Shown here: positions 1 through 64,000 of the stretch, piece after piece | Position numbering within the stretch: the stretch's first letter is position 1 | Layout: the number at the start of each line of letters is the position of its first letter | Origin: a bacterium | Lineage (GTDB): Bacteria; Bdellovibrionota_C; UBA2361; SZUA-149; JAEUWB01 | Length of the DNA: 64,000 nt | Direction of reading: 5' to 3' | NCBI GenBank assembly: GCA_016786595.1 | Contig: JAEUWB010000045.1 | Coordinates: 1-64,000, forward strand | Translations under genes and position numbers: made by a program | Notes under the pieces: model-generated | What the model saw: only the letters and a program-made list of their open reading frames with translations | What the model was told of the DNA's origin: nothing | The model's database searches: none

Positions 1-608
1 CCAATTTCCACAGCCCCTGGATCTTGCAAAATTGGCACTCCATAGCGTCCGATGTCGCCAGAAAAAGTCAGTAAGCGTCCACCGACTTCAAGCAATAAAG
101 ACATTGCACCGAGAATATGACCAGCAACAACTTGGCGTAGATTCCAGCCAGGAAGAACTTGGAAATTTTCAATTGGCGGGTAAGCCTTGAGTAAGGGTAA
201 TACTTTTTGCGCATCTTGCTCGTCGTAAAGTGGTAGTGCAGGTTTATGTTTTGAAGTGCCAAGTTTGTTAAAATATGCGGCATCTTCTTCTTGCAGGTGA
301 GCGCTATCGAGTAAAAGAATTTTGGTGAATTCAATCGTTGCCGGAGTGCCGTAAATTGGCCCCTTAAAACCATCCTTAACGAGCCGCGGCAAGTATCCCG
401 TATGGTCGATATGCGCGTGGGTTAAGATCACGGCATCAATTTCACTCGGCGTGACTGGGAGTTTGCGCCAATTTCTAAGACGTAAATCCTTATGCCCCTG
501 GAATAATCCACAATCGACTAAGAGCTTTTTCTTCTCATATTCGATAAGATACTTAGAACCCGTGACAGTTCCTGCGGCACCTAAAAATGTAATTCTAATC
601 GCTGACAT
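1..608 (-). CDS. beta-CASP metallo-beta-lactamase RNA nuclease, partial
   Basis: This gene starts at 608 and runs off the left edge, leaving about 202 residues. My translation opens MSAIRITFLGAAGTVTGSKY and contains the metal-binding motif HAHIDHTGYLPRL near residue 66, typical of the metallo-beta-lactamase fold of the YSH1/CPSF73-like exonuclease group (COG1236), which cleaves or trims RNA in the cytoplasm. Further motifs are AGHILGAMSLLLE and FSGDIGRYG, both usual in this group. An AAAGGAA ribosome binding site sits just before the ATG. It begins 27 bases after prfB and is probably co-transcribed with it. The C-terminal beta-CASP and KH/RMMBL regions would lie outside the window, so the exact subfamily and substrate are inferred. 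Confidence 0.85.
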   Translation of the reverse strand, partial: MSAIRITFLGAAGTVTGSKYLIEYEKKKLLVDCGLFQGHKDLRLRNWRKLPVTPSEIDAVILTHAHIDHTGYLPRLVKDGFKGPIYGTPATIEFTKILLLDSAHLQEEDAAYFNKLGTSKHKPALPLYDEQDAQKVLPLLKAYPPIENFQVLPGWNLRQVVAGHILGAMSLLLEVGGRLLTFSGDIGRYGVPILQDPGAVEI

Positions 609-635
609 ATGTTCCTTTAAATTTACCCGCTATGA

Positions 636-1758
636 TTAATCTGCCCCTGCAGCAGAGAGTAAGTAAGCTTCGATAAATTGATTCAGATCGCCATCAAGTA
701 CGGCTTGCACATTTCCTGTCTCCGTGTTCGTCCGTAAATCTTTGACAAGCTGATATGGTTGCATCACATAGTTTCTGATTTGACTGCCAAAATCGATTTT
801 TTTTCTTTCGCCGGCAATTTTTTCCAGCGCTTGCTTTTGCTTTTCTGTCTCAAGATCAAAGAGTTTGGCTTTTAAAAGTTTCATTGCGCGGGCCTTATTC
901 TTATGTTGCGACCTTTCATTCTGACAAGCAACTACAATCCCAGTTGGTAGATGCGTCAGGCGCACTGCGGAATCGGTCTTATTTACATGCTGACCACCCG
1001 CACCGCCAGATCGATAAGTATCGATTCGTAAGTCTTCATCACGAATTTCAATCTCTACGTCTTCTTCAACGTCAGGTAAAACTGCAACAGAGGCAAAAGA
1101 AGTATGTCTTCTCGCGTTAGAATCGAAGGGAGAAATTCTAACAAGCCGATGCACCCCGCGTTCTGAACGCAGGTAGCCAAACGCGGAAGCACCTTCAATA
1201 AAAACTGTCGCACTTTTGATTCCTGCTTCTTCACCCGGGTGGAGATCTAAAACTTCTGTGGCAAAACCCTGACGCTCAGCCCAACGTAAATACATGCGTA
1301 GCAACATTTCGCCCCAGTCTTGGGCTTCGGTGCCGCCTGCTCCTGAATTAATTTCAAGAATAGCATTATGCGTGTCATGTTCTCCAGAAAGCATCTGCTC
1401 AAGTTCCAGCGCACGGAGCTTGCTTTCGGCATTAGTAATTTCCTGATTTGCTTCTTCCAGCAAAGCCGCATCTGAACTCTCGCTATAGAGTTCGAGTAAG
1501 GTGCTACAATCTGAAATTTTACTTTCGAGTACTTTAAATTTATCGATAATAGTACTAAGCGCAGATTTTTCTTTTAGAATTTTTTGCGCAGCTTCTGGAT
1601 TTGACCAGAAATCTGGATTCGCACTTTCAGTTTGAATGAGATCAAGGCGTTTTTGTTTACTTGCCAGGTCAAAGATACCCCCTCAAGGCTTCAAGCCTTG
1701 TACGTAGAGAGTCGATTACATTGCGTAGTTCCGAGTCGGTAATAATTGATTGAGCCAT
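636..1758 (-). CDS. prfB: Peptide chain release factor 2 with programmed +1 frameshift
   Basis: RF2 releases finished proteins at UGA and UAA. The zero frame starts at ATG 1758 and runs 29 codons to an in-frame TGA at 1671-1669. Shifting +1 there opens the frame that ends at 636, giving about 373 residues (E. coli RF2 has 365). The shift site reads AGGGGGTATCTTTGAC, the same as the E. coli site: an internal Shine-Dalgarno-like AGGGGG, then CTT TGA C. Downstream frame motifs include GGAGGQHVNKTDSAVR (the GGQ peptidyl-transferase motif) and SPFDSNARRHTS (the SPF stop-reading tripeptide). It follows ybeY after 11 bases. RF2 level should be self-regulated: low RF2 favours the shift. Confidence 0.96.
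1655..1683 (-). promoter_or_regulatory. prfB programmed +1 frameshift signal
   Basis: On the minus strand the sequence AGGGGG, TAT, CTT, TGA C lies at 1683-1668, with the zero-frame TGA at 1671-1669. The G-rich stretch mimics a Shine-Dalgarno element positioned to push the ribosome forward by one base on CTT, as known for E. coli RF2 autoregulation. The frame after the shift reads DLASKQKRLDLIQ, the expected RF2 start of the main body. Confidence 0.93.
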
Positions 1759-1769
1759 AGTAGATAACC

Positions 1770-2282
1770 TTAAAGCAAATCAGTAACTAGTTCGTCAAAG
1801 AGCTTTTTTTCCTTGCGACGCATCTGCTGGGCCTTACTTTTACTAACTCCCACATGGTCGTAACCGTGCAAATGCAAAACCCCATGCACCAGTAAGCGTA
1901 TAAATTCTTCCTCGTATGTAACTGCATAAGCTTTAGCTTGGCGCTTAGTGGTTTGTAGTGAAATCACGACATCTCCAAGGCAATTTCCAGCAAGCTTAGC
2001 CCCACGGCCTTCACGCAAAGAGAATGAGAGCACATCTGTCGGGCGATGCTTACCACGATATTCCGCGTTAAGCTGTTCGATCACCTTGTCCGTAGTTAAA
2101 AGAATACTAAGCTCTAAACCTTCAGATCCCAAGTCGCTTAAGAGTTTCTTTGCGATCTTTTGAATCCTCGCTTTTGTTAGCGGTGCCTTGACGTTCCCCT
2201 GTAGCTGCACCTCCACGAGCGTCTTTGACTTCACCTTCATTTGTCTTGCTGTGGTCAACTTGCGAACTTTCTTGCTGCTCAT
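1770..2282 (-). CDS. ybeY: Endoribonuclease YbeY (rRNA maturation factor)
   Basis: YbeY is a zinc-dependent single-strand endoribonuclease for 16S rRNA 3' end maturation and ribosome quality control. The signature HGVLHLHGYDH (H-x3-H-x5-H) is present near the C terminus, and RPTDVLSFSLREG is the conserved upstream block. The open frame extends to 2324. I chose the ATG at 2282 because AAGGA lies five bases upstream, giving 170 residues (E. coli 155); a start at 2240 (MKVKSK) is also possible. With the 2282 start the gene overlaps the 3' end of the upstream PgpH-type gene by about 160 bases, which is unusually long. The pgpH-ybeY order is common in bacteria. Confidence 0.9.
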   Translation of the reverse strand: MSSKKVRKLTTARQMKVKSKTLVEVQLQGNVKAPLTKARIQKIAKKLLSDLGSEGLELSILLTTDKVIEQLNAEYRGKHRPTDVLSFSLREGRGAKLAGNCLGDVVISLQTTKRQAKAYAVTYEEEFIRLLVHGVLHLHGYDHVGVSKSKAQQMRRKEKKLFDELVTDLL

Positions 2283-3756
2283 CGCGGTCCTTATTTCGCT
2301 TTTCAACAGGTTCTGAATACTCAATGCGCTTGTGATGGATGCCAGTCAAAACTCGTGTAAAACTTTTGGCAATTTGATGTAAGTCCTGCAACGTCAAGTC
2401 ACACTCGTCTAACTGTCCACTAGAAAAAATATTATTGATCATTTTCTGCACCACACCTTGAATACGCGCCGGTGTGGGGTCACTAAGTGTGCGCACGGAA
2501 GCTTCAATTGAATCAGCAAGCATCAAGATTCCAGCTTCCTTAGTTTGTGGCTTCGGGCCAGGGTAGCGGAAATGCTGTTCCTCCACTTCTTCATCATTAG
2601 CAGCATCTTTGACCGCCTTGTCATAAAAGTACTTTATGATCGATGTGCCATGATGTTGCGGAATAAAATCAATTACAGCTTGAGGAAGTTTATGTTCCTT
2701 AGCCATTTCAACTCCATCTTTAACGTGCGCTTTGATAATCAAAGCTGACATCGACGGCGTAAGCTTATCGTGTCGATTCTCATCGTCGGCTTGGTTTTCT
2801 ACAAAATACTCAGGCTTCTTGGTTTTCCCAATATCGTGATAATAAGCACCAACTCGCGCAAGTAAACTATTGGCACCAATTGCCTCAGAACCGGCTTCGC
2901 TCATCTGCCCCATCACGATCGAGTGATTCCATGTTCCTGGAGCGCCAACTGAAAGTTCCCGCAGTAGGGGATGATCGAGTGAAGAAAGTTCCAGCAATTT
3001 AATATCTGTAAGATATGAACCGAAATATTCTGCAACAGGTGTAAGCATTGCTCCAAACATTCCCGAAACCAGTCCACCAAGTAGAGCAAAAGCTAATCTT
3101 AGCGGCGCGTCTGCAGCATTTAGATCCCCGTCAATCATTAACGCTGAAAAAACTAGTACTAAGTTGATGGCTGCAACTTGAAGCCCCGCACGCAAGAAAG
3201 CGGCACGTCTTGACCAACGCTTAATGTTTAAAATTGCAGTAAAATTACCAAGACAAATAATGAGGGGGAGAATCCAGGTGCCCGGAAAGAACAAGCCTGA
3301 AATTAAAGTAAAGCAAATCACAAAAAATACGACACTAGGCGTACTTAAAGTTACCTGCAAAAGAATGCCCCCGACAGCAAGCGGCGCGGCATAAACTAAG
3401 TCCTCAGGACTGAGGGCCTTAAATGTTGAACTTAGCGCACGCCCTAAAACAACATGCGCCTCAAGCACTGTAATACTAAAAATTAAGACTCCGTATAAAA
3501 GCGCAAGATCGCGCAAGGTTGGATTAAAGCTAGACCAAACACTTTTGCAAAATAAATAGGTCACTCCAAAAATAATTGTGACCAGAAAAGTATAAGTAAT
3601 TAAAACAATCGCTAGCGGCTCGGGAAGCGCACGAATTTCAAGCGTGGACTGAATCACGATAGTGATCAGTGTGACAATTACTGAAGTCACCACCACAAGC
3701 GCAGCTTTAGAAATCGCTTCTACATTTATCAGCGGCGTAGTATTAGTTTCGCTCAT
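2122..3756 (-). CDS. pgpH: Membrane HD-domain phosphodiesterase, PgpH/YqfF type
   Basis: This 544-residue protein has about seven hydrophobic segments in residues 15-235, followed by a cytoplasmic HD domain. Visible HD residues are WNHSIVMGQM, AYYHDIGKTKKPEYF and FIPQHHGTSIIKYFY. The family hydrolyses the second messenger c-di-AMP to pApA. Typical PgpH proteins are about 700 residues with a large N-terminal extracellular 7TMR-HDED domain; here that domain is absent and the protein starts close to the first membrane segment. The last 60 or so residues are charged and low in complexity and are encoded where ybeY overlaps. Its ATG overlaps the alaS stop (ATGA), indicating coupling. c-di-AMP specificity is inferred from the family; no cyclase gene is visible here. 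Confidence 0.82.
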   Translation of the reverse strand: MSETNTTPLINVEAISKAALVVVTSVIVTLITIVIQSTLEIRALPEPLAIVLITYTFLVTIIFGVTYLFCKSVWSSFNPTLRDLALLYGVLIFSITVLEAHVVLGRALSSTFKALSPEDLVYAAPLAVGGILLQVTLSTPSVVFFVICFTLISGLFFPGTWILPLIICLGNFTAILNIKRWSRRAAFLRAGLQVAAINLVLVFSALMIDGDLNAADAPLRLAFALLGGLVSGMFGAMLTPVAEYFGSYLTDIKLLELSSLDHPLLRELSVGAPGTWNHSIVMGQMSEAGSEAIGANSLLARVGAYYHDIGKTKKPEYFVENQADDENRHDKLTPSMSALIIKAHVKDGVEMAKEHKLPQAVIDFIPQHHGTSIIKYFYDKAVKDAANDEEVEEQHFRYPGPKPQTKEAGILMLADSIEASVRTLSDPTPARIQGVVQKMINNIFSSGQLDECDLTLQDLHQIAKSFTRVLTGIHHKRIEYSEPVEKRNKDRDEQQESSQVDHSKTNEGEVKDARGGAATGERQGTANKSEDSKDRKETLKRLGI

Positions 3757-6401
3757 CTGCCTAATATTTCCTCGGCACGCTTCAATGCCGAATCAAGTTT
3801 TTCGGGGCTGCCACCACCGGCCTGAGCTAGGTCGGCTCGCCCTCCACCACGTCCACCAACAATCTTCACTAACTCCTCAGTTAGTTTCCCAGCATGTAGA
3901 CGATCCGTCAAATCATCAGTTACAGCCGTAAGTAAGAGCACTTGCCCATCCACAACTGAGCCTAAGACCACGCAGCCACTCTGGATTTTCGTACGTAGCT
4001 TATCTGAAAGCTCACGCAGCTCCTTGCCTCCAATCGCCTCAACCTTAGAAATAATATACTTTCCGCCATGCGGCGAGTTTTGAGCTCTATCGGCAAGCTT
4101 ATCTCCAAGCTCACTGCGAGAACGCTGACCTTGTCGCTCTGCGTCACGTTCAAGATCCCGCAAGCGAGCAGAAAGTTTGCGAATTCTATCTTCTAGTTCT
4201 TTTTCCGGTGATTTGAGCGCCAACTCTAGATTACGAATTAAATTCTGCTTACGTTTGCTATGCTTATAGGCTTCTTCTGCAGCCACAGCTTCGATTCTAC
4301 GCACGCCGGCCGAGATACTGTTTTCGTTTAGTAAATAAAAACTACCAAGGAAGCCAGAAGCCTTGGCATGAGTTCCCCCACAAAGCTCTCGCGAACGTGG
4401 ACCAATCTGCACAACACGCACCTGCTCTCCATATTTTTCACCAAAAAGAGCCATTGCTCCGCTCTTCTTAGCTTGTTCGAGTGAAAGCACTTCAGTCGTG
4501 ACTGCATAGTTCTCTCGCATCCAGTGATTCACTAAATTTTCAATTTCCAATAACTCCGCTTCACGCAGCGGTTGGTCATGTCTAAAATCAAACCGGAGTG
4601 CTTGCTCAGAGACGCGTGAACCAGCTTGAGTGGCATGCACTCCTAAAACATCGCGTAAAGCAAGATGCAAGAGGTGCGTGGAAGAATGGTGAATTGCAAT
4701 TGAACGGCGCCTCTCCCCGTCAACTGTGAGATGGGTTTTTTCGCCAGCTTGGACTTCACCTTCAACCACGCGACAAATATGCACAATTGTGCCTGCAGCG
4801 GTTTTCTGAGTATCAATTACATCTAAGGCTGCCCCGCCATCAGTGCTTAAAAACCCCGTATCTCCAACTTGCCCGCCACTTTCAGCGTAAAATGGCGTTT
4901 CGCGCGTAACAATTACAACCTCGCTTCCTGGTTTTGCATTTTTAACTTCGCCGTTAACATCAAACAAACCAGAAATTTCAGATTCATATTCCAAAAATTC
5001 ATAGCCAACAAATTTTGTCGGCAACTCTTTAACTGAGCGCTGAATCACTAACTGCGTCTCCGAAGCACGCGCGGCACGCGATCGTTCACGCTGCACTTCC
5101 ATTTCACGGCTAAATTCTACCCCATCAACCGTCAATCCATGGTTACGTAAAATGTCTTCGGTTAAGTCCAGTGGGAAGCCGTAAGTATCATGCAATTGAA
5201 AGGCAGTTTTACCTGTGACAACTTTTGCCCCAGCTTGTTTAGTGTCTTGAATTGCTTGATCGAGTAAAACCAATCCTTGGTCTAATGTGATTGAGAATTT
5301 TTCTTCTTCAGCCTTAACTAATCTGTCGATTTGAGTTTGCGCCGCCTGCAACTCCGGATAAACTCCACCATAGGTTGCAACCACTTCAGTTGTAACTTTA
5401 AATAGAAACGATTCTTTAAATCCAAGAATACGACCATGTCGGCAGGCACGGCGCACTAAACGTCGTAAAACATAACCGCGCCCATCGGCCCCAGGGCGCA
5501 CTCCGTCAGCGATTAAAAAGGCAATCGCTCGTGCATGATCGGCAATCACACGAAAAGCGCAATCGATATCGTAATGCGAATTATGCGCACGTTCATAATT
5601 TTTACCATCGTAATGCTTGCCGCAAAGTGCCTCTGTGCAGGAAATCAAGCGGCGAAATTCATCGGTATCATAGTTTGAACGCACACCTTGTTTCACCGCA
5701 GCAATACGCTCAAGTCCCATGCCTGTGTCGACTGCAGGCTTAGGTAAAGCTACTAGCTCCCCATTGGCGCTACGATTATATTGCATGAAAACTAGATTCC
5801 AAATTTCGATGTAGCGGCCATCGGCTTTACGAAAATCATCTTCACTCTGCGTTTTTAAATCAGTGCCAAGGTAATAGTGAATCTCTGAACACGGTCCACA
5901 TGGGCCAGTCTCACCCATGGCCCAGAAATTATCTTCCTTGCCGTATTTTAAAATACGCCCAGGTAAAACATCTGTTGATTCACTCCAAAGCTTTCCTGCC
6001 TCATCATCAGATTCATAAATGGTAATCCAAAGTCTTTCTTTATCAAGCTTAAGAGTTTCTGTTAGAAATTTCCAAGCAAAGATGATTGCATCCTTTTTGA
6101 AATAGTCGCCAAAAGAAAAATTACCGAGCATTTCAAAAAAGGTATGATGTCGCGGAGTACGTCCAACGTTTTCAAGATCGTTGTGTTTGCCAGAAATACG
6201 TAAGCACTTCTGACAGGTCGTAGCACGAACATATGAGCGAGGATCGGTTCCCAGAAAGCAATCTTTAAATTGAACCATTCCGGCATTTGTAAAGAGTAGC
6301 GTCGGGTCACCCGCCGGAACGAGTGTTGAACTTGCAACAATCGTGTGATTGGCATTGGCGTAAAACTCTAAAAATGATTGTCTAATTTCAGATACTTTCA
6401 T
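3753..6401 (-). CDS. alaS: Alanyl-tRNA synthetase
   Basis: AlaRS charges tRNA-Ala and edits mischarged Ser and Gly. At 882 residues it matches the usual full length (about 875). The class II catalytic core is at the N terminus (RQSFLEFY, then TNAGMVQFKDCFLG and RTPRHHTFFEMLGNFSFGDY). The editing domain carries SSTHLLHLALRDVLG and the CGGTHA motif with its zinc-ligand residues. The coiled-coil region and the DHHA1 C-terminal domain (GGRGGGRADLAQAGG) complete it. It is 11 bases downstream of the HAD gene and overlaps the PgpH-type gene by four bases. Confidence 0.98.
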   Translation of the reverse strand: MKVSEIRQSFLEFYANANHTIVASSTLVPAGDPTLLFTNAGMVQFKDCFLGTDPRSYVRATTCQKCLRISGKHNDLENVGRTPRHHTFFEMLGNFSFGDYFKKDAIIFAWKFLTETLKLDKERLWITIYESDDEAGKLWSESTDVLPGRILKYGKEDNFWAMGETGPCGPCSEIHYYLGTDLKTQSEDDFRKADGRYIEIWNLVFMQYNRSANGELVALPKPAVDTGMGLERIAAVKQGVRSNYDTDEFRRLISCTEALCGKHYDGKNYERAHNSHYDIDCAFRVIADHARAIAFLIADGVRPGADGRGYVLRRLVRRACRHGRILGFKESFLFKVTTEVVATYGGVYPELQAAQTQIDRLVKAEEEKFSITLDQGLVLLDQAIQDTKQAGAKVVTGKTAFQLHDTYGFPLDLTEDILRNHGLTVDGVEFSREMEVQRERSRAARASETQLVIQRSVKELPTKFVGYEFLEYESEISGLFDVNGEVKNAKPGSEVVIVTRETPFYAESGGQVGDTGFLSTDGGAALDVIDTQKTAAGTIVHICRVVEGEVQAGEKTHLTVDGERRRSIAIHHSSTHLLHLALRDVLGVHATQAGSRVSEQALRFDFRHDQPLREAELLEIENLVNHWMRENYAVTTEVLSLEQAKKSGAMALFGEKYGEQVRVVQIGPRSRELCGGTHAKASGFLGSFYLLNENSISAGVRRIEAVAAEEAYKHSKRKQNLIRNLELALKSPEKELEDRIRKLSARLRDLERDAERQGQRSRSELGDKLADRAQNSPHGGKYIISKVEAIGGKELRELSDKLRTKIQSGCVVLGSVVDGQVLLLTAVTDDLTDRLHAGKLTEELVKIVGGRGGGRADLAQAGGGSPEKLDSALKRAEEILGR

Positions 6402-6412
6402 AGAGCTTTATC

Positions 6413-7069
6413 CTAACGGAAAAACTTATCAAGGTGAAGCTCGTAAAACTCTTCGAGGTGATTAACAACGATTGTTGGGTTAGCCGCCACTAAAATCTCG
6501 GGTAAAATACCCCCCGTTAAAACTGCAATTCTATGAGTAATTCCAATTTCTTCAGCACTCTTAATATCAGCTGGAGTATCCCCAATTAAAAGCACAGCCT
6601 CGGCCTCAGTTTGATACTCTGCACAAATTTCTCTAAGCATCTGGCGCTTATCGGACCAATGCAAGTCGTCTTCAACTCGGGTTACGATGCGCTCAATATA
6701 TTTGGGGATGCAGGTATGTTGGAGGGTCTCAAGCACATGCTCTTCTGGGGCAGTGCGCGCTGTAACAATTACCTGCGGAATTTGCCGGTCTGCGATATGG
6801 CTTAAAATCTGCTCGGCTCCTGGTAAGACTTTTGGTCTTGGCACTTTCGAAAAGTCAAAGTGCTCCCAAAATTTTTTCTCGAATTCAATGCGCTCCTGCT
6901 CTTCAATAAAATGAAAAAAGTTAAAACGCTCAAAGCCGTGTTGCAGGATCTCACGGGTAATATGCGGCATGGCTAATTGCTGAAAGATGCGCTCCGACTC
7001 GCTCAATAAAAAGTCGTGGTGAAACTCAATTAGCGTTCCATCAAGATCGAAAATCACCAGCTTAATCAT
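6413..7069 (-). CDS. HAD-family hydrolase, phosphoglycolate phosphatase-like
   Basis: HAD motif I is FDLDGTLIEF at residues 6-15, motif II is VIVTAR, and motif IV is LLIGDTPADIKSAEE. The cap region between motifs I and II is helical, as in small class-I HAD phosphatases, so it is probably a cytoplasmic phosphatase for a small phosphoester; the substrate cannot be read from the sequence. The open frame can start at GTG 7081, but ATG 7069 (MIKLVIFDLDG) fits the family N terminus better and gives 218 residues. It overlaps the preceding YbaK-domain gene by eight bases, so the two are probably translationally coupled. Confidence 0.82.
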   Translation of the reverse strand: MIKLVIFDLDGTLIEFHHDFLLSESERIFQQLAMPHITREILQHGFERFNFFHFIEEQERIEFEKKFWEHFDFSKVPRPKVLPGAEQILSHIADRQIPQVIVTARTAPEEHVLETLQHTCIPKYIERIVTRVEDDLHWSDKRQMLREICAEYQTEAEAVLLIGDTPADIKSAEEIGITHRIAVLTGGILPEILVAANPTIVVNHLEEFYELHLDKFFR

Positions 7070-7559
7070 GAAATTGCACACGGGTTGGAATAGTTATTAT
7101 TTGTGGACTATGCCCAGTCAATCGAAAAAATTTAAGCAAATCAGCTCGAGCTAATACTAATGTGCTGGTATTGACAAGTGGATGACACAGTAAGGCATCA
7201 TTTTTCCACAAATCAGCGTCGATAATCACTTGCACGTCAAAATTTGCATCATGCAAAACACCAAGTAAGGTCACAGACCCAGGCTCAAGCTTTAAATATT
7301 TCATGAGTCGGGCAGGTGAAGCAAGCCTGAGCCCCGTACAGGCTAAAGTCCCAGCTAGTAATTTGAGGTCAACACTTTTCTCATAGCCAACGGCGACAAG
7401 AAAATGCTTCTTTCCTTTATCGTCACAGAGAAAAAGATTTTTAGTTTCTGCTCCAGGAAGTCGTGGAACGTGCTGTCGGGCTTCTTCACAAGTATAGACA
7501 GCTGGATGATCTACCCTGAGGTAGGGGATTTGGTGAGTTTCAAGAAATTCATAAATCAT
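7062..7559 (-). CDS. YbaK-domain aminoacyl-tRNA deacylase, ProX/PrdX type
   Basis: This 165-residue protein is a single YbaK/ProRS-associated domain. Blocks typical of the stand-alone ProX/PrdX group are visible: DHPAVYTCEEARQHVP, GAETKNLFLCDDKGKKHFL, VDLKLLAG and LEPGSVTLLGVLHD. This family hydrolyses mischarged tRNA, often Ala-tRNA-Pro, in trans. Its place upstream of alaS in the same run fits a translation-fidelity role. The exact tRNA substrate is inferred. It overlaps the HAD gene start and follows the membrane-protein gene by 24 bases. Confidence 0.85.
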   Translation of the reverse strand: MIYEFLETHQIPYLRVDHPAVYTCEEARQHVPRLPGAETKNLFLCDDKGKKHFLVAVGYEKSVDLKLLAGTLACTGLRLASPARLMKYLKLEPGSVTLLGVLHDANFDVQVIIDADLWKNDALLCHPLVNTSTLVLARADLLKFFRLTGHSPQIITIPTRVQFHD

Positions 7560-7583
7560 ACTCTTCTTGTGTTTGATTGTAAC

Positions 7584-9437
7584 TTATTGTGCAATACTCG
7601 GACTTGCTGGGCTACTTGACTGGCAAGCTAGTTCGAGTTGCTGGGCCTGGTTAAATTGATAAACTTCAAATTGCTGTTTTGAGCTTGTCCAGACAAGTCT
7701 TGATATTTTTTGCAAATGCTGTCGTGCAGTGGGCACTAACTCATCTTTTGTTCGATCCCAAACAAGATAATCTAGCTTATATGCTTTGAGCAGTGAACAT
7801 AAATCAGGCCGCATCACATCCGTATAACCTTCAAGACAGATTTGACTGCGGTAGAATTTATGGATCGTCCAAGTTACAGAAAAAATATCGCCCGGAAGTG
7901 GAATATATTTTCTGCTAATACAAGGCCAAAAAAGCTGCGGCTTACCAGAGAAGATCCAGCCCGCTAATAGTTCCCGGCGAATCAGATCTGCGCCAGTCAT
8001 ATTACTAGAAACAATCCAAAGCTGGTGTAAGCTGTGTGCTCCGGTAAACAAATGCAATTGATTTGGTAACTCATCCCAGCTGAAATATTTAGGGACACGA
8101 TCCGTATAGGGTTTAGAAAAACTTAATACGGCAAAAACATCGCTGCGTTTGTAATTGGCATTAAGTTCACTAATCAGTTCTTCAAACTGAGAATCTGCGA
8201 TTGCCGAATCTAACATTTCACGACTCAAGGCATAATTCCCAGCAGAAAACGCAAAGAACAAATAAATCCCCACTAAGTAATTACTAAATCGAATTCGTGA
8301 GAATAAGAGCGAGCAAACTAAACTAGCAATCAATCCTGAATTTAGTGGTTGCAAGTATAGCTGGACAAAGCGAAATGGTGATAACACTTTGCCCAATAGT
8401 GGCTGCGTATTCATCAACAGTAGTTGCGAGACATAGATCGTCACAAACAGCATAAATGTAGTAGTTAACAGCCGCTGACGTCGAAAGACAAATGCTAGGA
8501 AGATTGCTAGCAACGCACAAATCATAACTTCAGATGAAAAATACCAATACTGCTTTAACTCGATGAACTTCCAATCACGACGAGCGCCGTGTCCTGCAAG
8601 TAATACATAGAGTCCAAAACTAGCAGTACAAAGATGCGCAAAAATAAATGTTCCAAGCAATCGAGTTACATTTTGCAAAGAAGTTATGCCGGCACGCCAG
8701 TCACGACATAAAGTGATACAAATCATCGAAAAACAGACAAGCGACACTGCTAACCAACTAAAAAAATATAGATAGATTAGTAGTCCAGTCGCAATCGCAG
8801 CAAAAATGAGATTTGACTTGCGATCTACTAAATCAAGGCAGGTTTTAAGTGCAAAATAAATGGCAAGTCCGTAAACTGGATAACTTAATTGGGTATAGAA
8901 CCCCCGCAGAATTGGCAAACACGCTGTGTATCCTACGGGAGCATTAATCAGATGTGGGAATATTTTCTGTAAGTGAAAATTTAAATACTGATCAATCGAG
9001 AGCTTCCACGGCAAAACTAAGCTGAAAAAGGCCCCTATTTCTGCCGAGATTAAGTCCCTTGCAAGTAAGCGAAAAATTAAAACAAAAATATAAAATGAAA
9101 GTGCGGCACAAAATAAATCTAGAAAAAATCCAAAGATTATTGGCGTAATCCCTAGTTTAAGTCCAAGCGCCCCAAGCAAATCTATTAGTGCATGCGGCTC
9201 ATTGGCAATAATTTCACCAATCCCAGGAAATCGATCATATTCGTAAAAAATCGAATCCGGACTACGCCCTTGAGAGATATCATAAGCACGCTTCAAGTAG
9301 ACTGTTTCATCGGCATCGCTGATTAAGAGGCGAGAATTGAGATGTCCATTAATCACCAGATTAATGCTTCCCCAATTAACGATTAATGCAAAAACTATTG
9401 CACGCAGTGCCAGCCAGCGATCAAAACGCAGATTCAC
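7584..9437 (-). CDS. Polytopic membrane protein, GT-C glycosyltransferase-like
   Basis: The 617-residue product has about ten hydrophobic segments in the first two thirds and a soluble C-terminal part of about 200 residues. The loop after the first segment reads LLISDADETVYLKRAYD, with acidic residues where GT-C enzymes place their catalytic Asp; this similarity is by topology and position only. The start is GTG 9437: a GAAAGGAG ribosome binding site lies five bases upstream, and it begins one base after the upstream stop codon. An upstream TTG at 9458 has no such site. A role in transferring a sugar or other group to an envelope molecule is a guess; no specific family is recognised. Confidence 0.7.
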   Translation of the reverse strand: MNLRFDRWLALRAIVFALIVNWGSINLVINGHLNSRLLISDADETVYLKRAYDISQGRSPDSIFYEYDRFPGIGEIIANEPHALIDLLGALGLKLGITPIIFGFFLDLFCAALSFYIFVLIFRLLARDLISAEIGAFFSLVLPWKLSIDQYLNFHLQKIFPHLINAPVGYTACLPILRGFYTQLSYPVYGLAIYFALKTCLDLVDRKSNLIFAAIATGLLIYLYFFSWLAVSLVCFSMICITLCRDWRAGITSLQNVTRLLGTFIFAHLCTASFGLYVLLAGHGARRDWKFIELKQYWYFSSEVMICALLAIFLAFVFRRQRLLTTTFMLFVTIYVSQLLLMNTQPLLGKVLSPFRFVQLYLQPLNSGLIASLVCSLLFSRIRFSNYLVGIYLFFAFSAGNYALSREMLDSAIADSQFEELISELNANYKRSDVFAVLSFSKPYTDRVPKYFSWDELPNQLHLFTGAHSLHQLWIVSSNMTGADLIRRELLAGWIFSGKPQLFWPCISRKYIPLPGDIFSVTWTIHKFYRSQICLEGYTDVMRPDLCSLLKAYKLDYLVWDRTKDELVPTARQHLQKISRLVWTSSKQQFEVYQFNQAQQLELACQSSSPASPSIAQ

Positions 9438-9438
9438 T

Positions 9439-10728
9439 TTATCTCCTTTCGCGTTCAAGCACAGTCAAAATTTCAACATATGCCGTCTGAGCAAACATAT
9501 CAAAAGGAATTATTTCCTTAACTTTCCAGCCGTGTTGCGACATAAAAACTACATCTCGAATAAAACTTGGCAGATGGCATGAGATCAATAAAATTTTACC
9601 AGCAGCAGACATGTTCATCGCAACTTTACCCAGCCCACTTCGCGGTGGATCGGCAATCACTGTTGCGCCAAAATGAAACTTGAGCTCGTCTTTAACAAAT
9701 TTTTCGACTGTAGATTGAATAAACTTCAGTTGCTTACCAAGCTTAAAACGAATTACATTATCAATTCCTAAATCAACAAGTCGCTTTTCTACTTCAACTG
9801 CAATTACAGCATGGCCCTGCAAGGCAAGTGGTAAAGAAAAATTGCCTGCACCTGAGTATAAATCAATAATTTGATTGGTTGAGTCGGCTTGAATGCGTTG
9901 TAAAACCGCACTTACCAACGCAGAATTAATTTCCCAATTGACTTGAGAAAAAGCACCGGGCGGGAGTTCCACAATTTTATCTCCTGCGGTAGGAATCTCA
10001 AGACGCACAACACTACTACCGGTTTGCGCAACTACCGTTTCCCCTTCCAGCACTGTTGCCCCTGTAACATCTGCCTTTACATGTGAAAGCAACTTCTCAA
10101 CTTCTTCACGCGCAATCCGCTTAGCGAGATAAAATATAACATGCACACCTTCAATTCCTTGCTCTAGCGCAACGCGAATAATGGCTCCAGCATAAGACGA
10201 CAAAATATTTTGCAGCTTCGGCAACAGGCGGTTAATATCAAGGGTTGCTACAGCGCAACTTTGCACGGTCACCACTGTTCGAGAATTTGGTTGATAAAAC
10301 CCAAGCTGGCCTTCCTTTGATAAATGCAGAGTCACGCGTCGGCGGTAGCCGTATGGCGGACTTGCTACAATTGGCGCAAGCAAACTCGACAGATTTTCTG
10401 CCCCGCGAGCTTTCAAAGCAGACTTAATCATCTCATACTTCCATACCAACTGTGCTTGATATGAACCATGTTGAAGTTCACAGCCTCCGCACTGCTGATA
10501 GTACGGACAGACTGGACTAATACGTTGTGGCGAAGGCTGATCAATTTCAATCACTTGCGCTTCTAGATAACTTTCGCAACGCTTGGTTATGCGTGCATGA
10601 ACCTTCTCTCCAGGTGCAACGTAAGGAATAAAAACCTTCATGCCCTGCTCAGGCTGACTTGTTACTTTACCAATGAAAGCTCCACCGACGGCTAAATTTT
10701 CAATCTCAGCAGTTATTTCGCTTGTCAC
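9439..10728 (-). CDS. RlmD/TrmA-family RNA uracil-C5 methyltransferase
   Basis: The 429-residue protein has an N-terminal TRAM domain (residues 1-60), then an iron-sulfur cysteine cluster CPYYQQCGGCELQ as in RlmD/RlmC. The SAM-binding motif DLYSGAGNFSLPLA follows, then the substrate motif ADPPRSGL and a catalytic-cysteine region LLISCHLPSFIRD. The family makes 5-methyluridine in 23S rRNA or tRNA. In the catalytic block the family usual is SCNP; here it reads SCHL, so the cysteine is retained but the neighbourhood differs. The start is GTG 10728, immediately after the pncC stop. Which uridine is modified cannot be told. Confidence 0.87.
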   Translation of the reverse strand: MTSEITAEIENLAVGGAFIGKVTSQPEQGMKVFIPYVAPGEKVHARITKRCESYLEAQVIEIDQPSPQRISPVCPYYQQCGGCELQHGSYQAQLVWKYEMIKSALKARGAENLSSLLAPIVASPPYGYRRRVTLHLSKEGQLGFYQPNSRTVVTVQSCAVATLDINRLLPKLQNILSSYAGAIIRVALEQGIEGVHVIFYLAKRIAREEVEKLLSHVKADVTGATVLEGETVVAQTGSSVVRLEIPTAGDKIVELPPGAFSQVNWEINSALVSAVLQRIQADSTNQIIDLYSGAGNFSLPLALQGHAVIAVEVEKRLVDLGIDNVIRFKLGKQLKFIQSTVEKFVKDELKFHFGATVIADPPRSGLGKVAMNMSAAGKILLISCHLPSFIRDVVFMSQHGWKVKEIIPFDMFAQTAYVEILTVLERERR

Positions 10729-11229
10729 TTAGAGGATGCTCCGCGGTAAATTGTCCAGGCTCTGCTTGAGTAATTGCAATGATTTCTCGGCACAAAAATC
10801 CCTAAAGGCCCTGCGCTCAAGTGGCTGAAGCAAGCTAAAAGTTTCAAGACAGTGTTGCGAAGCTAAGCCAAAACATACAGTGCCGATAGGCTTATTCGCA
10901 GTGCCACCCGTTGGTCCTGCAATCCCAGTAATTGAAAGTCCGAAATCTGCTCCAAGAATTTGACGCACATTTTGTGCCATCGCAGCTGCCACTGCTTCAC
11001 TCACCGCTCCATGAGCGCTGAGTAAGTCTGGCGCAACACCTAGCAATTTGCTCTTAGCATGATTACTATAAGCGACAACGCTACCAAGAAAAATTGTCGA
11101 TGCGCCGGAAAAGTCAGTCAGTAGTTTTGCGACAAGTCCTCCCGTGCACGATTCAGCAGTTGCAACTGTAAACTTCTTATCTGCTAAGCCTTGTACCACA
11201 GACTTGAGCAATTCCAGACTAACTGACAT
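10729..11229 (-). CDS. pncC: Nicotinamide-nucleotide amidase (CinA C-terminal domain)
   Basis: At 166 residues this is a stand-alone CinA C-terminal domain, the size of E. coli PncC (YgaD). It deamidates nicotinamide mononucleotide to nicotinate mononucleotide in NAD salvage. Signature blocks are TVATAESCTGGLVAKLLTD, FLGSVVAYSNHAKSKLLGV, HGAVSEAVA and LSITGIAGPTGGT. Its ATG lies inside the end of the mepM-like gene (11-base overlap), which suggests coupling. Confidence 0.94.
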   Translation of the reverse strand: MSVSLELLKSVVQGLADKKFTVATAESCTGGLVAKLLTDFSGASTIFLGSVVAYSNHAKSKLLGVAPDLLSAHGAVSEAVAAAMAQNVRQILGADFGLSITGIAGPTGGTANKPIGTVCFGLASQHCLETFSLLQPLERRAFRDFCAEKSLQLLKQSLDNLPRSIL

Positions 11230-12661
11230 TAGGCTGCCCCAGTTTCAATGCAACGTGGGTTTGTAAATAATGCTCTAATGTTTTAATCACTGCGTCGCGA
11301 TAAGCGTCATGAATACGCTGCGCTGCATCAGTAGTATCCATTAATGGCAAGTCCATGCTCATTGGGTTTACATATTTCCCGTTATCGAGGAAACTAAAAT
11401 GTAAATGTGGGCCAGTTGCTAATCCAGTCATGCCAACTGCACCAATGACTTCACCACGTGAAACCTTATCTCCTTTTTTTAGGCCAGGAGAAATTTTCGA
11501 CAAGTGTAAATAGCCTGTTGTGTATCTGTCATTGTGTCGGATTAAGACCATATTTCCACTTGCCCCTTTGTATGCAGCAAAGTCAACAACTCCACTAGCG
11601 ACAGCACGCACAGGGGTGCCAGTTGGAGCTGCAAAGTCGATACCGTTATGAGGGCGCAAGCGCTGCAAAACAGGGTGGAATCGTGCGGTTGAAAATTCAC
11701 TGGAGATGCGCGTAAATTTCAAGGGATAGCGTAAAAAACCATTATCAAGGCCACTACCTGACTCGTCAAAATAGCGTGCGCGATTGTCCTTACCAACATA
11801 GCGGATGGCGACACGTCGCTTGTTTTTAACTTTAAAGGCCGCTGCAAGTATTGCACCAACTTGTTCTTCTTCACCATCTTGATTCAGGCGTGCTTGATAA
11901 ATCACAGCAAAACGATCTCCGACTTGGAAGTCTTTTCTAAAGTTAATGCGGTCACTAAAAAGATCGACTAAATCGTCAACCACATCATAAGAAACACCGG
12001 CATTTTTTGCTGCACCTGCAAATGAAGGAAACTCACGACTAATTGTTCCAATCAGCACACGCTCGTTAAAGCGCGGTTCAGCTGAACGAAATGTATGCTT
12101 AAACTTGCCATTTTTTTCGCGAGAAAATACGACTAATTTATCTTCAGCGACGGGAATTGAAAAAGCGCCAACTAGAGTTGAATTTTGCGCAATTTTGATG
12201 CGCACTTCGCTGCGTTTTGTCTCAGTAAAAAATTCGGGATATTTTTTACTGAAACCTTGCCAACTGCGCTCTGCACTTTGTGCATCCTCAAGATTTAATC
12301 CTAATTCCTCAAAAACTTTTTCCAACGACCCGTCTTTTAAGACTGAAGTAATAAGTAGTGAACTGTCTAGGGGTTCAAGCTCTGGAGTTAAATACTGATC
12401 AGTAAATAAGATTGTCGAATCCGGTTGAATTGCCGCAAGAGATTGCGGCTCTTGCGCTTGAAAAAAATAAACTATGGATGCAATGCAAAGCAACAAAATT
12501 GAAAGCACCCCCGCAAGTCGCAGCAAGTGATTAGGTTCTTTGAGCTCACCTTTTACAGCTAAGCTCTGTTTGAGAGCATTCGATCTAGATCCCACTATCG
12601 ATTGCACTTCAGAAGTGATCGCATTTTCTTTAGGCACAGCATTTCCTGGCGAGTACGGCAT
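11219..12661 (-). CDS. M23 peptidoglycan endopeptidase, MepM-like
   Basis: The 480-residue protein has one N-terminal membrane anchor at about residues 47-67 and a periplasmic part. A central domain precedes a C-terminal M23 (LytM) peptidase with zinc ligands visible in RPHNGIDFAAPTGTPV and GPHLHFSF. The domain order matches E. coli MepM, which cuts D-Ala-mDAP cross-links to allow wall growth. It is the first gene of the large minus-strand run and starts only 41 bases from the divergent ruvX. The LysM-like central region was not resolved by eye. Confidence 0.88.
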   Translation of the reverse strand: MPYSPGNAVPKENAITSEVQSIVGSRSNALKQSLAVKGELKEPNHLLRLAGVLSILLLCIASIVYFFQAQEPQSLAAIQPDSTILFTDQYLTPELEPLDSSLLITSVLKDGSLEKVFEELGLNLEDAQSAERSWQGFSKKYPEFFTETKRSEVRIKIAQNSTLVGAFSIPVAEDKLVVFSREKNGKFKHTFRSAEPRFNERVLIGTISREFPSFAGAAKNAGVSYDVVDDLVDLFSDRINFRKDFQVGDRFAVIYQARLNQDGEEEQVGAILAAAFKVKNKRRVAIRYVGKDNRARYFDESGSGLDNGFLRYPLKFTRISSEFSTARFHPVLQRLRPHNGIDFAAPTGTPVRAVASGVVDFAAYKGASGNMVLIRHNDRYTTGYLHLSKISPGLKKGDKVSRGEVIGAVGMTGLATGPHLHFSFLDNGKYVNPMSMDLPLMDTTDAAQRIHDAYRDAVIKTLEHYLQTHVALKLGQPNVS

Positions 12662-12702
12662 AAGGTGGTGTCTTTATCATAAAATTACGCTATTAATGAA
12701 GC

Positions 12703-13143
12703 GTGTCTCAGGTGGAAAATAAAAAAAATATTGGTAAAATCCTTGCACTTGACGTCGGGGATAAGCGTATTGGACTTGCCTGTTCGGATGCGTTAGGCCT
12801 GACAGTGCGCCCGCTGGGCACTATAAACCGTAGGGATTCTTACACCAAACTAAAAAAACTGATCCAAGTAGAAAAAATTTCTAAGTTACTGATTGGATTA
12901 CCTTTATTACTCGATGGGTCCGAAAGTTTACAAACTAAAAAGGTAAAAAAATTTACAGCTGAGTTAGAAACTTTTCTTGCTCAAAACCAGATAAACCTTG
13001 TAGTTCAACTTTTCGATGAACGACTGACTACGGTTGCAGCCGAGGAATATATTCTTGGTGCTGGACTGAAAAATGAAGACCGGCGTAAGCGTTTAGATGA
13101 AATCAGCGCCTGTTTACTGCTTGAAAGTTATCTTAAACAGTAG
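12703..13143 (+). CDS. ruvX: RuvX/YqgF RNase H-like Holliday junction resolvase family protein
   Basis: The 146-residue product has the RNase H-like fold signatures LALDVGDKRIGLACSDALG at the N terminus, LLIGLPLLLDGSE in the middle and LFDERLTTVAAEE then RRKRLDEISACLLLESYL toward the end. The acidic residues of the active site are present. The family acts in pre-16S rRNA 5' end maturation and can cut recombination junctions. The start GTG 12703 gives the family length; a second GTG at 12712 is possible. It heads the plus-strand run that continues with mltG, a common pairing. Confidence 0.93.
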   Translation: MSQVENKKNIGKILALDVGDKRIGLACSDALGLTVRPLGTINRRDSYTKLKKLIQVEKISKLLIGLPLLLDGSESLQTKKVKKFTAELETFLAQNQINLVVQLFDERLTTVAAEEYILGAGLKNEDRRKRLDEISACLLLESYLKQ

Positions 13144-13210
13144 GATAAGTGAAAATATAGCTGTTGCGCTTCAGACACACCATTTAGAGTTAGTCTATTT
13201 CGCGTAACTG

Positions 13211-14521
13211 ATGTTCAGGCACTACGTATTTATTATGACAGCACAGAAATTTAATATTTACCGCTTCTTTTTCTTAGTTGGCAGACTGAGCATCTATCTG
13301 ATTCCTTTTATTTTGAGCATTTTACTTACTGCTGCTTTTATGCGGGCAACACTATACGAGCCAGCAAATCCAAAATCTCAAGAAATTTTTTCTTTCATTG
13401 TTGAACGCGGCAGTAGCGTCAAGAAAGTCGGTCAAGAACTTGTGCAACAGGGCTTGGTCAAAAAGACTTGGACTTTTCCTTTGATATATCGCATGCACGG
13501 TCAACAACAAAAAATTCAAGCCGGTGAATATCGTATCTCACCAAGCATGACGCCACTTGAAATTCTGGAAAAATTCATCGAAGGTGATGTTGTGTACTAT
13601 GGGGTAACTATTCCCGAAGGCGCAACTATTAAAGATCTACCTGAGCTCCTCGAGCGCACAACTCTAGTCTCAAAAGATCAAGCAAAGAATGCAATTTACA
13701 ACAACAAGCTCATGCTCAAGTATGGAATTACCTCAAATTCCTTTGAAGGCTATATTTTTCCCGACACTTATCGTTTTACACGCCCAACTACTGCTGAGGA
13801 AATTATCACCAAGGCAATCGAAACCGGGAAAGGAAAAATCACCAATGAGATGGCCTCGCGCTGGATTGATCTAGGATTAATCTATCACCAAATTCTGACC
13901 CTTGCTTCAATCATTGAAAAAGAAGCGGGCAACCAACAAGAGAAGCCAAAAATCTCGTCAGTTTTCCACAATCGACTACGCATCGGTATGCCGCTGCAGG
14001 CTGACCCCACAGTTATCTATGGTCTGCCAAATTTTAATGGCAATTTAACTAAAGCCGATCTGCAAACTCCCGGACCATACAACACCTATTTAAATACAGG
14101 CCTTCCTCCAACTCCAATTTGTAACCCTGGCTTAGAATCGATTAAAGCGGCACTTTACCCCGAGGACACAGAGTATTTATATTTTGTTGCCGACGGCTCA
14201 GGTGGGCATAAGTTCTCTGCAACACTTAAGGAGCATAACAAGGCAGTACAAGAATACTTACGGATTTTGCGAGGTGATAATTCTCCAACTCCAGTCGAAC
14301 AGGAACAAGAAAAAGAAAAAAAGGAGCCCGAGAAAAAGCCCGAGGTAGTTTTACAAGAAGCTCCTACCAAGAAACCCATTGCCCCAATTATCACAGCGCC
14401 AAGCAAGAAGCCCGCTTTGAGTCAAATTGACCCGATTAAAAAGTCCCCTGGTCCTGCAGGAAATCTTCCTCCAGCTCCCGCCCAGGGGCCAAGTATCGAA
14501 GACGTATTACGTGCACAATAA
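13211..14521 (+). CDS. mltG: Endolytic murein transglycosylase MltG
   Basis: MltG cuts nascent peptidoglycan strands at the inner membrane. Residues 25-47 form the single membrane anchor. A LysM-like segment (VERGSSVKKVGQEL) follows, then the YceG catalytic domain with the Glu motif LASIIEKEAG and GMPLQADPTVIYGLP. Residues beyond about 350 form a family-atypical Lys/Pro/Glu-rich tail of roughly 85 residues, probably disordered. The start could be ATG 13211 or ATG 13235; neither has a strong ribosome binding site. Its stop shares one base with the next start. Confidence 0.95.
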   Translation: MFRHYVFIMTAQKFNIYRFFFLVGRLSIYLIPFILSILLTAAFMRATLYEPANPKSQEIFSFIVERGSSVKKVGQELVQQGLVKKTWTFPLIYRMHGQQQKIQAGEYRISPSMTPLEILEKFIEGDVVYYGVTIPEGATIKDLPELLERTTLVSKDQAKNAIYNNKLMLKYGITSNSFEGYIFPDTYRFTRPTTAEEIITKAIETGKGKITNEMASRWIDLGLIYHQILTLASIIEKEAGNQQEKPKISSVFHNRLRIGMPLQADPTVIYGLPNFNGNLTKADLQTPGPYNTYLNTGLPPTPICNPGLESIKAALYPEDTEYLYFVADGSGGHKFSATLKEHNKAVQEYLRILRGDNSPTPVEQEQEKEKKEPEKKPEVVLQEAPTKKPIAPIITAPSKKPALSQIDPIKKSPGPAGNLPPAPAQGPSIEDVLRAQ

Positions 14522-15390
14522 TGGGTCACTCTAGCAAAGACCAGCTGACCCCCAGACTCGCAGTTTTTGATATCGACGGAACATTAGTTGATAGCAGGGG
14601 GCATATTCCTGCTTCAACAAAATTCGCGCTTAAGCTCTTACGTGAAAGCGGAGTGCAACTAGGCCTAGCTTCAGGGCGCCCTGCATTTTCAGCAAAAGAA
14701 ATTATTTCTGAGTTAAAAATTACAGCTCCTTCATCCTTTTTTTCAGGAGCGTTAGTGATCGATCCTGTCACTAATCAGGAGTTGCAAGCAAAGTATTTGG
14801 AATCAACAGAAGCTCTAGAACTGCTAGAACTTGCGAGAAAGCAGAATTTATACTTTGAGCTTTATTCAACAACTAATTACTTCACAGATTGCGAAAATGA
14901 TTACTCCAAAATGCATCAACAGTATGGTCTTCCTCGGCCACAGTCGATACAACTTGAAAAAATACTCCAGCAGTTAGACACAACAAATTTAAAATTAATT
15001 AAAGCTTTATCAATCGCCTGCAATAGCGAGGAGCGAGAGCGACTTCTTCATTACAGCCAGCAGTTAAGCAATTTTTCCGTAGGCATTACTCCAGGCTCTT
15101 TGCATCAAGGAGTAACATTCCTCAACATCACTAGCCGCAAGGCTAACCGCTCAGCAGTATTCGATTTTATCCTCGGACAGACCAATCTTCGACCCGAGGA
15201 AGTTATCGCTTTTGGCGATGGCCTACAGGATTTAGAATTCATCTCGCGAGCAGGATTCGGCATTGCACTAGGAAACGCACAGGAAGAACTCAAACAACAT
15301 GCTTGGATGGTGACAAAAAGCGTTGATAATGATGGGATTTTCCATGCCGTAAAAACAATTTTACGCAATAATTTCAATAAAATAGTATAG
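14521..15390 (+). CDS. Cof-type HAD phosphatase
   Basis: The 289-residue protein has HAD motif I VFDIDGTLVDSRG near residue 18, motif II LASGRP, and motif IV IAFGDGLQDLEFISRAGFG followed by IALGNAQEELK. These are typical of the Cof/YidA group (COG0561), which dephosphorylates sugar phosphates or nucleotide and cofactor precursors. The substrate cannot be assigned. Its ATG overlaps the mltG stop by one base, so translation is likely coupled. Confidence 0.9.
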   Translation: MGHSSKDQLTPRLAVFDIDGTLVDSRGHIPASTKFALKLLRESGVQLGLASGRPAFSAKEIISELKITAPSSFFSGALVIDPVTNQELQAKYLESTEALELLELARKQNLYFELYSTTNYFTDCENDYSKMHQQYGLPRPQSIQLEKILQQLDTTNLKLIKALSIACNSEERERLLHYSQQLSNFSVGITPGSLHQGVTFLNITSRKANRSAVFDFILGQTNLRPEEVIAFGDGLQDLEFISRAGFGIALGNAQEELKQHAWMVTKSVDNDGIFHAVKTILRNNFNKIV

Positions 15391-15438
15391 CCATCGTCAT
15401 AAGAAAAACCTGCATAATAGCTATACGGTAGCAACGTT

Positions 15439-17493
15439 GTGACCCCACGAGAGTTATTAAATCTGGCCCAAGGACGCATTAAATTACGCTTAGTAATTGA
15501 GCGTGGGTTACTGCTCTTAACGCCACTCTGCCTGCTTTTATTGGTTTTCATGCTCTGGGAAATCGACCCAACAAGTGCTCTCGTTAGTAGCCTACTGGCG
15601 GTCCCAGTAATTTTCTATTTTCTGAAGCACTGGATTGGGCTTTCCGACAAAAGCCAAACTAGTGGCTCAAAAATACTAGATACAATACTGCAGGCGAAAG
15701 ACCGTTTTCAAAGTCTTAGCGACTTAACATCAACTCAGCACACAGAAGAGCTCGCCTATATAGACCGTGAATTGCAAGAACTAAGCGGCAAGAGCGCCGT
15801 GATTGAGCAAGTCAAAACTAAAATTAAAATCACTCCAGGAAGGAAACCGCTTCAATCAGCACTTTTTAGCCCAATTTTAATTGGGCTAATTTTACTACTT
15901 CCTTCCCCGCCCCAGCTTGGGCTGACTCTTGAGCGCCGTGCGCATCTAGCAAAAGAGTTAAAAGAACTGGCAGAAACCCTAGAAACCAAAGCCCCTTCGA
16001 TTGCGGAGAACTTAACAGATTTAGCCGATCAGATTGAAGCCGGTTCAGAAAATTTGCAAACACTGAATGCTAAGTTTGACAAGCTTGAAAAGCAAATCGA
16101 AAACTTAAAGCAAGCTGAAGAAAACTCGACTCTAGAAAAGCAAACTAAAAAAGAAAAAATCGACCTCAAGGAAAATAAAGAAAAAGAAGATCAAAGTCAG
16201 GAAAATTCAACTCCAGAGCAACAAAGCAAACAAGAAAAAGAAGATCAAGAAAAACACTCTAGTGAAAAGCAGTCTGGCGCAGAGCAAGCTGAAGAAAAAC
16301 AATCCCAGGAAAATTCAAAAACTGCTCAAGCACAAAGTAACAAAGAAGAGCAGCAGAAGGCAGATCAGCAAAAGTCTGACAAAGAATCAGCTCAAGAAAA
16401 ATCAGCCGAAAATCATTCCGAGCAGGAAGCGCCAGCTGATAAGCAGGCTTCAAGCGACAAACAAGATCAAAGCGGCCAAGGGGACGGGGATTCTCCTTCC
16501 GAAAGTGGCAAAGAGGGGAAGGAAGCACAAAAAGCTAAAGACAATAAAAAGGGAAGTGGAGAAGCAAACAAAGAAAATAGTAATCAAACAAAAGAAGCTC
16601 CGCAGAAAGGTTCAGCTGGAGATGCCCAAGGTGGCAAGGAAGAAGGTGTCAGGAAATCAGATCAAAGCAAGCCAGGTCAAAGCAAGCAAACTGAGTTTAG
16701 TGCTGCACAAGAAAAATTAAGTAGCATTAAAGAGGAACTTAATTCGAAACAAAACGAAGAGGACAAAAAAAATAAAGAGCCGAAGAAAGATCAAGGGAAA
16801 AAGCAAGGCCAGGCAGAAGATCAAAACAAGCCTGGAGAACAAGAAAAAAGTCCTCAAGAGCAAGGTCTTGGAAGCAAGGAACAAGAAAAGCAGGGGCAAG
16901 AGAAACAGGGCCAAGAAAAACAGGACCAGAAAGAACAGAGTCAAGACAAGCAACAAAATCAAAACAAACAAGCTGGAGAAGACTCGGCAGAAAAAAAAGC
17001 TGCCGAAGAAAAAGAATCCAGTGATAAAAAGCCTGACGAAAATAAACCCGGCGAAAGTAAACCCGGTGAAAGTAAACCCGGCGAGACTAAAAACCCCACA
17101 GCAACCAAGGACACAGAAGATCAGACAAAGCCAGAAGCAAAAAAAACAAGTGAACAAGCAGGGCGCCCGGGAGACGATCAATCACTCGAGCAATCGAAGA
17201 GTCAACGTGAGCAAACAGCACTCCCTGATAAAGAAGCTCTTGAACTTGGACCTTTTGGTGGTGGAGAGGCTGGGCAACTGGACACCGGATCTAAGCAAAA
17301 AGACAAAGTAGAAATTCCTCAGACTGGACAAGAAAAACTTTTACCTTACGGGACAGATGAAAAGACACGTAGCCTTGCAAAGGAGGCTGAACGCTCAAAA
17401 ACTGCACTTGGCACAGATGCCTTCCAAAAGCCAGAAATTTCCCGGGGCAAAGAAGAACAACCAATTCCTTTAGAATATAAAGATATCCTATAG
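15439..17493 (+). CDS. Bat-cluster membrane protein with long Lys/Glu/Gln-rich region
   Basis: The 684-residue protein starts at GTG 15439. Two hydrophobic segments lie at about residues 22-65, a third at 140-155, and a coiled coil at about 165-235. Residues 230-620 are almost entirely Lys, Glu, Gln, Asp, Ser, Asn and Gly with short imprecise repeats (for example KPGESKPGESKPGE), a polyampholyte that should be disordered. The last 60 residues regain ordinary composition. Its position directly before moxR, DUF58 and the VWA gene marks it as a MoxR/Bat-cluster component, probably placed in the inner membrane with the charged region exposed. I do not recognise a named family with certainty. Antisense and shifted frames here are shadows of the low complexity. 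Confidence 0.75.
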   Translation: MTPRELLNLAQGRIKLRLVIERGLLLLTPLCLLLLVFMLWEIDPTSALVSSLLAVPVIFYFLKHWIGLSDKSQTSGSKILDTILQAKDRFQSLSDLTSTQHTEELAYIDRELQELSGKSAVIEQVKTKIKITPGRKPLQSALFSPILIGLILLLPSPPQLGLTLERRAHLAKELKELAETLETKAPSIAENLTDLADQIEAGSENLQTLNAKFDKLEKQIENLKQAEENSTLEKQTKKEKIDLKENKEKEDQSQENSTPEQQSKQEKEDQEKHSSEKQSGAEQAEEKQSQENSKTAQAQSNKEEQQKADQQKSDKESAQEKSAENHSEQEAPADKQASSDKQDQSGQGDGDSPSESGKEGKEAQKAKDNKKGSGEANKENSNQTKEAPQKGSAGDAQGGKEEGVRKSDQSKPGQSKQTEFSAAQEKLSSIKEELNSKQNEEDKKNKEPKKDQGKKQGQAEDQNKPGEQEKSPQEQGLGSKEQEKQGQEKQGQEKQDQKEQSQDKQQNQNKQAGEDSAEKKAAEEKESSDKKPDENKPGESKPGESKPGETKNPTATKDTEDQTKPEAKKTSEQAGRPGDDQSLEQSKSQREQTALPDKEALELGPFGGGEAGQLDTGSKQKDKVEIPQTGQEKLLPYGTDEKTRSLAKEAERSKTALGTDAFQKPEISRGKEEQPIPLEYKDIL

Positions 17494-17543
17494 CATCTGC
17501 GATAGGTTTTGTTTTAGACTGAGTGCGGAAAGATATAGACATT

Positions 17544-18545
17544 ATGAGTGAAACACAACAACTCGACTCGCAAATTAAACATTTTTCAGCAACAGTTAAA
17601 GCAATTGAGACTAACCTAAGTGTTATTTTAGTTGGCATGGATGAGATTGTGCGCCTAGCCTTGAGCGCGCTTTTTGCTGGGGGGCACGTGTTACTTGAAG
17701 GTGCTCCTGGGTTGGGTAAAACATTACTCGTTAAATCAATTGCTAAATCGCTTGGGCTTTCTTTCAATCGCATTCAATTTACTTCCGATCTCATGCCCTC
17801 AGATATTACTGGCACTCAGGTTTTAACTGAAGATGAGTCTGGGCGTCGCAAATTTCAATTTAAACAAGGTCCAATTTTCTCCAATGTTATCCTGGCCGAC
17901 GAAGTCAATCGTGCTGGGCCAAAAACCCAGTCAGCTTTACTTGAAGCAATGGAGGAAAAACAAGTCACTGTCCTCGGAACAACTTACAAACTGCCGCAGC
18001 CATACTTTGTCCTAGCTACGCAGAATCCGATTGAACTTGAAGGCACATATCCGCTACCGGAGGCCCAGCTTGACCGCTTTTTATTAAAGCTGCTGGTCAG
18101 TCCACCCAATGCTCAAGCTTTAAAAACTATTTTAGCTCGCACAACTGGAGCACAAACTCCTGAAGTCCAGACGCTCTTTACTCCAGAAAAAAGCGCAGAA
18201 GAAATTATTGCACTGCGTAACCTCGTGCGTCGCGTTGTTGTCGCCCCGCACCTTGAAGATATTCTTGTCGGGGTGATGTTCTCGCTTTCTCCAGGAAATC
18301 CAAGTGCACCCGATCTAGTCAACCAATATGTGCGCTTTGGCCCTGGGCCGCGTGGGGCACAAGCAGTGCTACTTGCCGCAAAGGTGCAAGCACTGCTTGA
18401 TTCGCGAATTAATCTTTCTTACGAAGATATCAGTAAAACTTTATTGCCGGCACTAAGACATCGCTTAATCTTAAACTATCAGGCTGATGCTGATGGGGTT
18501 ACTGCAGATAAAATTCTCGAGGAAGTTCTTAAAAGTGTCGCCTAA
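17544..18545 (+). CDS. MoxR-family AAA+ ATPase
   Basis: The 333-residue protein is an AAA_3 ATPase. Walker A is EGAPGLGKTLLVK, Walker B is VILADEVNRAGPKTQSA, sensor 1 is FVLATQNPIELEGTYPLPEA, and the lid helices follow. MoxR ATPases act as chaperones that help VWA-domain partners assemble or be activated. ATG 17544 has GGAAAGA about ten bases upstream; GTG 17523 is an alternative. The stop codon shares one base with the ATG of the DUF58 gene, the usual arrangement in this cluster. Confidence 0.95.
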   Translation: MSETQQLDSQIKHFSATVKAIETNLSVILVGMDEIVRLALSALFAGGHVLLEGAPGLGKTLLVKSIAKSLGLSFNRIQFTSDLMPSDITGTQVLTEDESGRRKFQFKQGPIFSNVILADEVNRAGPKTQSALLEAMEEKQVTVLGTTYKLPQPYFVLATQNPIELEGTYPLPEAQLDRFLLKLLVSPPNAQALKTILARTTGAQTPEVQTLFTPEKSAEEIIALRNLVRRVVVAPHLEDILVGVMFSLSPGNPSAPDLVNQYVRFGPGPRGAQAVLLAAKVQALLDSRINLSYEDISKTLLPALRHRLILNYQADADGVTADKILEEVLKSVA

Positions 18546-19417
18546 TGGAATTTTCTACAAACTTTCTTCGCAGTCTTGAACAATTAAAAATTCATACACG
18601 TAAACTCTATTTAGGCACCAGGCAAGGCATTCACCAGTCATCACGTCGCGGCTTTGGCTTAGAATTTGCGGATTTTCGCCCCTATACTCCGGGTGATGAT
18701 TTTCGTGCGATTGATTGGGGGGCTTATGCCCGCAGTGACAGACTCTTTGTTAAAGAGTTTCGCGAAGAACAAGACATTAATGTTTTAGTCATCGTTGATG
18801 GCAGTGCTTCGATGAACTACCCCAACCAGGAAAGGAAATTCGAAACCGCACAGTTTCTGGCGCTCTCATTGAGTTATGTTGCCCTTGCAGGTGGCGACAC
18901 AGTGAGTTATTGCCTGTCGGGAATCAAGTCAACTCCCCGCTTTCGCGGTCTGCGCTCTTTTGCACGACTGAAAAAAGAAATTGCAGGCCTAGATCCAAAG
19001 TTTAATGGTCAACAAGTAAAGTTTATTTCGCATGCGCTTTCTCAAATCCGCACCCCGGGGAAGTGCTTTTATATTTCTGACCTACTCTTTGACCCCAAAG
19101 AAATTGCTCAAACTATTGACTTAATTCTTGGGCGCAATTTCGATCTTTCGCTGATTCAAATTCTTGCCCCTAGTGAAATGACGCTTCAGCCAGACAAGCT
19201 CCAGGGTCCGCTACTTGATAGTGAAAGTGGGGAGTTGAGCATAATTTTTCCCGATGCAAGCTCAAGCGCAGAATATGCCAAGGAGCTTAATTTACATTTA
19301 AGTGAAATCACCAAACTAACTGCACAAAAAGAGTTAAGGCATTTACTAGTCTCAAGCTCTGCAAATTTGGAAGATATTGTGCTGAAAGAACTCCCCCGTG
19401 TGGGTTTATTAAAGTAA
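18545..19417 (+). CDS. DUF58 domain protein of the MoxR/Bat cluster
   Basis: The 290-residue protein carries the DUF58 signature RRGFGLEFADFRPYTPGDDF followed by RAIDWGAYAR at about residues 33-63. A VWA-like domain follows with VIVDGSASMNYP, a metal-binding (MIDAS) type motif. It is cytoplasmic and presumed to be a partner of the MoxR ATPase. One-base overlap with moxR and a 28-base gap to the VWA gene support one operon. Confidence 0.93.
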   Translation: MEFSTNFLRSLEQLKIHTRKLYLGTRQGIHQSSRRGFGLEFADFRPYTPGDDFRAIDWGAYARSDRLFVKEFREEQDINVLVIVDGSASMNYPNQERKFETAQFLALSLSYVALAGGDTVSYCLSGIKSTPRFRGLRSFARLKKEIAGLDPKFNGQQVKFISHALSQIRTPGKCFYISDLLFDPKEIAQTIDLILGRNFDLSLIQILAPSEMTLQPDKLQGPLLDSESGELSIIFPDASSSAEYAKELNLHLSEITKLTAQKELRHLLVSSSANLEDIVLKELPRVGLLK

Positions 19418-19445
19418 TCTCTGTAAAGATATTTTTGGATTAATA

Positions 19446-22400
19446 ATGCTCGGCGGATTAATTTCAAATTTTAGTTTATCGACACTCGGTGTCGCAGCGA
19501 GCTGGGGCTGGGGCTTAATTTTCCTTTCGCCACTACTAATACTTGCCTACCGAAATTCTGACCTGCGTAAGCAAATTGTAGTTTCCAGTACCTACTTATT
19601 AAAAAAACTTACTCCGAGAAAGCGCCCCACTAAAAGAATTCGCCCGCCTTGGACGGCATTATTAGAATTACTAGCCTTGATCTTGCTCGGCATACTTGCG
19701 CTTCAGCCATTTTTTTCAGAAACAAAGCAAGACCTAGTCCTGGTGCTGGATAACTCTTTAAGTATGCAAGCTGAAAATCGTTTCAGCCAAGCAATTACAA
19801 GTTTGACTCAGAAAATTGACTTAGCACCGAGAAATAGTCGATTTAAAATTTTCCTCACTAGTCCTCGACTACGTAGCCTCGGTACTGATTTTGTCTCAAC
19901 TACTGAGGCAAAGTCGATTTTAAATGGACAACAGTTGAGTGCTGCAGAAGATTCACTCGAGCCTGCTCTTGCTGAGATTAATCGTAATGAAACATTCGAC
20001 AGCGCCTTTGTCGCAACCGATCAAGAAGCCTATCCCGGCATAACAAGTCGCTTTGAGCTGCTACAAGTTGGAAAAGTCCAGCAAAATTTTGCAATTTCTG
20101 ACCTACAAGTTGAAACTAAGGCTGACAGTAAGCGTGTGCTCAATGTCACAGTTGAGCGCTATGCTTCAGAAGCTTCAAGCCTAACTCCAAGTAAAATCAG
20201 TGTCGAATTAATTCCAGTTAATTTGATAGCCAACGCAGCACTGCGGAATCAGCTAATCACGCGTCGAGAGATTTCGATTTCGACAAGCGCTCAAATCGAG
20301 TTTGAGCTTGCTCAAGAAATATCTAGTTTTCAAATTAAGCTCAATTCGGGTCAACTTGAAGATGCACTTACCCTCGATAACACCGCTTGGGGGTCCGTAC
20401 TAAACACTGCAAGCACGACTGCACTTTACGTGGGTGCAGATCCTAACTTTCAAACTGGGCTGGGGGGGATTAAGCAAATTAAGTTTGAACGCCTGGGAAT
20501 CGAGGAATATGAAAATTTAACTCCAGAAGCATTAACACGCTATGCGTTTGTAATTTTCCATAAACTGGCACCACTACGTCCTCCCAAAATACCTGGATTA
20601 TATATCCTGCCACCGCGTGACAACTTAATTGCACCGGTGCTGGGCACTAGTTCTAGTAATACCCTTAGTTACTGGGATGAAACCAGCCCGATTACTGCTT
20701 ATGTAAAACTAAATTTACTGAACCTCTCAGCAGCACAGTATTTTAAAACCCCAGCGTGGTTAAAAAACGTAATCCGCAGCGAACAAGGTCCCGTGCTCCT
20801 TAGTGGTGAGAGCGCGGGGATTCGTTTTTTAATTTCCGGCATTGAACTGTTGCCATTTGAGGGCACCTTAAATCCAGTCTTAAGCGTGCTCAGTCTCAAT
20901 TGTTTTAATTTTCTACGCAGTGCGGAAAGTGGAAATTTAGCAAATCGTCAAGGCTCAACATTAATTGGCTCAAGCCTTGCGCTCAGCCCACCAAGTACTT
21001 GGGTGATCAAAGACCCCAGTGGAAAAACTACAACCATTGAGGGCCAAGTCAATCAAACTTTAAATTTCGACACTCCTGGAATATATCATGTCACTGAACT
21101 TTCCGGGAAAAATCAAACTGAAATCACTCGCAAGAATTCAAGCTACAATGTCAATGCGTTTTTCAGTCACGAGTCGCAAACCGCAATTCGCCCACGCCTA
21201 AGTCTGCCGAGAAGTAGTTCTGAAGATAAAACCCCGGAGCTAGCAAAAACTGAGCTCTACCCCACTCTAACTTGGATTATTATTTTTATTCTGATCCTGG
21301 AAGCGATTTTTCGAATTCGTAGTCGCAGCTTCTCAGCATCAGAAATTCTACGGGTGCTTGCATTATGCTTTTTAGTGCTGGGTTTAACTAAACCATCGAC
21401 TGAAAAGATTGACACTGAATTAAGCGCAGTCGCTCTCTACGATGTCTCCGAAAGTGTCACCCCTAAGGCGAGGAAAGAATTAATCACTAAAGTCCAGCAA
21501 TTAAGCGCTGGCCAGAATAATCTCAAAATCAAAGTTATTCCTTTCGCTGGAACAACTAGCGACAAGCAATATCAAATTCAAGATCTCCCGGAGGACAATC
21601 TCCTCAGAGCAAAGCTCGATGCGGGGAGAACAAATCTAGAAACTGCGCTCAGTCAAACACGTAGCGAGCGCACCATACTCTTATTGAGTGATGGTTATGA
21701 GACCTCGGGAAGTATCAAGTCGCTTAAATTTGATGGAAAGTCTAACGTTTATCCAATCCTTCCTGCACTAGAGTCATTTACTGATCCAGAGTTAAAAATT
21801 TCATTCCTTTCAGCTCCGTTAATTGCTGAAGCCGAAGATTCAGCAGAAATTCAAGTCAGTCTACAGAATACCTTCGAAACAACTCAGCAAGGTCGCCTTG
21901 AAGTTTATCTCGACGATAAAAAGCTTCATTCGGGTCTAGTCAGTATTACAGCACAGAGTGAAAAGACCTTGAAAATCGATAGCCAAACATTAGCCGGTGG
22001 ACTGCATAAAATTAAAGCAAAATTCACGCCGCAAGAAGTGGCTACAAATAAAGTCTCTGAAGCTTATCGTTGGATCTCGGTAAAGAAAAAATCGAAAGTC
22101 TTAATTTTAAGTGGCAGCGCAGTCGACGCACGTATTTTACCGCGACTTTATTTAGAGCGCGGATACTTAATTGAAAGTCGTATTCCCTCACAGGGGGAGC
22201 AGGCGCCGACAAATCTCGCAGACTATGCCAATGTGATTCTAAATAATATTCCTAAAACCGATCTTAGCCAGAGCTTTCTTGAAGAATTGAAAAAATACGT
22301 CGCTTCGGGCGGTGGCTTGTTACTGGTTGGAGGGGATAGAATGTATGGACTGGGCGGTTATGAGAATTCAACCCTGGATGAAATCTCCCCAGTGAAGTTT

Positions 22401-23786
22401 GTACCACCGACTACTACAAAAAAGCGCTTAAATAACGCCGTAGTTCTGATTCTCGATAAATCACGCAGTATGGCAGAGGAAAACAAAATCCTATCTGCGA
22501 AAGAGGCGGCACTTGTCTCAATTAACGCGCTTAAGGATGATGATCTAATTTCGGTAATTGGTTTTGACACTAATCCATTTTTAATTATCCGCATGGACAC
22601 TGTCGCCGAGGTTAAACCCAGTGCAGAGCGGCGACTTAGAAATTTAACTGCAGCCGGCCAAACTAATCTACGCCCCGCCTTAGCACAGGCTCGACGGATG
22701 CTGCTTGAGGCTAAGGCTGGGCGTAAGCATATTATCGTTCTTACCGATGGCGAGCTTTCGGGTACTGACCAAGAATTTATTCAAGAGGCCGGACGAATTA
22801 ATGCAGAAGGAATAACACTTTCCGCTGTGGCACTCGGGTTTGAAGCTGATGTGCAAGTGCTTAAAGGTATGGCTGGTGCCGGGAAAGGTGCCTTCTACCA
22901 TGTGCTCAATCAAAGCAATCTTCCGGAGATTTTCTTGCAAGATATAAAAGTCACAACCGGCGATAAAACTCTCAAGGAAAACCAAGAATTTCCTGTATTT
23001 AATGTAAATCCAGTCTCGCTGAAAGTTGGGCCAAACTACCCACCACTGCTGGGCTTTGTTGAAACCCGCCAAAAAGATTCAGCTACGCTTGAACTACAAG
23101 TCAGTAAAGACGAGGAGCGTTTTCCACTGCTTGCCTCTTGGAATTACGGTCAGGGAAAAGTTATCGCCTATACTTCTGATGCTCATGGGCGCTGGAGTAG
23201 CCCCTGGGTGCCCTGGCGTGACTTTGTGAACTTTTGGTCAAACCTGCTCGATGCAATCAAACCTATTCAATCCAATAAAGATAGTAATACAAAATTCGAC
23301 TTACGCACGGCAATTCAAGCTGACCATCTTCAGTTCGATCTCACACTTTTCGATCAAGCTCTTGTAAGCCAAAAGCAAAATCCTGAAATCTTGATCACTG
23401 ACCCGCAGGGCAAATCGCAGACGATCACTCTGCGTGAAACAATCATTGGTCGCTATCAGGGGAATCTCGAGAATGTTGTTGCCGGGGACTACAAGCTCAA
23501 CATTAAATACGGAAAAACTGAATTGCCGCCATTGGCTGTGACAGTCCAACCGGATGCTTTTGGGGAAAAACAAGGTGCCGGCATTAACGCTGCGTTGCTA
23601 CAAGAATTAGCCCGGAAAAGCGGTGGCAAGATTAATCCGCAGCTAGAAGATTTACAAGATAATTTAAAACAAATTATAACAAAGTCAGCGCTTTACCCAT
23701 ACTTTGCTCTAGCTGCTTTCTTATTAATTTTAGTCCAGGCATTTTGGCGCGAGACTTTCAGCCCGCAGCAAAAAGCGCTAAAATAA
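19446..23786 (+). CDS. Giant BatA-like / multi-VWA membrane protein fusion
   Basis: This 1446-residue protein appears to join two normally separate Bat-cluster proteins. Residues 1-580 resemble BatA: two N-terminal membrane segments, then a VWA domain with VLVLDNSLSMQ at about residue 100. A new pair of membrane segments lies at about 610-655, followed by a second VWA-like domain with YDVSESVTP. A glutamine-amidotransferase-like block (YVASGGGLLLVGGDRMYG) sits near residue 950, and a third, well-formed VWA domain follows with LILDKSRSMAEEN near 1003 and HIIVLTDGELSG. A final membrane segment is near 1418-1435. Most of the protein should lie in the periplasm. It probably senses or handles periplasmic ligands with the MoxR partner. 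Confidence 0.85.
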   Translation: MLGGLISNFSLSTLGVAASWGWGLIFLSPLLILAYRNSDLRKQIVVSSTYLLKKLTPRKRPTKRIRPPWTALLELLALILLGILALQPFFSETKQDLVLVLDNSLSMQAENRFSQAITSLTQKIDLAPRNSRFKIFLTSPRLRSLGTDFVSTTEAKSILNGQQLSAAEDSLEPALAEINRNETFDSAFVATDQEAYPGITSRFELLQVGKVQQNFAISDLQVETKADSKRVLNVTVERYASEASSLTPSKISVELIPVNLIANAALRNQLITRREISISTSAQIEFELAQEISSFQIKLNSGQLEDALTLDNTAWGSVLNTASTTALYVGADPNFQTGLGGIKQIKFERLGIEEYENLTPEALTRYAFVIFHKLAPLRPPKIPGLYILPPRDNLIAPVLGTSSSNTLSYWDETSPITAYVKLNLLNLSAAQYFKTPAWLKNVIRSEQGPVLLSGESAGIRFLISGIELLPFEGTLNPVLSVLSLNCFNFLRSAESGNLANRQGSTLIGSSLALSPPSTWVIKDPSGKTTTIEGQVNQTLNFDTPGIYHVTELSGKNQTEITRKNSSYNVNAFFSHESQTAIRPRLSLPRSSSEDKTPELAKTELYPTLTWIIIFILILEAIFRIRSRSFSASEILRVLALCFLVLGLTKPSTEKIDTELSAVALYDVSESVTPKARKELITKVQQLSAGQNNLKIKVIPFAGTTSDKQYQIQDLPEDNLLRAKLDAGRTNLETALSQTRSERTILLLSDGYETSGSIKSLKFDGKSNVYPILPALESFTDPELKISFLSAPLIAEAEDSAEIQVSLQNTFETTQQGRLEVYLDDKKLHSGLVSITAQSEKTLKIDSQTLAGGLHKIKAKFTPQEVATNKVSEAYRWISVKKKSKVLILSGSAVDARILPRLYLERGYLIESRIPSQGEQAPTNLADYANVILNNIPKTDLSQSFLEELKKYVASGGGLLLVGGDRMYGLGGYENSTLDEISPVKFVPPTTTKKRLNNAVVLILDKSRSMAEENKILSAKEAALVSINALKDDDLISVIGFDTNPFLIIRMDTVAEVKPSAERRLRNLTAAGQTNLRPALAQARRMLLEAKAGRKHIIVLTDGELSGTDQEFIQEAGRINAEGITLSAVALGFEADVQVLKGMAGAGKGAFYHVLNQSNLPEIFLQDIKVTTGDKTLKENQEFPVFNVNPVSLKVGPNYPPLLGFVETRQKDSATLELQVSKDEERFPLLASWNYGQGKVIAYTSDAHGRWSSPWVPWRDFVNFWSNLLDAIKPIQSNKDSNTKFDLRTAIQADHLQFDLTLFDQALVSQKQNPEILITDPQGKSQTITLRETIIGRYQGNLENVVAGDYKLNIKYGKTELPPLAVTVQPDAFGEKQGAGINAALLQELARKSGGKINPQLEDLQDNLKQIITKSALYPYFALAAFLLILVQAFWRETFSPQQKALK

Positions 23787-23790
23787 ACTT

Positions 23791-24390
23791 ATGTCCCCAG
23801 CAGAAACACTGATCGCTCTTTTTTTACTTGCCTGCGGCTGCGCGCTCTGTGTGTTCTTCTTAAAACTTCTGGCGAGCTCACTTTTTAAACTCCCTGGCGA
23901 AATGGCAGAAATGGCTGCAGTAAAACGCGCCTACCTGAGGCTGAGCAGCGCAGACACTTTACTTGAAGACAATAATTTCACCAAAGCATTGCAAGAGCTC
24001 GAGAGTGCCTTCATTCTCAATGCGAAATCTTCAATTAGCTCGATCACGGCTGCACGCGAAGTAAACCAGAATATTCTCAGTCGCTGTCTATTAATCGCTG
24101 ATAGTAGTGGCTCACGGATCGAGGAGTTACCGATCGTTGAGGAGCTCTTACTCGAGCGGGCTGAATGCTATGCCAGCATTCTTAAGGAAAAGGAAAAATT
24201 TTCCCAGCTTCAGTCCAAACGTGAAAGCTCGGGTAAAGCAATGCCGAGTTGGGGTAAGCGCGAGTATCAAAGGAAACTTCAAGAGTTAAATCATTTTTTG
24301 AAAGTTAACGAAGGAAAACTCTCCAAAGCGCTAGCCAAACTATTTCAAGCGCTACGCACGCCGAATCATACCGAAGTCACTTATCATTAA
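23791..24390 (+). CDS. Small membrane-anchored protein at end of Bat cluster
   Basis: The 199-residue protein has an N-terminal membrane segment (about residues 5-28) and then a helical, charged cytoplasmic or periplasmic domain (SSADTLLEDNNFTKALQELE), which looks like a single TPR-type helical pair. It begins five bases after the VWA gene stop, so it is almost certainly co-transcribed. I do not recognise a family. It may be a structural partner of the Bat complex. Confidence 0.7.
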   Translation: MSPAETLIALFLLACGCALCVFFLKLLASSLFKLPGEMAEMAAVKRAYLRLSSADTLLEDNNFTKALQELESAFILNAKSSISSITAAREVNQNILSRCLLIADSSGSRIEELPIVEELLLERAECYASILKEKEKFSQLQSKRESSGKAMPSWGKREYQRKLQELNHFLKVNEGKLSKALAKLFQALRTPNHTEVTYH

Positions 24391-24475
24391 TTTGAGAAGT
24401 AAGATTCATTCCGAAAACTACTTAAAAGCAGTCGTGATCAAACAAGTCATTTTCTAAGTAACTAACTGCCTTAAC

Positions 24476-24505
24476 TTGCTCTAATTATCTTCTCTAAGTT
24501 ACACT
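24476..24505 (+). promoter_or_regulatory. Candidate sigma-70-like promoter for the FKBP gene
   Basis: TTGCTC at 24476-24481 and TACACT at 24500-24505 are separated by 18 bases, followed by a short leader with a GGAG ribosome binding site eight bases before the ATG at 24534. It is a reasonable but imperfect match to the -35/-10 consensus. Confidence 0.4.
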
Positions 24506-24533
24506 GATCCACATTATTTTTGGAGACACGTTT

Positions 24534-24947
24534 ATGAAAAAATTCTCTCTGTTATTAATTCTAACCTTAGGAGTAGCTTCAATGGCACTTGCGGATATTA
24601 CAAAAACAAAAACAGGTCTTGGCTATACTGACGAAAAAGTTGGTGCTGGAGTAGAAGCAACTTCTGGCAAGATGGTAACTGTTCATTATACTGGATGGCT
24701 GGATGAAGCTGGTAAGAAAGGTAAAAAATTTGACAGTTCAGTCGACCGCGGTGAGCCTTTCCAGTTCTCCCTCGGCATTGGACAAGTCATTGCTGGCTGG
24801 GATGAAGGTGTGCAAGGCATGAAAATCGGCGGCAAGCGCACCTTGATGATTCCTGCAAATCTTGGCTACGGTGCCCGTGGCGCAGGATCAGTAATTCCTC
24901 CAAACGCAAATTTGATTTTTGATGTTGAATTGTTGGCTGTAAAGTAA
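24534..24947 (+). CDS. Secreted FKBP-type peptidyl-prolyl isomerase
   Basis: The 137-residue protein has a signal peptide (MKKFSLLLILTLGVASMALA) and then one FKBP domain of about 115 residues. Conserved active-site blocks are VTVHYTGWL, KFDSSVDRG, QVIAGWDEGVQGMKIGGKR and IPANLGYGARG. It catalyses proline cis-trans isomerisation during folding of envelope proteins, here probably in the periplasm. It has its own promoter region and a strong terminator, so it is likely a single-gene unit. Confidence 0.95.
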   Translation: MKKFSLLLILTLGVASMALADITKTKTGLGYTDEKVGAGVEATSGKMVTVHYTGWLDEAGKKGKKFDSSVDRGEPFQFSLGIGQVIAGWDEGVQGMKIGGKRTLMIPANLGYGARGAGSVIPPNANLIFDVELLAVK

Positions 24948-25050
24948 TTGCAAAATAATTAACTCTTTTACTTTGGGCCTAGCTTTCACTTGCCACATAG
25001 GCGTAAAAGAAAGGTAGGCTCTTCTTAAATTTAACCTAAAGAAAAAATTG

Positions 25051-25089
25051 ACGGAGCGGTGTTTGACACAACCACCGCTCCGTTTTTTT
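25051..25089. terminator. Bidirectional intrinsic terminator between FKBP and ppc
   Basis: ACGGAGCGGTG (25051-25061) pairs perfectly with CACCGCTCCGT (25073-25083). A run of T follows on the plus strand. On the minus strand the stem is followed, after CAA, by TTTTTT. It can therefore end both the FKBP gene and the convergent ppc transcript. Confidence 0.9.
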
Positions 25090-25107
25090 GCCCATTTTTT
25101 TGGACAC

Positions 25108-27795
25108 CTAACCCGTCTCACCTTGTCCAATTGCAATGGCGGCCATGCAGAGCAGGCCATCCAGCAAAAGGCGGCTATTTGTCCGAGCACTTGGCCTTGC
25201 TCGCAAGCCCCTGAGCGTAATCCACAGTAGTGCTTCTACCGGGTCGCCGTAGGGTTTGCGTCGAAGAATGCGAGTCTTCGAGTCTGGTGCATCTTGGAGA
25301 AGTTCATTATTGCCTGTGATGGCAAGAACTGCCTGTTTAGCAAGCTCGGTCTCCTCTAATATCTGCGCACCAAACTTCAGATCCATTTCCACTAAGCCAT
25401 CAAACATCCCAAACACCCAGTTGTCGGCCTTAAGCAAGGCAAACTCCAGGTTTCTGATCAGCGATTTGAAGTGCGGACTTTTTTCCAAGAGACTTTGCAG
25501 CCCCTCAAGGTTTTCTTGGGCAAGTTCCTTCAAGGCTGTTCCCGCGCCGTAAATTGCAGGTAGATAAGATCCATTCTGGATCCACCCAATCTGCCACTCG
25601 ATGGCGCGCAACACCTCTTTGAGAATCTCAGCAAAGCTTTGTTCGTGGTCAAGGTCTCGACGCTTTTGCGGTCGACTGCCACGCTTCCAGCTCTGAATTA
25701 GTTCTCGCGGAGTAACCATTTCAAAGAAACGTCCGAAGCCTTCCTCGGCGACAAGCGCCTGATAGGCTGCAGACGATCTCTCACTCAAGCGGGCAAGCAG
25801 GCTTTCCTCTTCCATGCTTAAGGCGTGCATTTCAAGACCTTGGTGTTTGAGGCGAGCCACATTCACCAGTAAGGACGATAGAGCATCGCTTAAGAAAAGA
25901 CTCGCCGAGCGCTCTTCCCAGAAGACTTGAGCCGCTTCTCCCTGCACAGTGAAGCTTGTCTTGCCTGAGGTAATCCCTTCGGGAACCATGGCAATCGCTT
26001 GCCCGATTGGGTCCCCTCCACTGCGTCCGATCGAACCTCCACGACCATCGAAAAAGACAACTTCCACCTTGTAGGGCTTGGCTGCCTTGACAATTGCCAT
26101 TTTGGTTTCGCGGATTAAGTGGCGGGCTGCGATAAAGCCAACTTCCTTGTTGGAATCGCTATAACCGACCATCACCGTGACGCGATTGCCGCGCGACTTG
26201 ATTTGAGGTCGCAAGTAGCGGTTTCTCAGCATTGAAGTGACAATCACCTCACCGTTTTCCAGAGCTTGTCTGGTTTCAAGCAGAGGCACGATGTCGACTG
26301 TGCCTTGAAGCCCTGCAAGCTTTAAGAACAGTAGCACCTCGAGCAAGTCACTCAATGTCTCCGTTTGAGAGACGATGTAGCGACTGCATGCTCGTGCGCC
26401 TAGCCACTCTTGCGCCCACCTGACTACTTCCAGGCGTCGAAGTTCCTCCGAGTCAATACGAAGCGGACCTGTCTTGGCACAAAGCATCCAATGCAAGCGC
26501 CGTCTTCGCTCCCCTTCGTTCAGCTTTTGGTAGGGTTGACCGAAGCGATAGCCAAAAGTAGCTGCAACTTGGCCTGCAAGATTTTCATGCACTTGGGAGT
26601 TCTGCCGAATGTCAACTGTCGCCAGGTGAAATCCAAACACTCTGAGGCGCACTTCGAGGTCGTAAAGCCTCTCAGCGAAGTGAGTAAACCCACACGCTGT
26701 AAGAACTTGTCGTAGCTCAGTAACTTCCGCTCGAAAGTCTCCAGCGCACTTCCATCCGACTTGAGGCTCACCTTGGAGGCGCGCTTCGCATCGAGAGATA
26801 AAGTGCTCCAGAACATTTCTCACTTGAGGAACGCGCAGTGCCTGTCCAGACATCCGGCGATGTCGTTCTTTAAACATTGCCGTATACTCGCGCCAAGCCT
26901 TGGCGTAAGTTTCCATCGTGGCACTCTTTGCAAGCTGAGTTAAGTCTCCCACATAGCGGCCTACGATAAACGCATGTCGCGCACGGAAACTCGCTTCAAG
27001 CACCTCAGCAGTCACTCCGTCATGACCATCTGCATCGCCACCTGCCCAGTCAAAGAACTCGAAAACGCTTGCGACGTCGAATTCTTCTCCCGGATAGTGT
27101 CGAGCAAATGCTTGTTCGAAGTTTTGAACGACCGCGGGCAAGACCTGGTAAATCACGCCAAACTTTTCCAGTTGTCCTTGGACTTCGTCCATGACTTCGG
27201 GTTTCGTTTCGCGGATTAAAGGCGTTGCCAAGAGACGTTCGATTACGCCGGCTGCTTGGTCTCGACAGTCACTGTATTTTGCTTCGTAGTCTTCTGCCTC
27301 AAGGATTTGCCGCACGACTTGGCGCAGTTCATCGAAGAGACGAATCACGTCGTCTGGACGTGCCTCGGTTGGGTGCGTTGTCAGAGTCAGGTAGATCGCC
27401 AGTGATTTCAGTACTTCCTGTGCCTGACTAGCGCTTAAGCCTAGATCCTCTTTCAGACCACGAATGGTCTCGTCGAGAATCGCGTCAATTCCTGAAAACT
27501 TTGCACTTGCTCGGCCTTCATGAAGAACAATGCCGTCAACCAAAAGGAAAACAGCAAAAGCAGTGATCAGTTCTCGGCGCTTGTTGCCTGGTAATTTTTC
27601 GAGGTCGCGGCAGGTCTTTAGCCAGCCAGTTTTGTCATTCTCCCTTCGAGCAGTAAGAAATCCCTTGCGGATCTTCTCAACGAGCTTGAAGGTCTTGTCT
27701 CCGAATTGAGCTAGAATCCGCTCGCCCAGGATTTCTCCTAGACCTTTGCGCAAAAAGCGCATGCGCTCGTTAAGCGCGTCCGTGTTGATTTTCAT
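25108..27795 (-). CDS. ppc: Phosphoenolpyruvate carboxylase
   Basis: PEPC fixes bicarbonate onto phosphoenolpyruvate to give oxaloacetate, refilling the TCA cycle. From ATG 27795 the protein has 895 residues (E. coli 883). Catalytic blocks are present but slightly divergent: TLTTHPTEARPDDV (catalytic His), VGYSDSNKEVGF, VEVVFFDGRGGSIGRSGGD and KRGSRPQKRR. The C terminus GQGETG matches the family ending. An upstream ATG at 27843 opens the frame further, but its ribosome binding site would lie inside a 13-bp perfect hairpin; GGAGG precedes 27795, so I prefer that start. Base composition is visibly more GC-rich than the flanking genes, which could mean transfer or codon bias of a highly expressed gene. 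Confidence 0.93.
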   Translation of the reverse strand: MKINTDALNERMRFLRKGLGEILGERILAQFGDKTFKLVEKIRKGFLTARRENDKTGWLKTCRDLEKLPGNKRRELITAFAVFLLVDGIVLHEGRASAKFSGIDAILDETIRGLKEDLGLSASQAQEVLKSLAIYLTLTTHPTEARPDDVIRLFDELRQVVRQILEAEDYEAKYSDCRDQAAGVIERLLATPLIRETKPEVMDEVQGQLEKFGVIYQVLPAVVQNFEQAFARHYPGEEFDVASVFEFFDWAGGDADGHDGVTAEVLEASFRARHAFIVGRYVGDLTQLAKSATMETYAKAWREYTAMFKERHRRMSGQALRVPQVRNVLEHFISRCEARLQGEPQVGWKCAGDFRAEVTELRQVLTACGFTHFAERLYDLEVRLRVFGFHLATVDIRQNSQVHENLAGQVAATFGYRFGQPYQKLNEGERRRRLHWMLCAKTGPLRIDSEELRRLEVVRWAQEWLGARACSRYIVSQTETLSDLLEVLLFLKLAGLQGTVDIVPLLETRQALENGEVIVTSMLRNRYLRPQIKSRGNRVTVMVGYSDSNKEVGFIAARHLIRETKMAIVKAAKPYKVEVVFFDGRGGSIGRSGGDPIGQAIAMVPEGITSGKTSFTVQGEAAQVFWEERSASLFLSDALSSLLVNVARLKHQGLEMHALSMEEESLLARLSERSSAAYQALVAEEGFGRFFEMVTPRELIQSWKRGSRPQKRRDLDHEQSFAEILKEVLRAIEWQIGWIQNGSYLPAIYGAGTALKELAQENLEGLQSLLEKSPHFKSLIRNLEFALLKADNWVFGMFDGLVEMDLKFGAQILEETELAKQAVLAITGNNELLQDAPDSKTRILRRKPYGDPVEALLWITLRGLRARPSARTNSRLLLDGLLCMAAIAIGQGETG

Positions 27796-27814
27796 GTGTT
27801 TGTTCTGCCTCCAG

Positions 27815-27854
27815 AGGCGGATGACATCAGCACTCGAGCTCATGTCATCCGCCT
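27815..27854 (-). promoter_or_regulatory. 13-bp perfect hairpin over the ppc leader/alternative start
   Basis: AGGCGGATGACAT at 27815-27827 is perfectly complementary to ATGTCATCCGCCT at 27842-27854 with a 14-base loop. It covers the alternative ATG at 27843 and its AAGGCGG site, and ends about 20 bases before the preferred ATG at 27795. It probably shapes translation initiation of ppc. Confidence 0.6.
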
Positions 27855-27896
27855 TGAAAGGTGGCAGTTAAGAAAAACAGTTACGGCATTAAAAAA

Positions 27897-27979
27897 CCTG
27901 AATTAAGAAGAGCCGTCTTAATTCAGGGCTCTCTGTATGGAGCTGAATTAAACGGCATCTTTGATACTACTACTCAAAG
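27897..27979 (-). promoter_or_regulatory. Candidate transcription attenuator in the ppc leader
   Basis: Read on the minus strand, three segments occur in order. Segment 1 (27951-27943) is TTAATTCAG, segment 2 (27927-27916) is CCTGAATTAAGA, and segment 3 (27908-27897) is TCTTAATTCAGG followed by TTTTTT. Segments 2 and 3 form a perfect 12-bp terminator stem with a U-run. Segments 1 and 2 can pair over 9 bp, which would prevent the terminator. A further CTTTGA/TCAAAG hairpin lies at 27979-27959. This is the layout of an attenuator or riboswitch expression platform about 100 bases before the ppc start. No known ligand-binding motif was recognised. Confidence 0.6.
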
Positions 27980-28280
27980 AAATTAAGAGATTTAAAGAAC
28001 AACAACTGGGATATGCACCCAAATGTCGGCGAATAGTATCATGGGAGAATTCTTAAGTAAAATAAAGTAGAATTGACAAAAAATTAATGATTTGTGATAG
28101 ATATCTAGTTTCGCATTTGTTCATTCATTTATTTTTTTGGGTAGCTTCTAATAGCGCCGCTATCTTCAGATAGTAAGATTTATTTCATTTTTTCTGATGA
28201 GAAGCGGTAAGAGAGAATATAGGTTTTATTAGATTCTTAACACTGCTCCAGTGTTGGCGAGTTCAAATCAGCTTTATATC
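27980..28280. other. Intergenic region between divergent ppc and the 138-residue gene
   Basis: This AT-rich stretch separates the ppc leader (minus) from the next gene (plus). TTGACA at 28073-28078 is a good -35 match, but only a weak -10 (GATAGA at 28096) follows at 17 bases. Short hairpins such as AACACTG/CAGTGTT (about 28237-28253) lie nearer the plus-strand gene. No protein-coding frame is supported. Confidence 0.4.
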
Positions 28281-28329
28281 AGGCTGAGTGTGCAAGCGAG
28301 AATTAGAAACTCGTCTGCATACTCAGCCT
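28281..28329 (+). promoter_or_regulatory. Long leader hairpin of the 138-residue gene
   Basis: AGGCTGAGTGTGCA (28281-28294) pairs with TGCATACTCAGCCT (28316-28329), 13 of 14 positions, and an inner CGAG/CTCG pair can extend it. It ends 43 bases before the ATG at 28373. It is probably a 5' UTR stability or regulatory element. Confidence 0.5.
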
Positions 28330-28372
28330 CTGAAAAGAGATGAGAATCCAAATGCAGGAGTAAATAACACAC

Positions 28373-28789
28373 ATGACGTCACTACCAGCTGGCATCGGGG
28401 TCAAAATCCAACCCGGACGGGTTGATAGTTTAGCCCAAGCGGCAGAGATTACGGTCTTTGTCGCCAGTCCACTCAAATCCCTACAAGACGCTTTCGGCAT
28501 GATCGCTGAATTCGTAGCCCAACGCGCCAAGGGCAACCGCTTTTTCATCCTCAAGATGGAAGGCGATGGCAAAGAAGATGGGATGAGAGCCTACTTGGGC
28601 GGGCTACTCCACGACCGTCTCGCAGGGAACTCTAATCGCACAACGCTACACGTAGCCATGGCGATCGGTAACATCGTTACGGCAAGTAGCATTGATACGG
28701 TTCCCAAAGGGTCCCGCTGTGGTACTTTTACACCAGAAGGCGAAGCCATCGTCCACGGTGACGTGCCCCAAATGGCCGGCGTCGGTTAA
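28373..28789 (+). CDS. Unrecognised 138-residue protein with structured leader
   Basis: ATG 28373 is preceded by AGGAG at a rather long 12-base distance; the stop is immediately followed by a strong terminator, which supports a genuine gene. The product is cytoplasmic by composition, with no signal or membrane segment. The stretch from about residue 33 (LKSLQDAFGMIAEF) to about 80 (FILKMEGDGKEDGMRAYLGG) faintly resembles the second half of an HPr-like fold (K-S-L helix, strand, then G-x-G/D-x-E helix), but the GLHARPA phosphorylation motif is absent. This resemblance is by eye only. GC content is higher than the local background, like ppc. No function can be assigned. Confidence 0.6.
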   Translation: MTSLPAGIGVKIQPGRVDSLAQAAEITVFVASPLKSLQDAFGMIAEFVAQRAKGNRFFILKMEGDGKEDGMRAYLGGLLHDRLAGNSNRTTLHVAMAIGNIVTASSIDTVPKGSRCGTFTPEGEAIVHGDVPQMAGVG

Positions 28790-28862
28790 GGTTTTCTCGG
28801 TGGCTTGTTGCAACTACGTTGTTTTCAAGCCACCAAAACCTTCTCTCTTTCCCTTCTTTTTT
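28788..28862 (+). terminator. Strong intrinsic terminator after the 138-residue gene
   Basis: Starting at the stop codon, AAGGTTTT plus GGTGGCTTG (28788-28807) pairs with CAAGCCACC plus AAAACCTT (28826-28842), interrupted by a CTC bulge. A pyrimidine/T-rich tail follows, ending in TTCTTTTTT. Confidence 0.8.
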
Positions 28863-28873
28863 AATTTTACAGA

Positions 28874-28920
28874 AAAAAAACTATTTCCAAATTAGTAAAA
28901 ACTAATAAAATAGTTTTTTT
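28874..28920. terminator. Nested AT-rich perfect hairpin, possible bidirectional terminator
   Basis: AAAAAAACTATTT (28874-28886) is complementary to AAATAGTTTTTTT (28908-28920) over 13 bp. Within the loop ATTAGT-AAAA-ACTAAT forms a second perfect stem. The A-run and T-run arms mean it could act as a weak terminator on both strands. It separates the two small-gene modules. Confidence 0.5.
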
Positions 28921-29132
28921 GTTCTTTGATAACTAAATATTTGCAGCCAGTTAAAGTAAATCTTCTCCTCAAAGCGCTTATTCAGTCTAAGCTCTTTCAG
29001 GAGAAGCAGTAATCTAAGGTTTTCCAGATTAAAACTAATCAATCCACCTGAGTGTAGGCGTAACTGTAGAACTAGATTTTACAGTTACTCCTGCTCTGAG
29101 GGGGAATCTCAAGGAAGTCAGGGAAAAAACTC
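28921..29132 (+). promoter_or_regulatory. Hairpin-rich leader of the 69-residue gene
   Basis: Three consecutive inverted repeats precede the gene. They are CTTCTCCT (28962-28969) with AGGAGAAG (28999-29006), then TAATCT/AGATTA at about 29011-29033, then GTAACTGTA/TACAGTTAC at about 29058-29087. CTCAAGGAAG occurs twice (about 29108 and 29130), the second copy being the ribosome binding site. The order suggests a long structured 5' UTR or an embedded small RNA. Confidence 0.45.
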
Positions 29133-29145
29133 AAGGAAGAAACCA

Positions 29146-29355
29146 ATGTCTCTAGTCGAAATGTTTCAAAGTTCTCGTCGTAGCACAGCCAAGTACAGAC
29201 TCGTCTGTCATGGCTCCGTTGACCAGGTTCACGCCAGGAGCGGACTTCACGCTGCTGTGGAGCTGCGTGGAAAAGCCGGTTATGTCATGGCGAAAGGACT
29301 CCTCTACAGCTTCCTGCATTTGGGAGAAGTCCACGTCTTCGCCGTTGCCGCCTAG
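29146..29355 (+). CDS. Unrecognised 69-residue protein with structured leader
   Basis: ATG 29146 has AAGGAAG six bases upstream, and the stop lies 11 bases before a 9-bp GC-rich terminator, so the boundaries look real. The product (MSLVEMFQSSRRS at the N terminus, EVHVFAVAA at the C terminus) has no signal peptide or membrane helix. The central GLHAAVELRGKAGYVMAKGL could be a beta-beta-alpha unit and weakly recalls HPr, but this is a visual impression. The gene is GC-rich compared with its flanks. A reading frame also exists on the opposite strand but lacks a ribosome binding site and terminator. Confidence 0.5.
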   Translation: MSLVEMFQSSRRSTAKYRLVCHGSVDQVHARSGLHAAVELRGKAGYVMAKGLLYSFLHLGEVHVFAVAA

Positions 29356-29366
29356 CGGTGTCAGCT

Positions 29367-29404
29367 ATCGGGGAGCTCTGCCTAGGCATCTCCCCGATAA
29401 AAAT
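29367..29404 (+). terminator. Intrinsic terminator after the 69-residue gene
   Basis: ATCGGGGAG (29367-29375) pairs perfectly with CTCCCCGAT (29390-29398) with a 14-base loop, followed by AAAAATCTTTT. Confidence 0.7.
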
Positions 29405-29553
29405 CTTTTCGATAAATTTTTTTAGGAAAATTACTGCTTCTCTATTCTCTCCAAAGAATCTCTCTATAGAACTAGGGCGCAAGTCTCTCAGTATTAAAAA
29501 CCGTTTTGAAAAACAAATTCCTAAAGCTAAAATCCCTGCGCCAGGTCGATTTG

Positions 29554-29877
29554 TCATTTCATTACCTTTGCCAACACTGCTTGCAGTGCGGGATCGTCGA
29601 ATTCAGTAGACTTAAAACTCACTGGCTCGCCTACTTCCAGGTCTAGTCCAGAAAATTCAAAGCTCTTGGAATCGAGCGTTGTCATTGGCCGTGCCTTAAC
29701 TTCCACCAACTGTGGTTCAAGGAACGGAATGGCCCAAATTCCAAGCGCCATAAAGACAGATAGCAGGCGATGCTTCGGGCTAAGGCTTTTCCATGGGATG
29801 ACCTTAATGCCGCAGGTGTCAGCAGCGAGGCTTGTCACCTCAGGCAGCTTACTGCAAAAAGATTTCAGCTTTTTCAT
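29554..29877 (-). CDS. Small single-pass membrane protein, unknown
   Basis: ATG 29877 is preceded by a near-perfect AAGGAGG seven bases upstream, which decides the start over an in-frame ATG at 29904. The 107-residue product has a basic N terminus, one hydrophobic segment (LLSVFMALGIWAIPFL) around residues 43-58, and a polar C-terminal half rich in Asp, Glu and Ser (SFEFSGLDLEVGEPVSF), probably periplasmic. It converges with the 69-residue gene. I recognise no family. Confidence 0.6.
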   Translation of the reverse strand: MKKLKSFCSKLPEVTSLAADTCGIKVIPWKSLSPKHRLLSVFMALGIWAIPFLEPQLVEVKARPMTTLDSKSFEFSGLDLEVGEPVSFKSTEFDDPALQAVLAKVMK

Positions 29878-30133
29878 GTGGATTCCTCCTTCCCTGAATC
29901 GCATAAAAAATTCAAGGAAAGAGGAGATAAAAAACCAGAATTTATGAGAGACCTGCAGTTGGCAAAAATTTTAGATTCAGCCAACTACAGTCTGTCACAT
30001 CTACTCAAACATTACTTGAGAAAGATCAATCGCTAACATATTAATGTTTACAGTAACTTGATAGTTAAGACAGCAAAATCTCTAGAATGGGCATTCGAAA
30101 ACGAAATAATTTACACAAAATCTGCGTCAAAAC
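29878..30133. other. Intergenic stretch without a supported gene
   Basis: AT-rich sequence upstream of the glycosyltransferase relic. A plus-strand peptide frame starting at 29944 (MRDLQLAKILDSANYSLSHL) is preceded by GGAGAT but is only about 30 residues long and may be a leftover fragment. Nothing else is supported. Confidence 0.35.
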
Positions 30134-30748
30134 TTGCCAGTCATACTTGGCGAGTTCAAGTTTAGATCAAGGTGCTGCAGCGATGCGCGTCTTTGCTTCT
30201 TGCGGACAGATCAACAAAGAATTACTGCACAAAACTGGTTAGCTGAGCGTGACTTGGATAATAAAACTTGGATTGCCCTTCATCCAGGAAGTGGCTCTGA
30301 ACAGAAAGCTAAGCGGCCGAGGCTGTCTGAACTTGCAATGCTGATGAATTCGAGACTGAAGTCGATGCCCAAATGAGATTTGGATGTCGTGCTTGGTTCT
30401 GAGCAGAGTGAACTTGAATCTGAGATCAGTAGCATTATCGATCGGGTATTCAAATCGCACATTCACTACATCAAAAATTTAGTGCTTTTAACTGTGCCTG
30501 CAGTGCGAGAAAAGTCGCAGTTGGTTCTTTCTGGCGATACAGGGATAGGTCATTTAGCTGCAGCTGTAGGAGCAAACTCTATTATTTTCGCTGGCGCGAC
30601 AAACGTGTGGCGCACGTTTCCTTATCGCGAGGATACAAAAATAATTTTTAAAAACCAAATATTTCAAACTACTTGCGATCAAATTTCTACTGACCTGAAT
30701 CAAGGTGAAACAAGTTTCACGATGCAGATGTTTAATGTTGTCAACTAA
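30134..30748 (+). pseudogene. Relic of a GT9 (heptosyltransferase-family) glycosyltransferase
   Basis: The conceptual translation contains WIALHPGSGSEQKAKRP and LVLSGDTGIGHLAAAVGA, the two hallmark blocks of GT9 ADP-heptose:LPS heptosyltransferases, in the right order and spacing (C-terminal nucleotide-sugar-binding half). An in-frame TGA at 30374-30376 interrupts the frame between them, and the frame resumes without a shift. The N-terminal acceptor-binding half is missing upstream. It is therefore a decayed copy, last used for LPS core or other glycan synthesis. Confidence 0.78.
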
Positions 30749-31050
30749 GGTAACAACACTCACCGTATTGGGCTTTGATAGTTCCTGCCATAAATCACCT
30801 TGTTCAACTGGCAAATTGCACCGCTGAGCAAAGTTAACTTGTTCAAGCGACTAATCAAAACCTTGAACATCTTGATAGTTCGAAGATTTTAATGCGAGAA
30901 CAAGAAAGCTTGCTCCAGCACCCAGGTCTAAGATTGCAGCTTGTTTATCTACCGGAACTAGTGTGCGCAAATATAAATTAAAGTAAGTCAAACAGTAATC
31001 GTATTCGGTTGAACTATATTCTCGATGAGCATGAACAACAGAAGAGTATC
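30740..31050 (-). pseudogene. Relic of a SAM-dependent methyltransferase
   Basis: Minus-strand conceptual translation gives REYSSTEYDYCLTYFNLYLR, then AAILDLGAGASFLVLALKSS (SAM-binding motif I, D-x-G-x-G), then NYQDVQGFD, a TAG stop, and SLEQVNFAQRCNLPVEQGDL. These are the ordered motifs of class I methyltransferases common in glycan and capsule clusters. Stops lie both inside and just upstream of the fragment, and the C-terminal part is degraded. It faces the GT9 relic tail-to-tail. Confidence 0.72.
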
Positions 31051-31148
31051 ATCGACTAGCTCTACAAACTAATTGGGAGTTCTGTAAAATTTTAAAACTA
31101 GCTAACAAAATGGGAAAAGAAGCGAATTAATTGTATATTGACGCAGCT

Positions 31149-31154
31149 TATAAT
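31149..31154 (+). promoter_or_regulatory. Perfect TATAAT -10 element before the GT-C gene
   Basis: TATAAT at 31149-31154 lies 20 bases before the ATG at 31174. The -35 region at normal spacing (ATTAAT) is poor, so this is a candidate promoter with a very short leader. Confidence 0.35.
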
Positions 31155-31173
31155 GTAATCAAATCTAAGCTTA

Positions 31174-32976
31174 ATGAAAATTGCAAAGCTATCTCATTTT
31201 TTTCGCTGCTTATCTACTACATATGTTGAGCCAGTATTAATACTAATACTACTCTGCCTTTGTCTATGCATAAGAGTAATTGCCTTTCAGCAAATTTCAG
31301 CATCCCCATTTGGCAGTACGCAATTACCAGATGAACAACTATATTTTCAATGGGCATCCGCTATTGCAGAGTCAAAATTCAGCACCGCAACGCCATTTAA
31401 ATTTGCACCCTTACCCGCATATGTTTTCGCGATTACAATTAAGTTAATGAATCTTGGTTTAGACTCGATTCGATACTTGAATATTATTTTAGGTAGCCTC
31501 GCCTGTTTACTGATCGCCCTATCAGCTAAAAAAGTGCAAGGACCGCAAGCTCAGTTTATCGCATTAACGTTTGCTGCTTTATATTCGCCATTTATTCTCT
31601 ATGCGATTGTCCCATTAAAAACTTCCTTAGAACTAGCATGCTTTAGTTTATATCTATTCTTGGTACTACGCGTTGTCGAACGACCGCAGCTGATGGCTGT
31701 GCTCTGTGTCGGTATCGCTTCTGGCCTTTGTGCGGTTTCCAGAGAAAACACATTTGCATTGATTCCATTAAATTTAATAATAATTTTTCTTAGCACCTCT
31801 GACCTTAAGTTAGCAGGAAAACTAACCAGACTATTCCTGTATATCCTAGGCTGCAGTGCTGTAATTTCGCCCTTTGCATACTTTAACTATCAACGCTCGG
31901 GCCATTTTATTCTTAGTTCTACTCAAGGTGGGATGAATTTTTATCTAGGCACAGGTCAGGCAAACATTGACCCTTATTTCCAACCGACACAATTTGCCGA
32001 GCCTTTACCAGCAATTCAAGAAATACAATTTCAAGTTGAAGCTGCAAAACGCTTAGGTCAAAGGCTTACTCCACTCGAAGCCTCTCGTTACTGGTACAAA
32101 CAAGGGGTCGAAAATATTCTTAACGATCCTTTAGGTTACTTGAAAAAAATTACTTACCGAGTTTTGGCGATAATTTTTGGGTATGATGCTTGCGAGCATT
32201 ATGATCTCCACACACTTAAAACCTATATTTCGATCTTTCAGTACACACATCTTAGTCTTGAATATTTATTCTTAATTTTCATTTTAGGCCTGGCTGCATT
32301 CGGCATCAAAGACAAAAAGTCTAAAGTAATTTTATCGGTATTGATAATTTACTGCTTAAGCATTTTACCCTTTTATTCTTCGGCAAGATATCGTCTACCG
32401 ATCTTAGTATGCCTGATCCCCTTGACCGCATCTTATTTTGTGCGATTCTGGCAACTACTGAGAGAGTTAAAATCAATCTCCTACTTTAACTTTCTACTTA
32501 TTATTGTTGCATTCATAGCCGCCAAGCAAATTGAAATACCTGGTTTCAATGATACTTCTGCAGCCGATAATATGCATGCCTTCGCATTAAGTGAAGCTAG
32601 TCAAGAAGAACAAGCCCAGCATTTATACGAGAAAATTGCTAACGCTAATCAGCGATTCTCAGACTATGCAAAACTCGCGTTAGCAGCATTTGCTAAAGAG
32701 CGACATCAATACTTAGTTGCACGAAAATATTTAAATTCGATTAAAGATGACTCGTATGCAGTAGCGCAAAAATACTTTAAACTTGCCGAGTTAGGTCTAC
32801 AAGCTCATGATCTCTCCTTAGAGCAAGTTGTAAAAGATCTAGAGAAATCTTTGAGTATTAATAGCGCTCAGGTTGCTGCGCGCAAACTATTAGGCCAGCT
32901 ATCTGTAAAATATAATCCAACGCAAGCACAGCGGCAAAGCGAAGAACTCTTTGAACTGCTCTACTACTATCAATAA
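31174..32976 (+). CDS. GT-C/GT39-type membrane glycosyltransferase with helical tail
   Basis: The 600-residue protein has about eleven hydrophobic segments in residues 15-450 and a soluble, helix-rich C-terminal region of about 150 residues resembling TPR repeats (ARKYLNSIKDDSYAVAQKYF). The first loop contains TQLPDEQLYFQWASAI, with an Asp-Glu pair where PMT/ArnT-type GT-C enzymes have their catalytic acid. It probably moves a sugar from a polyprenyl carrier onto an envelope target; donor and acceptor are unknown. It lies next to the relics of other glycan genes and ends about 80 bases before the structured RNA region. Confidence 0.75.
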   Translation: MKIAKLSHFFRCLSTTYVEPVLILILLCLCLCIRVIAFQQISASPFGSTQLPDEQLYFQWASAIAESKFSTATPFKFAPLPAYVFAITIKLMNLGLDSIRYLNIILGSLACLLIALSAKKVQGPQAQFIALTFAALYSPFILYAIVPLKTSLELACFSLYLFLVLRVVERPQLMAVLCVGIASGLCAVSRENTFALIPLNLIIIFLSTSDLKLAGKLTRLFLYILGCSAVISPFAYFNYQRSGHFILSSTQGGMNFYLGTGQANIDPYFQPTQFAEPLPAIQEIQFQVEAAKRLGQRLTPLEASRYWYKQGVENILNDPLGYLKKITYRVLAIIFGYDACEHYDLHTLKTYISIFQYTHLSLEYLFLIFILGLAAFGIKDKKSKVILSVLIIYCLSILPFYSSARYRLPILVCLIPLTASYFVRFWQLLRELKSISYFNFLLIIVAFIAAKQIEIPGFNDTSAADNMHAFALSEASQEEQAQHLYEKIANANQRFSDYAKLALAAFAKERHQYLVARKYLNSIKDDSYAVAQKYFKLAELGLQAHDLSLEQVVKDLEKSLSINSAQVAARKLLGQLSVKYNPTQAQRQSEELFELLYYYQ

Positions 32977-33058
32977 GGAATCGACTTCTTATAGTGTTAC
33001 AGCTATAAAAAATAATTTAATCTTGTTACTACACAGTAAATTATGCTCTTCTAGTATC

Positions 33059-33200
33059 GGCGAGAAGTAGACGAGCGCAAGCTCCCCCTTAGTTCGTCCA
33101 TGGGAGTGACACATTTTGAGCTTATGCTACCTACAAGGGGAGGTTGTCATTCATAGGATAATACAGCCCCGCAGGGGGGCTTTCAAATTACCTTCTCGCC
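33059..33200 (+). ncRNA. Predicted multi-branch structured RNA upstream of the reverse transcriptase
   Basis: The intergenic segment closes with a perfect 9-bp stem, GGCGAGAAG (33059-33067) with CTTCTCGCC (33192-33200). Inside, in order, are four elements. GAGC-GCAA-GCTC (33073-33084) is a short stem capped by a GNRA tetraloop. GAGTGACA (33104-33111) pairs with TGTCATTC (33145-33152) with one wobble. ACCT/AGGT (33129-33144) is stacked within that stem. AGCCCC/GGGGCT (33165-33181) is a GC-rich hairpin. The region contains no plausible protein frame with a start signal, and the RT start follows 25 bases later. The fold was assembled by eye, not computed. Reverse transcriptases commonly have an adjacent cognate ncRNA, so this is a strong candidate for a template or cofactor RNA. 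Confidence 0.55.
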
Positions 33201-33224
33201 TTTATGATTGGAAGCTGATAAAAC

Positions 33225-34535
33225 GTGAACATTTTTACCGAACTCACTACGTATGCAAACTACGATCTGTTTTTCGATCAGCTACGAGCAAAAGCATTAA
33301 AGACGCCGCGTAAATTATTTTCAAAATCACAAAATCAACCACTAACATTAGCTTGGATTTTAGATAATCAACATCTGGTTATTAAGGAAATTATTGCTGA
33401 CATACAAAGGAAAAAATATATTCCTGGGCCTGCTAGTAGTTATGAAATTGTATTAGGTAAGCGGCGTGTCTTATATCGCATGTCATGGCAAGATCGAATC
33501 ATCGAAGGCGTGCTTGCTCAAGCAATTTATCGCGCAGTCGATAACCAACTTAGTTCGCGTTTATATTCATTCCGCAAAGGACGAAGTCACTATTTAGTTG
33601 TCAAAGAACTAGCAGATTTTATTAAACTATGCAGAATGAATCGCAAAACATTGCTGATTGCCAAGTACGATATTGCAAACTATGGAGAAAATATTAATCA
33701 CAATCTATTGCGCTTAGATCTTGAAAATTACTTAGGCAATCAAGATCCTTACCTATGGTCTCTAATCGATCATTTTTTACGTCCCCAAATTAGCCTCAAT
33801 CATCAACTCATGAAGGGGTTACCAACCGGCTTTCATTTAGTACCCGTTTGTGAAAATATATATTTGAGTAAATTTGATCAAAGCTTCGACTACCTAACTG
33901 AAACCTTCTACGCACGTTTTGGCGACGACATTCTGCTCGCGACTACTGATCTGGCATTAGCACAGGAGTTACAGTCTCGCGCGGAGCATTTAATTAGAGA
34001 GCGCTGCTTAACATTAAACCAGAATAAATCATTTAAACTTGCTTTTACTTTTGATAACTCCACGCCGAGTGAAAAGAATTTTGATTACCTTGGCTTCAAT
34101 ATCAATGAGTCTGGAGAGTTGTTTATTTCAAAGCGTCGTTTGAAAGAATTTAAAACTCATTTTTGTAAATTCACAAGACGTGCTCATGCAACTAATACTC
34201 GACTACAGATGACTTCACAAGATTCATTTCAGTCACTCATACGAGCTGTTAATCGTTCTCTATGCTACGGTTCATTCAGTATATTCTTTCTTGAAATTAT
34301 TAAAAACTGCACAAATCGTAAAGCAGTGCAGCACTTGGATAGGTGGATAGCAAAAAAAACACTGATAGCGCTAAACCACGGAAGCCACGATCGAATATTT
34401 CAATGGCATCAATTTAATAACTTACGTAGGGCGGGATTAAAATCATTACTTTACGCCTTTGATACGCGCTTTCGAAATTCTAAACAGCTACGACACAGCT
34501 TCAACTCACATCTAAATCATGTTACAGATCTTTGA
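33225..34535 (+). CDS. Stand-alone reverse transcriptase
   Basis: The 436-residue protein starts at GTG 33225. RT motifs are in order. RT1/2 is VLYRMSWQDRIIEGVL then SFRKGRSHYLVVKEL; RT3 is IAKYDIANYGENINHNLL (catalytic Asp149); RT4 is KGLPTGFHLVPVCENIYLS. RT5 is YARFGDDILLATTD (Asp234, Asp235), RT6 is LTLNQNKSFKL and RT7 is FDYLGFNINESGEL. The catalytic box reads FGDD rather than the usual YxDD, but all three Asp residues are kept, so it should be active. About 135 residues follow the palm and resemble a thumb (SLIRAVNRSLCYGSFS, QHLDRWIAKK). No maturase, HNH or protease domain is seen. It overlaps the next gene by 17 bases. Confidence 0.93.
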   Translation: MNIFTELTTYANYDLFFDQLRAKALKTPRKLFSKSQNQPLTLAWILDNQHLVIKEIIADIQRKKYIPGPASSYEIVLGKRRVLYRMSWQDRIIEGVLAQAIYRAVDNQLSSRLYSFRKGRSHYLVVKELADFIKLCRMNRKTLLIAKYDIANYGENINHNLLRLDLENYLGNQDPYLWSLIDHFLRPQISLNHQLMKGLPTGFHLVPVCENIYLSKFDQSFDYLTETFYARFGDDILLATTDLALAQELQSRAEHLIRERCLTLNQNKSFKLAFTFDNSTPSEKNFDYLGFNINESGELFISKRRLKEFKTHFCKFTRRAHATNTRLQMTSQDSFQSLIRAVNRSLCYGSFSIFFLEIIKNCTNRKAVQHLDRWIAKKTLIALNHGSHDRIFQWHQFNNLRRAGLKSLLYAFDTRFRNSKQLRHSFNSHLNHVTDL

Positions 34536-36663
34536 TAAGGCCCGACAAAGCCTCACGGAGCGACTTCAACAGCGCGCTACAAAGCAAGCTCGGGGACTTC
34601 TATTAATTACAGATGGTTCGTTCAATACTTTCAAACTATTAATTTATGCTTTGTTCAGAAATCGAATCGTAATTGCCTATAAAATCGCACAACGTAGCCT
34701 AATTTTACTGGAATTTTATCTATTATATAAAGCTGCTGGCATCAGCCAGCTGCCTACATTTGCGATTATTTATTTTACACTACGCTGCTCGCGACAATTG
34801 CTGCGCAGCATCACGTTGCAGTCGCGCTACGCGATTTTATCAACTGATCAGCAAATCGATCAGCAGCTTGCTCTCAATAAGTTATACTCTCTATGTATTA
34901 CATATGGAATAATAACTGCATTTGGGATTTTACTAGCTTCAATCTATTTCGAAGCTAATACAGTGACAATCTTGCTGTGTTTAGGGTTCATTTTTTGCAT
35001 CCCCCTCGAATACGCCAGCGCTGTAATTTTATCTTTTGCATCGGTTACTAGAAGGCATCCTCGACCAACCCTTCAACTATTGATAGCATCGCTGATCCCA
35101 ATCTTTGCAATTCTCTGCGCAACCGAAGATTATGTCATCGTAACTTATATCTTCGGAGTAATTTTTAAACACTTAATAAGCGGGATTATCCTCGTTGTAT
35201 TTACTCGCGCAGCCCTCCTGCGAAAGAGGCTACATTTCCCAATTTATAGTCTCTTCGCATCACTCCATGAAGCTCGTAGACTAAACAAGAATCATCATCT
35301 ACTATTTATGCTTCCGCAGACAGTTTTATCAATTGGAATTGCACTCAGTCTGTATTCATTAAACAGTCAATCACTACTTACATACTTTATTATCCTACAA
35401 AGCAGCTTGATTTTAAGTTTCATACCCGAGAGAATTGTCTATTCCGTGAGCTTTGAAATAGCATTAGCGACAAGTCGAGCTAGGATTCTGATCGCAGAAA
35501 GACTTACGCATTACTTGAAGCGTGTAATATTCTTACTTGTCTTTACAATTCCACTGATTTACTTACTGATAGTTTGGGCAACATCTTCAGTAATTTATTC
35601 AAGCACGCTAATTCTCTTGATCATCATTTATGCACTGGGCATTGCATTAAAAAATTCTGGAATTATTTTAGCACAAGCAATCGCCAACGATAAGCTGATG
35701 CTACGATTTAGCTGGGCCAGTAGCATTTCTCTGCTAACTTGCTTTTCACTATTTATTTTATATTTGCGACCAAATATTACACTAATAATTTTTCTTGAGG
35801 CAGCAGCAAATGCCTTGATCGGATTACATTTGATTCGCGCATTTCGCCCAGTTTGTAGTCCATTACATGTTGCAGCAAAGTCAGAGTATTTTGCGGGGTG
35901 TAGCTCACCATTGAAACTCAAAGATACAAATTATCGCCACGGAATACTACTTGTAGTAGATGCCAAGTTAATCGGAGATAATCGAGCAAGATTCACTCAA
36001 GAACTTCGTTCCCATCTGAAAGTAGATCTAATCTGCTTTAGTTCATGGCTATGGTACATGCCTAGGATTTCCGCAGGTGTGTTTCCACTGCACTCTTATT
36101 CAGGTTGGTGTATAGACTGCTTTGACTTTAATTTAAACCAGCCGCTTGAAGCAAAAAAATCGCTCGAACTTAAGTCTATATACTTTAAGCAGATTCCACA
36201 TACAGCACGTAAGCAACTTCAAGAATTATCTGCCGCACTAAAACTATCTTCAGAAATTATCGAGGACTGGAAAAATCTGAATGCAAACGCCGCAGAGATG
36301 CTTTCACATCAACTCGCTCAAACTTTAACAAAACATTGTCCTATTGCTCACAAAATTTTATCTTGGCAAACAAAGACTAAGAATTGGGATTATTTAGAAT
36401 TACAAACAGCTCAGCATTTTTTAGCAAAATTTTCAGTGTCAGCTTTACCGGCTTTAAATAGCACAACCTCGATGCAAACCATTAGTTTCTACGGTCATCC
36501 ACTAATGATTATTAATGCAAATAATAAAAGTATCAGACAGATCTGTCTTGCTATTTCACTTGCACTCGAAAATTGCTACGCAGAAAATATCGAGGAAGTT
36601 TTTAATCTACTTACACTTTCACCTAGTACTACTAAAAAATATATTACTCAAACTACTCAATGA
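34519..36663 (+). CDS. MOP-flippase-like polytopic membrane protein with soluble C-terminal domain
   Basis: The 714-residue protein has about twelve hydrophobic segments in residues 45-450, arranged like MATE/MOP-superfamily lipid or polysaccharide flippases, though no diagnostic motif is certain. A soluble region of about 260 residues follows, beginning near YRHGILLVVDAKLIGDNRAR and continuing as a mixed alpha/beta domain I cannot name. The ATG lies inside the RT gene (17-base overlap) and the stop overlaps the PLD gene start as ATGA. Translation of the three genes is thus probably coupled. It may export or flip a lipid-linked molecule, or form a membrane effector or sensor. Confidence 0.72.
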   Translation: MLQIFDKARQSLTERLQQRATKQARGLLLITDGSFNTFKLLIYALFRNRIVIAYKIAQRSLILLEFYLLYKAAGISQLPTFAIIYFTLRCSRQLLRSITLQSRYAILSTDQQIDQQLALNKLYSLCITYGIITAFGILLASIYFEANTVTILLCLGFIFCIPLEYASAVILSFASVTRRHPRPTLQLLIASLIPIFAILCATEDYVIVTYIFGVIFKHLISGIILVVFTRAALLRKRLHFPIYSLFASLHEARRLNKNHHLLFMLPQTVLSIGIALSLYSLNSQSLLTYFIILQSSLILSFIPERIVYSVSFEIALATSRARILIAERLTHYLKRVIFLLVFTIPLIYLLIVWATSSVIYSSTLILLIIIYALGIALKNSGIILAQAIANDKLMLRFSWASSISLLTCFSLFILYLRPNITLIIFLEAAANALIGLHLIRAFRPVCSPLHVAAKSEYFAGCSSPLKLKDTNYRHGILLVVDAKLIGDNRARFTQELRSHLKVDLICFSSWLWYMPRISAGVFPLHSYSGWCIDCFDFNLNQPLEAKKSLELKSIYFKQIPHTARKQLQELSAALKLSSEIIEDWKNLNANAAEMLSHQLAQTLTKHCPIAHKILSWQTKTKNWDYLELQTAQHFLAKFSVSALPALNSTTSMQTISFYGHPLMIINANNKSIRQICLAISLALENCYAENIEEVFNLLTLSPSTTKKYITQTTQ

Positions 36664-38498
36664 AGGCCAGAAACATAGCAACCATAATACTCAGTGCGAT
36701 TTTGACGTGCACTATTTATGCATATTTTGCTTTCCATGCTGCTAAAAAATATTATGTAACTGTTAAGATTAGCGAGATTGAAGACCGCATAGCCTGTTCA
36801 GAAGAACTCCAGAAAACTATCCTTCTAAACGATCGCAATCATATATACGCGATACAGCTTCCAATGCTAGACTCAGGTCCCATAATTCGGGCCGATCTTG
36901 TTTGTGATAAATTTATTTCGCAACTAATACAAACCTGGAAAGCCTCTAAGCAATCAACAATTGGTTTTGAGCTTAGATCGCAGCAAGCAACTGATCGAGA
37001 AAGCTATCTAAAAGAATATCGACACGTCAGGTCAAAATTCCTTGAACAAGAGTGCCAGGCGCGAAAGTTTTGCGGATTAAGCATGCTAAACAGCCCAATA
37101 AAAAGCTGCGGCGCCCAACGAAGTAGTATCGAGAAAATACAGCCCCGCCTAACGATCCCAAATTATGAGCCTATTGAAAATGTAGAAATTAGCGTATTTC
37201 CATTCGATTCATTAGCTGACAACATCATGCGCACGATCGACCGCGTAAATCAAAGCGGAAAATCAGAAAAAATATTTGCATCCACAATGTCTTATGGGAA
37301 CTCGCTAGCTCAAGCTTGGAATGATTTTTTTCGTGAAAATCGACAACACGTCTTTCTGGCTCTAGATGCCGCTCTATCATTCTCTACATTTCAAAGTAGT
37401 TTGCTTGCTAGAGCGTATTCAGAACATCCATCGATATATATCGTCCCAATTATCGGTGGAGGCTTATTCGAATCGATTTATCACTGGAAGTTTGTTGTTC
37501 CTGAAACCTCAAATTACGCGTCTCTGTCAGGAATGAATCTTTCCTTACCCAGCCGCGCTCAATACCTTGATCTGATCTATCACTTTAGCGATGCCGAGGT
37601 TGTGCAAGAGCTACGCAGTTACTATGAGCAAATGCTTGAACACAATTGTCAACGTCGTGATGATTATCAGTGCTTAGTTGATTTCATGGTTCCAACTGTG
37701 AGTGATCAAGTCTTATTGAAAAAAATGTTCGATCGAAGCTGTGAATTATTTCTTACTCGCCAAAGTAGTTCATCAGCAGTTGCCAAATATTTCCTACAGC
37801 CACAGCTACATGACATAAGCTATTTATTGAAAACTAAAATCCGTCAGGCAAAACAGGAAATTGTTGTAGTCATGCATAAGTTTTCTGACTCTTCTCTAAT
37901 GGATGAGTTGCACAGTGCTCAGCAACGAGGAATTCGAGTTGTGGTCATTACAGGCACACATCCACGAGTAAAATCTTCTAGTCTAGTCAAAGGTCTTGTT
38001 GATTATGACAGCTTGGGAAATTCAGATCGAGGCTTCTCGCCACATATGAAAATCGTGATTTTCGATCAAACTGAATTATTCTTTGGGACTGGTAATCTTT
38101 CGCGAAATGCTTTGTCTGATTCAGCTGAACTATATGCAATTACCAAAAACCAACGCGCTATTGATTCAACACTAGCTCAAGTAAAAAATTTACTTTATTT
38201 GGCTGGAGACCAGCGATACAAAAATATTGAATCTACGCTGCCTCCGGAGCAGTGGCTTTTAATTCAGCGTCATTACTCGAGCGATCAAGCGCAAGCTGCC
38301 GCCCGAGACTTGCAGCGAGTCGCTCAATTTATTGCCCCTGGAAAATTCGTTCATGATCGACTGCGTAAAATTAATGCCGGAGCCAGACAAATCTTGGCCA
38401 ACTGCGGACTCGATCGTCTGCAAATCATTCACGAAAAAGACTTGCTTCGTTGTCAAGCTACCGCGGACATACAAACATTGGATTTGGCAACCCATTAA
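36660..38498 (+). CDS. Membrane-anchored phospholipase-D-family protein
   Basis: The 612-residue protein has an N-terminal membrane anchor (IATIILSAILTCTIYAYFA), positive side in, so the rest should be periplasmic. The second PLD motif is canonical: HMKIVIFDQTELFFGTGNLS with His462, Lys464 and Asp469. The first is HWKFVVPETSNYASLSGMNL with His275 and Lys277 but Glu282 in place of Asp. Several Cys residues in residues 110-140 could form disulfides. PLD-family enzymes cleave or transfer phosphodiesters in lipids or nucleic acids; which applies cannot be told. It is the last gene of the RT unit and converges with the giant surface-protein gene, overlapping it by 41 bases. Confidence 0.82.
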   Translation: MKARNIATIILSAILTCTIYAYFAFHAAKKYYVTVKISEIEDRIACSEELQKTILLNDRNHIYAIQLPMLDSGPIIRADLVCDKFISQLIQTWKASKQSTIGFELRSQQATDRESYLKEYRHVRSKFLEQECQARKFCGLSMLNSPIKSCGAQRSSIEKIQPRLTIPNYEPIENVEISVFPFDSLADNIMRTIDRVNQSGKSEKIFASTMSYGNSLAQAWNDFFRENRQHVFLALDAALSFSTFQSSLLARAYSEHPSIYIVPIIGGGLFESIYHWKFVVPETSNYASLSGMNLSLPSRAQYLDLIYHFSDAEVVQELRSYYEQMLEHNCQRRDDYQCLVDFMVPTVSDQVLLKKMFDRSCELFLTRQSSSSAVAKYFLQPQLHDISYLLKTKIRQAKQEIVVVMHKFSDSSLMDELHSAQQRGIRVVVITGTHPRVKSSSLVKGLVDYDSLGNSDRGFSPHMKIVIFDQTELFFGTGNLSRNALSDSAELYAITKNQRAIDSTLAQVKNLLYLAGDQRYKNIESTLPPEQWLLIQRHYSSDQAQAAARDLQRVAQFIAPGKFVHDRLRKINAGARQILANCGLDRLQIIHEKDLLRCQATADIQTLDLATH

Positions 38499-41400
38499 TA
38501 ACTGTCGTCATTGACGAATAACGCGCATCTACCTTTGTACGAATACTACGTGCCTTGGAATTATTCTTGCAGCCATTAGCGATCGTGCGAGCTAGGTTTT
38601 TAAGGCCTGCAGCTGTCGTTGACATCTCAGTAAGTGCTGGAGCGGTCTCATAGCGTGGGCAGCTAGTATTATCAGGGTCAGAAACTTGAGACGAACGTCC
38701 AGGCAATGACCAAGTTGCATTCCAAAAACGTGTGTAGAAGCCACGAGAACGTGCACGATAATTTTTAACTTGAGAAGCTGAAAGCTTTTTACAACCCCGA
38801 CCGCGAACCGAGCCAGATCGAGTCGTCTGACGCAGACGTAGCAGCTGATTGATATATTGGTCTAAAATCGCTGCACTATGGTCAACTGAAAACTGCAAGT
38901 TGACTACGTTAACATCAGGACAAGAATCGATCGCTTCTCTAAAATCAGGAATACCTGAACATCCACCATATGGGCCGCGGTCGATTACATAGGCATCATC
39001 ATGACCATCGCAATTAGCATCGATACCACTTGGAGGAATATATTGAGCGGGGTCTAAGTACTCAACGTTATCGTTTAAGCCATCATTATCGGAATCTGCA
39101 TCAAGATAATCAGGTCGACCATCGCTATCGGTATCAATTGGAGTCAAACCTGTAGCATACACGTCATCCATGCCATCTGAATTTGCATCAACTCCAGACG
39201 GTGCAAGATATGGACTACTAACTTGAGCCTCACGTCGGTCCGTAATGCCATCGCCATCAGAATCAAGATCTAAATGGTTTACTCGACCATCGCTATCAAG
39301 ATCTAAATTGCCACCAAGGAGCGTATTGGCTTGATCAATTTCCAGGGTGTTGAGAATACCATCGCCATCTATATCTACATCAGTGCTATTTGGAATACCA
39401 TCGCCATCTATATCCGCAGATGCACAGGTTCCGCTGCTCGAAGTAAAACCAAAGTCAGCATAGACTACTTCAGGTGAACCGCTATTTAAAATTACATGAT
39501 AACCCGTATAGATCTGAGAGTTATTATCTACGCCTGGAGTTCCTAAGGTTGAGACGAAGCCAGCTGGTTGCTCTACTGCAACAATATAATGGAAGGCAGA
39601 ACTTCCATCATCAATTGGAAGATCAACAAATTGATAACGCCCATCTGACCCACTAAATGTTTCATCAATCAGCTGATCTCCGGCATCAAGCACGCCATTT
39701 CTGTTAATATCCCAGTATAAGCTAACCTTGACAGACTCAAATCCACTCTCTCCGGCACCTGGCTCATATACTCCATCAGCGTCGAGATCTCTAAAAATTT
39801 GATTACCAATTGTTCCAACTGGACTGGATAAGCCGGCATCAACATCGCGGCGATTTTCGCCACTGGCTAAAGTAATTGCTGGCGAGCGCCCTGTTGTACG
39901 GTCAATGTCGCTATCCACAGAATCATCTGAACCAATATTATCAAATGTAAATCCAAGTCCCGAAGGTGGGATAACTCCCACATAGTAAGTTCCAGGTGCA
40001 AGGTTCTCAAATAGATACAAACCTGAAGCGTCAGTTTGAGTTGTAGAAATTAAATTTCCATTTGAATCATAGAGATTTACAGTGACGCCTGATAAATTGC
40101 TATCAGAACCATCTTGAATGCCGTTTGAATTAACATCTCTAAATACCCTGTCTCCGATACTAGCAGGAGCTCCAGAGCTTAAATACATTCCGGCATCGAC
40201 GGTTGTATCGTCTTCGCCTGAACTTAAATTAATTGTGGCAGTTCTTCCAGTGATTGAACTTGCGTCACTATCACGCATGTCATCGCCGCCAAAATCAGCA
40301 AAAGTAAATACGTAAAGTGAGTTAGATGGAATAAACTCTAGGCTATAATCTCCAGGGGCAAGATTGCCAAAATAGTATTCTCCGTCAGCATTTGTAATTG
40401 TTTCAGAAATCAAGGTACCGCTACCGTTGTAAAGCCTAACAGTAACTCCGGCGATACCAGTTTCACCAACATCTTGCTGACCGTTTTGATTCGTATCATA
40501 CCAAACATAGTTACCAATGCTTGCTGGGTTTAGGCCACCGCTTAAGATCAGGCCAGCATCAACCGTTTCATTATGATCACCAGCAGCTAAAGAAATAAGC
40601 GCTGTTTCTCCAGTACTTGCATCTGCGTCACTATCAGAGTCATCCGCTCCATTATCTTGAGCTGTAAAATTATAGGAAGCAGTTGGAACAAAATCGATAA
40701 TATAATCACCTGGAGCTAGTCCACCGAATTGATAAAATCCATTACCATCAGTCAGTACTTGAGCAATTTGATTGCCAAGTGAGTCAAGTAATCTCACGGT
40801 AACCCCAGCAACACCTGTCTCACCAGTATCTTGTTGCCCATTGCCATCGGTATCATACCATACGTAATTACCAATGCTTGCAGGTAAAATATTTGGAATT
40901 GAAAGCCCTGCATCAATTGTTCGATTTGATTCACCAACAGCTAGGGTAATTACTTCAGTTCGGCCAGTGCTTGTATCAGCATCCGAGTCAAAAGCATCAA
41001 GTGAATTTGAGGCTTGATCTTTAACTGAGAATTGATAAGCCCCTGTAGTTGGAGGAATAAATTCTACATAATAATCCCCTGGAGCAAGATTTAGAAATTC
41101 GTAATGACCATTACCGTCAGTTATCGTCGTGCCAAATAGAGTATTGTCTGAAAGATAAAGATTAACTGTCACACCAGCTACCCCAGGCTCATCAGCACCC
41201 TGCAATCCATCTCCATTCGTGTCGTACCAAACTGTATCGCCAAGAGAGGCTGGGTATACATAACCAAAATCACCGGTAAGGTTCGAGAAGTTAGAACTAT
41301 CTAAGGTAATCGAATATCCAGTTGCATTTTGAGAATTATTATCAACTCCTGGAGTGCCAAGTGTGTTAATCGCACCAGTTAATACTCCGGCACTATCAGT

Positions 41401-44400
41401 AACAACGACAAAGTAGTTAAAATTACTATCTCCACCATCATCATCAAGTCGTAAGTCTGCAAAAAGATAGGCTCCATTTGTGTCGGTATAAGTTTGGCTG
41501 ATTAGAATATCAATAGCAGGATTAAATGCTCCGTCGCTCGGGTCAGTGTCCTGATACAAGCTGACTTCGACATTACCGATGCCGACTTCTGCAAGATCCT
41601 TAACGCCATCACGATCAGTATCAGCAAATACCAGATTACCGATTTGACCAAGCGCTTCACCGAAGTCATTACGAATACTATTTGTGCCTTCGGCTAATTC
41701 AATATTGCGAATGCGATTGACATCAGATCCGCCTTCCTTAGACCCTAATCCATGGCCGAGAGAAGCTGTTGAACTATCGTTGGCAGTCAAGCCAATTTGA
41801 CCGCCGTTTGACCCTGTGGATCTATAACCAAGCGGTTGACTCTCCATTACATTGTAGAAACTACCATTAAAACTTGGAAGTGCAGGATATAATCCCGAAA
41901 AACTATAGTCGCCACTAGAATTTGTAATTACTGGGGCAAGCGCGACGTAATTTGCAAGTGTCGGTAGGCTACTCAGAGTAGTTCCGCCTGGCACGATTCC
42001 ATTAGAAATAAGAACCGGCAATATTTCCGTCATCGCAGAAGTATATTGAGCAGCATAAATATTTGAATCAGGACCGTAGACCCGACCAAAAATATCGAAG
42101 CCATATAAAAAGACTGGCACATTATTAATGCCCGTATCTGTTCCGCTGTCAAAAATCACATCACTATCACGGTCTACAAAAACGCTTCCTGACAAGCTTG
42201 CCAGCGTTGAAAGCGTTGGTCGAACTTGATGGTCGTCAGCATCATCAGTTAAGCTTGTTTGCGCAGTAGTTGTTGAGATCTGCACAATATTATCGATATA
42301 GGTTCCATTGGCGCTATCAATTAAAATTTGTGGATCATTATTTACACGCACTCGTAGTGCAATAGTGCCTGTCTGACCAGCTGGTAGCACAACCCCGCCT
42401 GCTGTTGTTCCGTCAGCAGAGCAAGTTACAGTTCCAATTGGACTCTCAGAGCAGGTAAGCGCTGGGCTGCCGCTAAGTTGAACTGCGCTAACAAATGTCA
42501 GCCGAGTAGCATCGTAGTTATCAACGATATAGACGTCATTGGCGTCAGTATTACCGTTATTACCATAGGAAATGAAGTACTCGAATTCTTGATTAAGATT
42601 AACCGTTGAAGGCCCAGTTTTTTGTATATACACGTTAGCCAGTGTGCCAACACGAGTATCTGCGGTGTCACAATTATCACTCTGATCAGGATCGAATGTA
42701 TCTGAAGAAATACAGACTGCGTTTCTCAACAACTCTCCACCAACAGCAGCTCCCGATAAAGTGCCGTTAAATGTAATTTGACCACATTCACCTGGCGCTA
42801 GTGATGAGCGCATGCAAGTAAACCCTGATACATTTGTGCTACAACCTACAGGCAGTGAGCCAACGTTCAGCACAAAAAAGTCAGGTATCGTATCTGCAAT
42901 AATCGGATTATCGGCTGTTGAAGGACCATCATTACAGTAGTCAATAGTATACGTGAGAGTATCGCCAGAGCCTGGAAGTGTTGCGCCGCGATCTACAGAC
43001 TTTTCGATTCGAATATCTGCCATCCGAATTGGCAGCGTATGCTGCCCGCAATTATTATTCGCGTTTGTTTCAGGTGTCTCAGTTGAAATACAAACCACAT
43101 TTCTAATTGAATTAACACTTAGGCCAGAGTCAAATACCCGGACATCAAAAGTAAAATTCGGTTGAGAATCAGTAGTATATGTTACTTGCCAAGACTTAAG
43201 TTTTGGAGTCACAGTTGTCGCGCAACCTGGTCCAGGAGTCATTGTCGCTTCAATATAGAGCTGATTGGATGGTGCTGTTACTGGTATCGCAGCCAGAGAA
43301 ATAATCCCAGAAGTAGTAGTTAAATTATTGAAGCCTGGGATTACTGTTCCGGTACTATCATATACAGAATAAGTAATATTTGAGCCTGGAGGTAATTCAG
43401 TACTGACAATCAAGTTGCCCCAAGCTAGTAAATTACCGCCAGAAGTATTGGCGATCAGAGGGCTGCGAATTGTTCCATTTAAAACATTAAATGGATAAGC
43501 AAAAACATCTGAACCTTCAGATGGATAAAGAGCGGTATTAGCATTCTGCTTCCAAATCGTATACACACAGCCATCTGGTGTTCTTTTGCTAAATTCCTCG
43601 AAAGTCGCATCTGCTGTTGGGTCGGTTTCTGCTGTTAAACTAATCTGCTGACCAGAACTCGCCCCCAAACTTCCTTCCCAACGGTAGACTTCAAATTGGC
43701 CGCTTGAATTCTCTTCCCCCCAAGATATGACTGGCTGCCCTGATGCATCATAATGGATTAATCCACCATAGCCTGATATTTTACTAACGCCCTGAGAGTT
43801 GCTGCGGCTAGTAAGTAAATATGGGCTGGCAACTGCAATATCCGTATCCCAGAAATAGATATCTGTGGATTCTCCCGCTGTTGCTGAAAATTCACCCCAT
43901 GTCGTTTGAAATTTCCCAGAGGGAGAACGTGCAGCTGAGCCAAATTGGCTAGTTCCTCCTTGAGTATCAACTAAATTTGTGATTCTAGTAGCAGGAGCAG
44001 GAGTAGAAGAATCCCAGTAAAAACGATCTAGAGATTCAACTGGAGTGGAGTTATTCTTCTCGAAAGTTATCCACGGAGTATTAGACACTGGATTAAGGAT
44101 CATTGAACTTTCGCCGCTGCGGCGATCGGTTAAAAGTCTAGCAAAACCCGAAGTAGATGTCGCATTGCTGATCAGAGTTGGAGAGTTTGCTGCTTGAGAA
44201 CTGTTCCAATAGTAGACGTCGTTATTACCCTCAATAAAGCTAATGTGAGATCTGCCAACCAAATCGGCGATCACTTCGATTTGAAAAATACTTTGTGAGC
44301 CAGCCGCGGTGTCACTTACTCGTGTTGCTGCTAGAGACGGTAGCGATGAGCTAGACCAGAAGAACAGATCGGTATGGCCAGTGCCATTTAATTTCTCAGC

Positions 44401-47400
44401 CCAATAGATGTGCGCATTGTTAGTGGTTGAAATAACCATCTCACAATTATCAATTAGCCCATCAGTAACGCTTGCATCAGTAATATCAACACCAGGCGAA
44501 GCCCCAAAGTCGCTACGATAGTAGAACATATTGTAATGCTCTCCCGCCATGAGTTCTGACCACGCCACGTGTGCGCGATCTAAGGCATCGAGCTTAAGGA
44601 GAATTACGCTTGCTGACATGCCCGTGTTTGTAGGATCTGAAATATTAATTGCAGTGCCTGCAGCCATTGTAGAATTCCAATAGAATGTATCGGAAAATAA
44701 ACCGCCAAGCTCAGTCCCAGTTGTATGCTCTTTGAATGCAATATGCGCGATGCCCGAAGGAGTCACTGCTAGGTTTAATGCACTAGCATAGCCCCGAGTT
44801 ATCCCGTGATTTGAAACTAATGTTGTAATACCGGACTGACTGTTCCAATAAAATGCATCAGTGAATTCAGCAGAATCACTATTCAATTCATCCCACAAGG
44901 CGTGGACTGTGCCATTCGCATCGATTGTAGCAGTTAATTTTCGCACCCAGCCTTCAGTTAGCGTTAAATCACTAATGCGCTGTGGAGAACCAAAAGGCAT
45001 GTCTTCATTCCAGTAGTACACATCAGCACTTTCGCCCGTCCCCGACTCCTGAATCCAGATAATGTGAGCTTTACTATTTGCATCAGTGAAGGCCCTAATG
45101 TCTGATTCGGGAATGAAATTTGCAGATGGAGCTACTTGCTGAGCTCCCCCGGCACCCATGCCATCTCTCCAGAAATAAACTGCTAACTCATTACCTGTAC
45201 TAGCTTCTGTTGCTTCAACCCAGGCGAATTTACTAACCCCATCAGCGCCAGTAAGAATTTTCATCGCGTGGGCGCTTTCATAGTCAGGATTTGATGAGTG
45301 TGCTGTAGTTAAACTATGATTAGAGAGTCGACGTGATTCACTTTGAAGAACAACTTCACCTAGATTGTCGGAGCCATTTTGCGCTCTAACCCCAGTTAGA
45401 GTTCCCGTGCTAAACTCAGCTGCCGTGCTCTGCGACCAGAAAGTTGCTGGGGCAGGAAGACCAGTAGTAAACAGCAATCGGAAGTTTGTCACTAAGCAAT
45501 CTGTCGTGCCAGCTGCACCAACCGGAACGTAGCTCCAGGTCGATCCGCCATCAGAAGAAAATTCGAGCGTCGTGCCAGCTGGCTGATTGACTTCAGCCGA
45601 TCCTATTACGTAGCATGAACCTGTAGGTATTTGCTCGACAATCGTTACGCCTTCTGCAGCAGTATTGCCAGAATTGTTATAGTTAACTGTATAACGTATT
45701 TTTTCTCCGGCATTAACTTCTGAGCTATTATTATCCTCACCACCTCCCGGAATTGCAGTCGAGCAATCGTCATCTGGTCCGCAAGCATATCCAGTTTTTG
45801 AACTAGTTACATCGCTGCGATAGACACTCACACTTGAACAATCATCATTATTTGAGCGAATGTCTTCATTCCCAACCGGAACAGCTGATTGATCGATATG
45901 CGCGCAGTTCTCAATACTCGTTGAATCAGCCACATTACTATCAATGCTAACGTAAACTTCAAACGTTCCGCGGCTACCAGGCGGCAAGCACACCCCGCTA
46001 CTTGGATTACCAAGCGTCCAAGTTAAATTACCGGAAGAATTATTAAAAACGACTGGAATTGCATCGCTAATCGGTAGGCCTGCTGGGTCAACAGCCGCCA
46101 TCGGATTGCCCGCCGAATCTACCAAGGAGATAGTTGAAAAATTATGCCCACTGCCTGCTAAGTCTAATCCGGCAGGTAGCGTATCCGTAATTGCCACATT
46201 ACAAATACGCTCAGTTCCGGAGTTACCATAGGTCATCGTATAGCTAAGCGCAGCCCCTGGAATCGTGCCAGGGAACGAACCTTCAATGCTACCAGTTTTT
46301 GTAATAAATAGATCGAACCCTGGTGTGCGGCTCGTTGCTGAAGAATTATTATTGCTCGAATTGTCATCGACGGTAGCACCGATACGAACATTGTTAACAA
46401 TCGTTGATGCAGCTGGTAACGCGATACCAGTCATTTGATCGCGAGCCTCAACCCCGATCGTGATGCTAAATGGCCCAGCATTCCCTGCTAATGAGCCAAT
46501 TACAGCTAATATATATGTCGGCTTGTAGCCAGGAGTGAAACAACCGGGCTGAGTGACCCAACCGTTCATGTTAAGCGTTGCTGGAGAAAGATCGCCCACT
46601 GCCGGCTCTCCAGTTGTAGCATCGTGGCAATATATAACTTCACCATGCGTTGCAGCAATGCTTGCCAGGGTAATATTCGCAGTGCCATCATCTCCAATGT
46701 CAGGCAATCGATCAATAAAGTAAACTCCAGTTGCAGCAATTCTCGATAGGTTTCCATACTGTAATGTGTAATTAAACGCCTGACCCGGTAAGACACTCAA
46801 AGGTCCAGCTTTACTGATATAAGGATCAGGAAGTGGTGTGCGTGTATCTTGCGTGTCGTTATTGGGGAAATTATTATCTTCAGGAATACTTGTTGAAATC
46901 GCGACACTATTAGTTAATGTTGTACCCGGAGCAACTCCAGCTTGAACTTGTCCGCGATAGCTAATCGTAATATTTTCACTATTTCCCGGAATGGTTCCTG
47001 CAGGAGTTCCAGGCGGAACAGTTGTTACAAAATTTGACCAAGTCAAATTACTCGGTGACGTAGCACACGGTCCACCGCTTTCACTTGGTCCTGTCACACT
47101 CCAATGCGCAGGTGAAATTTGCGCTGAGCCGCCAACAAAACAAACGCCAGCAGGTAAAATATCTACCAAATTCACATTCGGTGCAGCTAACTGTCCACGG
47201 TTGGCGATGATTAAAGTATAAGTTACAATTTCCCCTGGTAGTGGGTCGGTGCGACTGACAAATTTATTAACTGTTAAATCAGGCTTTTGCACCGTCACTA
47301 GATCGCTTGCTGTAATACAATAGCTATTAAGTGGGTTAGAATAACAACCTTCCACCGTATTAGTTAAGGTTGTACCAGAAGAAACAATCGTGCCATCCAC

Positions 47401-50400
47401 CGTGGCCATAATTCGAATTATGCCGCCTTCTAAAAATCCTAAGTTACTTTGGCGCAATCCGTCAGTTGGACTTCCATCTGTATCAGCAATAACAATGCGG
47501 ATCGTAGTTCCTGTAGGACCTGGCGTAACTTGGACATTGGCGTTTGCAAGAATATTGACTTGCCCTGCTGGCAGAGTGGGGTCATTTGCCAATGCTTGAG
47601 AATTCCACTCATGAGTTAGGCCGCTGATATTAACGCCAAGTGGTAGGGCGTCTGTTAAGATAACTTCTGTGTCATCCGAACCAGAATCGTTATAGTAACT
47701 AATCGACCACGTAAATGGCGTTCCAGCGCCAATAATGTCCTGATCGGAAGTTTTAGAAAGTCTTAATCCTGGCTCTGGCAATATTGTCGTAATGACTTGA
47801 TTAGAAATCGTTTGTAATAGCTGATCTGCCATAGAAGCGGCGTTATTTCGAATAATTGTGCCATCGACCGAACCTGATGTACCTGAACCTGAGCCATCAT
47901 CATCATTGGTCACATACATACCCACCTTACCTAAGGTATTTGTGGCTAATAATGGCTGAGGCAAGCTTGAGTCATCGATTTTCCAAGCTACAAATTTAAT
48001 CTGACTTGGGTTTGCATAGCTGGCAGGGGGCAACCAAACACCAGACCCAGGTTGTAGTGTTGTCAAATTAAGTGGATCTACTTCAACTCCTAAAACAAAG
48101 TAATTCGTAATATCACTGACTTGAAATTGATCAGCTGGCGAAATAGAGACTGGTAAATCTGGGTGGCCAGTTGAAAAATAAACTTTACAATCTACGCAAG
48201 AAAACACATTGCCAACTGCATCTACGGCAGGTGAAGTGTATGCAGCGCCTAGAACAGTCTTAGCTGGAACTTCGTCGACGATGTATGTATTTGTTAATGG
48301 CGAGCGACCAGCATTTCGAAAATCAATTTCATAGTGAATATCACCACCGCTACCAATCAAGGCCTCTTCCCTTGATTTAATAACTTCGATACGTGGCTCC
48401 GCATTAATTATTGTCGTCTTGGACAGCGAGCTTGCAATAGTTTGGCATCCTTCGGGATCGCTACCATTAATTAATACTCCAACTGAATATGTGGTGCCAT
48501 CAATCACTCCTGCTGGAATAGTCAGACTTAAATCAATATGTCGGATGAATGCTGCACCAGGCGGAATATCGCCCAGGCTAACAGTGACGTAACCACTTGC
48601 CAAGGTCGAGAGATCGACACTTCCTCCGGTAATTGAAGCCAATGATATGTATTGCATCACACCATTGACTAGAATCTGCGGGATATTAACCCTAACCGTA
48701 GCACCGACAATTGTGTCGGAACCAGTATTATTAATAGTAATACGATATGTTGCACTACTTTGAGAATCAACATAGTCATTACCAGTTATGATCGAAGTCG
48801 GCTCAAGTAATTCACCCAATAGAGGGTTAATTTTAGTTTTTTCTGCAGTATCGATATAACTTAAACTTGTAGTTACAAAGCCACTGTCATTATTGGCAAT
48901 CGTATTCGATGCGTTGTAAGTTCTAAAGTGGCCAATATTATTAGCCTCAGATTCCAAGCATGCATCGCCTGGAATTTCAGCTTGCACTAAAATATCTGCT
49001 GCAACATTTGATGGCACACCATCGCACAGACTGCCTGGAGCAGCTGGAAATATATTCGATGATAAACATGGAACGTATACTGCGACCCATGTTGTTTGAT
49101 TAACCGAGGTTGGTGGCGTAGTCGACCAAACACCATGATCACTTGGTGCGATTCCTGGTGTGCCACTCAATGTAAATGCAGGAGGAGAATTTGGATCTCC
49201 AAATAAGTTAGTTGTCGCATAAAACACTGTTGCCCGATACGAACTTGCAATCGAAACAGCAGCAAGGTCTAAGCCCGCTGGAATTTTATCAATATAAACA
49301 TTGTCATATAAGTTAACTGGTCCTGCATTTGTCTGATAGAGAATATACTTAAAAGTTTCCCCGTGATTAACGAAGCGGATTTCATTATCGTTCACACCAG
49401 CTCTAGTTTCACGAAAACCACGAATTTCTTCACCTTTGGCATACGCGCCATTTGGCGCAAGATTCAAACCAAATTTAACATTTCGACTTGCTGATATTTG
49501 ATTAATATTATCTGCAGTCAGAGAGACGTTGTTATTAACAATTGTTCCATCAGCAATTGGACGCGATAAACAAGTGCTATAATCAACCGTAAAACTTACT
49601 GTTCGAGTCGAGCCAACGCTCAGATGATTATTCGTAAAATCCCATTGAATATACTCTGCTCCAAGTGTTGACGAATTAAGCACGCCACTAGATGAAATAT
49701 TTGTAAATGCGCTAGCTGGTGATGCCATGTTACAGCCGCCAGCAGCGGAACTGCGTAAAATCGAAAAAATATGAGACACATCGTCGCGAACAATTGGATC
49801 AAATATTGTTTCCTTGTCAGTTGGACCAAAGGTGTTTTCGATATCAATTTGATAAGTCACCTGACCATTGTAACCACTGCCATTATAAACGATGCGATCC
49901 GTCCCAAGATTAACTGCGCCCAATGCTTCCTTCCTAATTTTTGGTGTAGGAGTTGAAGTTAGGTTCGTCGCGCAAGGCTGATTTCCTGGTAGCGAGGGAT
50001 TGCTATCGCTTACCGCTAACTCAGCATCCGCCGAATCAACAAAGGCTTGATAATTCCACGCTGTATTATTTTGCACACCATTATTACTACGAACTGTAAA
50101 GCGCAATAAGCTGGAAGACCCCTCTGCTTCTGGACCTAAGTCCCAATATACAGAATTCGCTGGAATGTTTATCCCACGGACAGTTAGGCCTGTAGATGTA
50201 TAGAGCCCGCCATTTGTTGCAGATACAAATGTTGCGCTAGCATCCTGCCCATATGCATCAGTCACCCCACTTGGTAGCGGAACCCATACAATTACACCGT
50301 TCGATGAAACATATGAAACGGAATAACGCACGTCATATGTTATATTAGTCCCAACTCCTTTGGTCGCAGGACAGGTAATAGAAGAAAGAAACACTGGCAA

Positions 50401-50940
50401 TGGCACCCAACGAAAAGTTAAATCGTCGACACTTGGCGCTGGGCCACTGTTATCCCGCAAGGTAATTTGCGCACGAATACAGGGATAAGTATTTTTATTA
50501 ATCCCGCTTAGATTAACCTTACCACCAACGATCGGAGCTGGATTTGGCACTCCGGTAACTGGATTTGTTGTGCCGCATTCAATGATGCGGGCTTCAATAT
50601 CAGCAGGAAAAGAAGTAATCGAATCGATTTCAAGTTCTGTCCATGCCGAGAAAGAAGGTGGCCGGACTTCAGCTGTTGTAAATGTGCCACTAGTAAAACT
50701 ACCCGCTGTATTCAGTACCACACGACCACTGCTAAACTGTAAGTTAGACGCATTCGGTGGTAACTCACTTAAAGAGGGTGTAAGGCCAACAAGATTGGAT
50801 AAATCAATACTGAGATAGCCGTTATTATTATCTTGAGTAATGTCAGCAAATGCAGTCGATGGAGCGAATAAGCTTGCTGCGATAATCGAAACTGCTAGAA
50901 CAAATAATTTGTGAATGAAAATAGTTCTACTAAATGACAT
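38458..50940 (-). CDS. Giant secreted surface protein with DUF11, YWN, SdrD-B and TSP3-like repeats
   Basis: The 4160-residue protein has a signal peptide ending AFA-D at about residue 32. Residues 180-1780 and 2550-2900 hold many DUF11-type beta-sandwich repeats (NTGSDTIVGATVRVNIP and similar). Residues about 1890-2500 hold more than ten repeats of about 45 residues with AHIxWxE and DxFYWNS motifs, probably a beta-propeller-like array. Residues about 2910-3840 contain seven SdrD-B/Cna-B-like domains (IGNYVWYDTDGNGQQDTGET). Residues about 3840-3980 are calcium-binding TSP3-like repeats (DIDGDGIPNSTDVDIDGDG). The C-terminal 180 residues are basic with several Cys. No LPXTG, autotransporter barrel or T9SS sorting tail was recognised. 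It is likely a cell-surface adhesin or fibre. Confidence 0.88.
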   Translation of the reverse strand: MSFSRTIFIHKLFVLAVSIIAASLFAPSTAFADITQDNNNGYLSIDLSNLVGLTPSLSELPPNASNLQFSSGRVVLNTAGSFTSGTFTTAEVRPPSFSAWTELEIDSITSFPADIEARIIECGTTNPVTGVPNPAPIVGGKVNLSGINKNTYPCIRAQITLRDNSGPAPSVDDLTFRWVPLPVFLSSITCPATKGVGTNITYDVRYSVSYVSSNGVIVWVPLPSGVTDAYGQDASATFVSATNGGLYTSTGLTVRGINIPANSVYWDLGPEAEGSSSLLRFTVRSNNGVQNNTAWNYQAFVDSADAELAVSDSNPSLPGNQPCATNLTSTPTPKIRKEALGAVNLGTDRIVYNGSGYNGQVTYQIDIENTFGPTDKETIFDPIVRDDVSHIFSILRSSAAGGCNMASPASAFTNISSSGVLNSSTLGAEYIQWDFTNNHLSVGSTRTVSFTVDYSTCLSRPIADGTIVNNNVSLTADNINQISASRNVKFGLNLAPNGAYAKGEEIRGFRETRAGVNDNEIRFVNHGETFKYILYQTNAGPVNLYDNVYIDKIPAGLDLAAVSIASSYRATVFYATTNLFGDPNSPPAFTLSGTPGIAPSDHGVWSTTPPTSVNQTTWVAVYVPCLSSNIFPAAPGSLCDGVPSNVAADILVQAEIPGDACLESEANNIGHFRTYNASNTIANNDSGFVTTSLSYIDTAEKTKINPLLGELLEPTSIITGNDYVDSQSSATYRITINNTGSDTIVGATVRVNIPQILVNGVMQYISLASITGGSVDLSTLASGYVTVSLGDIPPGAAFIRHIDLSLTIPAGVIDGTTYSVGVLINGSDPEGCQTIASSLSKTTIINAEPRIEVIKSREEALIGSGGDIHYEIDFRNAGRSPLTNTYIVDEVPAKTVLGAAYTSPAVDAVGNVFSCVDCKVYFSTGHPDLPVSISPADQFQVSDITNYFVLGVEVDPLNLTTLQPGSGVWLPPASYANPSQIKFVAWKIDDSSLPQPLLATNTLGKVGMYVTNDDDGSGSGTSGSVDGTIIRNNAASMADQLLQTISNQVITTILPEPGLRLSKTSDQDIIGAGTPFTWSISYYNDSGSDDTEVILTDALPLGVNISGLTHEWNSQALANDPTLPAGQVNILANANVQVTPGPTGTTIRIVIADTDGSPTDGLRQSNLGFLEGGIIRIMATVDGTIVSSGTTLTNTVEGCYSNPLNSYCITASDLVTVQKPDLTVNKFVSRTDPLPGEIVTYTLIIANRGQLAAPNVNLVDILPAGVCFVGGSAQISPAHWSVTGPSESGGPCATSPSNLTWSNFVTTVPPGTPAGTIPGNSENITISYRGQVQAGVAPGTTLTNSVAISTSIPEDNNFPNNDTQDTRTPLPDPYISKAGPLSVLPGQAFNYTLQYGNLSRIAATGVYFIDRLPDIGDDGTANITLASIAATHGEVIYCHDATTGEPAVGDLSPATLNMNGWVTQPGCFTPGYKPTYILAVIGSLAGNAGPFSITIGVEARDQMTGIALPAASTIVNNVRIGATVDDNSSNNNSSATSRTPGFDLFITKTGSIEGSFPGTIPGAALSYTMTYGNSGTERICNVAITDTLPAGLDLAGSGHNFSTISLVDSAGNPMAAVDPAGLPISDAIPVVFNNSSGNLTWTLGNPSSGVCLPPGSRGTFEVYVSIDSNVADSTSIENCAHIDQSAVPVGNEDIRSNNDDCSSVSVYRSDVTSSKTGYACGPDDDCSTAIPGGGEDNNSSEVNAGEKIRYTVNYNNSGNTAAEGVTIVEQIPTGSCYVIGSAEVNQPAGTTLEFSSDGGSTWSYVPVGAAGTTDCLVTNFRLLFTTGLPAPATFWSQSTAAEFSTGTLTGVRAQNGSDNLGEVVLQSESRRLSNHSLTTAHSSNPDYESAHAMKILTGADGVSKFAWVEATEASTGNELAVYFWRDGMGAGGAQQVAPSANFIPESDIRAFTDANSKAHIIWIQESGTGESADVYYWNEDMPFGSPQRISDLTLTEGWVRKLTATIDANGTVHALWDELNSDSAEFTDAFYWNSQSGITTLVSNHGITRGYASALNLAVTPSGIAHIAFKEHTTGTELGGLFSDTFYWNSTMAAGTAINISDPTNTGMSASVILLKLDALDRAHVAWSELMAGEHYNMFYYRSDFGASPGVDITDASVTDGLIDNCEMVISTTNNAHIYWAEKLNGTGHTDLFFWSSSSLPSLAATRVSDTAAGSQSIFQIEVIADLVGRSHISFIEGNNDVYYWNSSQAANSPTLISNATSTSGFARLLTDRRSGESSMILNPVSNTPWITFEKNNSTPVESLDRFYWDSSTPAPATRITNLVDTQGGTSQFGSAARSPSGKFQTTWGEFSATAGESTDIYFWDTDIAVASPYLLTSRSNSQGVSKISGYGGLIHYDASGQPVISWGEENSSGQFEVYRWEGSLGASSGQQISLTAETDPTADATFEEFSKRTPDGCVYTIWKQNANTALYPSEGSDVFAYPFNVLNGTIRSPLIANTSGGNLLAWGNLIVSTELPPGSNITYSVYDSTGTVIPGFNNLTTTSGIISLAAIPVTAPSNQLYIEATMTPGPGCATTVTPKLKSWQVTYTTDSQPNFTFDVRVFDSGLSVNSIRNVVCISTETPETNANNNCGQHTLPIRMADIRIEKSVDRGATLPGSGDTLTYTIDYCNDGPSTADNPIIADTIPDFFVLNVGSLPVGCSTNVSGFTCMRSSLAPGECGQITFNGTLSGAAVGGELLRNAVCISSDTFDPDQSDNCDTADTRVGTLANVYIQKTGPSTVNLNQEFEYFISYGNNGNTDANDVYIVDNYDATRLTFVSAVQLSGSPALTCSESPIGTVTCSADGTTAGGVVLPAGQTGTIALRVRVNNDPQILIDSANGTYIDNIVQISTTTAQTSLTDDADDHQVRPTLSTLASLSGSVFVDRDSDVIFDSGTDTGINNVPVFLYGFDIFGRVYGPDSNIYAAQYTSAMTEILPVLISNGIVPGGTTLSSLPTLANYVALAPVITNSSGDYSFSGLYPALPSFNGSFYNVMESQPLGYRSTGSNGGQIGLTANDSSTASLGHGLGSKEGGSDVNRIRNIELAEGTNSIRNDFGEALGQIGNLVFADTDRDGVKDLAEVGIGNVEVSLYQDTDPSDGAFNPAIDILISQTYTDTNGAYLFADLRLDDDGGDSNFNYFVVVTDSAGVLTGAINTLGTPGVDNNSQNATGYSITLDSSNFSNLTGDFGYVYPASLGDTVWYDTNGDGLQGADEPGVAGVTVNLYLSDNTLFGTTITDGNGHYEFLNLAPGDYYVEFIPPTTGAYQFSVKDQASNSLDAFDSDADTSTGRTEVITLAVGESNRTIDAGLSIPNILPASIGNYVWYDTDGNGQQDTGETGVAGVTVRLLDSLGNQIAQVLTDGNGFYQFGGLAPGDYIIDFVPTASYNFTAQDNGADDSDSDADASTGETALISLAAGDHNETVDAGLILSGGLNPASIGNYVWYDTNQNGQQDVGETGIAGVTVRLYNGSGTLISETITNADGEYYFGNLAPGDYSLEFIPSNSLYVFTFADFGGDDMRDSDASSITGRTATINLSSGEDDTTVDAGMYLSSGAPASIGDRVFRDVNSNGIQDGSDSNLSGVTVNLYDSNGNLISTTQTDASGLYLFENLAPGTYYVGVIPPSGLGFTFDNIGSDDSVDSDIDRTTGRSPAITLASGENRRDVDAGLSSPVGTIGNQIFRDLDADGVYEPGAGESGFESVKVSLYWDINRNGVLDAGDQLIDETFSGSDGRYQFVDLPIDDGSSAFHYIVAVEQPAGFVSTLGTPGVDNNSQIYTGYHVILNSGSPEVVYADFGFTSSSGTCASADIDGDGIPNSTDVDIDGDGILNTLEIDQANTLLGGNLDLDSDGRVNHLDLDSDGDGITDRREAQVSSPYLAPSGVDANSDGMDDVYATGLTPIDTDSDGRPDYLDADSDNDGLNDNVEYLDPAQYIPPSGIDANCDGHDDAYVIDRGPYGGCSGIPDFREAIDSCPDVNVVNLQFSVDHSAAILDQYINQLLRLRQTTRSGSVRGRGCKKLSASQVKNYRARSRGFYTRFWNATWSLPGRSSQVSDPDNTSCPRYETAPALTEMSTTAAGLKNLARTIANGCKNNSKARSIRTKVDARYSSMTTVINGLPNPMFVCPR
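39400..42210 (-). repeat. Tandem SdrD-B-domain coding repeats
   Basis: Seven tandem repeats encode blocks beginning IGN/LGD-x-V-W/F-x-D-x-x-x-D-G and containing GVTVxLY, about 110-140 residues each. DNA-level similarity is obvious between central copies, for example ACCAATGCTTGC recurring at about 40515 and 40872, suggesting recent duplication or gene conversion. Confidence 0.75.
43440..45280 (-). repeat. Region of YWN-type protein repeats
   Basis: Translated segments repeatedly show AHIxW/F-x-E followed by D-x-FYWNS or D-VYYWN every 40-50 residues, for example TDAFYWNSQSG, SDTFYWNSTM, TDLFFWSSS and DVYYWNSSQ. The spacing suits propeller blades. DNA identity between copies is low, so these are old repeats. 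Confidence 0.6.
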
Positions 50941-51140
50941 AATTATTTAATTCCGAGTGATAGAATTTCAAAACTAAAACGAACTCTAAACAAGTCTGGC
51001 CTACAAATTTCGACATAAAATTAATGCAACTTGAGGCATGGTTACCCTTAATTAAGATGATAACTTAAAACACTTAGTTGCTAAATGTTTTTCTGACTTG
51101 AACTTAAGAGGATCTCTTAGACAAAAAAACCCAAAAGGTA

Positions 51141-52292
51141 TTAACCAAAGGCAGACTTACCATTTGCTGCCTTGTGATCGTCCAGGGCAAGATCACGCTT
51201 CTCCTCTGCTTCAAGCTCTTTGGCAAGCTCCCCACCAGCAAGCTTAATTTTGATTTTCATATCCGTCGCGCTATCTGCATTATCCAGAGCTTCCTTGAGC
51301 GTGATTCTCTTAGCTAAAAATAAATCTAAAATTGCCTGGTCAAACGTTTGCATTCCTTCACCACTACCGGCAGACATGGCTTCTTTAATACCATCAACTT
51401 GTCCCTTCTTGATCAGTTCCTTAATGCGCGCGCTGTCTAGTAAGATTTCAATTGCAGCCGCACGACTCCCATCAATTGTTTTAATCAGACGCTGGCTGAC
51501 GATTGCTCGCAAATTCAAACTTAATTGCAAATAAATCTGACGATGCCTTTCAGGTGGAAAGAAATTGATCACGCGCTCCATCGCTTGATTGGCATTATTT
51601 GAGTGTAATGTAGCCAGACAGAGATGCCCAGTTTCTGCAAACGTGAGCGCATGCTCCATTGTTTCTTCGTCACGAATTTCACCAATTAGAATCACCGTCG
51701 GTGCTTGCCGCAGAGTGTTTTTTAAGGCAGCCTTAAATGATTCCGTATCAACACCAACTTCGCGTTGCGAAACCACACATTTCTTATGCTCATGCACATA
51801 TTCAACCGGGTCTTCCACGGTCATAATGTGACCTGCTTCGTTTTCGTTACGATGGTTAATCATCGCCGCTAAGCTTGTGGACTTACCAGAGCCTGTAGCC
51901 CCGACAACAAGCACTAGACCACGCTTTGTCATACTCACGTCTTTTAAAATTTCTGGAAGTTTCAGATCGTCTAGCGTTTTAATCTTTACCTCAATTTTAC
52001 GTATTACCATCGCAGGTAATGCTTTCTGCTGATAAAAATTAAAACGATAGCGCCCAATTGTTGGGTCAGACCAGGCAGAATTAAATTCCTTCTTCCCTAA
52101 GAATTCTTGATAATCTTTTTCACTGAGCACACTTTTAATCAAACCATGGATCATCTCCGCATCGAGTGGCACTTTGCCTGCGGGCTTAACAGATCCATGA
52201 ATTTTAAAACTTGGTGCAAGATTTGCTGTTAAATAAAGATCGGAGGCATCGTGTTGCTTCATGAAAGCAAGAAGTTGCTTGATGTCGTACAT
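51141..52292 (-). CDS. pilU: Twitching motility ATPase PilU/PilT family
   Basis: The 383-residue protein is a type IV pilus retraction ATPase. Walker A is GATGSGKSTSLAAMI, the Asp box is VEDPVEYVHEHK, Walker B is TVILIGEIRDEETMEHA, and the His box is ETGHLCLATLHSNNANQA. Length, the phrase GMQTFDQAI near the C terminus and the Lys/Glu-rich tail after KIKLAGG resemble PilU more than PilT. It drives pilus disassembly from the cytoplasmic face of the inner membrane. It stands 200 bases upstream of the giant surface-protein gene on the same strand. Confidence 0.85.
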   Translation of the reverse strand: MYDIKQLLAFMKQHDASDLYLTANLAPSFKIHGSVKPAGKVPLDAEMIHGLIKSVLSEKDYQEFLGKKEFNSAWSDPTIGRYRFNFYQQKALPAMVIRKIEVKIKTLDDLKLPEILKDVSMTKRGLVLVVGATGSGKSTSLAAMINHRNENEAGHIMTVEDPVEYVHEHKKCVVSQREVGVDTESFKAALKNTLRQAPTVILIGEIRDEETMEHALTFAETGHLCLATLHSNNANQAMERVINFFPPERHRQIYLQLSLNLRAIVSQRLIKTIDGSRAAAIEILLDSARIKELIKKGQVDGIKEAMSAGSGEGMQTFDQAILDLFLAKRITLKEALDNADSATDMKIKIKLAGGELAKELEAEEKRDLALDDHKAANGKSAFG

Positions 52293-52435
52293 AGCATTCT
52301 ACTCAAAAATCTTATTAATCTTAGTACTACTTCCCCAAGTTAGAAGTCGCTTAAAAATACAATAAACTTGAGTAGAGTTTTTCACTCTTTGCTTCGAGTC
52401 TTAATTGCTTGAAAATATTGATTGTTTCTAGGTGA

Positions 52436-54382
52436 TTAGCGTTTGTAGCCCTTGATGATTTCACTGACGATTGCTGGGTCAGCAAGTGTTGTCGTGTCAC
52501 CAATCTGCTCAAGCTCGCCTTCAGTGATTTTGCGAAGAATGCGGCGCATAATTTTTCCGCTTCGCGTTTTGGGAAGCCCTGGTACGATTTGAATAAAATC
52601 AGGGGCAGCAAAACCGCCAATAACTTTTTTAACGGCGTTACGGATTTCCATGTTAACTGCCTCTGAATTTACTACCCCTTCGCGGAGACAGCAAAATGCA
52701 TAGATCGCCGATCCTTTAATTGGATGAGACACTCCTACAACTGCAGCTTCAGCAACAATTCCTGAATGAACGATTGCACTCTCAACTTCGGCTGTCCCGA
52801 TACGATGCCCCGAAACATTAATCACATCGTCAACACGTCCAGTGATCCAGTAGTATCCATCTTTGTCACGAATACTTGCATCACCAGTAAAATATTTTCC
52901 AGGAAATTGTGAAAAATAAGTCTCAAAAAAGCGCTGATGGTCACCATAGACAGTGCGCATCTGTCCCGGCCAAGGAAAAGTAATACAAAGCCGCCCACGC
53001 ACATTATTCCCTTCAAGGACCTGACCTTGCTCGTCAACAATTTCTGGTCGAATTCCAAAGAAAGGTAGCGTTGCCGAGCCTGGCTTTGTTGGAGTTACTC
53101 CGGGGAGTGGTGTAATTAAAATTCCACCAGTTTCAGTTTGCCACCAGGTGTCAACAATTGAGCATTCTTTGTTGCCAACCATCTGATAATACCACTGCCA
53201 GGCATCTGCGTTAATTGGTTCTCCTACGGTGCCAAGAATTCTTAGACTACTTAAATCATATTCACGGGGTTTTGTTTCCCCTTCTTTAGCCACAGTGCGA
53301 ATAGCTGTTGGTGCTGTATAAAAAATATTAACTCGATGCCTTTCAATCGTATCCCAATAACGCCCCGCATCGGGATAGTTTGGTAAAGATTCAAACATCA
53401 AACTTGTCGCACCATTTGCTAATGGTCCGTAGACAACATACGTATGTCCCGTAATCCAACCTACATCGGCGGCACAAAAGTAAATATCTTCTTCGTGATA
53501 ATCAAAAACATATTTATGAGTTACCGCTGCGTAAACAAGGTATCCGCCTTGAGTATGGAGCACGCCTTTTGGTTTACCTGTAGAACCTGAAGTATAGAGA
53601 ATAAATAACGGGTCTTCTGCATCCATTTCTTCGCAAGCGCAGTGATCTGGCATTTTTTCGAGAATTTCATCCAGAAAAATATCGCGTGGCTGATACATCT
53701 TTACATTTGTCTTGGTGCGGCGGTGGACCAAAACATGCTTTACAGAAGTCACCCCTTCAAGCGCTTGATCAACAGTGTGCTTAAGTGGAACTGATTTTGC
53801 GCCACGTAACCCTTCATTAGCAGTAATCACGCATACGCACTCAGCATCAAGCACGCGATCGCGAATCGCCTCGGCAGAAAATCCACCAAAAATTACCGAG
53901 TGCACTGCGCCAATTCGGGCACAGGCAAGCATAGCAAACGCTGCCTGTGGAATCATCGGCATGTAGATTGCAACCCGGTCTCCACGCTTAACACCTAGGC
54001 TCTTTAACGCATTAGCAAATTGACAAACTATTTTGTGTGCTTCGCGATAGCTAAACTTCTGCACATCACCTGGTTCATTACCTTCCCCAATTAATGCAAT
54101 TTTTTGCCCCCGCAGATCAAGATGTCGGTCCAAGCAATTGTAACAAACGTTTAGCTTCGCCCCTTCAAACCAACGCACATGTGCCTTGGAATAATCCCAG
54201 GTTAATACTGTTGTCCAAGGTTTTAACCAGCTGATTTGCTCTGTGGCTTGCTTGGCCCAAAAAATCTCTGGGGCTTCAATCGATTCACGGTATAATTTTT
54301 CATAGGTTGCATAATCTAAATAGCTACTAGCTGCAGCTCTTTTCCCCGGTTGGAAAAAAGTAGTTTGCGATGCTTGACTCAT
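52436..54382 (-). CDS. acs: Acetyl-CoA synthetase
   Basis: The 648-residue protein matches the full length of bacterial Acs (about 652), which activates acetate with ATP and CoA via acetyl-AMP. The AMP-binding signature is FILYTSGSTGKPKGVLHTQ, followed by WWQTETGGILITPLPG and YFTGDASIRDKDGYYWI. The C-terminal lysine that is acetylated in regulation lies in LPKTRSGKIMRRILRKI. It lies 20 bases downstream of the membrane-protein gene. Confidence 0.97.
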   Translation of the reverse strand: MSQASQTTFFQPGKRAAASSYLDYATYEKLYRESIEAPEIFWAKQATEQISWLKPWTTVLTWDYSKAHVRWFEGAKLNVCYNCLDRHLDLRGQKIALIGEGNEPGDVQKFSYREAHKIVCQFANALKSLGVKRGDRVAIYMPMIPQAAFAMLACARIGAVHSVIFGGFSAEAIRDRVLDAECVCVITANEGLRGAKSVPLKHTVDQALEGVTSVKHVLVHRRTKTNVKMYQPRDIFLDEILEKMPDHCACEEMDAEDPLFILYTSGSTGKPKGVLHTQGGYLVYAAVTHKYVFDYHEEDIYFCAADVGWITGHTYVVYGPLANGATSLMFESLPNYPDAGRYWDTIERHRVNIFYTAPTAIRTVAKEGETKPREYDLSSLRILGTVGEPINADAWQWYYQMVGNKECSIVDTWWQTETGGILITPLPGVTPTKPGSATLPFFGIRPEIVDEQGQVLEGNNVRGRLCITFPWPGQMRTVYGDHQRFFETYFSQFPGKYFTGDASIRDKDGYYWITGRVDDVINVSGHRIGTAEVESAIVHSGIVAEAAVVGVSHPIKGSAIYAFCCLREGVVNSEAVNMEIRNAVKKVIGGFAAPDFIQIVPGLPKTRSGKIMRRILRKITEGELEQIGDTTTLADPAIVSEIIKGYKR

Positions 54383-54402
54383 AGAATTTCTTCAACCTCA
54401 GG

Positions 54403-56034
54403 TTAAGTGGTTTTGGTAATTTGCATGCGATCAATTGAAACACCAACTAAATTTTTGCGCATAAAGCCAACATCTGAGTTGGGAAGTGGCGAATAAAGTA
54501 AGGTGTTGCCCCTTGAAAATATTTCCAGTGCTAAGCGTAAGCCAAATGAGCGTTCTTCTGAAATTATTACTTCCCCTTTCCAGGTTTCTTTATTTTTTGC
54601 TGTGGCAAAAATCGAATACTTTCCTGGTGGAAGTAAAATCCAATACTGCAGTCCGCGCTGGTCCGAAGCTAGATATCCTGCTCCATTTGATAGCGAAAAC
54701 CGCTCTCCCTCGCTAGGGAGCGCGATCTGATAGTTACGCATTTCCCCAACCCCCCATGACAACTGCTCGAGTAGTAGATTTTTAGCAAATAGCGTGCAGC
54801 AGATCAGTAGGACACCGCCAGAGAGTAAAAATTTCTTGAGACGTGTTATTACTTGCTGATCAATTTGCACAAACGCGTCAGGGAAAAATGCAACTACTGC
54901 TGGGGCAAGGAAATAGCGACTATCCGACCAAGCTGTGCGGCTGATAAACATTATCGCTAGCGACAGTAAGGTTGCAACACGAATCGTCTGTTCTTTGCTT
55001 TTTGCGCTAAAGAGCCAGTAAGAAAAAAACGCTAAAATTGCGACAAGCTGCAAAGTCTTACGCGGTAGTAGCTGATAAATTTCTTCGGCACTTAAATTCG
55101 ATAAACTCTCAACTAATGCACTTAGTGTCCAAGGATTAAAACTTTTTCGCACCTTAAAAACTTCTGCATCTGTAAAGCCAAGATGTTGATAGATTGCGTT
55201 ATGGTAAAACGCCTCAGGAAAGGGAAAAGCAAAATAGGTCAAGCAGAGTAGCACAAGCAGGCCAGAAATTAGGGCAGGTGCAAGTTTTTTCTGAGTGGCT
55301 AAGAGCAAGCAGCAAAATCCATAAAGCACCCAAGTCGATTGATGGAAAAGTTGCGAGCAGGCCAGGATGGCGGCGGCAATCAGCGTTGAACCTTGATAAT
55401 ACATCCCTAGACGTAACAAAAAATATGACAAGGGCACTAATGCCGTGGTGGAGAGCGAGCAAACTCCCAAAATAAAAGGCGCTGGAGTAGCAAAAGCTAT
55501 CGCCAATAAAATCCAGCGTTTTTCTTTCTGAATAAATTGTGCGTTGGCAAGGATTGATAAACTATAAAGCAGTGCATAAATAATCCGCGGGTCAAACCCA
55601 AACGGTAAATGCAGAAAAGATAAAACTGCAGTTAAGGGCAGATAGGGATATTCCCAATACTTAATTGCCTCTCCTGTGCCTTGCAGGCGTACATAATTCT
55701 CGGGAAAATCTCTAAAATGAGAGTAAAGTGGTCGCAGTGGAAAGTCAGAAAGTAGATCGATTGGCTTGAGAACTTGATAGGCTAGGTACTGATCGGAAAA
55801 CGGCTGTTCCATTAAACTGCGCGTTAAGTAAAAGCCTAAGAAAGTAATTAAATATAAATAACTGCGGTCGCGGTATGGACCACTAATTAGTAGCAAACTA
55901 AGTGCTACTAAAGCCCAATTAAAAAGTTTAAGCTCAGTCGGATACTCCTGACTGACAGAAAGCCAGGAGATGCTGCTCACCAAACACAGACTTACAATAA
56001 TAAGTGTTTTGAGTGAGCAGCTACAATTTTTCAA
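54403..56034 (-). CDS. Polytopic membrane protein, GT-C-like, unknown
   Basis: The 543-residue protein has about ten hydrophobic segments in residues 10-425 and a C-terminal soluble beta-rich domain of about 110 residues (GLQYWILLPPGKYSIFATAK). A charged first periplasmic loop (FSDQYLAYQVLKPIDLLSDF) and the FHQSTWVLYGF segment recall GT-C-type glycosyltransferases or mannosyltransferases, but no diagnostic motif is certain. It begins 31 bases downstream of the small secreted protein gene. Confidence 0.6.
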   Translation of the reverse strand: MKNCSCSLKTLIIVSLCLVSSISWLSVSQEYPTELKLFNWALVALSLLLISGPYRDRSYLYLITFLGFYLTRSLMEQPFSDQYLAYQVLKPIDLLSDFPLRPLYSHFRDFPENYVRLQGTGEAIKYWEYPYLPLTAVLSFLHLPFGFDPRIIYALLYSLSILANAQFIQKEKRWILLAIAFATPAPFILGVCSLSTTALVPLSYFLLRLGMYYQGSTLIAAAILACSQLFHQSTWVLYGFCCLLLATQKKLAPALISGLLVLLCLTYFAFPFPEAFYHNAIYQHLGFTDAEVFKVRKSFNPWTLSALVESLSNLSAEEIYQLLPRKTLQLVAILAFFSYWLFSAKSKEQTIRVATLLSLAIMFISRTAWSDSRYFLAPAVVAFFPDAFVQIDQQVITRLKKFLLSGGVLLICCTLFAKNLLLEQLSWGVGEMRNYQIALPSEGERFSLSNGAGYLASDQRGLQYWILLPPGKYSIFATAKNKETWKGEVIISEERSFGLRLALEIFSRGNTLLYSPLPNSDVGFMRKNLVGVSIDRMQITKTT

Positions 56035-56064
56035 TCAAGGCTCGTTCCATATTAATTGAAAATA

Positions 56065-56640
56065 CTAGGGCGCAGTGACAGCGAAAGATCCAGCAGCATA
56101 AAATGTGCTACTGAATGAGACTGGAATCATACTAATGGTTGCGCCTAGCTTTGAAGCTGTACCGGCCCCCTGCCCTCTTTCATTATAAGAGCTAATGAAA
56201 GCAACATTGTTCGATCCGCCTTCATAAATACAAAGATATCCAGGTGAAGCCGTTGGATCAGAAACCGTCCCCGGGCAATTTGCAGTCGGAGTAGTGCCTA
56301 TTCTTAGAATTTCCACCTGTGGAGCTGCGGCTAATTGTTTTTGGAAACTAATTTGAGTGCCAGTAAATTCAATATTTGGCCCACTTCCAGCAACCCAAAC
56401 TCCAGTCAGAGTTTTTCCTGAAGATAGTGTTCCAGTAGCAGATTCAACACTAAAGACTTCTCTATATCCAGCAGGGCAAGTCGTAGCAGAAGTTGCAAGC
56501 AAACTTGGTAGCTTAATTGAAACCTTACGGTTTTTAACACTATGGTTTTTACTACTTCTCGCGCATAGAACATCTGCTGTTGAGATTTCAACTACAGAAA
56601 AGATGCTCAGCATTAATGAAAAAATAACAACTTTTCGCAT
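56065..56640 (-). CDS. Small secreted protein of unknown function
   Basis: ATG 56640 gives 191 residues with a signal peptide (MRKVVIFSLMLSIFSVVEIS). The mature part is rich in Ser, Thr, Gly and Ala with short beta-type stretches and three Cys residues. An in-frame ATG at 56691 would add 17 residues, but it would put a perfect hairpin inside the coding sequence. With the 56640 start, GAGGA in the 3' arm of that hairpin is the ribosome binding site, eight bases upstream. No family recognised. Confidence 0.6.
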   Translation of the reverse strand: MRKVVIFSLMLSIFSVVEISTADVLCARSSKNHSVKNRKVSIKLPSLLATSATTCPAGYREVFSVESATGTLSSGKTLTGVWVAGSGPNIEFTGTQISFQKQLAAAPQVEILRIGTTPTANCPGTVSDPTASPGYLCIYEGGSNNVAFISSYNERGQGAGTASKLGATISMIPVSFSSTFYAAGSFAVTAP

Positions 56641-56675
56641 GGGTATATTCCTCGCTGATAGCGAGGAATATACCC
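56641..56675 (-). promoter_or_regulatory. 16-bp perfect hairpin sequestering a ribosome binding site
   Basis: GGGTATATTCCTCGCT (56641-56656) and AGCGAGGAATATACCC (56660-56675) are perfectly complementary with a 3-base loop. On the minus strand the 3' arm contains GAGGA and ends directly at the ATG (56640). The stem would hide the ribosome binding site, so translation should need melting, a trans-acting factor or transcription from inside the stem. No U-run follows, so it is not an ordinary terminator of the upstream helicase gene. Confidence 0.7.
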
Positions 56676-56719
56676 ATGACTGCTCGATCAAATCAAGCGG
56701 AAAGCTAGCAGCGCTTTAC

Positions 56720-58162
56720 TTAATAAGCTTGCTCGTGACTACGCGTACTAGGCTTGCGATTAGCTGACCTCGAGGCAGCAAAGCCCCTTTTCTTATTTCT
56801 CTGGCTGAAAGATTTCTCTCCGCGTCCAGATGACGAACTGTCTTCTCTACGACGGAAATTATTTCTACCGCGGGAATTTCTACCTGAACGTCCAGGTCGC
56901 TGACGCCCCGCACCAGCAGTATCATAACTCGGTGCAGTCACTTCAAAACCAGGTAAATTGAAAACTTCAATCTTATGGCCTGTAAATTTTTCTAACTCTC
57001 GAACCTGGCGATACTCACTAAGTAGTGCTAGCGAGATTGCTGTGCCCTTAGCTCCGGCGCGACCAGTTCTACCGATGCGGTGCACGTAATCTTCCTGCAT
57101 GCGCGGCAAATCATAGTTAATAATATGCGTAATGCCTTTGACATCGATCCCACGAGCTGCAACGTCAGTTGCAACTAAGATTTTAACGCTCTTATCCTTT
57201 AGTCTAGAAATTGTACGGTTACGTGCATTTTGACGCATATCCCCGTGGAGCGCAGCGGCCTTTAGTCCTGTGCGATAAAGATTCTCAGCAAGCTTATCCG
57301 CGGAGCGCTTTGTCTGAGCAAAAACAATTGCTTGTTCGACTTCATCTGCTTCGAGAAGCTTAATTAAAAGTGCGCGCTTTTCTGCTTGGTCCTTGATGTA
57401 GTGGATTTTCTGTTCAATGTCTGCATGTTGAGATTGAGCAGGAGTAATTTCGATCCGCTCGGGATGATTAAGCATTCCCTGGGCTAGTTCAAGAATGGTG
57501 CGATCAATTGTTGCAGAGAAAAGTAAGGTTTGGCGATTTTTAGGTAAAGCTTTGACAATCTGCTTTACTGGATCGCGAAATCCCATATCGAGCATGCGGT
57601 CCGCTTCATCCAGGACTAAAAACTCAACTCGTGAAAAATCAATTTCCCCTTGTTGCATGTAGTCAATTAGACGTCCCGGGGTTGCCACCATAATTTCTAC
57701 AAAACCACGCATACTAAAGCGCTGCCTGTCATAGGACATTCCGCCAACAATACTTACCGTCTTTAAATGTTGAAGATACTTCCCGTAAGTTTTTGCAGCC
57801 TGCGTAACTTGGAGAGCAAGCTCGCGAGTTGGCGTAAGCACTAGCACCCGTGGGCCACGTGAGTTTTTAACAGTCGAGGGCTTAGTTAAATGCGCTAGCG
57901 CTGGCAACATAAATGCCGCAGTCTTTCCACTACCTGTTTGCGCAGAAGCAATAATATCTTTACGATTTAGGCCTAAAGGAATTGCTTGAGCTTGAATTGG
58001 TGTTGGTTCAGTGTAGCCAGTATCAATGACTGCCTTAAGAATTTCGCGTGGCATTTCAAACTGCGCAAAATTATTCGACTTGTCAGATGAGGGGTCGATA
58101 GGCGCATGCTTTTTATGCAATATTGGTTCTGATGGCACTGAATGCCTAGTTTGGTTTTTCAC
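56720..58162 (-). CDS. DEAD-box RNA helicase, RhlE-like
   Basis: The 480-residue protein starts at GTG 58162 with GGAG eight bases upstream. DEAD-box motifs are in order: Q motif PTPIQAQAIPLG, Walker A SAQTGSGKTAAF, VLTPTREL, VATPGRL, VLDEADRML, FSATIDR and the C-terminal YVHRIGRTGRAG. A basic Arg/Ser/Gly-rich tail of about 80 residues follows, as in RhlE. It remodels RNA, often in ribosome assembly or RNA decay and at low temperature. The gene diverges from rpsN across a 316-base gap. Confidence 0.94.
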   Translation of the reverse strand: MKNQTRHSVPSEPILHKKHAPIDPSSDKSNNFAQFEMPREILKAVIDTGYTEPTPIQAQAIPLGLNRKDIIASAQTGSGKTAAFMLPALAHLTKPSTVKNSRGPRVLVLTPTRELALQVTQAAKTYGKYLQHLKTVSIVGGMSYDRQRFSMRGFVEIMVATPGRLIDYMQQGEIDFSRVEFLVLDEADRMLDMGFRDPVKQIVKALPKNRQTLLFSATIDRTILELAQGMLNHPERIEITPAQSQHADIEQKIHYIKDQAEKRALLIKLLEADEVEQAIVFAQTKRSADKLAENLYRTGLKAAALHGDMRQNARNRTISRLKDKSVKILVATDVAARGIDVKGITHIINYDLPRMQEDYVHRIGRTGRAGAKGTAISLALLSEYRQVRELEKFTGHKIEVFNLPGFEVTAPSYDTAGAGRQRPGRSGRNSRGRNNFRRREDSSSSGRGEKSFSQRNKKRGFAASRSANRKPSTRSHEQAY

Positions 58163-58478
58163 AATAGTTCTCCACTTTAATGATCGAGACTAACCATTTA
58201 GTTGAGAACCAAAATGAGTTCTAAAAACTATCCTTATTTAAGGGAAAAATAGGTCAGAATTTCGATATATATTAATAGTGCTTAGAAATTTTCAAAGCAC
58301 AGATTTAAGGCTTATAACATATTATTGATAAGAAATGCAATATTTAGATCGTAAATAACTTATTGATTACATTTAACTTATTTGAACTTGCCTGCTAGCT
58401 CTTGATTCTTTACGGAGACTATTCTAGTTTGCGCCACTCTTAAAGATTTTAGACTTAATAAGTAAGTGACTAAGGACA
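58163..58478. other. Divergent intergenic region between the DEAD-box gene and rpsN
   Basis: This AT-rich region must hold promoters for both genes. A hairpin AGAAC/GTTCT lies near 58206-58222 in the helicase leader. At 58311-58330 the sequence CTTATAACATATTATTGATA has an ATAACAT/TATTAT half-palindrome loosely like Zur boxes. No coding frame is supported. Confidence 0.35.
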
Positions 58479-58784
58479 ATGGCTAAGACTAGTAGTGTCG
58501 AAAAGAATAAACGTAGAATTAAGCTCGTAGCTCAGTATGCTGAATTACGTCGCACACTTAAAGAGACAATTCGTAATCCCAAGAATTCTCTCGAGGATCG
58601 TGACGCTGCGCAAATGAAGCTTCAGTCACTGCCTAGAAACTCTTCTCGCACTCGAATCCGTAACCGTTGTGAACTAACTGGGCGCCCACGTGGCGTTTAC
58701 CGCAAGTTTGGTCTTTGCCGTCTTGAAATTCGTAAAAAAGCAAACACTGGGGAATTACCTGGTGTAAAGAAAGCGAGCTGGTAG
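58479..58784 (+). CDS. rpsN: 30S ribosomal protein S14, zinc-independent long form
   Basis: The 101-residue protein is the long S14 form. The C-terminal block [20 protein letters not shown] and the final [11 protein letters not shown] are diagnostic. The paired CxxC zinc ligands of the short 61-residue form are missing, so it should not need zinc. AAGGA lies four bases before the ATG. Here it stands alone instead of within the spc operon, so it may be the sole copy relocated or a zinc-independent paralogue. Confidence 0.96.
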
Positions 58785-58899
58785 AAAGACAAACCAACAG
58801 AGCACATAGAATATTTTCCTATTCTGCTCTCAACCTATTTCCGAGTTTAATGCAGTAAAGTAGATTTACCTCTGAAGTCTCATTCAAGAGGTTTAATTT

Positions 58900-61800
58900 A
58901 TGCTGATCCCCACTCTAAGGCTTTCTAGCTTTAAAGTTATTTTATGCTCACTTTTATTTTCATCATTAGTCGTCGCAGAAGAAATTCAACCTAAGCTGCT
59001 ACGTCTCTCGCCCGATGGAATAGATATCCAGCAAACACGACAAATCGTCTTTCAATTTCTCGAGCCTGTTGTCCCTGTGGGAAAAATGGACCGCACTCAA
59101 GAGGAAGTTCCATTTAGTTTCACACCTAACCTTAATTGTAACTGGCGCTGGCTTAATACGACAACGCTAAGTTGCGAGCTTGCCGAAGCTGACGCAATGA
59201 AACTAGCTACTAAGTATAACTTAAAAATATCTGAGAATACTTCCAGTTCTGAAGCTAAAAAAATTGCCGCGGCAACAAAGAAATACATTGAAGAATTGAA
59301 TTTAAGCGATCAAGGCTTTAGTTTTATTACCGAACGGCCAAAAGTGAAATATGTTAATTTTCGTCAGTGGCAAGGACCGACAACTCCGCTTTTAAGTATT
59401 CACTTCAGTCAAGAAGTTGATCCAAATTCTGTTAAGGAATCACTTTATTTTGAAACCGACCGTGGTCGCGTGTCGATTAATTTTCGCGCTGCAAATCCAG
59501 AGGACCCGCAAGATGAGGCCTTGCCACAGCGCGTCTTTTATTTCGAGCCTGCAAGTGAACTTCCAGCTGACAGTCGTATTTCTGTGCAAATCAAGCCCGG
59601 GATTAAATCACTTGGCGGTCCAGAGCTTAGCATCGAGGATCGTGAAATCCTACATTTTGACACATTTGGCGCATTCAAGTTTAGCGGGATAAAATGTTGC
59701 TCAGCCACTCAAAAAAGTAGTCACGATAATTGGCCCTGCGGCGATTCCTTAGAAATAATGATTATGCCCGGTGATAAAATTTCTGAAGAGAGTAGTTGTG
59801 ATCCCCAAAAACAAGTTAGGCTTCTTTTTTCGGTTCCTGCAATTAAGGAAGAAGTCCAACCAGGGCTCAAAATCCACCCACGCATCGGTAAAGAAATAAC
59901 AGCGCAACAAAATACCGAAAGCACAGAAGACCCCTGGGATAGTGTATATTCATACTCGCGATTACATGCCGCACATCAGCACAATGAAGATTATGAATTG
60001 CCGCTACCTATGGGGCTTAAGGCTAAAACTAAATATAGTATTAGCGCAGACAAGCATGCTATCCGCGATGAATTCGGCCGCAGTCTTGAGCAAGATATAG
60101 AATTTTCTTTTCTAACTTCTAACCGTCGACCGCGCTTTGTCTTTGATTCACAAATTAGCTTTCTTGAGGCTGATGTCGATTCACATTTACCTGTTGCCGT
60201 ACAAAATCTCGAATCAATTGATTTAAAATACGATATTTTCTCCGCACAAGGATTACTTGAGAACCAATCGCTGCACATCCCGATTAATTCAGTTAAGGAC
60301 ATTTCTTATTATAGTCCACTCAATATCAGGAGTTTATTACGCGGGAAGTCTGGAACATTACTTGGTTCGATTCAAACCACACCAACAGTTGAAAACTACT
60401 ACGAGAAAAAATTCCTAACGCAGGTCACTCCCTTTAGTGTTCACGTCAAACTTGGCCACCACAATAGCTATGTTTGGGTGACACGTTTTAAAGATGGAAG
60501 CTCAGTAAACGATGCAAATGTCTATATTACTTTGGGTAAAGTTTTTTCTCACACTGCGCTCCAACCAGCGCTAGCTTCAAGTAAAACTGATGCGCATGGA
60601 TTGGCAATCCTACCGGGGCTTAAAGTTTTAGATCCATACAACAAAGTTTCACTGTATGACGCTGACCAGCCAGTCTTTAAAATTTGGGTCGAAAAGGGCG
60701 ATGAACTTGCACTCTTGCCCACAAGTCAGCAATTAATGCTCTACCCTCGAACGACTGGATCTGATTGGATTGAACGAGAAATTAAGCCAAAGTATGGGCA
60801 TATTAAAGCTTGGGGCACAGCTCCTCAAGGCCTATATCGCCTGGGACAGAAAATTCAGTATAAGATCTATCTACGCGAAGATGGCAATCAATCTCTAATT
60901 AAAGCGCCCCAGTCAGGCTATCTACTTAAAGTGTTAGATCCCCAAGATAAAGTTATTTGGGAGCATAAAAACCTGACACTTGATGAATTTGGGTCAATCG
61001 CCGGCGAAATTCTAGTACCAGAAACTGGCGTAGTTGGTTGGTATCGTTTTGTCCTCGAAGCTGAATTTCCTGGCGATCGTAAACGCTGCATTTCTTCAAC
61101 CTGCGATCAAACCTGGGAAGAGACCCGTTTTGTAGAATTTAGTCGCCGCTGGGAACCGCTGCGTGTGCTTGTCACAGATTTCACTCCGGCAGCATTTAAA
61201 GTTCAAACTGACCTGGCACCAAAGACTTACCTCAGTGGCGATACTGTTGCTCTTAAAAGTTCAGCTACATTTCATGCCGGAGGTCCCTATGGAAAGGCCC
61301 CAACGCGAATTACGGCAAGGCTCAAGCGCTCGAATTTTGACAATTTAGATCCAAGAGCAATGGGCTTTTCCTATAATCTTGACGACAATTATGGAACGCT
61401 TACTGAAATCTTTAAAGCTGAAAATGATTTAACGGAGTTGGGTGATTTACAAACAAGCTTCCAACTACCAGACGATAATGCTGTTTTATATGGTAAGCTC
61501 TTAGTCGAAACTGCAGTCCAAGACGATCGCGGAAAGTTTATTGCAAACGAGGTTTCAACGCCCTATGCCGGGCGGGATCGTTATGTCGGAGTAAAATTTG
61601 ATGACTGGACCTATACGCTGGGAAAAGAGCTTGCAGCTAAAGTTGTCGTAATTGATCAACATGGCGCGCTTGCCGCAGGAGTTCCCATTAAAGCCGAGGT
61701 TAAGCATTACACGAGAAAGGCTTCACGCGTTAAAGGCGCAGGTAATGCCTTTTTGACGCACTTTGAGGAAGTTCAAGAAACTGTTCATACTTGTGATCTG

Positions 61801-64000
61801 ATTTCAAGCAATACTGCTGTAAATTGCACTTTCAAACCAACTGCTCCAGGGGATTATCAAATTGTTGCTTCAATTAACGACACGCGTGAGAAATCTCATT
61901 CCGCTTCTGCTTATACTTGGGTAATCGGCAAGGGCAGTGTGATTTGGGAGACTGAGCCAACTAACAAGCTCGATTTAATTCCCGAAAAGAAAAGTTATAA
62001 AGTTGGCGAGACCGCAAGGTTTTTCATCAAAAATCCCTTTCCTGGAGCACGCGCTCTAATCACAACCGAACGTTACGGCGTGATTAAGCATTGGGTAAAA
62101 ACACTCAGCGACAATACTGAGATTATTTCAATTCCAATCGATCAAGATTTAATTCCAGGATTTTATTTGTCAGTAGTTGCAGTGTCTCCCAGAGTGGACC
62201 AGCCAGTTGAGGGCGAGATCGATCTGGGCAAGCCGGCCATGCGCATGGGCTATGCAAAAATTGAAGTTCGTGATTCCGCCAAGGAACTCACTGTAAAAGT
62301 TAACCCCGAAGTAAAAACAGTTAAGCCTGGAGCAAGTATTAAAGTTAACTTAAGTGCCCGGGCGAAGACTCAAAATCAGGAGCCAATTCAATTTGCTGTA
62401 GCAGTGTTAGATCAAGCAGTTTTTGATTTAATACAAACAGGCATTAAGTTTTTTGACCCCTATGCTGGGCTCTACAGCCTCGACGCACTTGATCTTTCAA
62501 ACTACAATCTACTGCTGCAACTTGTCGGAAAGAGAAGTTATGAGAAAAAGGGCGCACAAATTGCCGGGGATGGCGGTGGAGATTTTGCAACCCGTTCAAA
62601 TTTTAAATATTTGGCCTATTGGAATCCAGGCGTTAAAGCCACGAATGGCTCAGCCAGTTTTGAGTTTAACGCCCCAGACAATCTAACCAGTTGGAAGATT
62701 TTAGCAATTGCCGTTACTCCGACAGATAAGTTTGGTCTTGGTGAAGGCGCTGTTGCCGTGAACCAAAATACTGAAATTCGCCCAGCCTTACCTAACCAAG
62801 TGCTTGAAGGAGATAATTTTACAGCCCGCTTTACCATACTTAATAGAGGAGCGGCAGAGCGCACGATAAACGTTCGAGTTAAAGTCAGCGGACCACTTGA
62901 AAATACGGTTAATCAAGAATCGCAATTAACCCTTAAGCCTTTTGAACGCGGTGATGTAACTTTCCCAGTTAGTGTAGTTAAAGACGGAGAGCTTAAGTTT
63001 GAAGTTGAGGCAAAAGATGAGCAGGACCGTGATGGACTAAGCACAAAACTTAAAGTGCATAAACGTTATACTCTCGAGATTGGTGCTTCAACTAATTCAT
63101 TTGATGATCTTTCTTCGTTTACTCCAGTAAAAATCCCAGAAAACATTCGCACTGACGTGGGTGGATTGCGTGTAATTTTAAGTCCAACAATCCTCGGAGG
63201 ATTAGAAGGGGCGTTTCGCTATTTACGCGATTATCCTTACCTCTGTCTCGAGCAGCGCTTAACAAAGTCCGTCTTAGCAGCACAGTTTCAACGTTTAAAA
63301 CCATACTTGCCTGCAACATTTGCCTGGGATGGTCATGAAACTCTGCCCGAGCAATTCTTAAAAGACGTTCGATCATTTCAAGCACCAAATGGCGGGATGT
63401 GCTACTACACAGCCCAAGATCGCTATACTGACCCTTATCTCAGTGCCTTTGTCGCAGTCGGGTTTAATTATTTCCGTCGACTTGGAAATTTCGAACCACC
63501 TCGCGATGTTGAGGAAAATCTCCATCAGTACTTAGCTAATTTGCTACGACAAAACATCGGCGCCGATTTTTATTCTGCTGGAATGGCGGCAACTGTCCGT
63601 GCCGTTGCTCTAGCAGCCTTATCCGAACATCAAAAAGTTTCCAGATCTGACTTAATGCGCTTCAAAGAAGCAATCCCGCAGATGAGCCTCTTTGGTAAGG
63701 CTCACATGCTCTTGGCAAGTCTAAACTCAACCGACAATGCTGAGGATCTACAGAAAGAATTAACCAGCATGCTGCTTGGGCAAGCAAATCAAACTGGAGA
63801 TAAACTCCAATTTATTGAGCCAATCGAGACTCTAGGCTTTGATTTATTGCTTACGACACCACTACGCGATAACTGCGCAGTGCTACAAGCTCTACTTAGT
63901 GCTGAGAGAAAAGCTCGAGCAAGTAACTTAGCAAGCATTCTCTCAACGACAATGGCACCAAAGATCGTGCGCTTTATTACAGAGAGTAGAAAGAATAGAG
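58900..64000 (+). CDS. Bacterial alpha-2-macroglobulin, partial at window end
   Basis: The frame opens at ATG 58900 with AAGAGGT upstream and stays open to the window edge (about 1700 residues). A signal peptide (SFKVILCSLLFSSLVVA) precedes N-terminal beta-sandwich domains with conserved blocks such as FGAFKFSGIKCC and HHNSYVWVTRFKDGSSV. The complement-like thioester motif YPYLCLEQ is at about residues 1445-1452 (Cys1449, Gln1452), so the covalent protease trap should work. These proteins protect the periplasm against host or competitor proteases, often with PBP1C. No lipobox Cys is seen at the signal peptide end, so it may be soluble. The 3' end and any pbpC lie outside the window. Confidence 0.93.
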   Translation, partial: MLIPTLRLSSFKVILCSLLFSSLVVAEEIQPKLLRLSPDGIDIQQTRQIVFQFLEPVVPVGKMDRTQEEVPFSFTPNLNCNWRWLNTTTLSCELAEADAMKLATKYNLKISENTSSSEAKKIAAATKKYIEELNLSDQGFSFITERPKVKYVNFRQWQGPTTPLLSIHFSQEVDPNSVKESLYFETDRGRVSINFRAANPEDPQDEALPQRVFYFEPASELPADSRISVQIKPGIKSLGGPELSIEDREILHFDTFGAFKFSGIKCCSATQKSSHDNWPCGDSLEIMIMPGDKISEESSCDPQKQVRLLFSVPAIKEEVQPGLKIHPRIGKEITAQQNTESTEDPWDSVYSYSRLHAAHQHNEDYELPLPMGLKAKTKYSISADKHAIRDEFGRSLEQDIEFSFLTSNRRPRFVFDSQISFLEADVDSHLPVAVQNLESIDLKYDIFSAQGLLENQSLHIPINSVKDISYYSPLNIRSLLRGKSGTLLGSIQTTPTVENYYEKKFLTQVTPFSVHVKLGHHNSYVWVTRFKDGSSVNDANVYITLGKVFSHTALQPALASSKTDAHGLAILPGLKVLDPYNKVSLYDADQPVFKIWVEKGDELALLPTSQQLMLYPRTTGSDWIEREIKPKYGHIKAWGTAPQGLYRLGQKIQYKIYLREDGNQSLIKAPQSGYLLKVLDPQDKVIWEHKNLTLDEFGSIAGEILVPETGVVGWYRFVLEAEFPGDRKRCISSTCDQTWEETRFVEFSRRWEPLRVLVTDFTPAAFKVQTDLAPKTYLSGDTVALKSSATFHAGGPYGKAPTRITARLKRSNFDNLDPRAMGFSYNLDDNYGTLTEIFKAENDLTELGDLQTSFQLPDDNAVLYGKLLVETAVQDDRGKFIANEVSTPYAGRDRYVGVKFDDWTYTLGKELAAKVVVIDQHGALAAGVPIKAEVKHYTRKASRVKGAGNAFLTHFEEVQETVHTCDLISSNTAVNCTFKPTAPGDYQIVASINDTREKSHSASAYTWVIGKGSVIWETEPTNKLDLIPEKKSYKVGETARFFIKNPFPGARALITTERYGVIKHWVKTLSDNTEIISIPIDQDLIPGFYLSVVAVSPRVDQPVEGEIDLGKPAMRMGYAKIEVRDSAKELTVKVNPEVKTVKPGASIKVNLSARAKTQNQEPIQFAVAVLDQAVFDLIQTGIKFFDPYAGLYSLDALDLSNYNLLLQLVGKRSYEKKGAQIAGDGGGDFATRSNFKYLAYWNPGVKATNGSASFEFNAPDNLTSWKILAIAVTPTDKFGLGEGAVAVNQNTEIRPALPNQVLEGDNFTARFTILNRGAAERTINVRVKVSGPLENTVNQESQLTLKPFERGDVTFPVSVVKDGELKFEVEAKDEQDRDGLSTKLKVHKRYTLEIGASTNSFDDLSSFTPVKIPENIRTDVGGLRVILSPTILGGLEGAFRYLRDYPYLCLEQRLTKSVLAAQFQRLKPYLPATFAWDGHETLPEQFLKDVRSFQAPNGGMCYYTAQDRYTDPYLSAFVAVGFNYFRRLGNFEPPRDVEENLHQYLANLLRQNIGADFYSAGMAATVRAVALAALSEHQKVSRSDLMRFKEAIPQMSLFGKAHMLLASLNSTDNAEDLQKELTSMLLGQANQTGDKLQFIEPIETLGFDLLLTTPLRDNCAVLQALLSAERKARASNLASILSTTMAPKIVRFITESRKNR

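Follow-up and report, generated by a model that had tools for sequence, protein, structure and literature searches.

The segment between positions 33059 and 33200 of the window (the whole 64,000-nucleotide stretch of bacterial DNA that was analysed) probably encodes a structured noncoding RNA (ncRNA) that works with the reverse transcriptase (RT) encoded directly downstream, within an uncharacterised system of RT, ncRNA and membrane protein. The RNA is probably the partner of the RT, since RNAs of this group accompany an unclassified RT and a transporter-like protein in several phyla, and it may also be its template. Unforeseen kinds of DNA synthesis have come to light more than once through RTs that have an ncRNA of their own, as in retrons, DRT2, DRT9, DRT10 and DRT3. 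What appears to be new here is an unclassified, multi-phylum RT clade with a covarying RNA of its own, found in arrays and in trans, whose protein partner is a transporter-like membrane protein and neither a known toxin nor a small pore protein. A concrete RNA with boundaries and partner genes is now available for experiment, and the system is relevant to the question of how the products of RTs might affect membranes.

Predicted structure of the RNA in the window

The RNA lies on the forward strand and is closed by a 9-bp stem. Its arms, GGCGAGAAG (33059-33067) and CTTCTCGCC (33192-33200), pair without a mismatch and have 124 nt between them; an earlier, sequence-only reading had called them perfectly complementary, at a spacing of 125. 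The mean pair probability of the closing stem is 0.97, likewise when the whole spacer is folded. The 142-nt RNA folds with an energy of -51.7 kcal/mol (z = -3.4) and was equalled by one of 200 dinucleotide shuffles; in a repeat of the test z was -3.1 and none of 100 shuffles was as good. Inside the closing stem, the GNRA-capped stem and the 6-bp GC-rich hairpin of the earlier reading were both borne out, the former as the first hairpin GAGC-GCAA-GCTC (33073-33084; pair probability 0.77), which has GCAA-capped counterparts in the RNAs of loci L028 and L032, and the latter as AGCCCC-GCAGG-GGGGCT (33165-33181; pair probability 0.93). The 8-bp stem assigned to the second branch (33104-33152, pairing 33104-33111 with 33145-33152) turned out not to be dominant: its pair probability is 0.36 and the fold that contains it reaches -50.0 against -51.7 kcal/mol, a cost of 1.7 kcal/mol, so that it represents a minority state beside a competing fold. 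From the last hairpin to the 3' arm runs an unpaired A/U-rich stretch, TTCAAATTAC (33182-33191), and the RNA ends about 24-25 nt before the GTG start codon of the RT.

It had also been claimed that nested stems of this quality exceed chance. This holds for the fold as a whole, as the z-scores show, and is much less clear for single helices, as the best long-range helix of the window, taken alone, has a p of about 0.03 and is formed by AAGCTCCCC and GGGGGGCTT and not by the closing stem. Rfam gave no match for the window or for seven related loci, and a promoter scan gave no separate match upstream of the RNA. By itself, the sequence of the window makes a suggestive and not a conclusive case for the RNA; the proposal that it is the ncRNA partner of the RT draws on its fold z-score together with the equivalent RNAs that precede homologous RTs.

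The reverse transcriptase and its clade

The RT gene (33225-34535, forward strand) starts with GTG and encodes 436 amino acids, with an RVT_1 match of 2.3e-18 and YARFGDD as motif C. Residues D149, D234 and D235 are invariant in 28 aligned family members, and the RT is catalytically complete in most of the family. In a tree with a limited choice of outgroup, namely 21 sampled RTs, 30 homologues fell on one side of a branch with 100/100 support. The window RT clusters with those of L021, L022 and L024 (support 92/72), the L-numbers denoting loci of related RTs or RNAs. Homologues were found in the window's own class, in Bdellovibrionota, in Myxococcota and in gammaproteobacteria, and the distant members of the clade belong to Oligoflexia/Bdellovibrionota, Myxococcota and Coxiellaceae-like MAGs. 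The clade is rare, being present in 5 of 46 genomes of the window's class, 3 of 379 of one phylum (seed genome counted), 8 of 58 and 8 of 36 of two further groups, and 2 of 369 of a gammaproteobacterial sample. No relatives of the RT were found on the viral contigs, phages or plasmids searched. The window RT scores far under every curated RT cut-off in NCBIfam, and many PADLOC RT models match it alike. As judged from these comparisons, the clade is unclassified and spread over several phyla.

Equivalent RNAs at related loci

Most RTs of the family are preceded by a long helix whose end lies 8-60 nt ahead of the start codon. The long-range helices upstream of 28 family RT genes were compared with those upstream of 90 control gene starts drawn from the same loci, and the median z was -2.2 as against +0.2 (Mann-Whitney p = 8e-6 for helix strength). 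The closing stems are unrelated in sequence from locus to locus, with GGCGAGAAG in the window, TGGGCCATGGTG in L021, TGCCGGGCAAC in L022, GCTACCCTGGTGA in L031, TGAAGGAGCGA and GCGGGGGTGCG in L078 and L079, and CATGGGATTAAG in L133; that stems with nothing in common in sequence close an RNA in the same position ahead of distantly related RTs speaks for the sequence-only reading. In the three nearest relatives of the window (L021, L022 and L024), the closing stem is likewise in the same place. The folding z of 27 family RNAs ranges from -1.1 to -6.3, and the individual helices of L024, L029 and L077 are non-significant. Many of the RNAs have a second stem with a YGCG-type loop, for example GACTGCGGTC, GAAGTTGCGGCTT and GACGTTGCGGCGT; the RNAs of L021, L022 and the window do not have it. 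In a set of 30 RNAs, pairing is scarcer in the 12 nt that immediately precede the 3' arm than elsewhere (p = 0.0007), and the seven RNAs aligned as described below resemble one another more in their 5' part (57%) than in their 3' part (41%).

The position of the RNA is not fixed. Copies are found downstream of the RT in L080 (two, 4183-4546) and L081 (three, 4427-5342), in tandem and divergent from one another; the 3' parts of these array copies were seen to diverge more than their 5' parts. L030 and L085 each have one RNA downstream of the membrane-protein gene, while in L023, and weakly in L025, the helix is further upstream. One genome, G571, carries a copy (L113 1448-1570, G571:C2) in RT-free surroundings, its only RT of the clade being on another contig. 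Upstream of the L080b, L081 and L113 copies, TGCTATAAT was noticed by eye, though it was not confirmed by the promoter scan. That the RNA is encoded upstream, downstream, in arrays or unlinked argues that it acts in trans and is more than a leader. No such RNA was found beside the RT in L072, L082, L084 and L086. As a separate observation, the RT and membrane-protein genes of L082, L083, L084 and L086 share the same surroundings, being preceded by genes for an MFS transporter and a tRNA-nucleotidyltransferase-like protein, and have no adjacent ncRNA; two of these genomes have a second RT locus with ncRNA arrays. In L022 (4030-5952, reverse strand), upstream of the RT locus, ORF ends are duplicated and a short stretch, WPSVRGYFLSNSL, is repeated.

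Covariation and co-occurrence with the RT

MAFFT failed on the 3' closing arms of divergent RNAs, and a covariance model was therefore seeded from two alignable RNAs and then extended. In 328 kb, the two-RNA model gave matches at the expected places in L080 (L080a/b, about 1e-8) and also at the predicted places in L079, from another phylum (E 0.0065), and L085 (E 0.021); a second model additionally matched L078 (0.0041). In the resulting seven-RNA alignment, which leans towards pairing as it was fitted to the structure, 98% of cells were paired; shuffled controls gave 77% and slid controls no more than 48%. Both sides had changed in 20 of 24 pairs, among them all nine pairs of the closing stem. 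The bias from fitting is limited by the slid controls and by the independent positions of the matches. Compensatory change in homologues had been named beforehand as the decisive test; it was thus obtained for the family, and it does not extend to the window RNA, which has no close homologue. The covariance models miss the window RNA and most GC-rich members, so that its membership of the family rests on position and architecture, and its stem is supported by its fold energy, by where it lies and by the architecture that it shares with the family.

The second model matched 5 of 45 genomes, all five of them RT-carriers. Among 36 genomes of one order, RNA matches were found in four of eight RT-carriers, a count that is partly circular, some of these RNAs having gone into the model, and in none of the 28 genomes that lack the RT, an absence that is unaffected by the circularity. 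The proposed link between RNA and RT is thus supported by co-occurrence.

Operon partners and genomic setting

The RT gene overlaps by 17 bp with a gene for a polytopic membrane protein of 714 amino acids (34519-36663, forward strand) with 10 predicted membrane segments and a putative MOP-type transporter fold. This in turn overlaps by 4 bp with a gene (36660-38498, forward strand) for a 612-amino-acid protein with a PLD-like domain (PLDc_2, 8.8e-17) and one predicted N-terminal membrane segment. The PLD protein has an aligned equivalent as third gene in L021, L022 and L024, the window's RT group, and the genes for RT and polytopic membrane protein are adjacent in every locus that shows both.

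The membrane protein of L033 is named by no Pfam or PDB sequence match. Its structural model (pLDDT 84, pTM 0.80) has best PDB matches that all belong to the MOP superfamily (MATE 7e-6, WzxE 1.5e-5, ranging to 2e-5), with a TM-score of 0.65 on the target for WzxE and MurJ lower in the list; about 200 C-terminal residues lie outside the MOP fold. On this model, the L033 protein can be assigned with confidence to the MOP-superfamily transporter fold (MATE/WzxE/MurJ). The model of the window protein is of low confidence (pLDDT 46), and its best 49 PDB matches are all MATE, MurJ or WzxE (best E 0.002). Comparison of the window-clade membrane proteins with the others by hhalign gave an E of 0.0003 at a probability of 41%, and a plain HMM search gave no connection, so that the modelled window protein can be linked weakly to the L033-type protein and the MOP fold.

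The upstream neighbour of the system in the window is a gene for a PMT-like membrane protein, and the other neighbours are mostly housekeeping, with a T2SSE-type ATPase, an acetyl-CoA synthetase-like protein and a DEAD helicase. In a PADLOC scan of nine neighbours, the helicase and the ATPase alone matched, as generic helicase and ATPase domains would. A gene for a surface protein of 4160 amino acids with DUF11 and SdrD_B repeats (38458-50940, reverse strand) is convergent with the PLD gene and overlaps its end. Two ORFs in different frames (30134-30376 and 30380-30748) look by eye like one frameshift-split glycosyltransferase family 9 gene. In Myxococcota, Bdellovibrionota and Oligoflexia loci, the gene directly upstream encodes a secreted protein whose C-terminal domain, about 280 residues long, is conserved between loci, and whose N-terminal part varies (EGF, collagen-like, Ig-like). 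Genes for such secreted proteins or lipoproteins lie immediately 5' of the RT operon or beside it in L028, L029, L030, L031, L071, L073 and L076-L079, with tandem paralogues in L071 and L078; a secreted protein with the 280-residue domain is absent from the window. Absence from phages and plasmids together with housekeeping neighbours is unusual for a mobile defence system.

Alternative explanations

A cis-acting 5' UTR leader (attenuator, RNA thermometer or riboswitch-like) that controls the RT operon alone would fit the position of the RNA, 8-60 nt before the RT start codon in most loci including the window, and the lack of a separate promoter match ahead of the window RNA. It would not account for the two or three copies that follow the RT gene in L080 and L081, for the single RNAs beyond the membrane-protein gene in L030 and L085, or for the G571 copy on a separate contig with no RT nearby; TGCTATAAT ahead of the L080b, L081 and L113 copies also counts against it, as seen by eye and unconfirmed by the promoter scan. 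A leader is hence considered unlikely. That the fold in the window arose by chance, unconnected with the RNAs of the other loci, is very improbable: the modest p of its best helix and the failure of the covariance models to find it are outweighed by the z of -3.1 to -3.4, a stem placed as in L021, L022 and L024, and the same order of elements.

Two known kinds of retroelement were also weighed. The 9-bp inverted repeats that close the RNA near an RT recall the a1/a2 repeats of a retron, in which case the RNA would be an msr-msd giving branched msDNA; its size of 140 nt, the long terminal inverted repeats directly before the RT and the more variable 3' half would all agree. The RT signatures do not, with NAxxH lacking in 30 of 30 members and VTG in 28 of 30, and the NCBIfam score is 32.7 against a cut-off of 235. 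With retron profiles of PADLOC and PDB matching poorly and no known retron partner gene present, the retron label was rejected and is distinctly improbable. In a diversity-generating retroelement (DGR), the RNA region would be a template repeat that varies a nearby surface-protein gene, for which the secreted protein gene upstream of the RT in several groups, twice with tandem paralogues, might be a target. Searches by 60-nt matching that tolerated change at every A and by local alignment yielded paralogous genes alone and no template/variable repeat pair; the window RNA is single-copy in its own genome, and motif B of the RT lacks the SQ motif, reading GLPTGFHLVPVCENIY in the window. A DGR was accordingly set aside as extremely improbable.

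Proposed working of the system

For an ncRNA that works with the RT, the following scheme can be proposed. The conserved 5' half, comprising the closing stem, the first hairpin and the second stem, which is often YGCG/YYGCGG-capped, would bind the RT, and the variable 3' part beside the 3' arm of the closing stem would be copied into cDNA. In the window, the unpaired TTCAAATTAC, which follows the stable GC-rich hairpin and leads up to the 3' arm, would be the best candidate for a template; neither a template motif nor an A-B-A' repeat was identified. The cDNA, or an RNA-protein complex, might then control the MOP-transporter-like membrane protein and, in the clade of the window, the PLD protein. 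Control of the membrane protein is proposed by analogy to DRT10 and its SLATT membrane protein.

Since phages, plasmids and viral contigs yielded no relatives and the window's neighbours are mostly housekeeping genes, there is room for a role other than defence. A more speculative, rather unlikely reading is that of a new kind of retroelement, in which several trans-acting ncRNAs would be copied by the RT and the product handled or sensed by a transporter of the MOP superfamily (MATE/Wzx/MurJ-like) that carries an extra C-terminal domain. Reverse transcription would then be coupled not to antiphage killing but to export or to the flipping of lipids or polymers, and in certain phyla also to a secreted protein.

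Comparison with known RT systems

By profile, the nearest RT domains are those of group II intron and CRISPR-associated RTs (group II, 102.8 bits), and the best PDB match is the GsI-IIC RT; yet the score is under the cut-off of 300 and no intron RNA was found with Rfam, and the group II intron was rejected. The named DRTs were rejected likewise (Drt3a 71.4 against 200, Drt2 58.4 against 390, and no match of the Drt4 profile to the window RT). The UG26 profile ranks high, with 95 bits for the window RT, but it is unspecific, scoring 92-130 bits on many RTs of one phylum, and the match was not taken as a sign of UG26 membership. The myRT survey counts 88 RTs as unclassified, 46 of which resemble a Legionella longbeachae RT (PMC8934634), CBJ12261.1. 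Legionella is gammaproteobacterial and related to the Coxiellaceae-like hosts found here, and these RTs may be kin to the present clade. No description of such a system was found in the open-access papers searched.

Likeness to retrons lies in the terminal inverted repeats, the RT directly downstream and the variable 3' part, the difference being an RT that lacks retron signatures and scores under the cut-offs. In DRT9 and DRT2, which belong to the class 2 UG RTs, the ncRNA is encoded immediately 5' of the RT (PMC12483538). The window resembles them in having its RNA just upstream and in that its RT matches by profile a PDB group that includes DRT2; it differs in a Drt2 score far under the cut-off, in showing no U-rich template and in having extra operon genes.

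DRT10 (UG17) has an RT and an adjacent ncRNA of about 140 nt, made up of a large stem with smaller stem-loops and a poorly conserved template part, together with a SLATT membrane protein, the control of which has been proposed (PMC12632851). The window shares the RT, the adjacent multi-stem ncRNA of about 140 nt and the membrane protein. In contrast to DRT10, its RT scores 69 bits with the UG17 profile, below a generic RT model, the membrane protein is MOP-transporter-like (as modelled in a relative) and not a small SLATT protein, and the clade was not seen on phages or plasmids. Since the labels of retron, DGR, group II intron and named DRT each fail, the system would be an unnamed member of the ncRNA-linked domesticated RT systems, and by analogy its working plan is most like that of DRT10.
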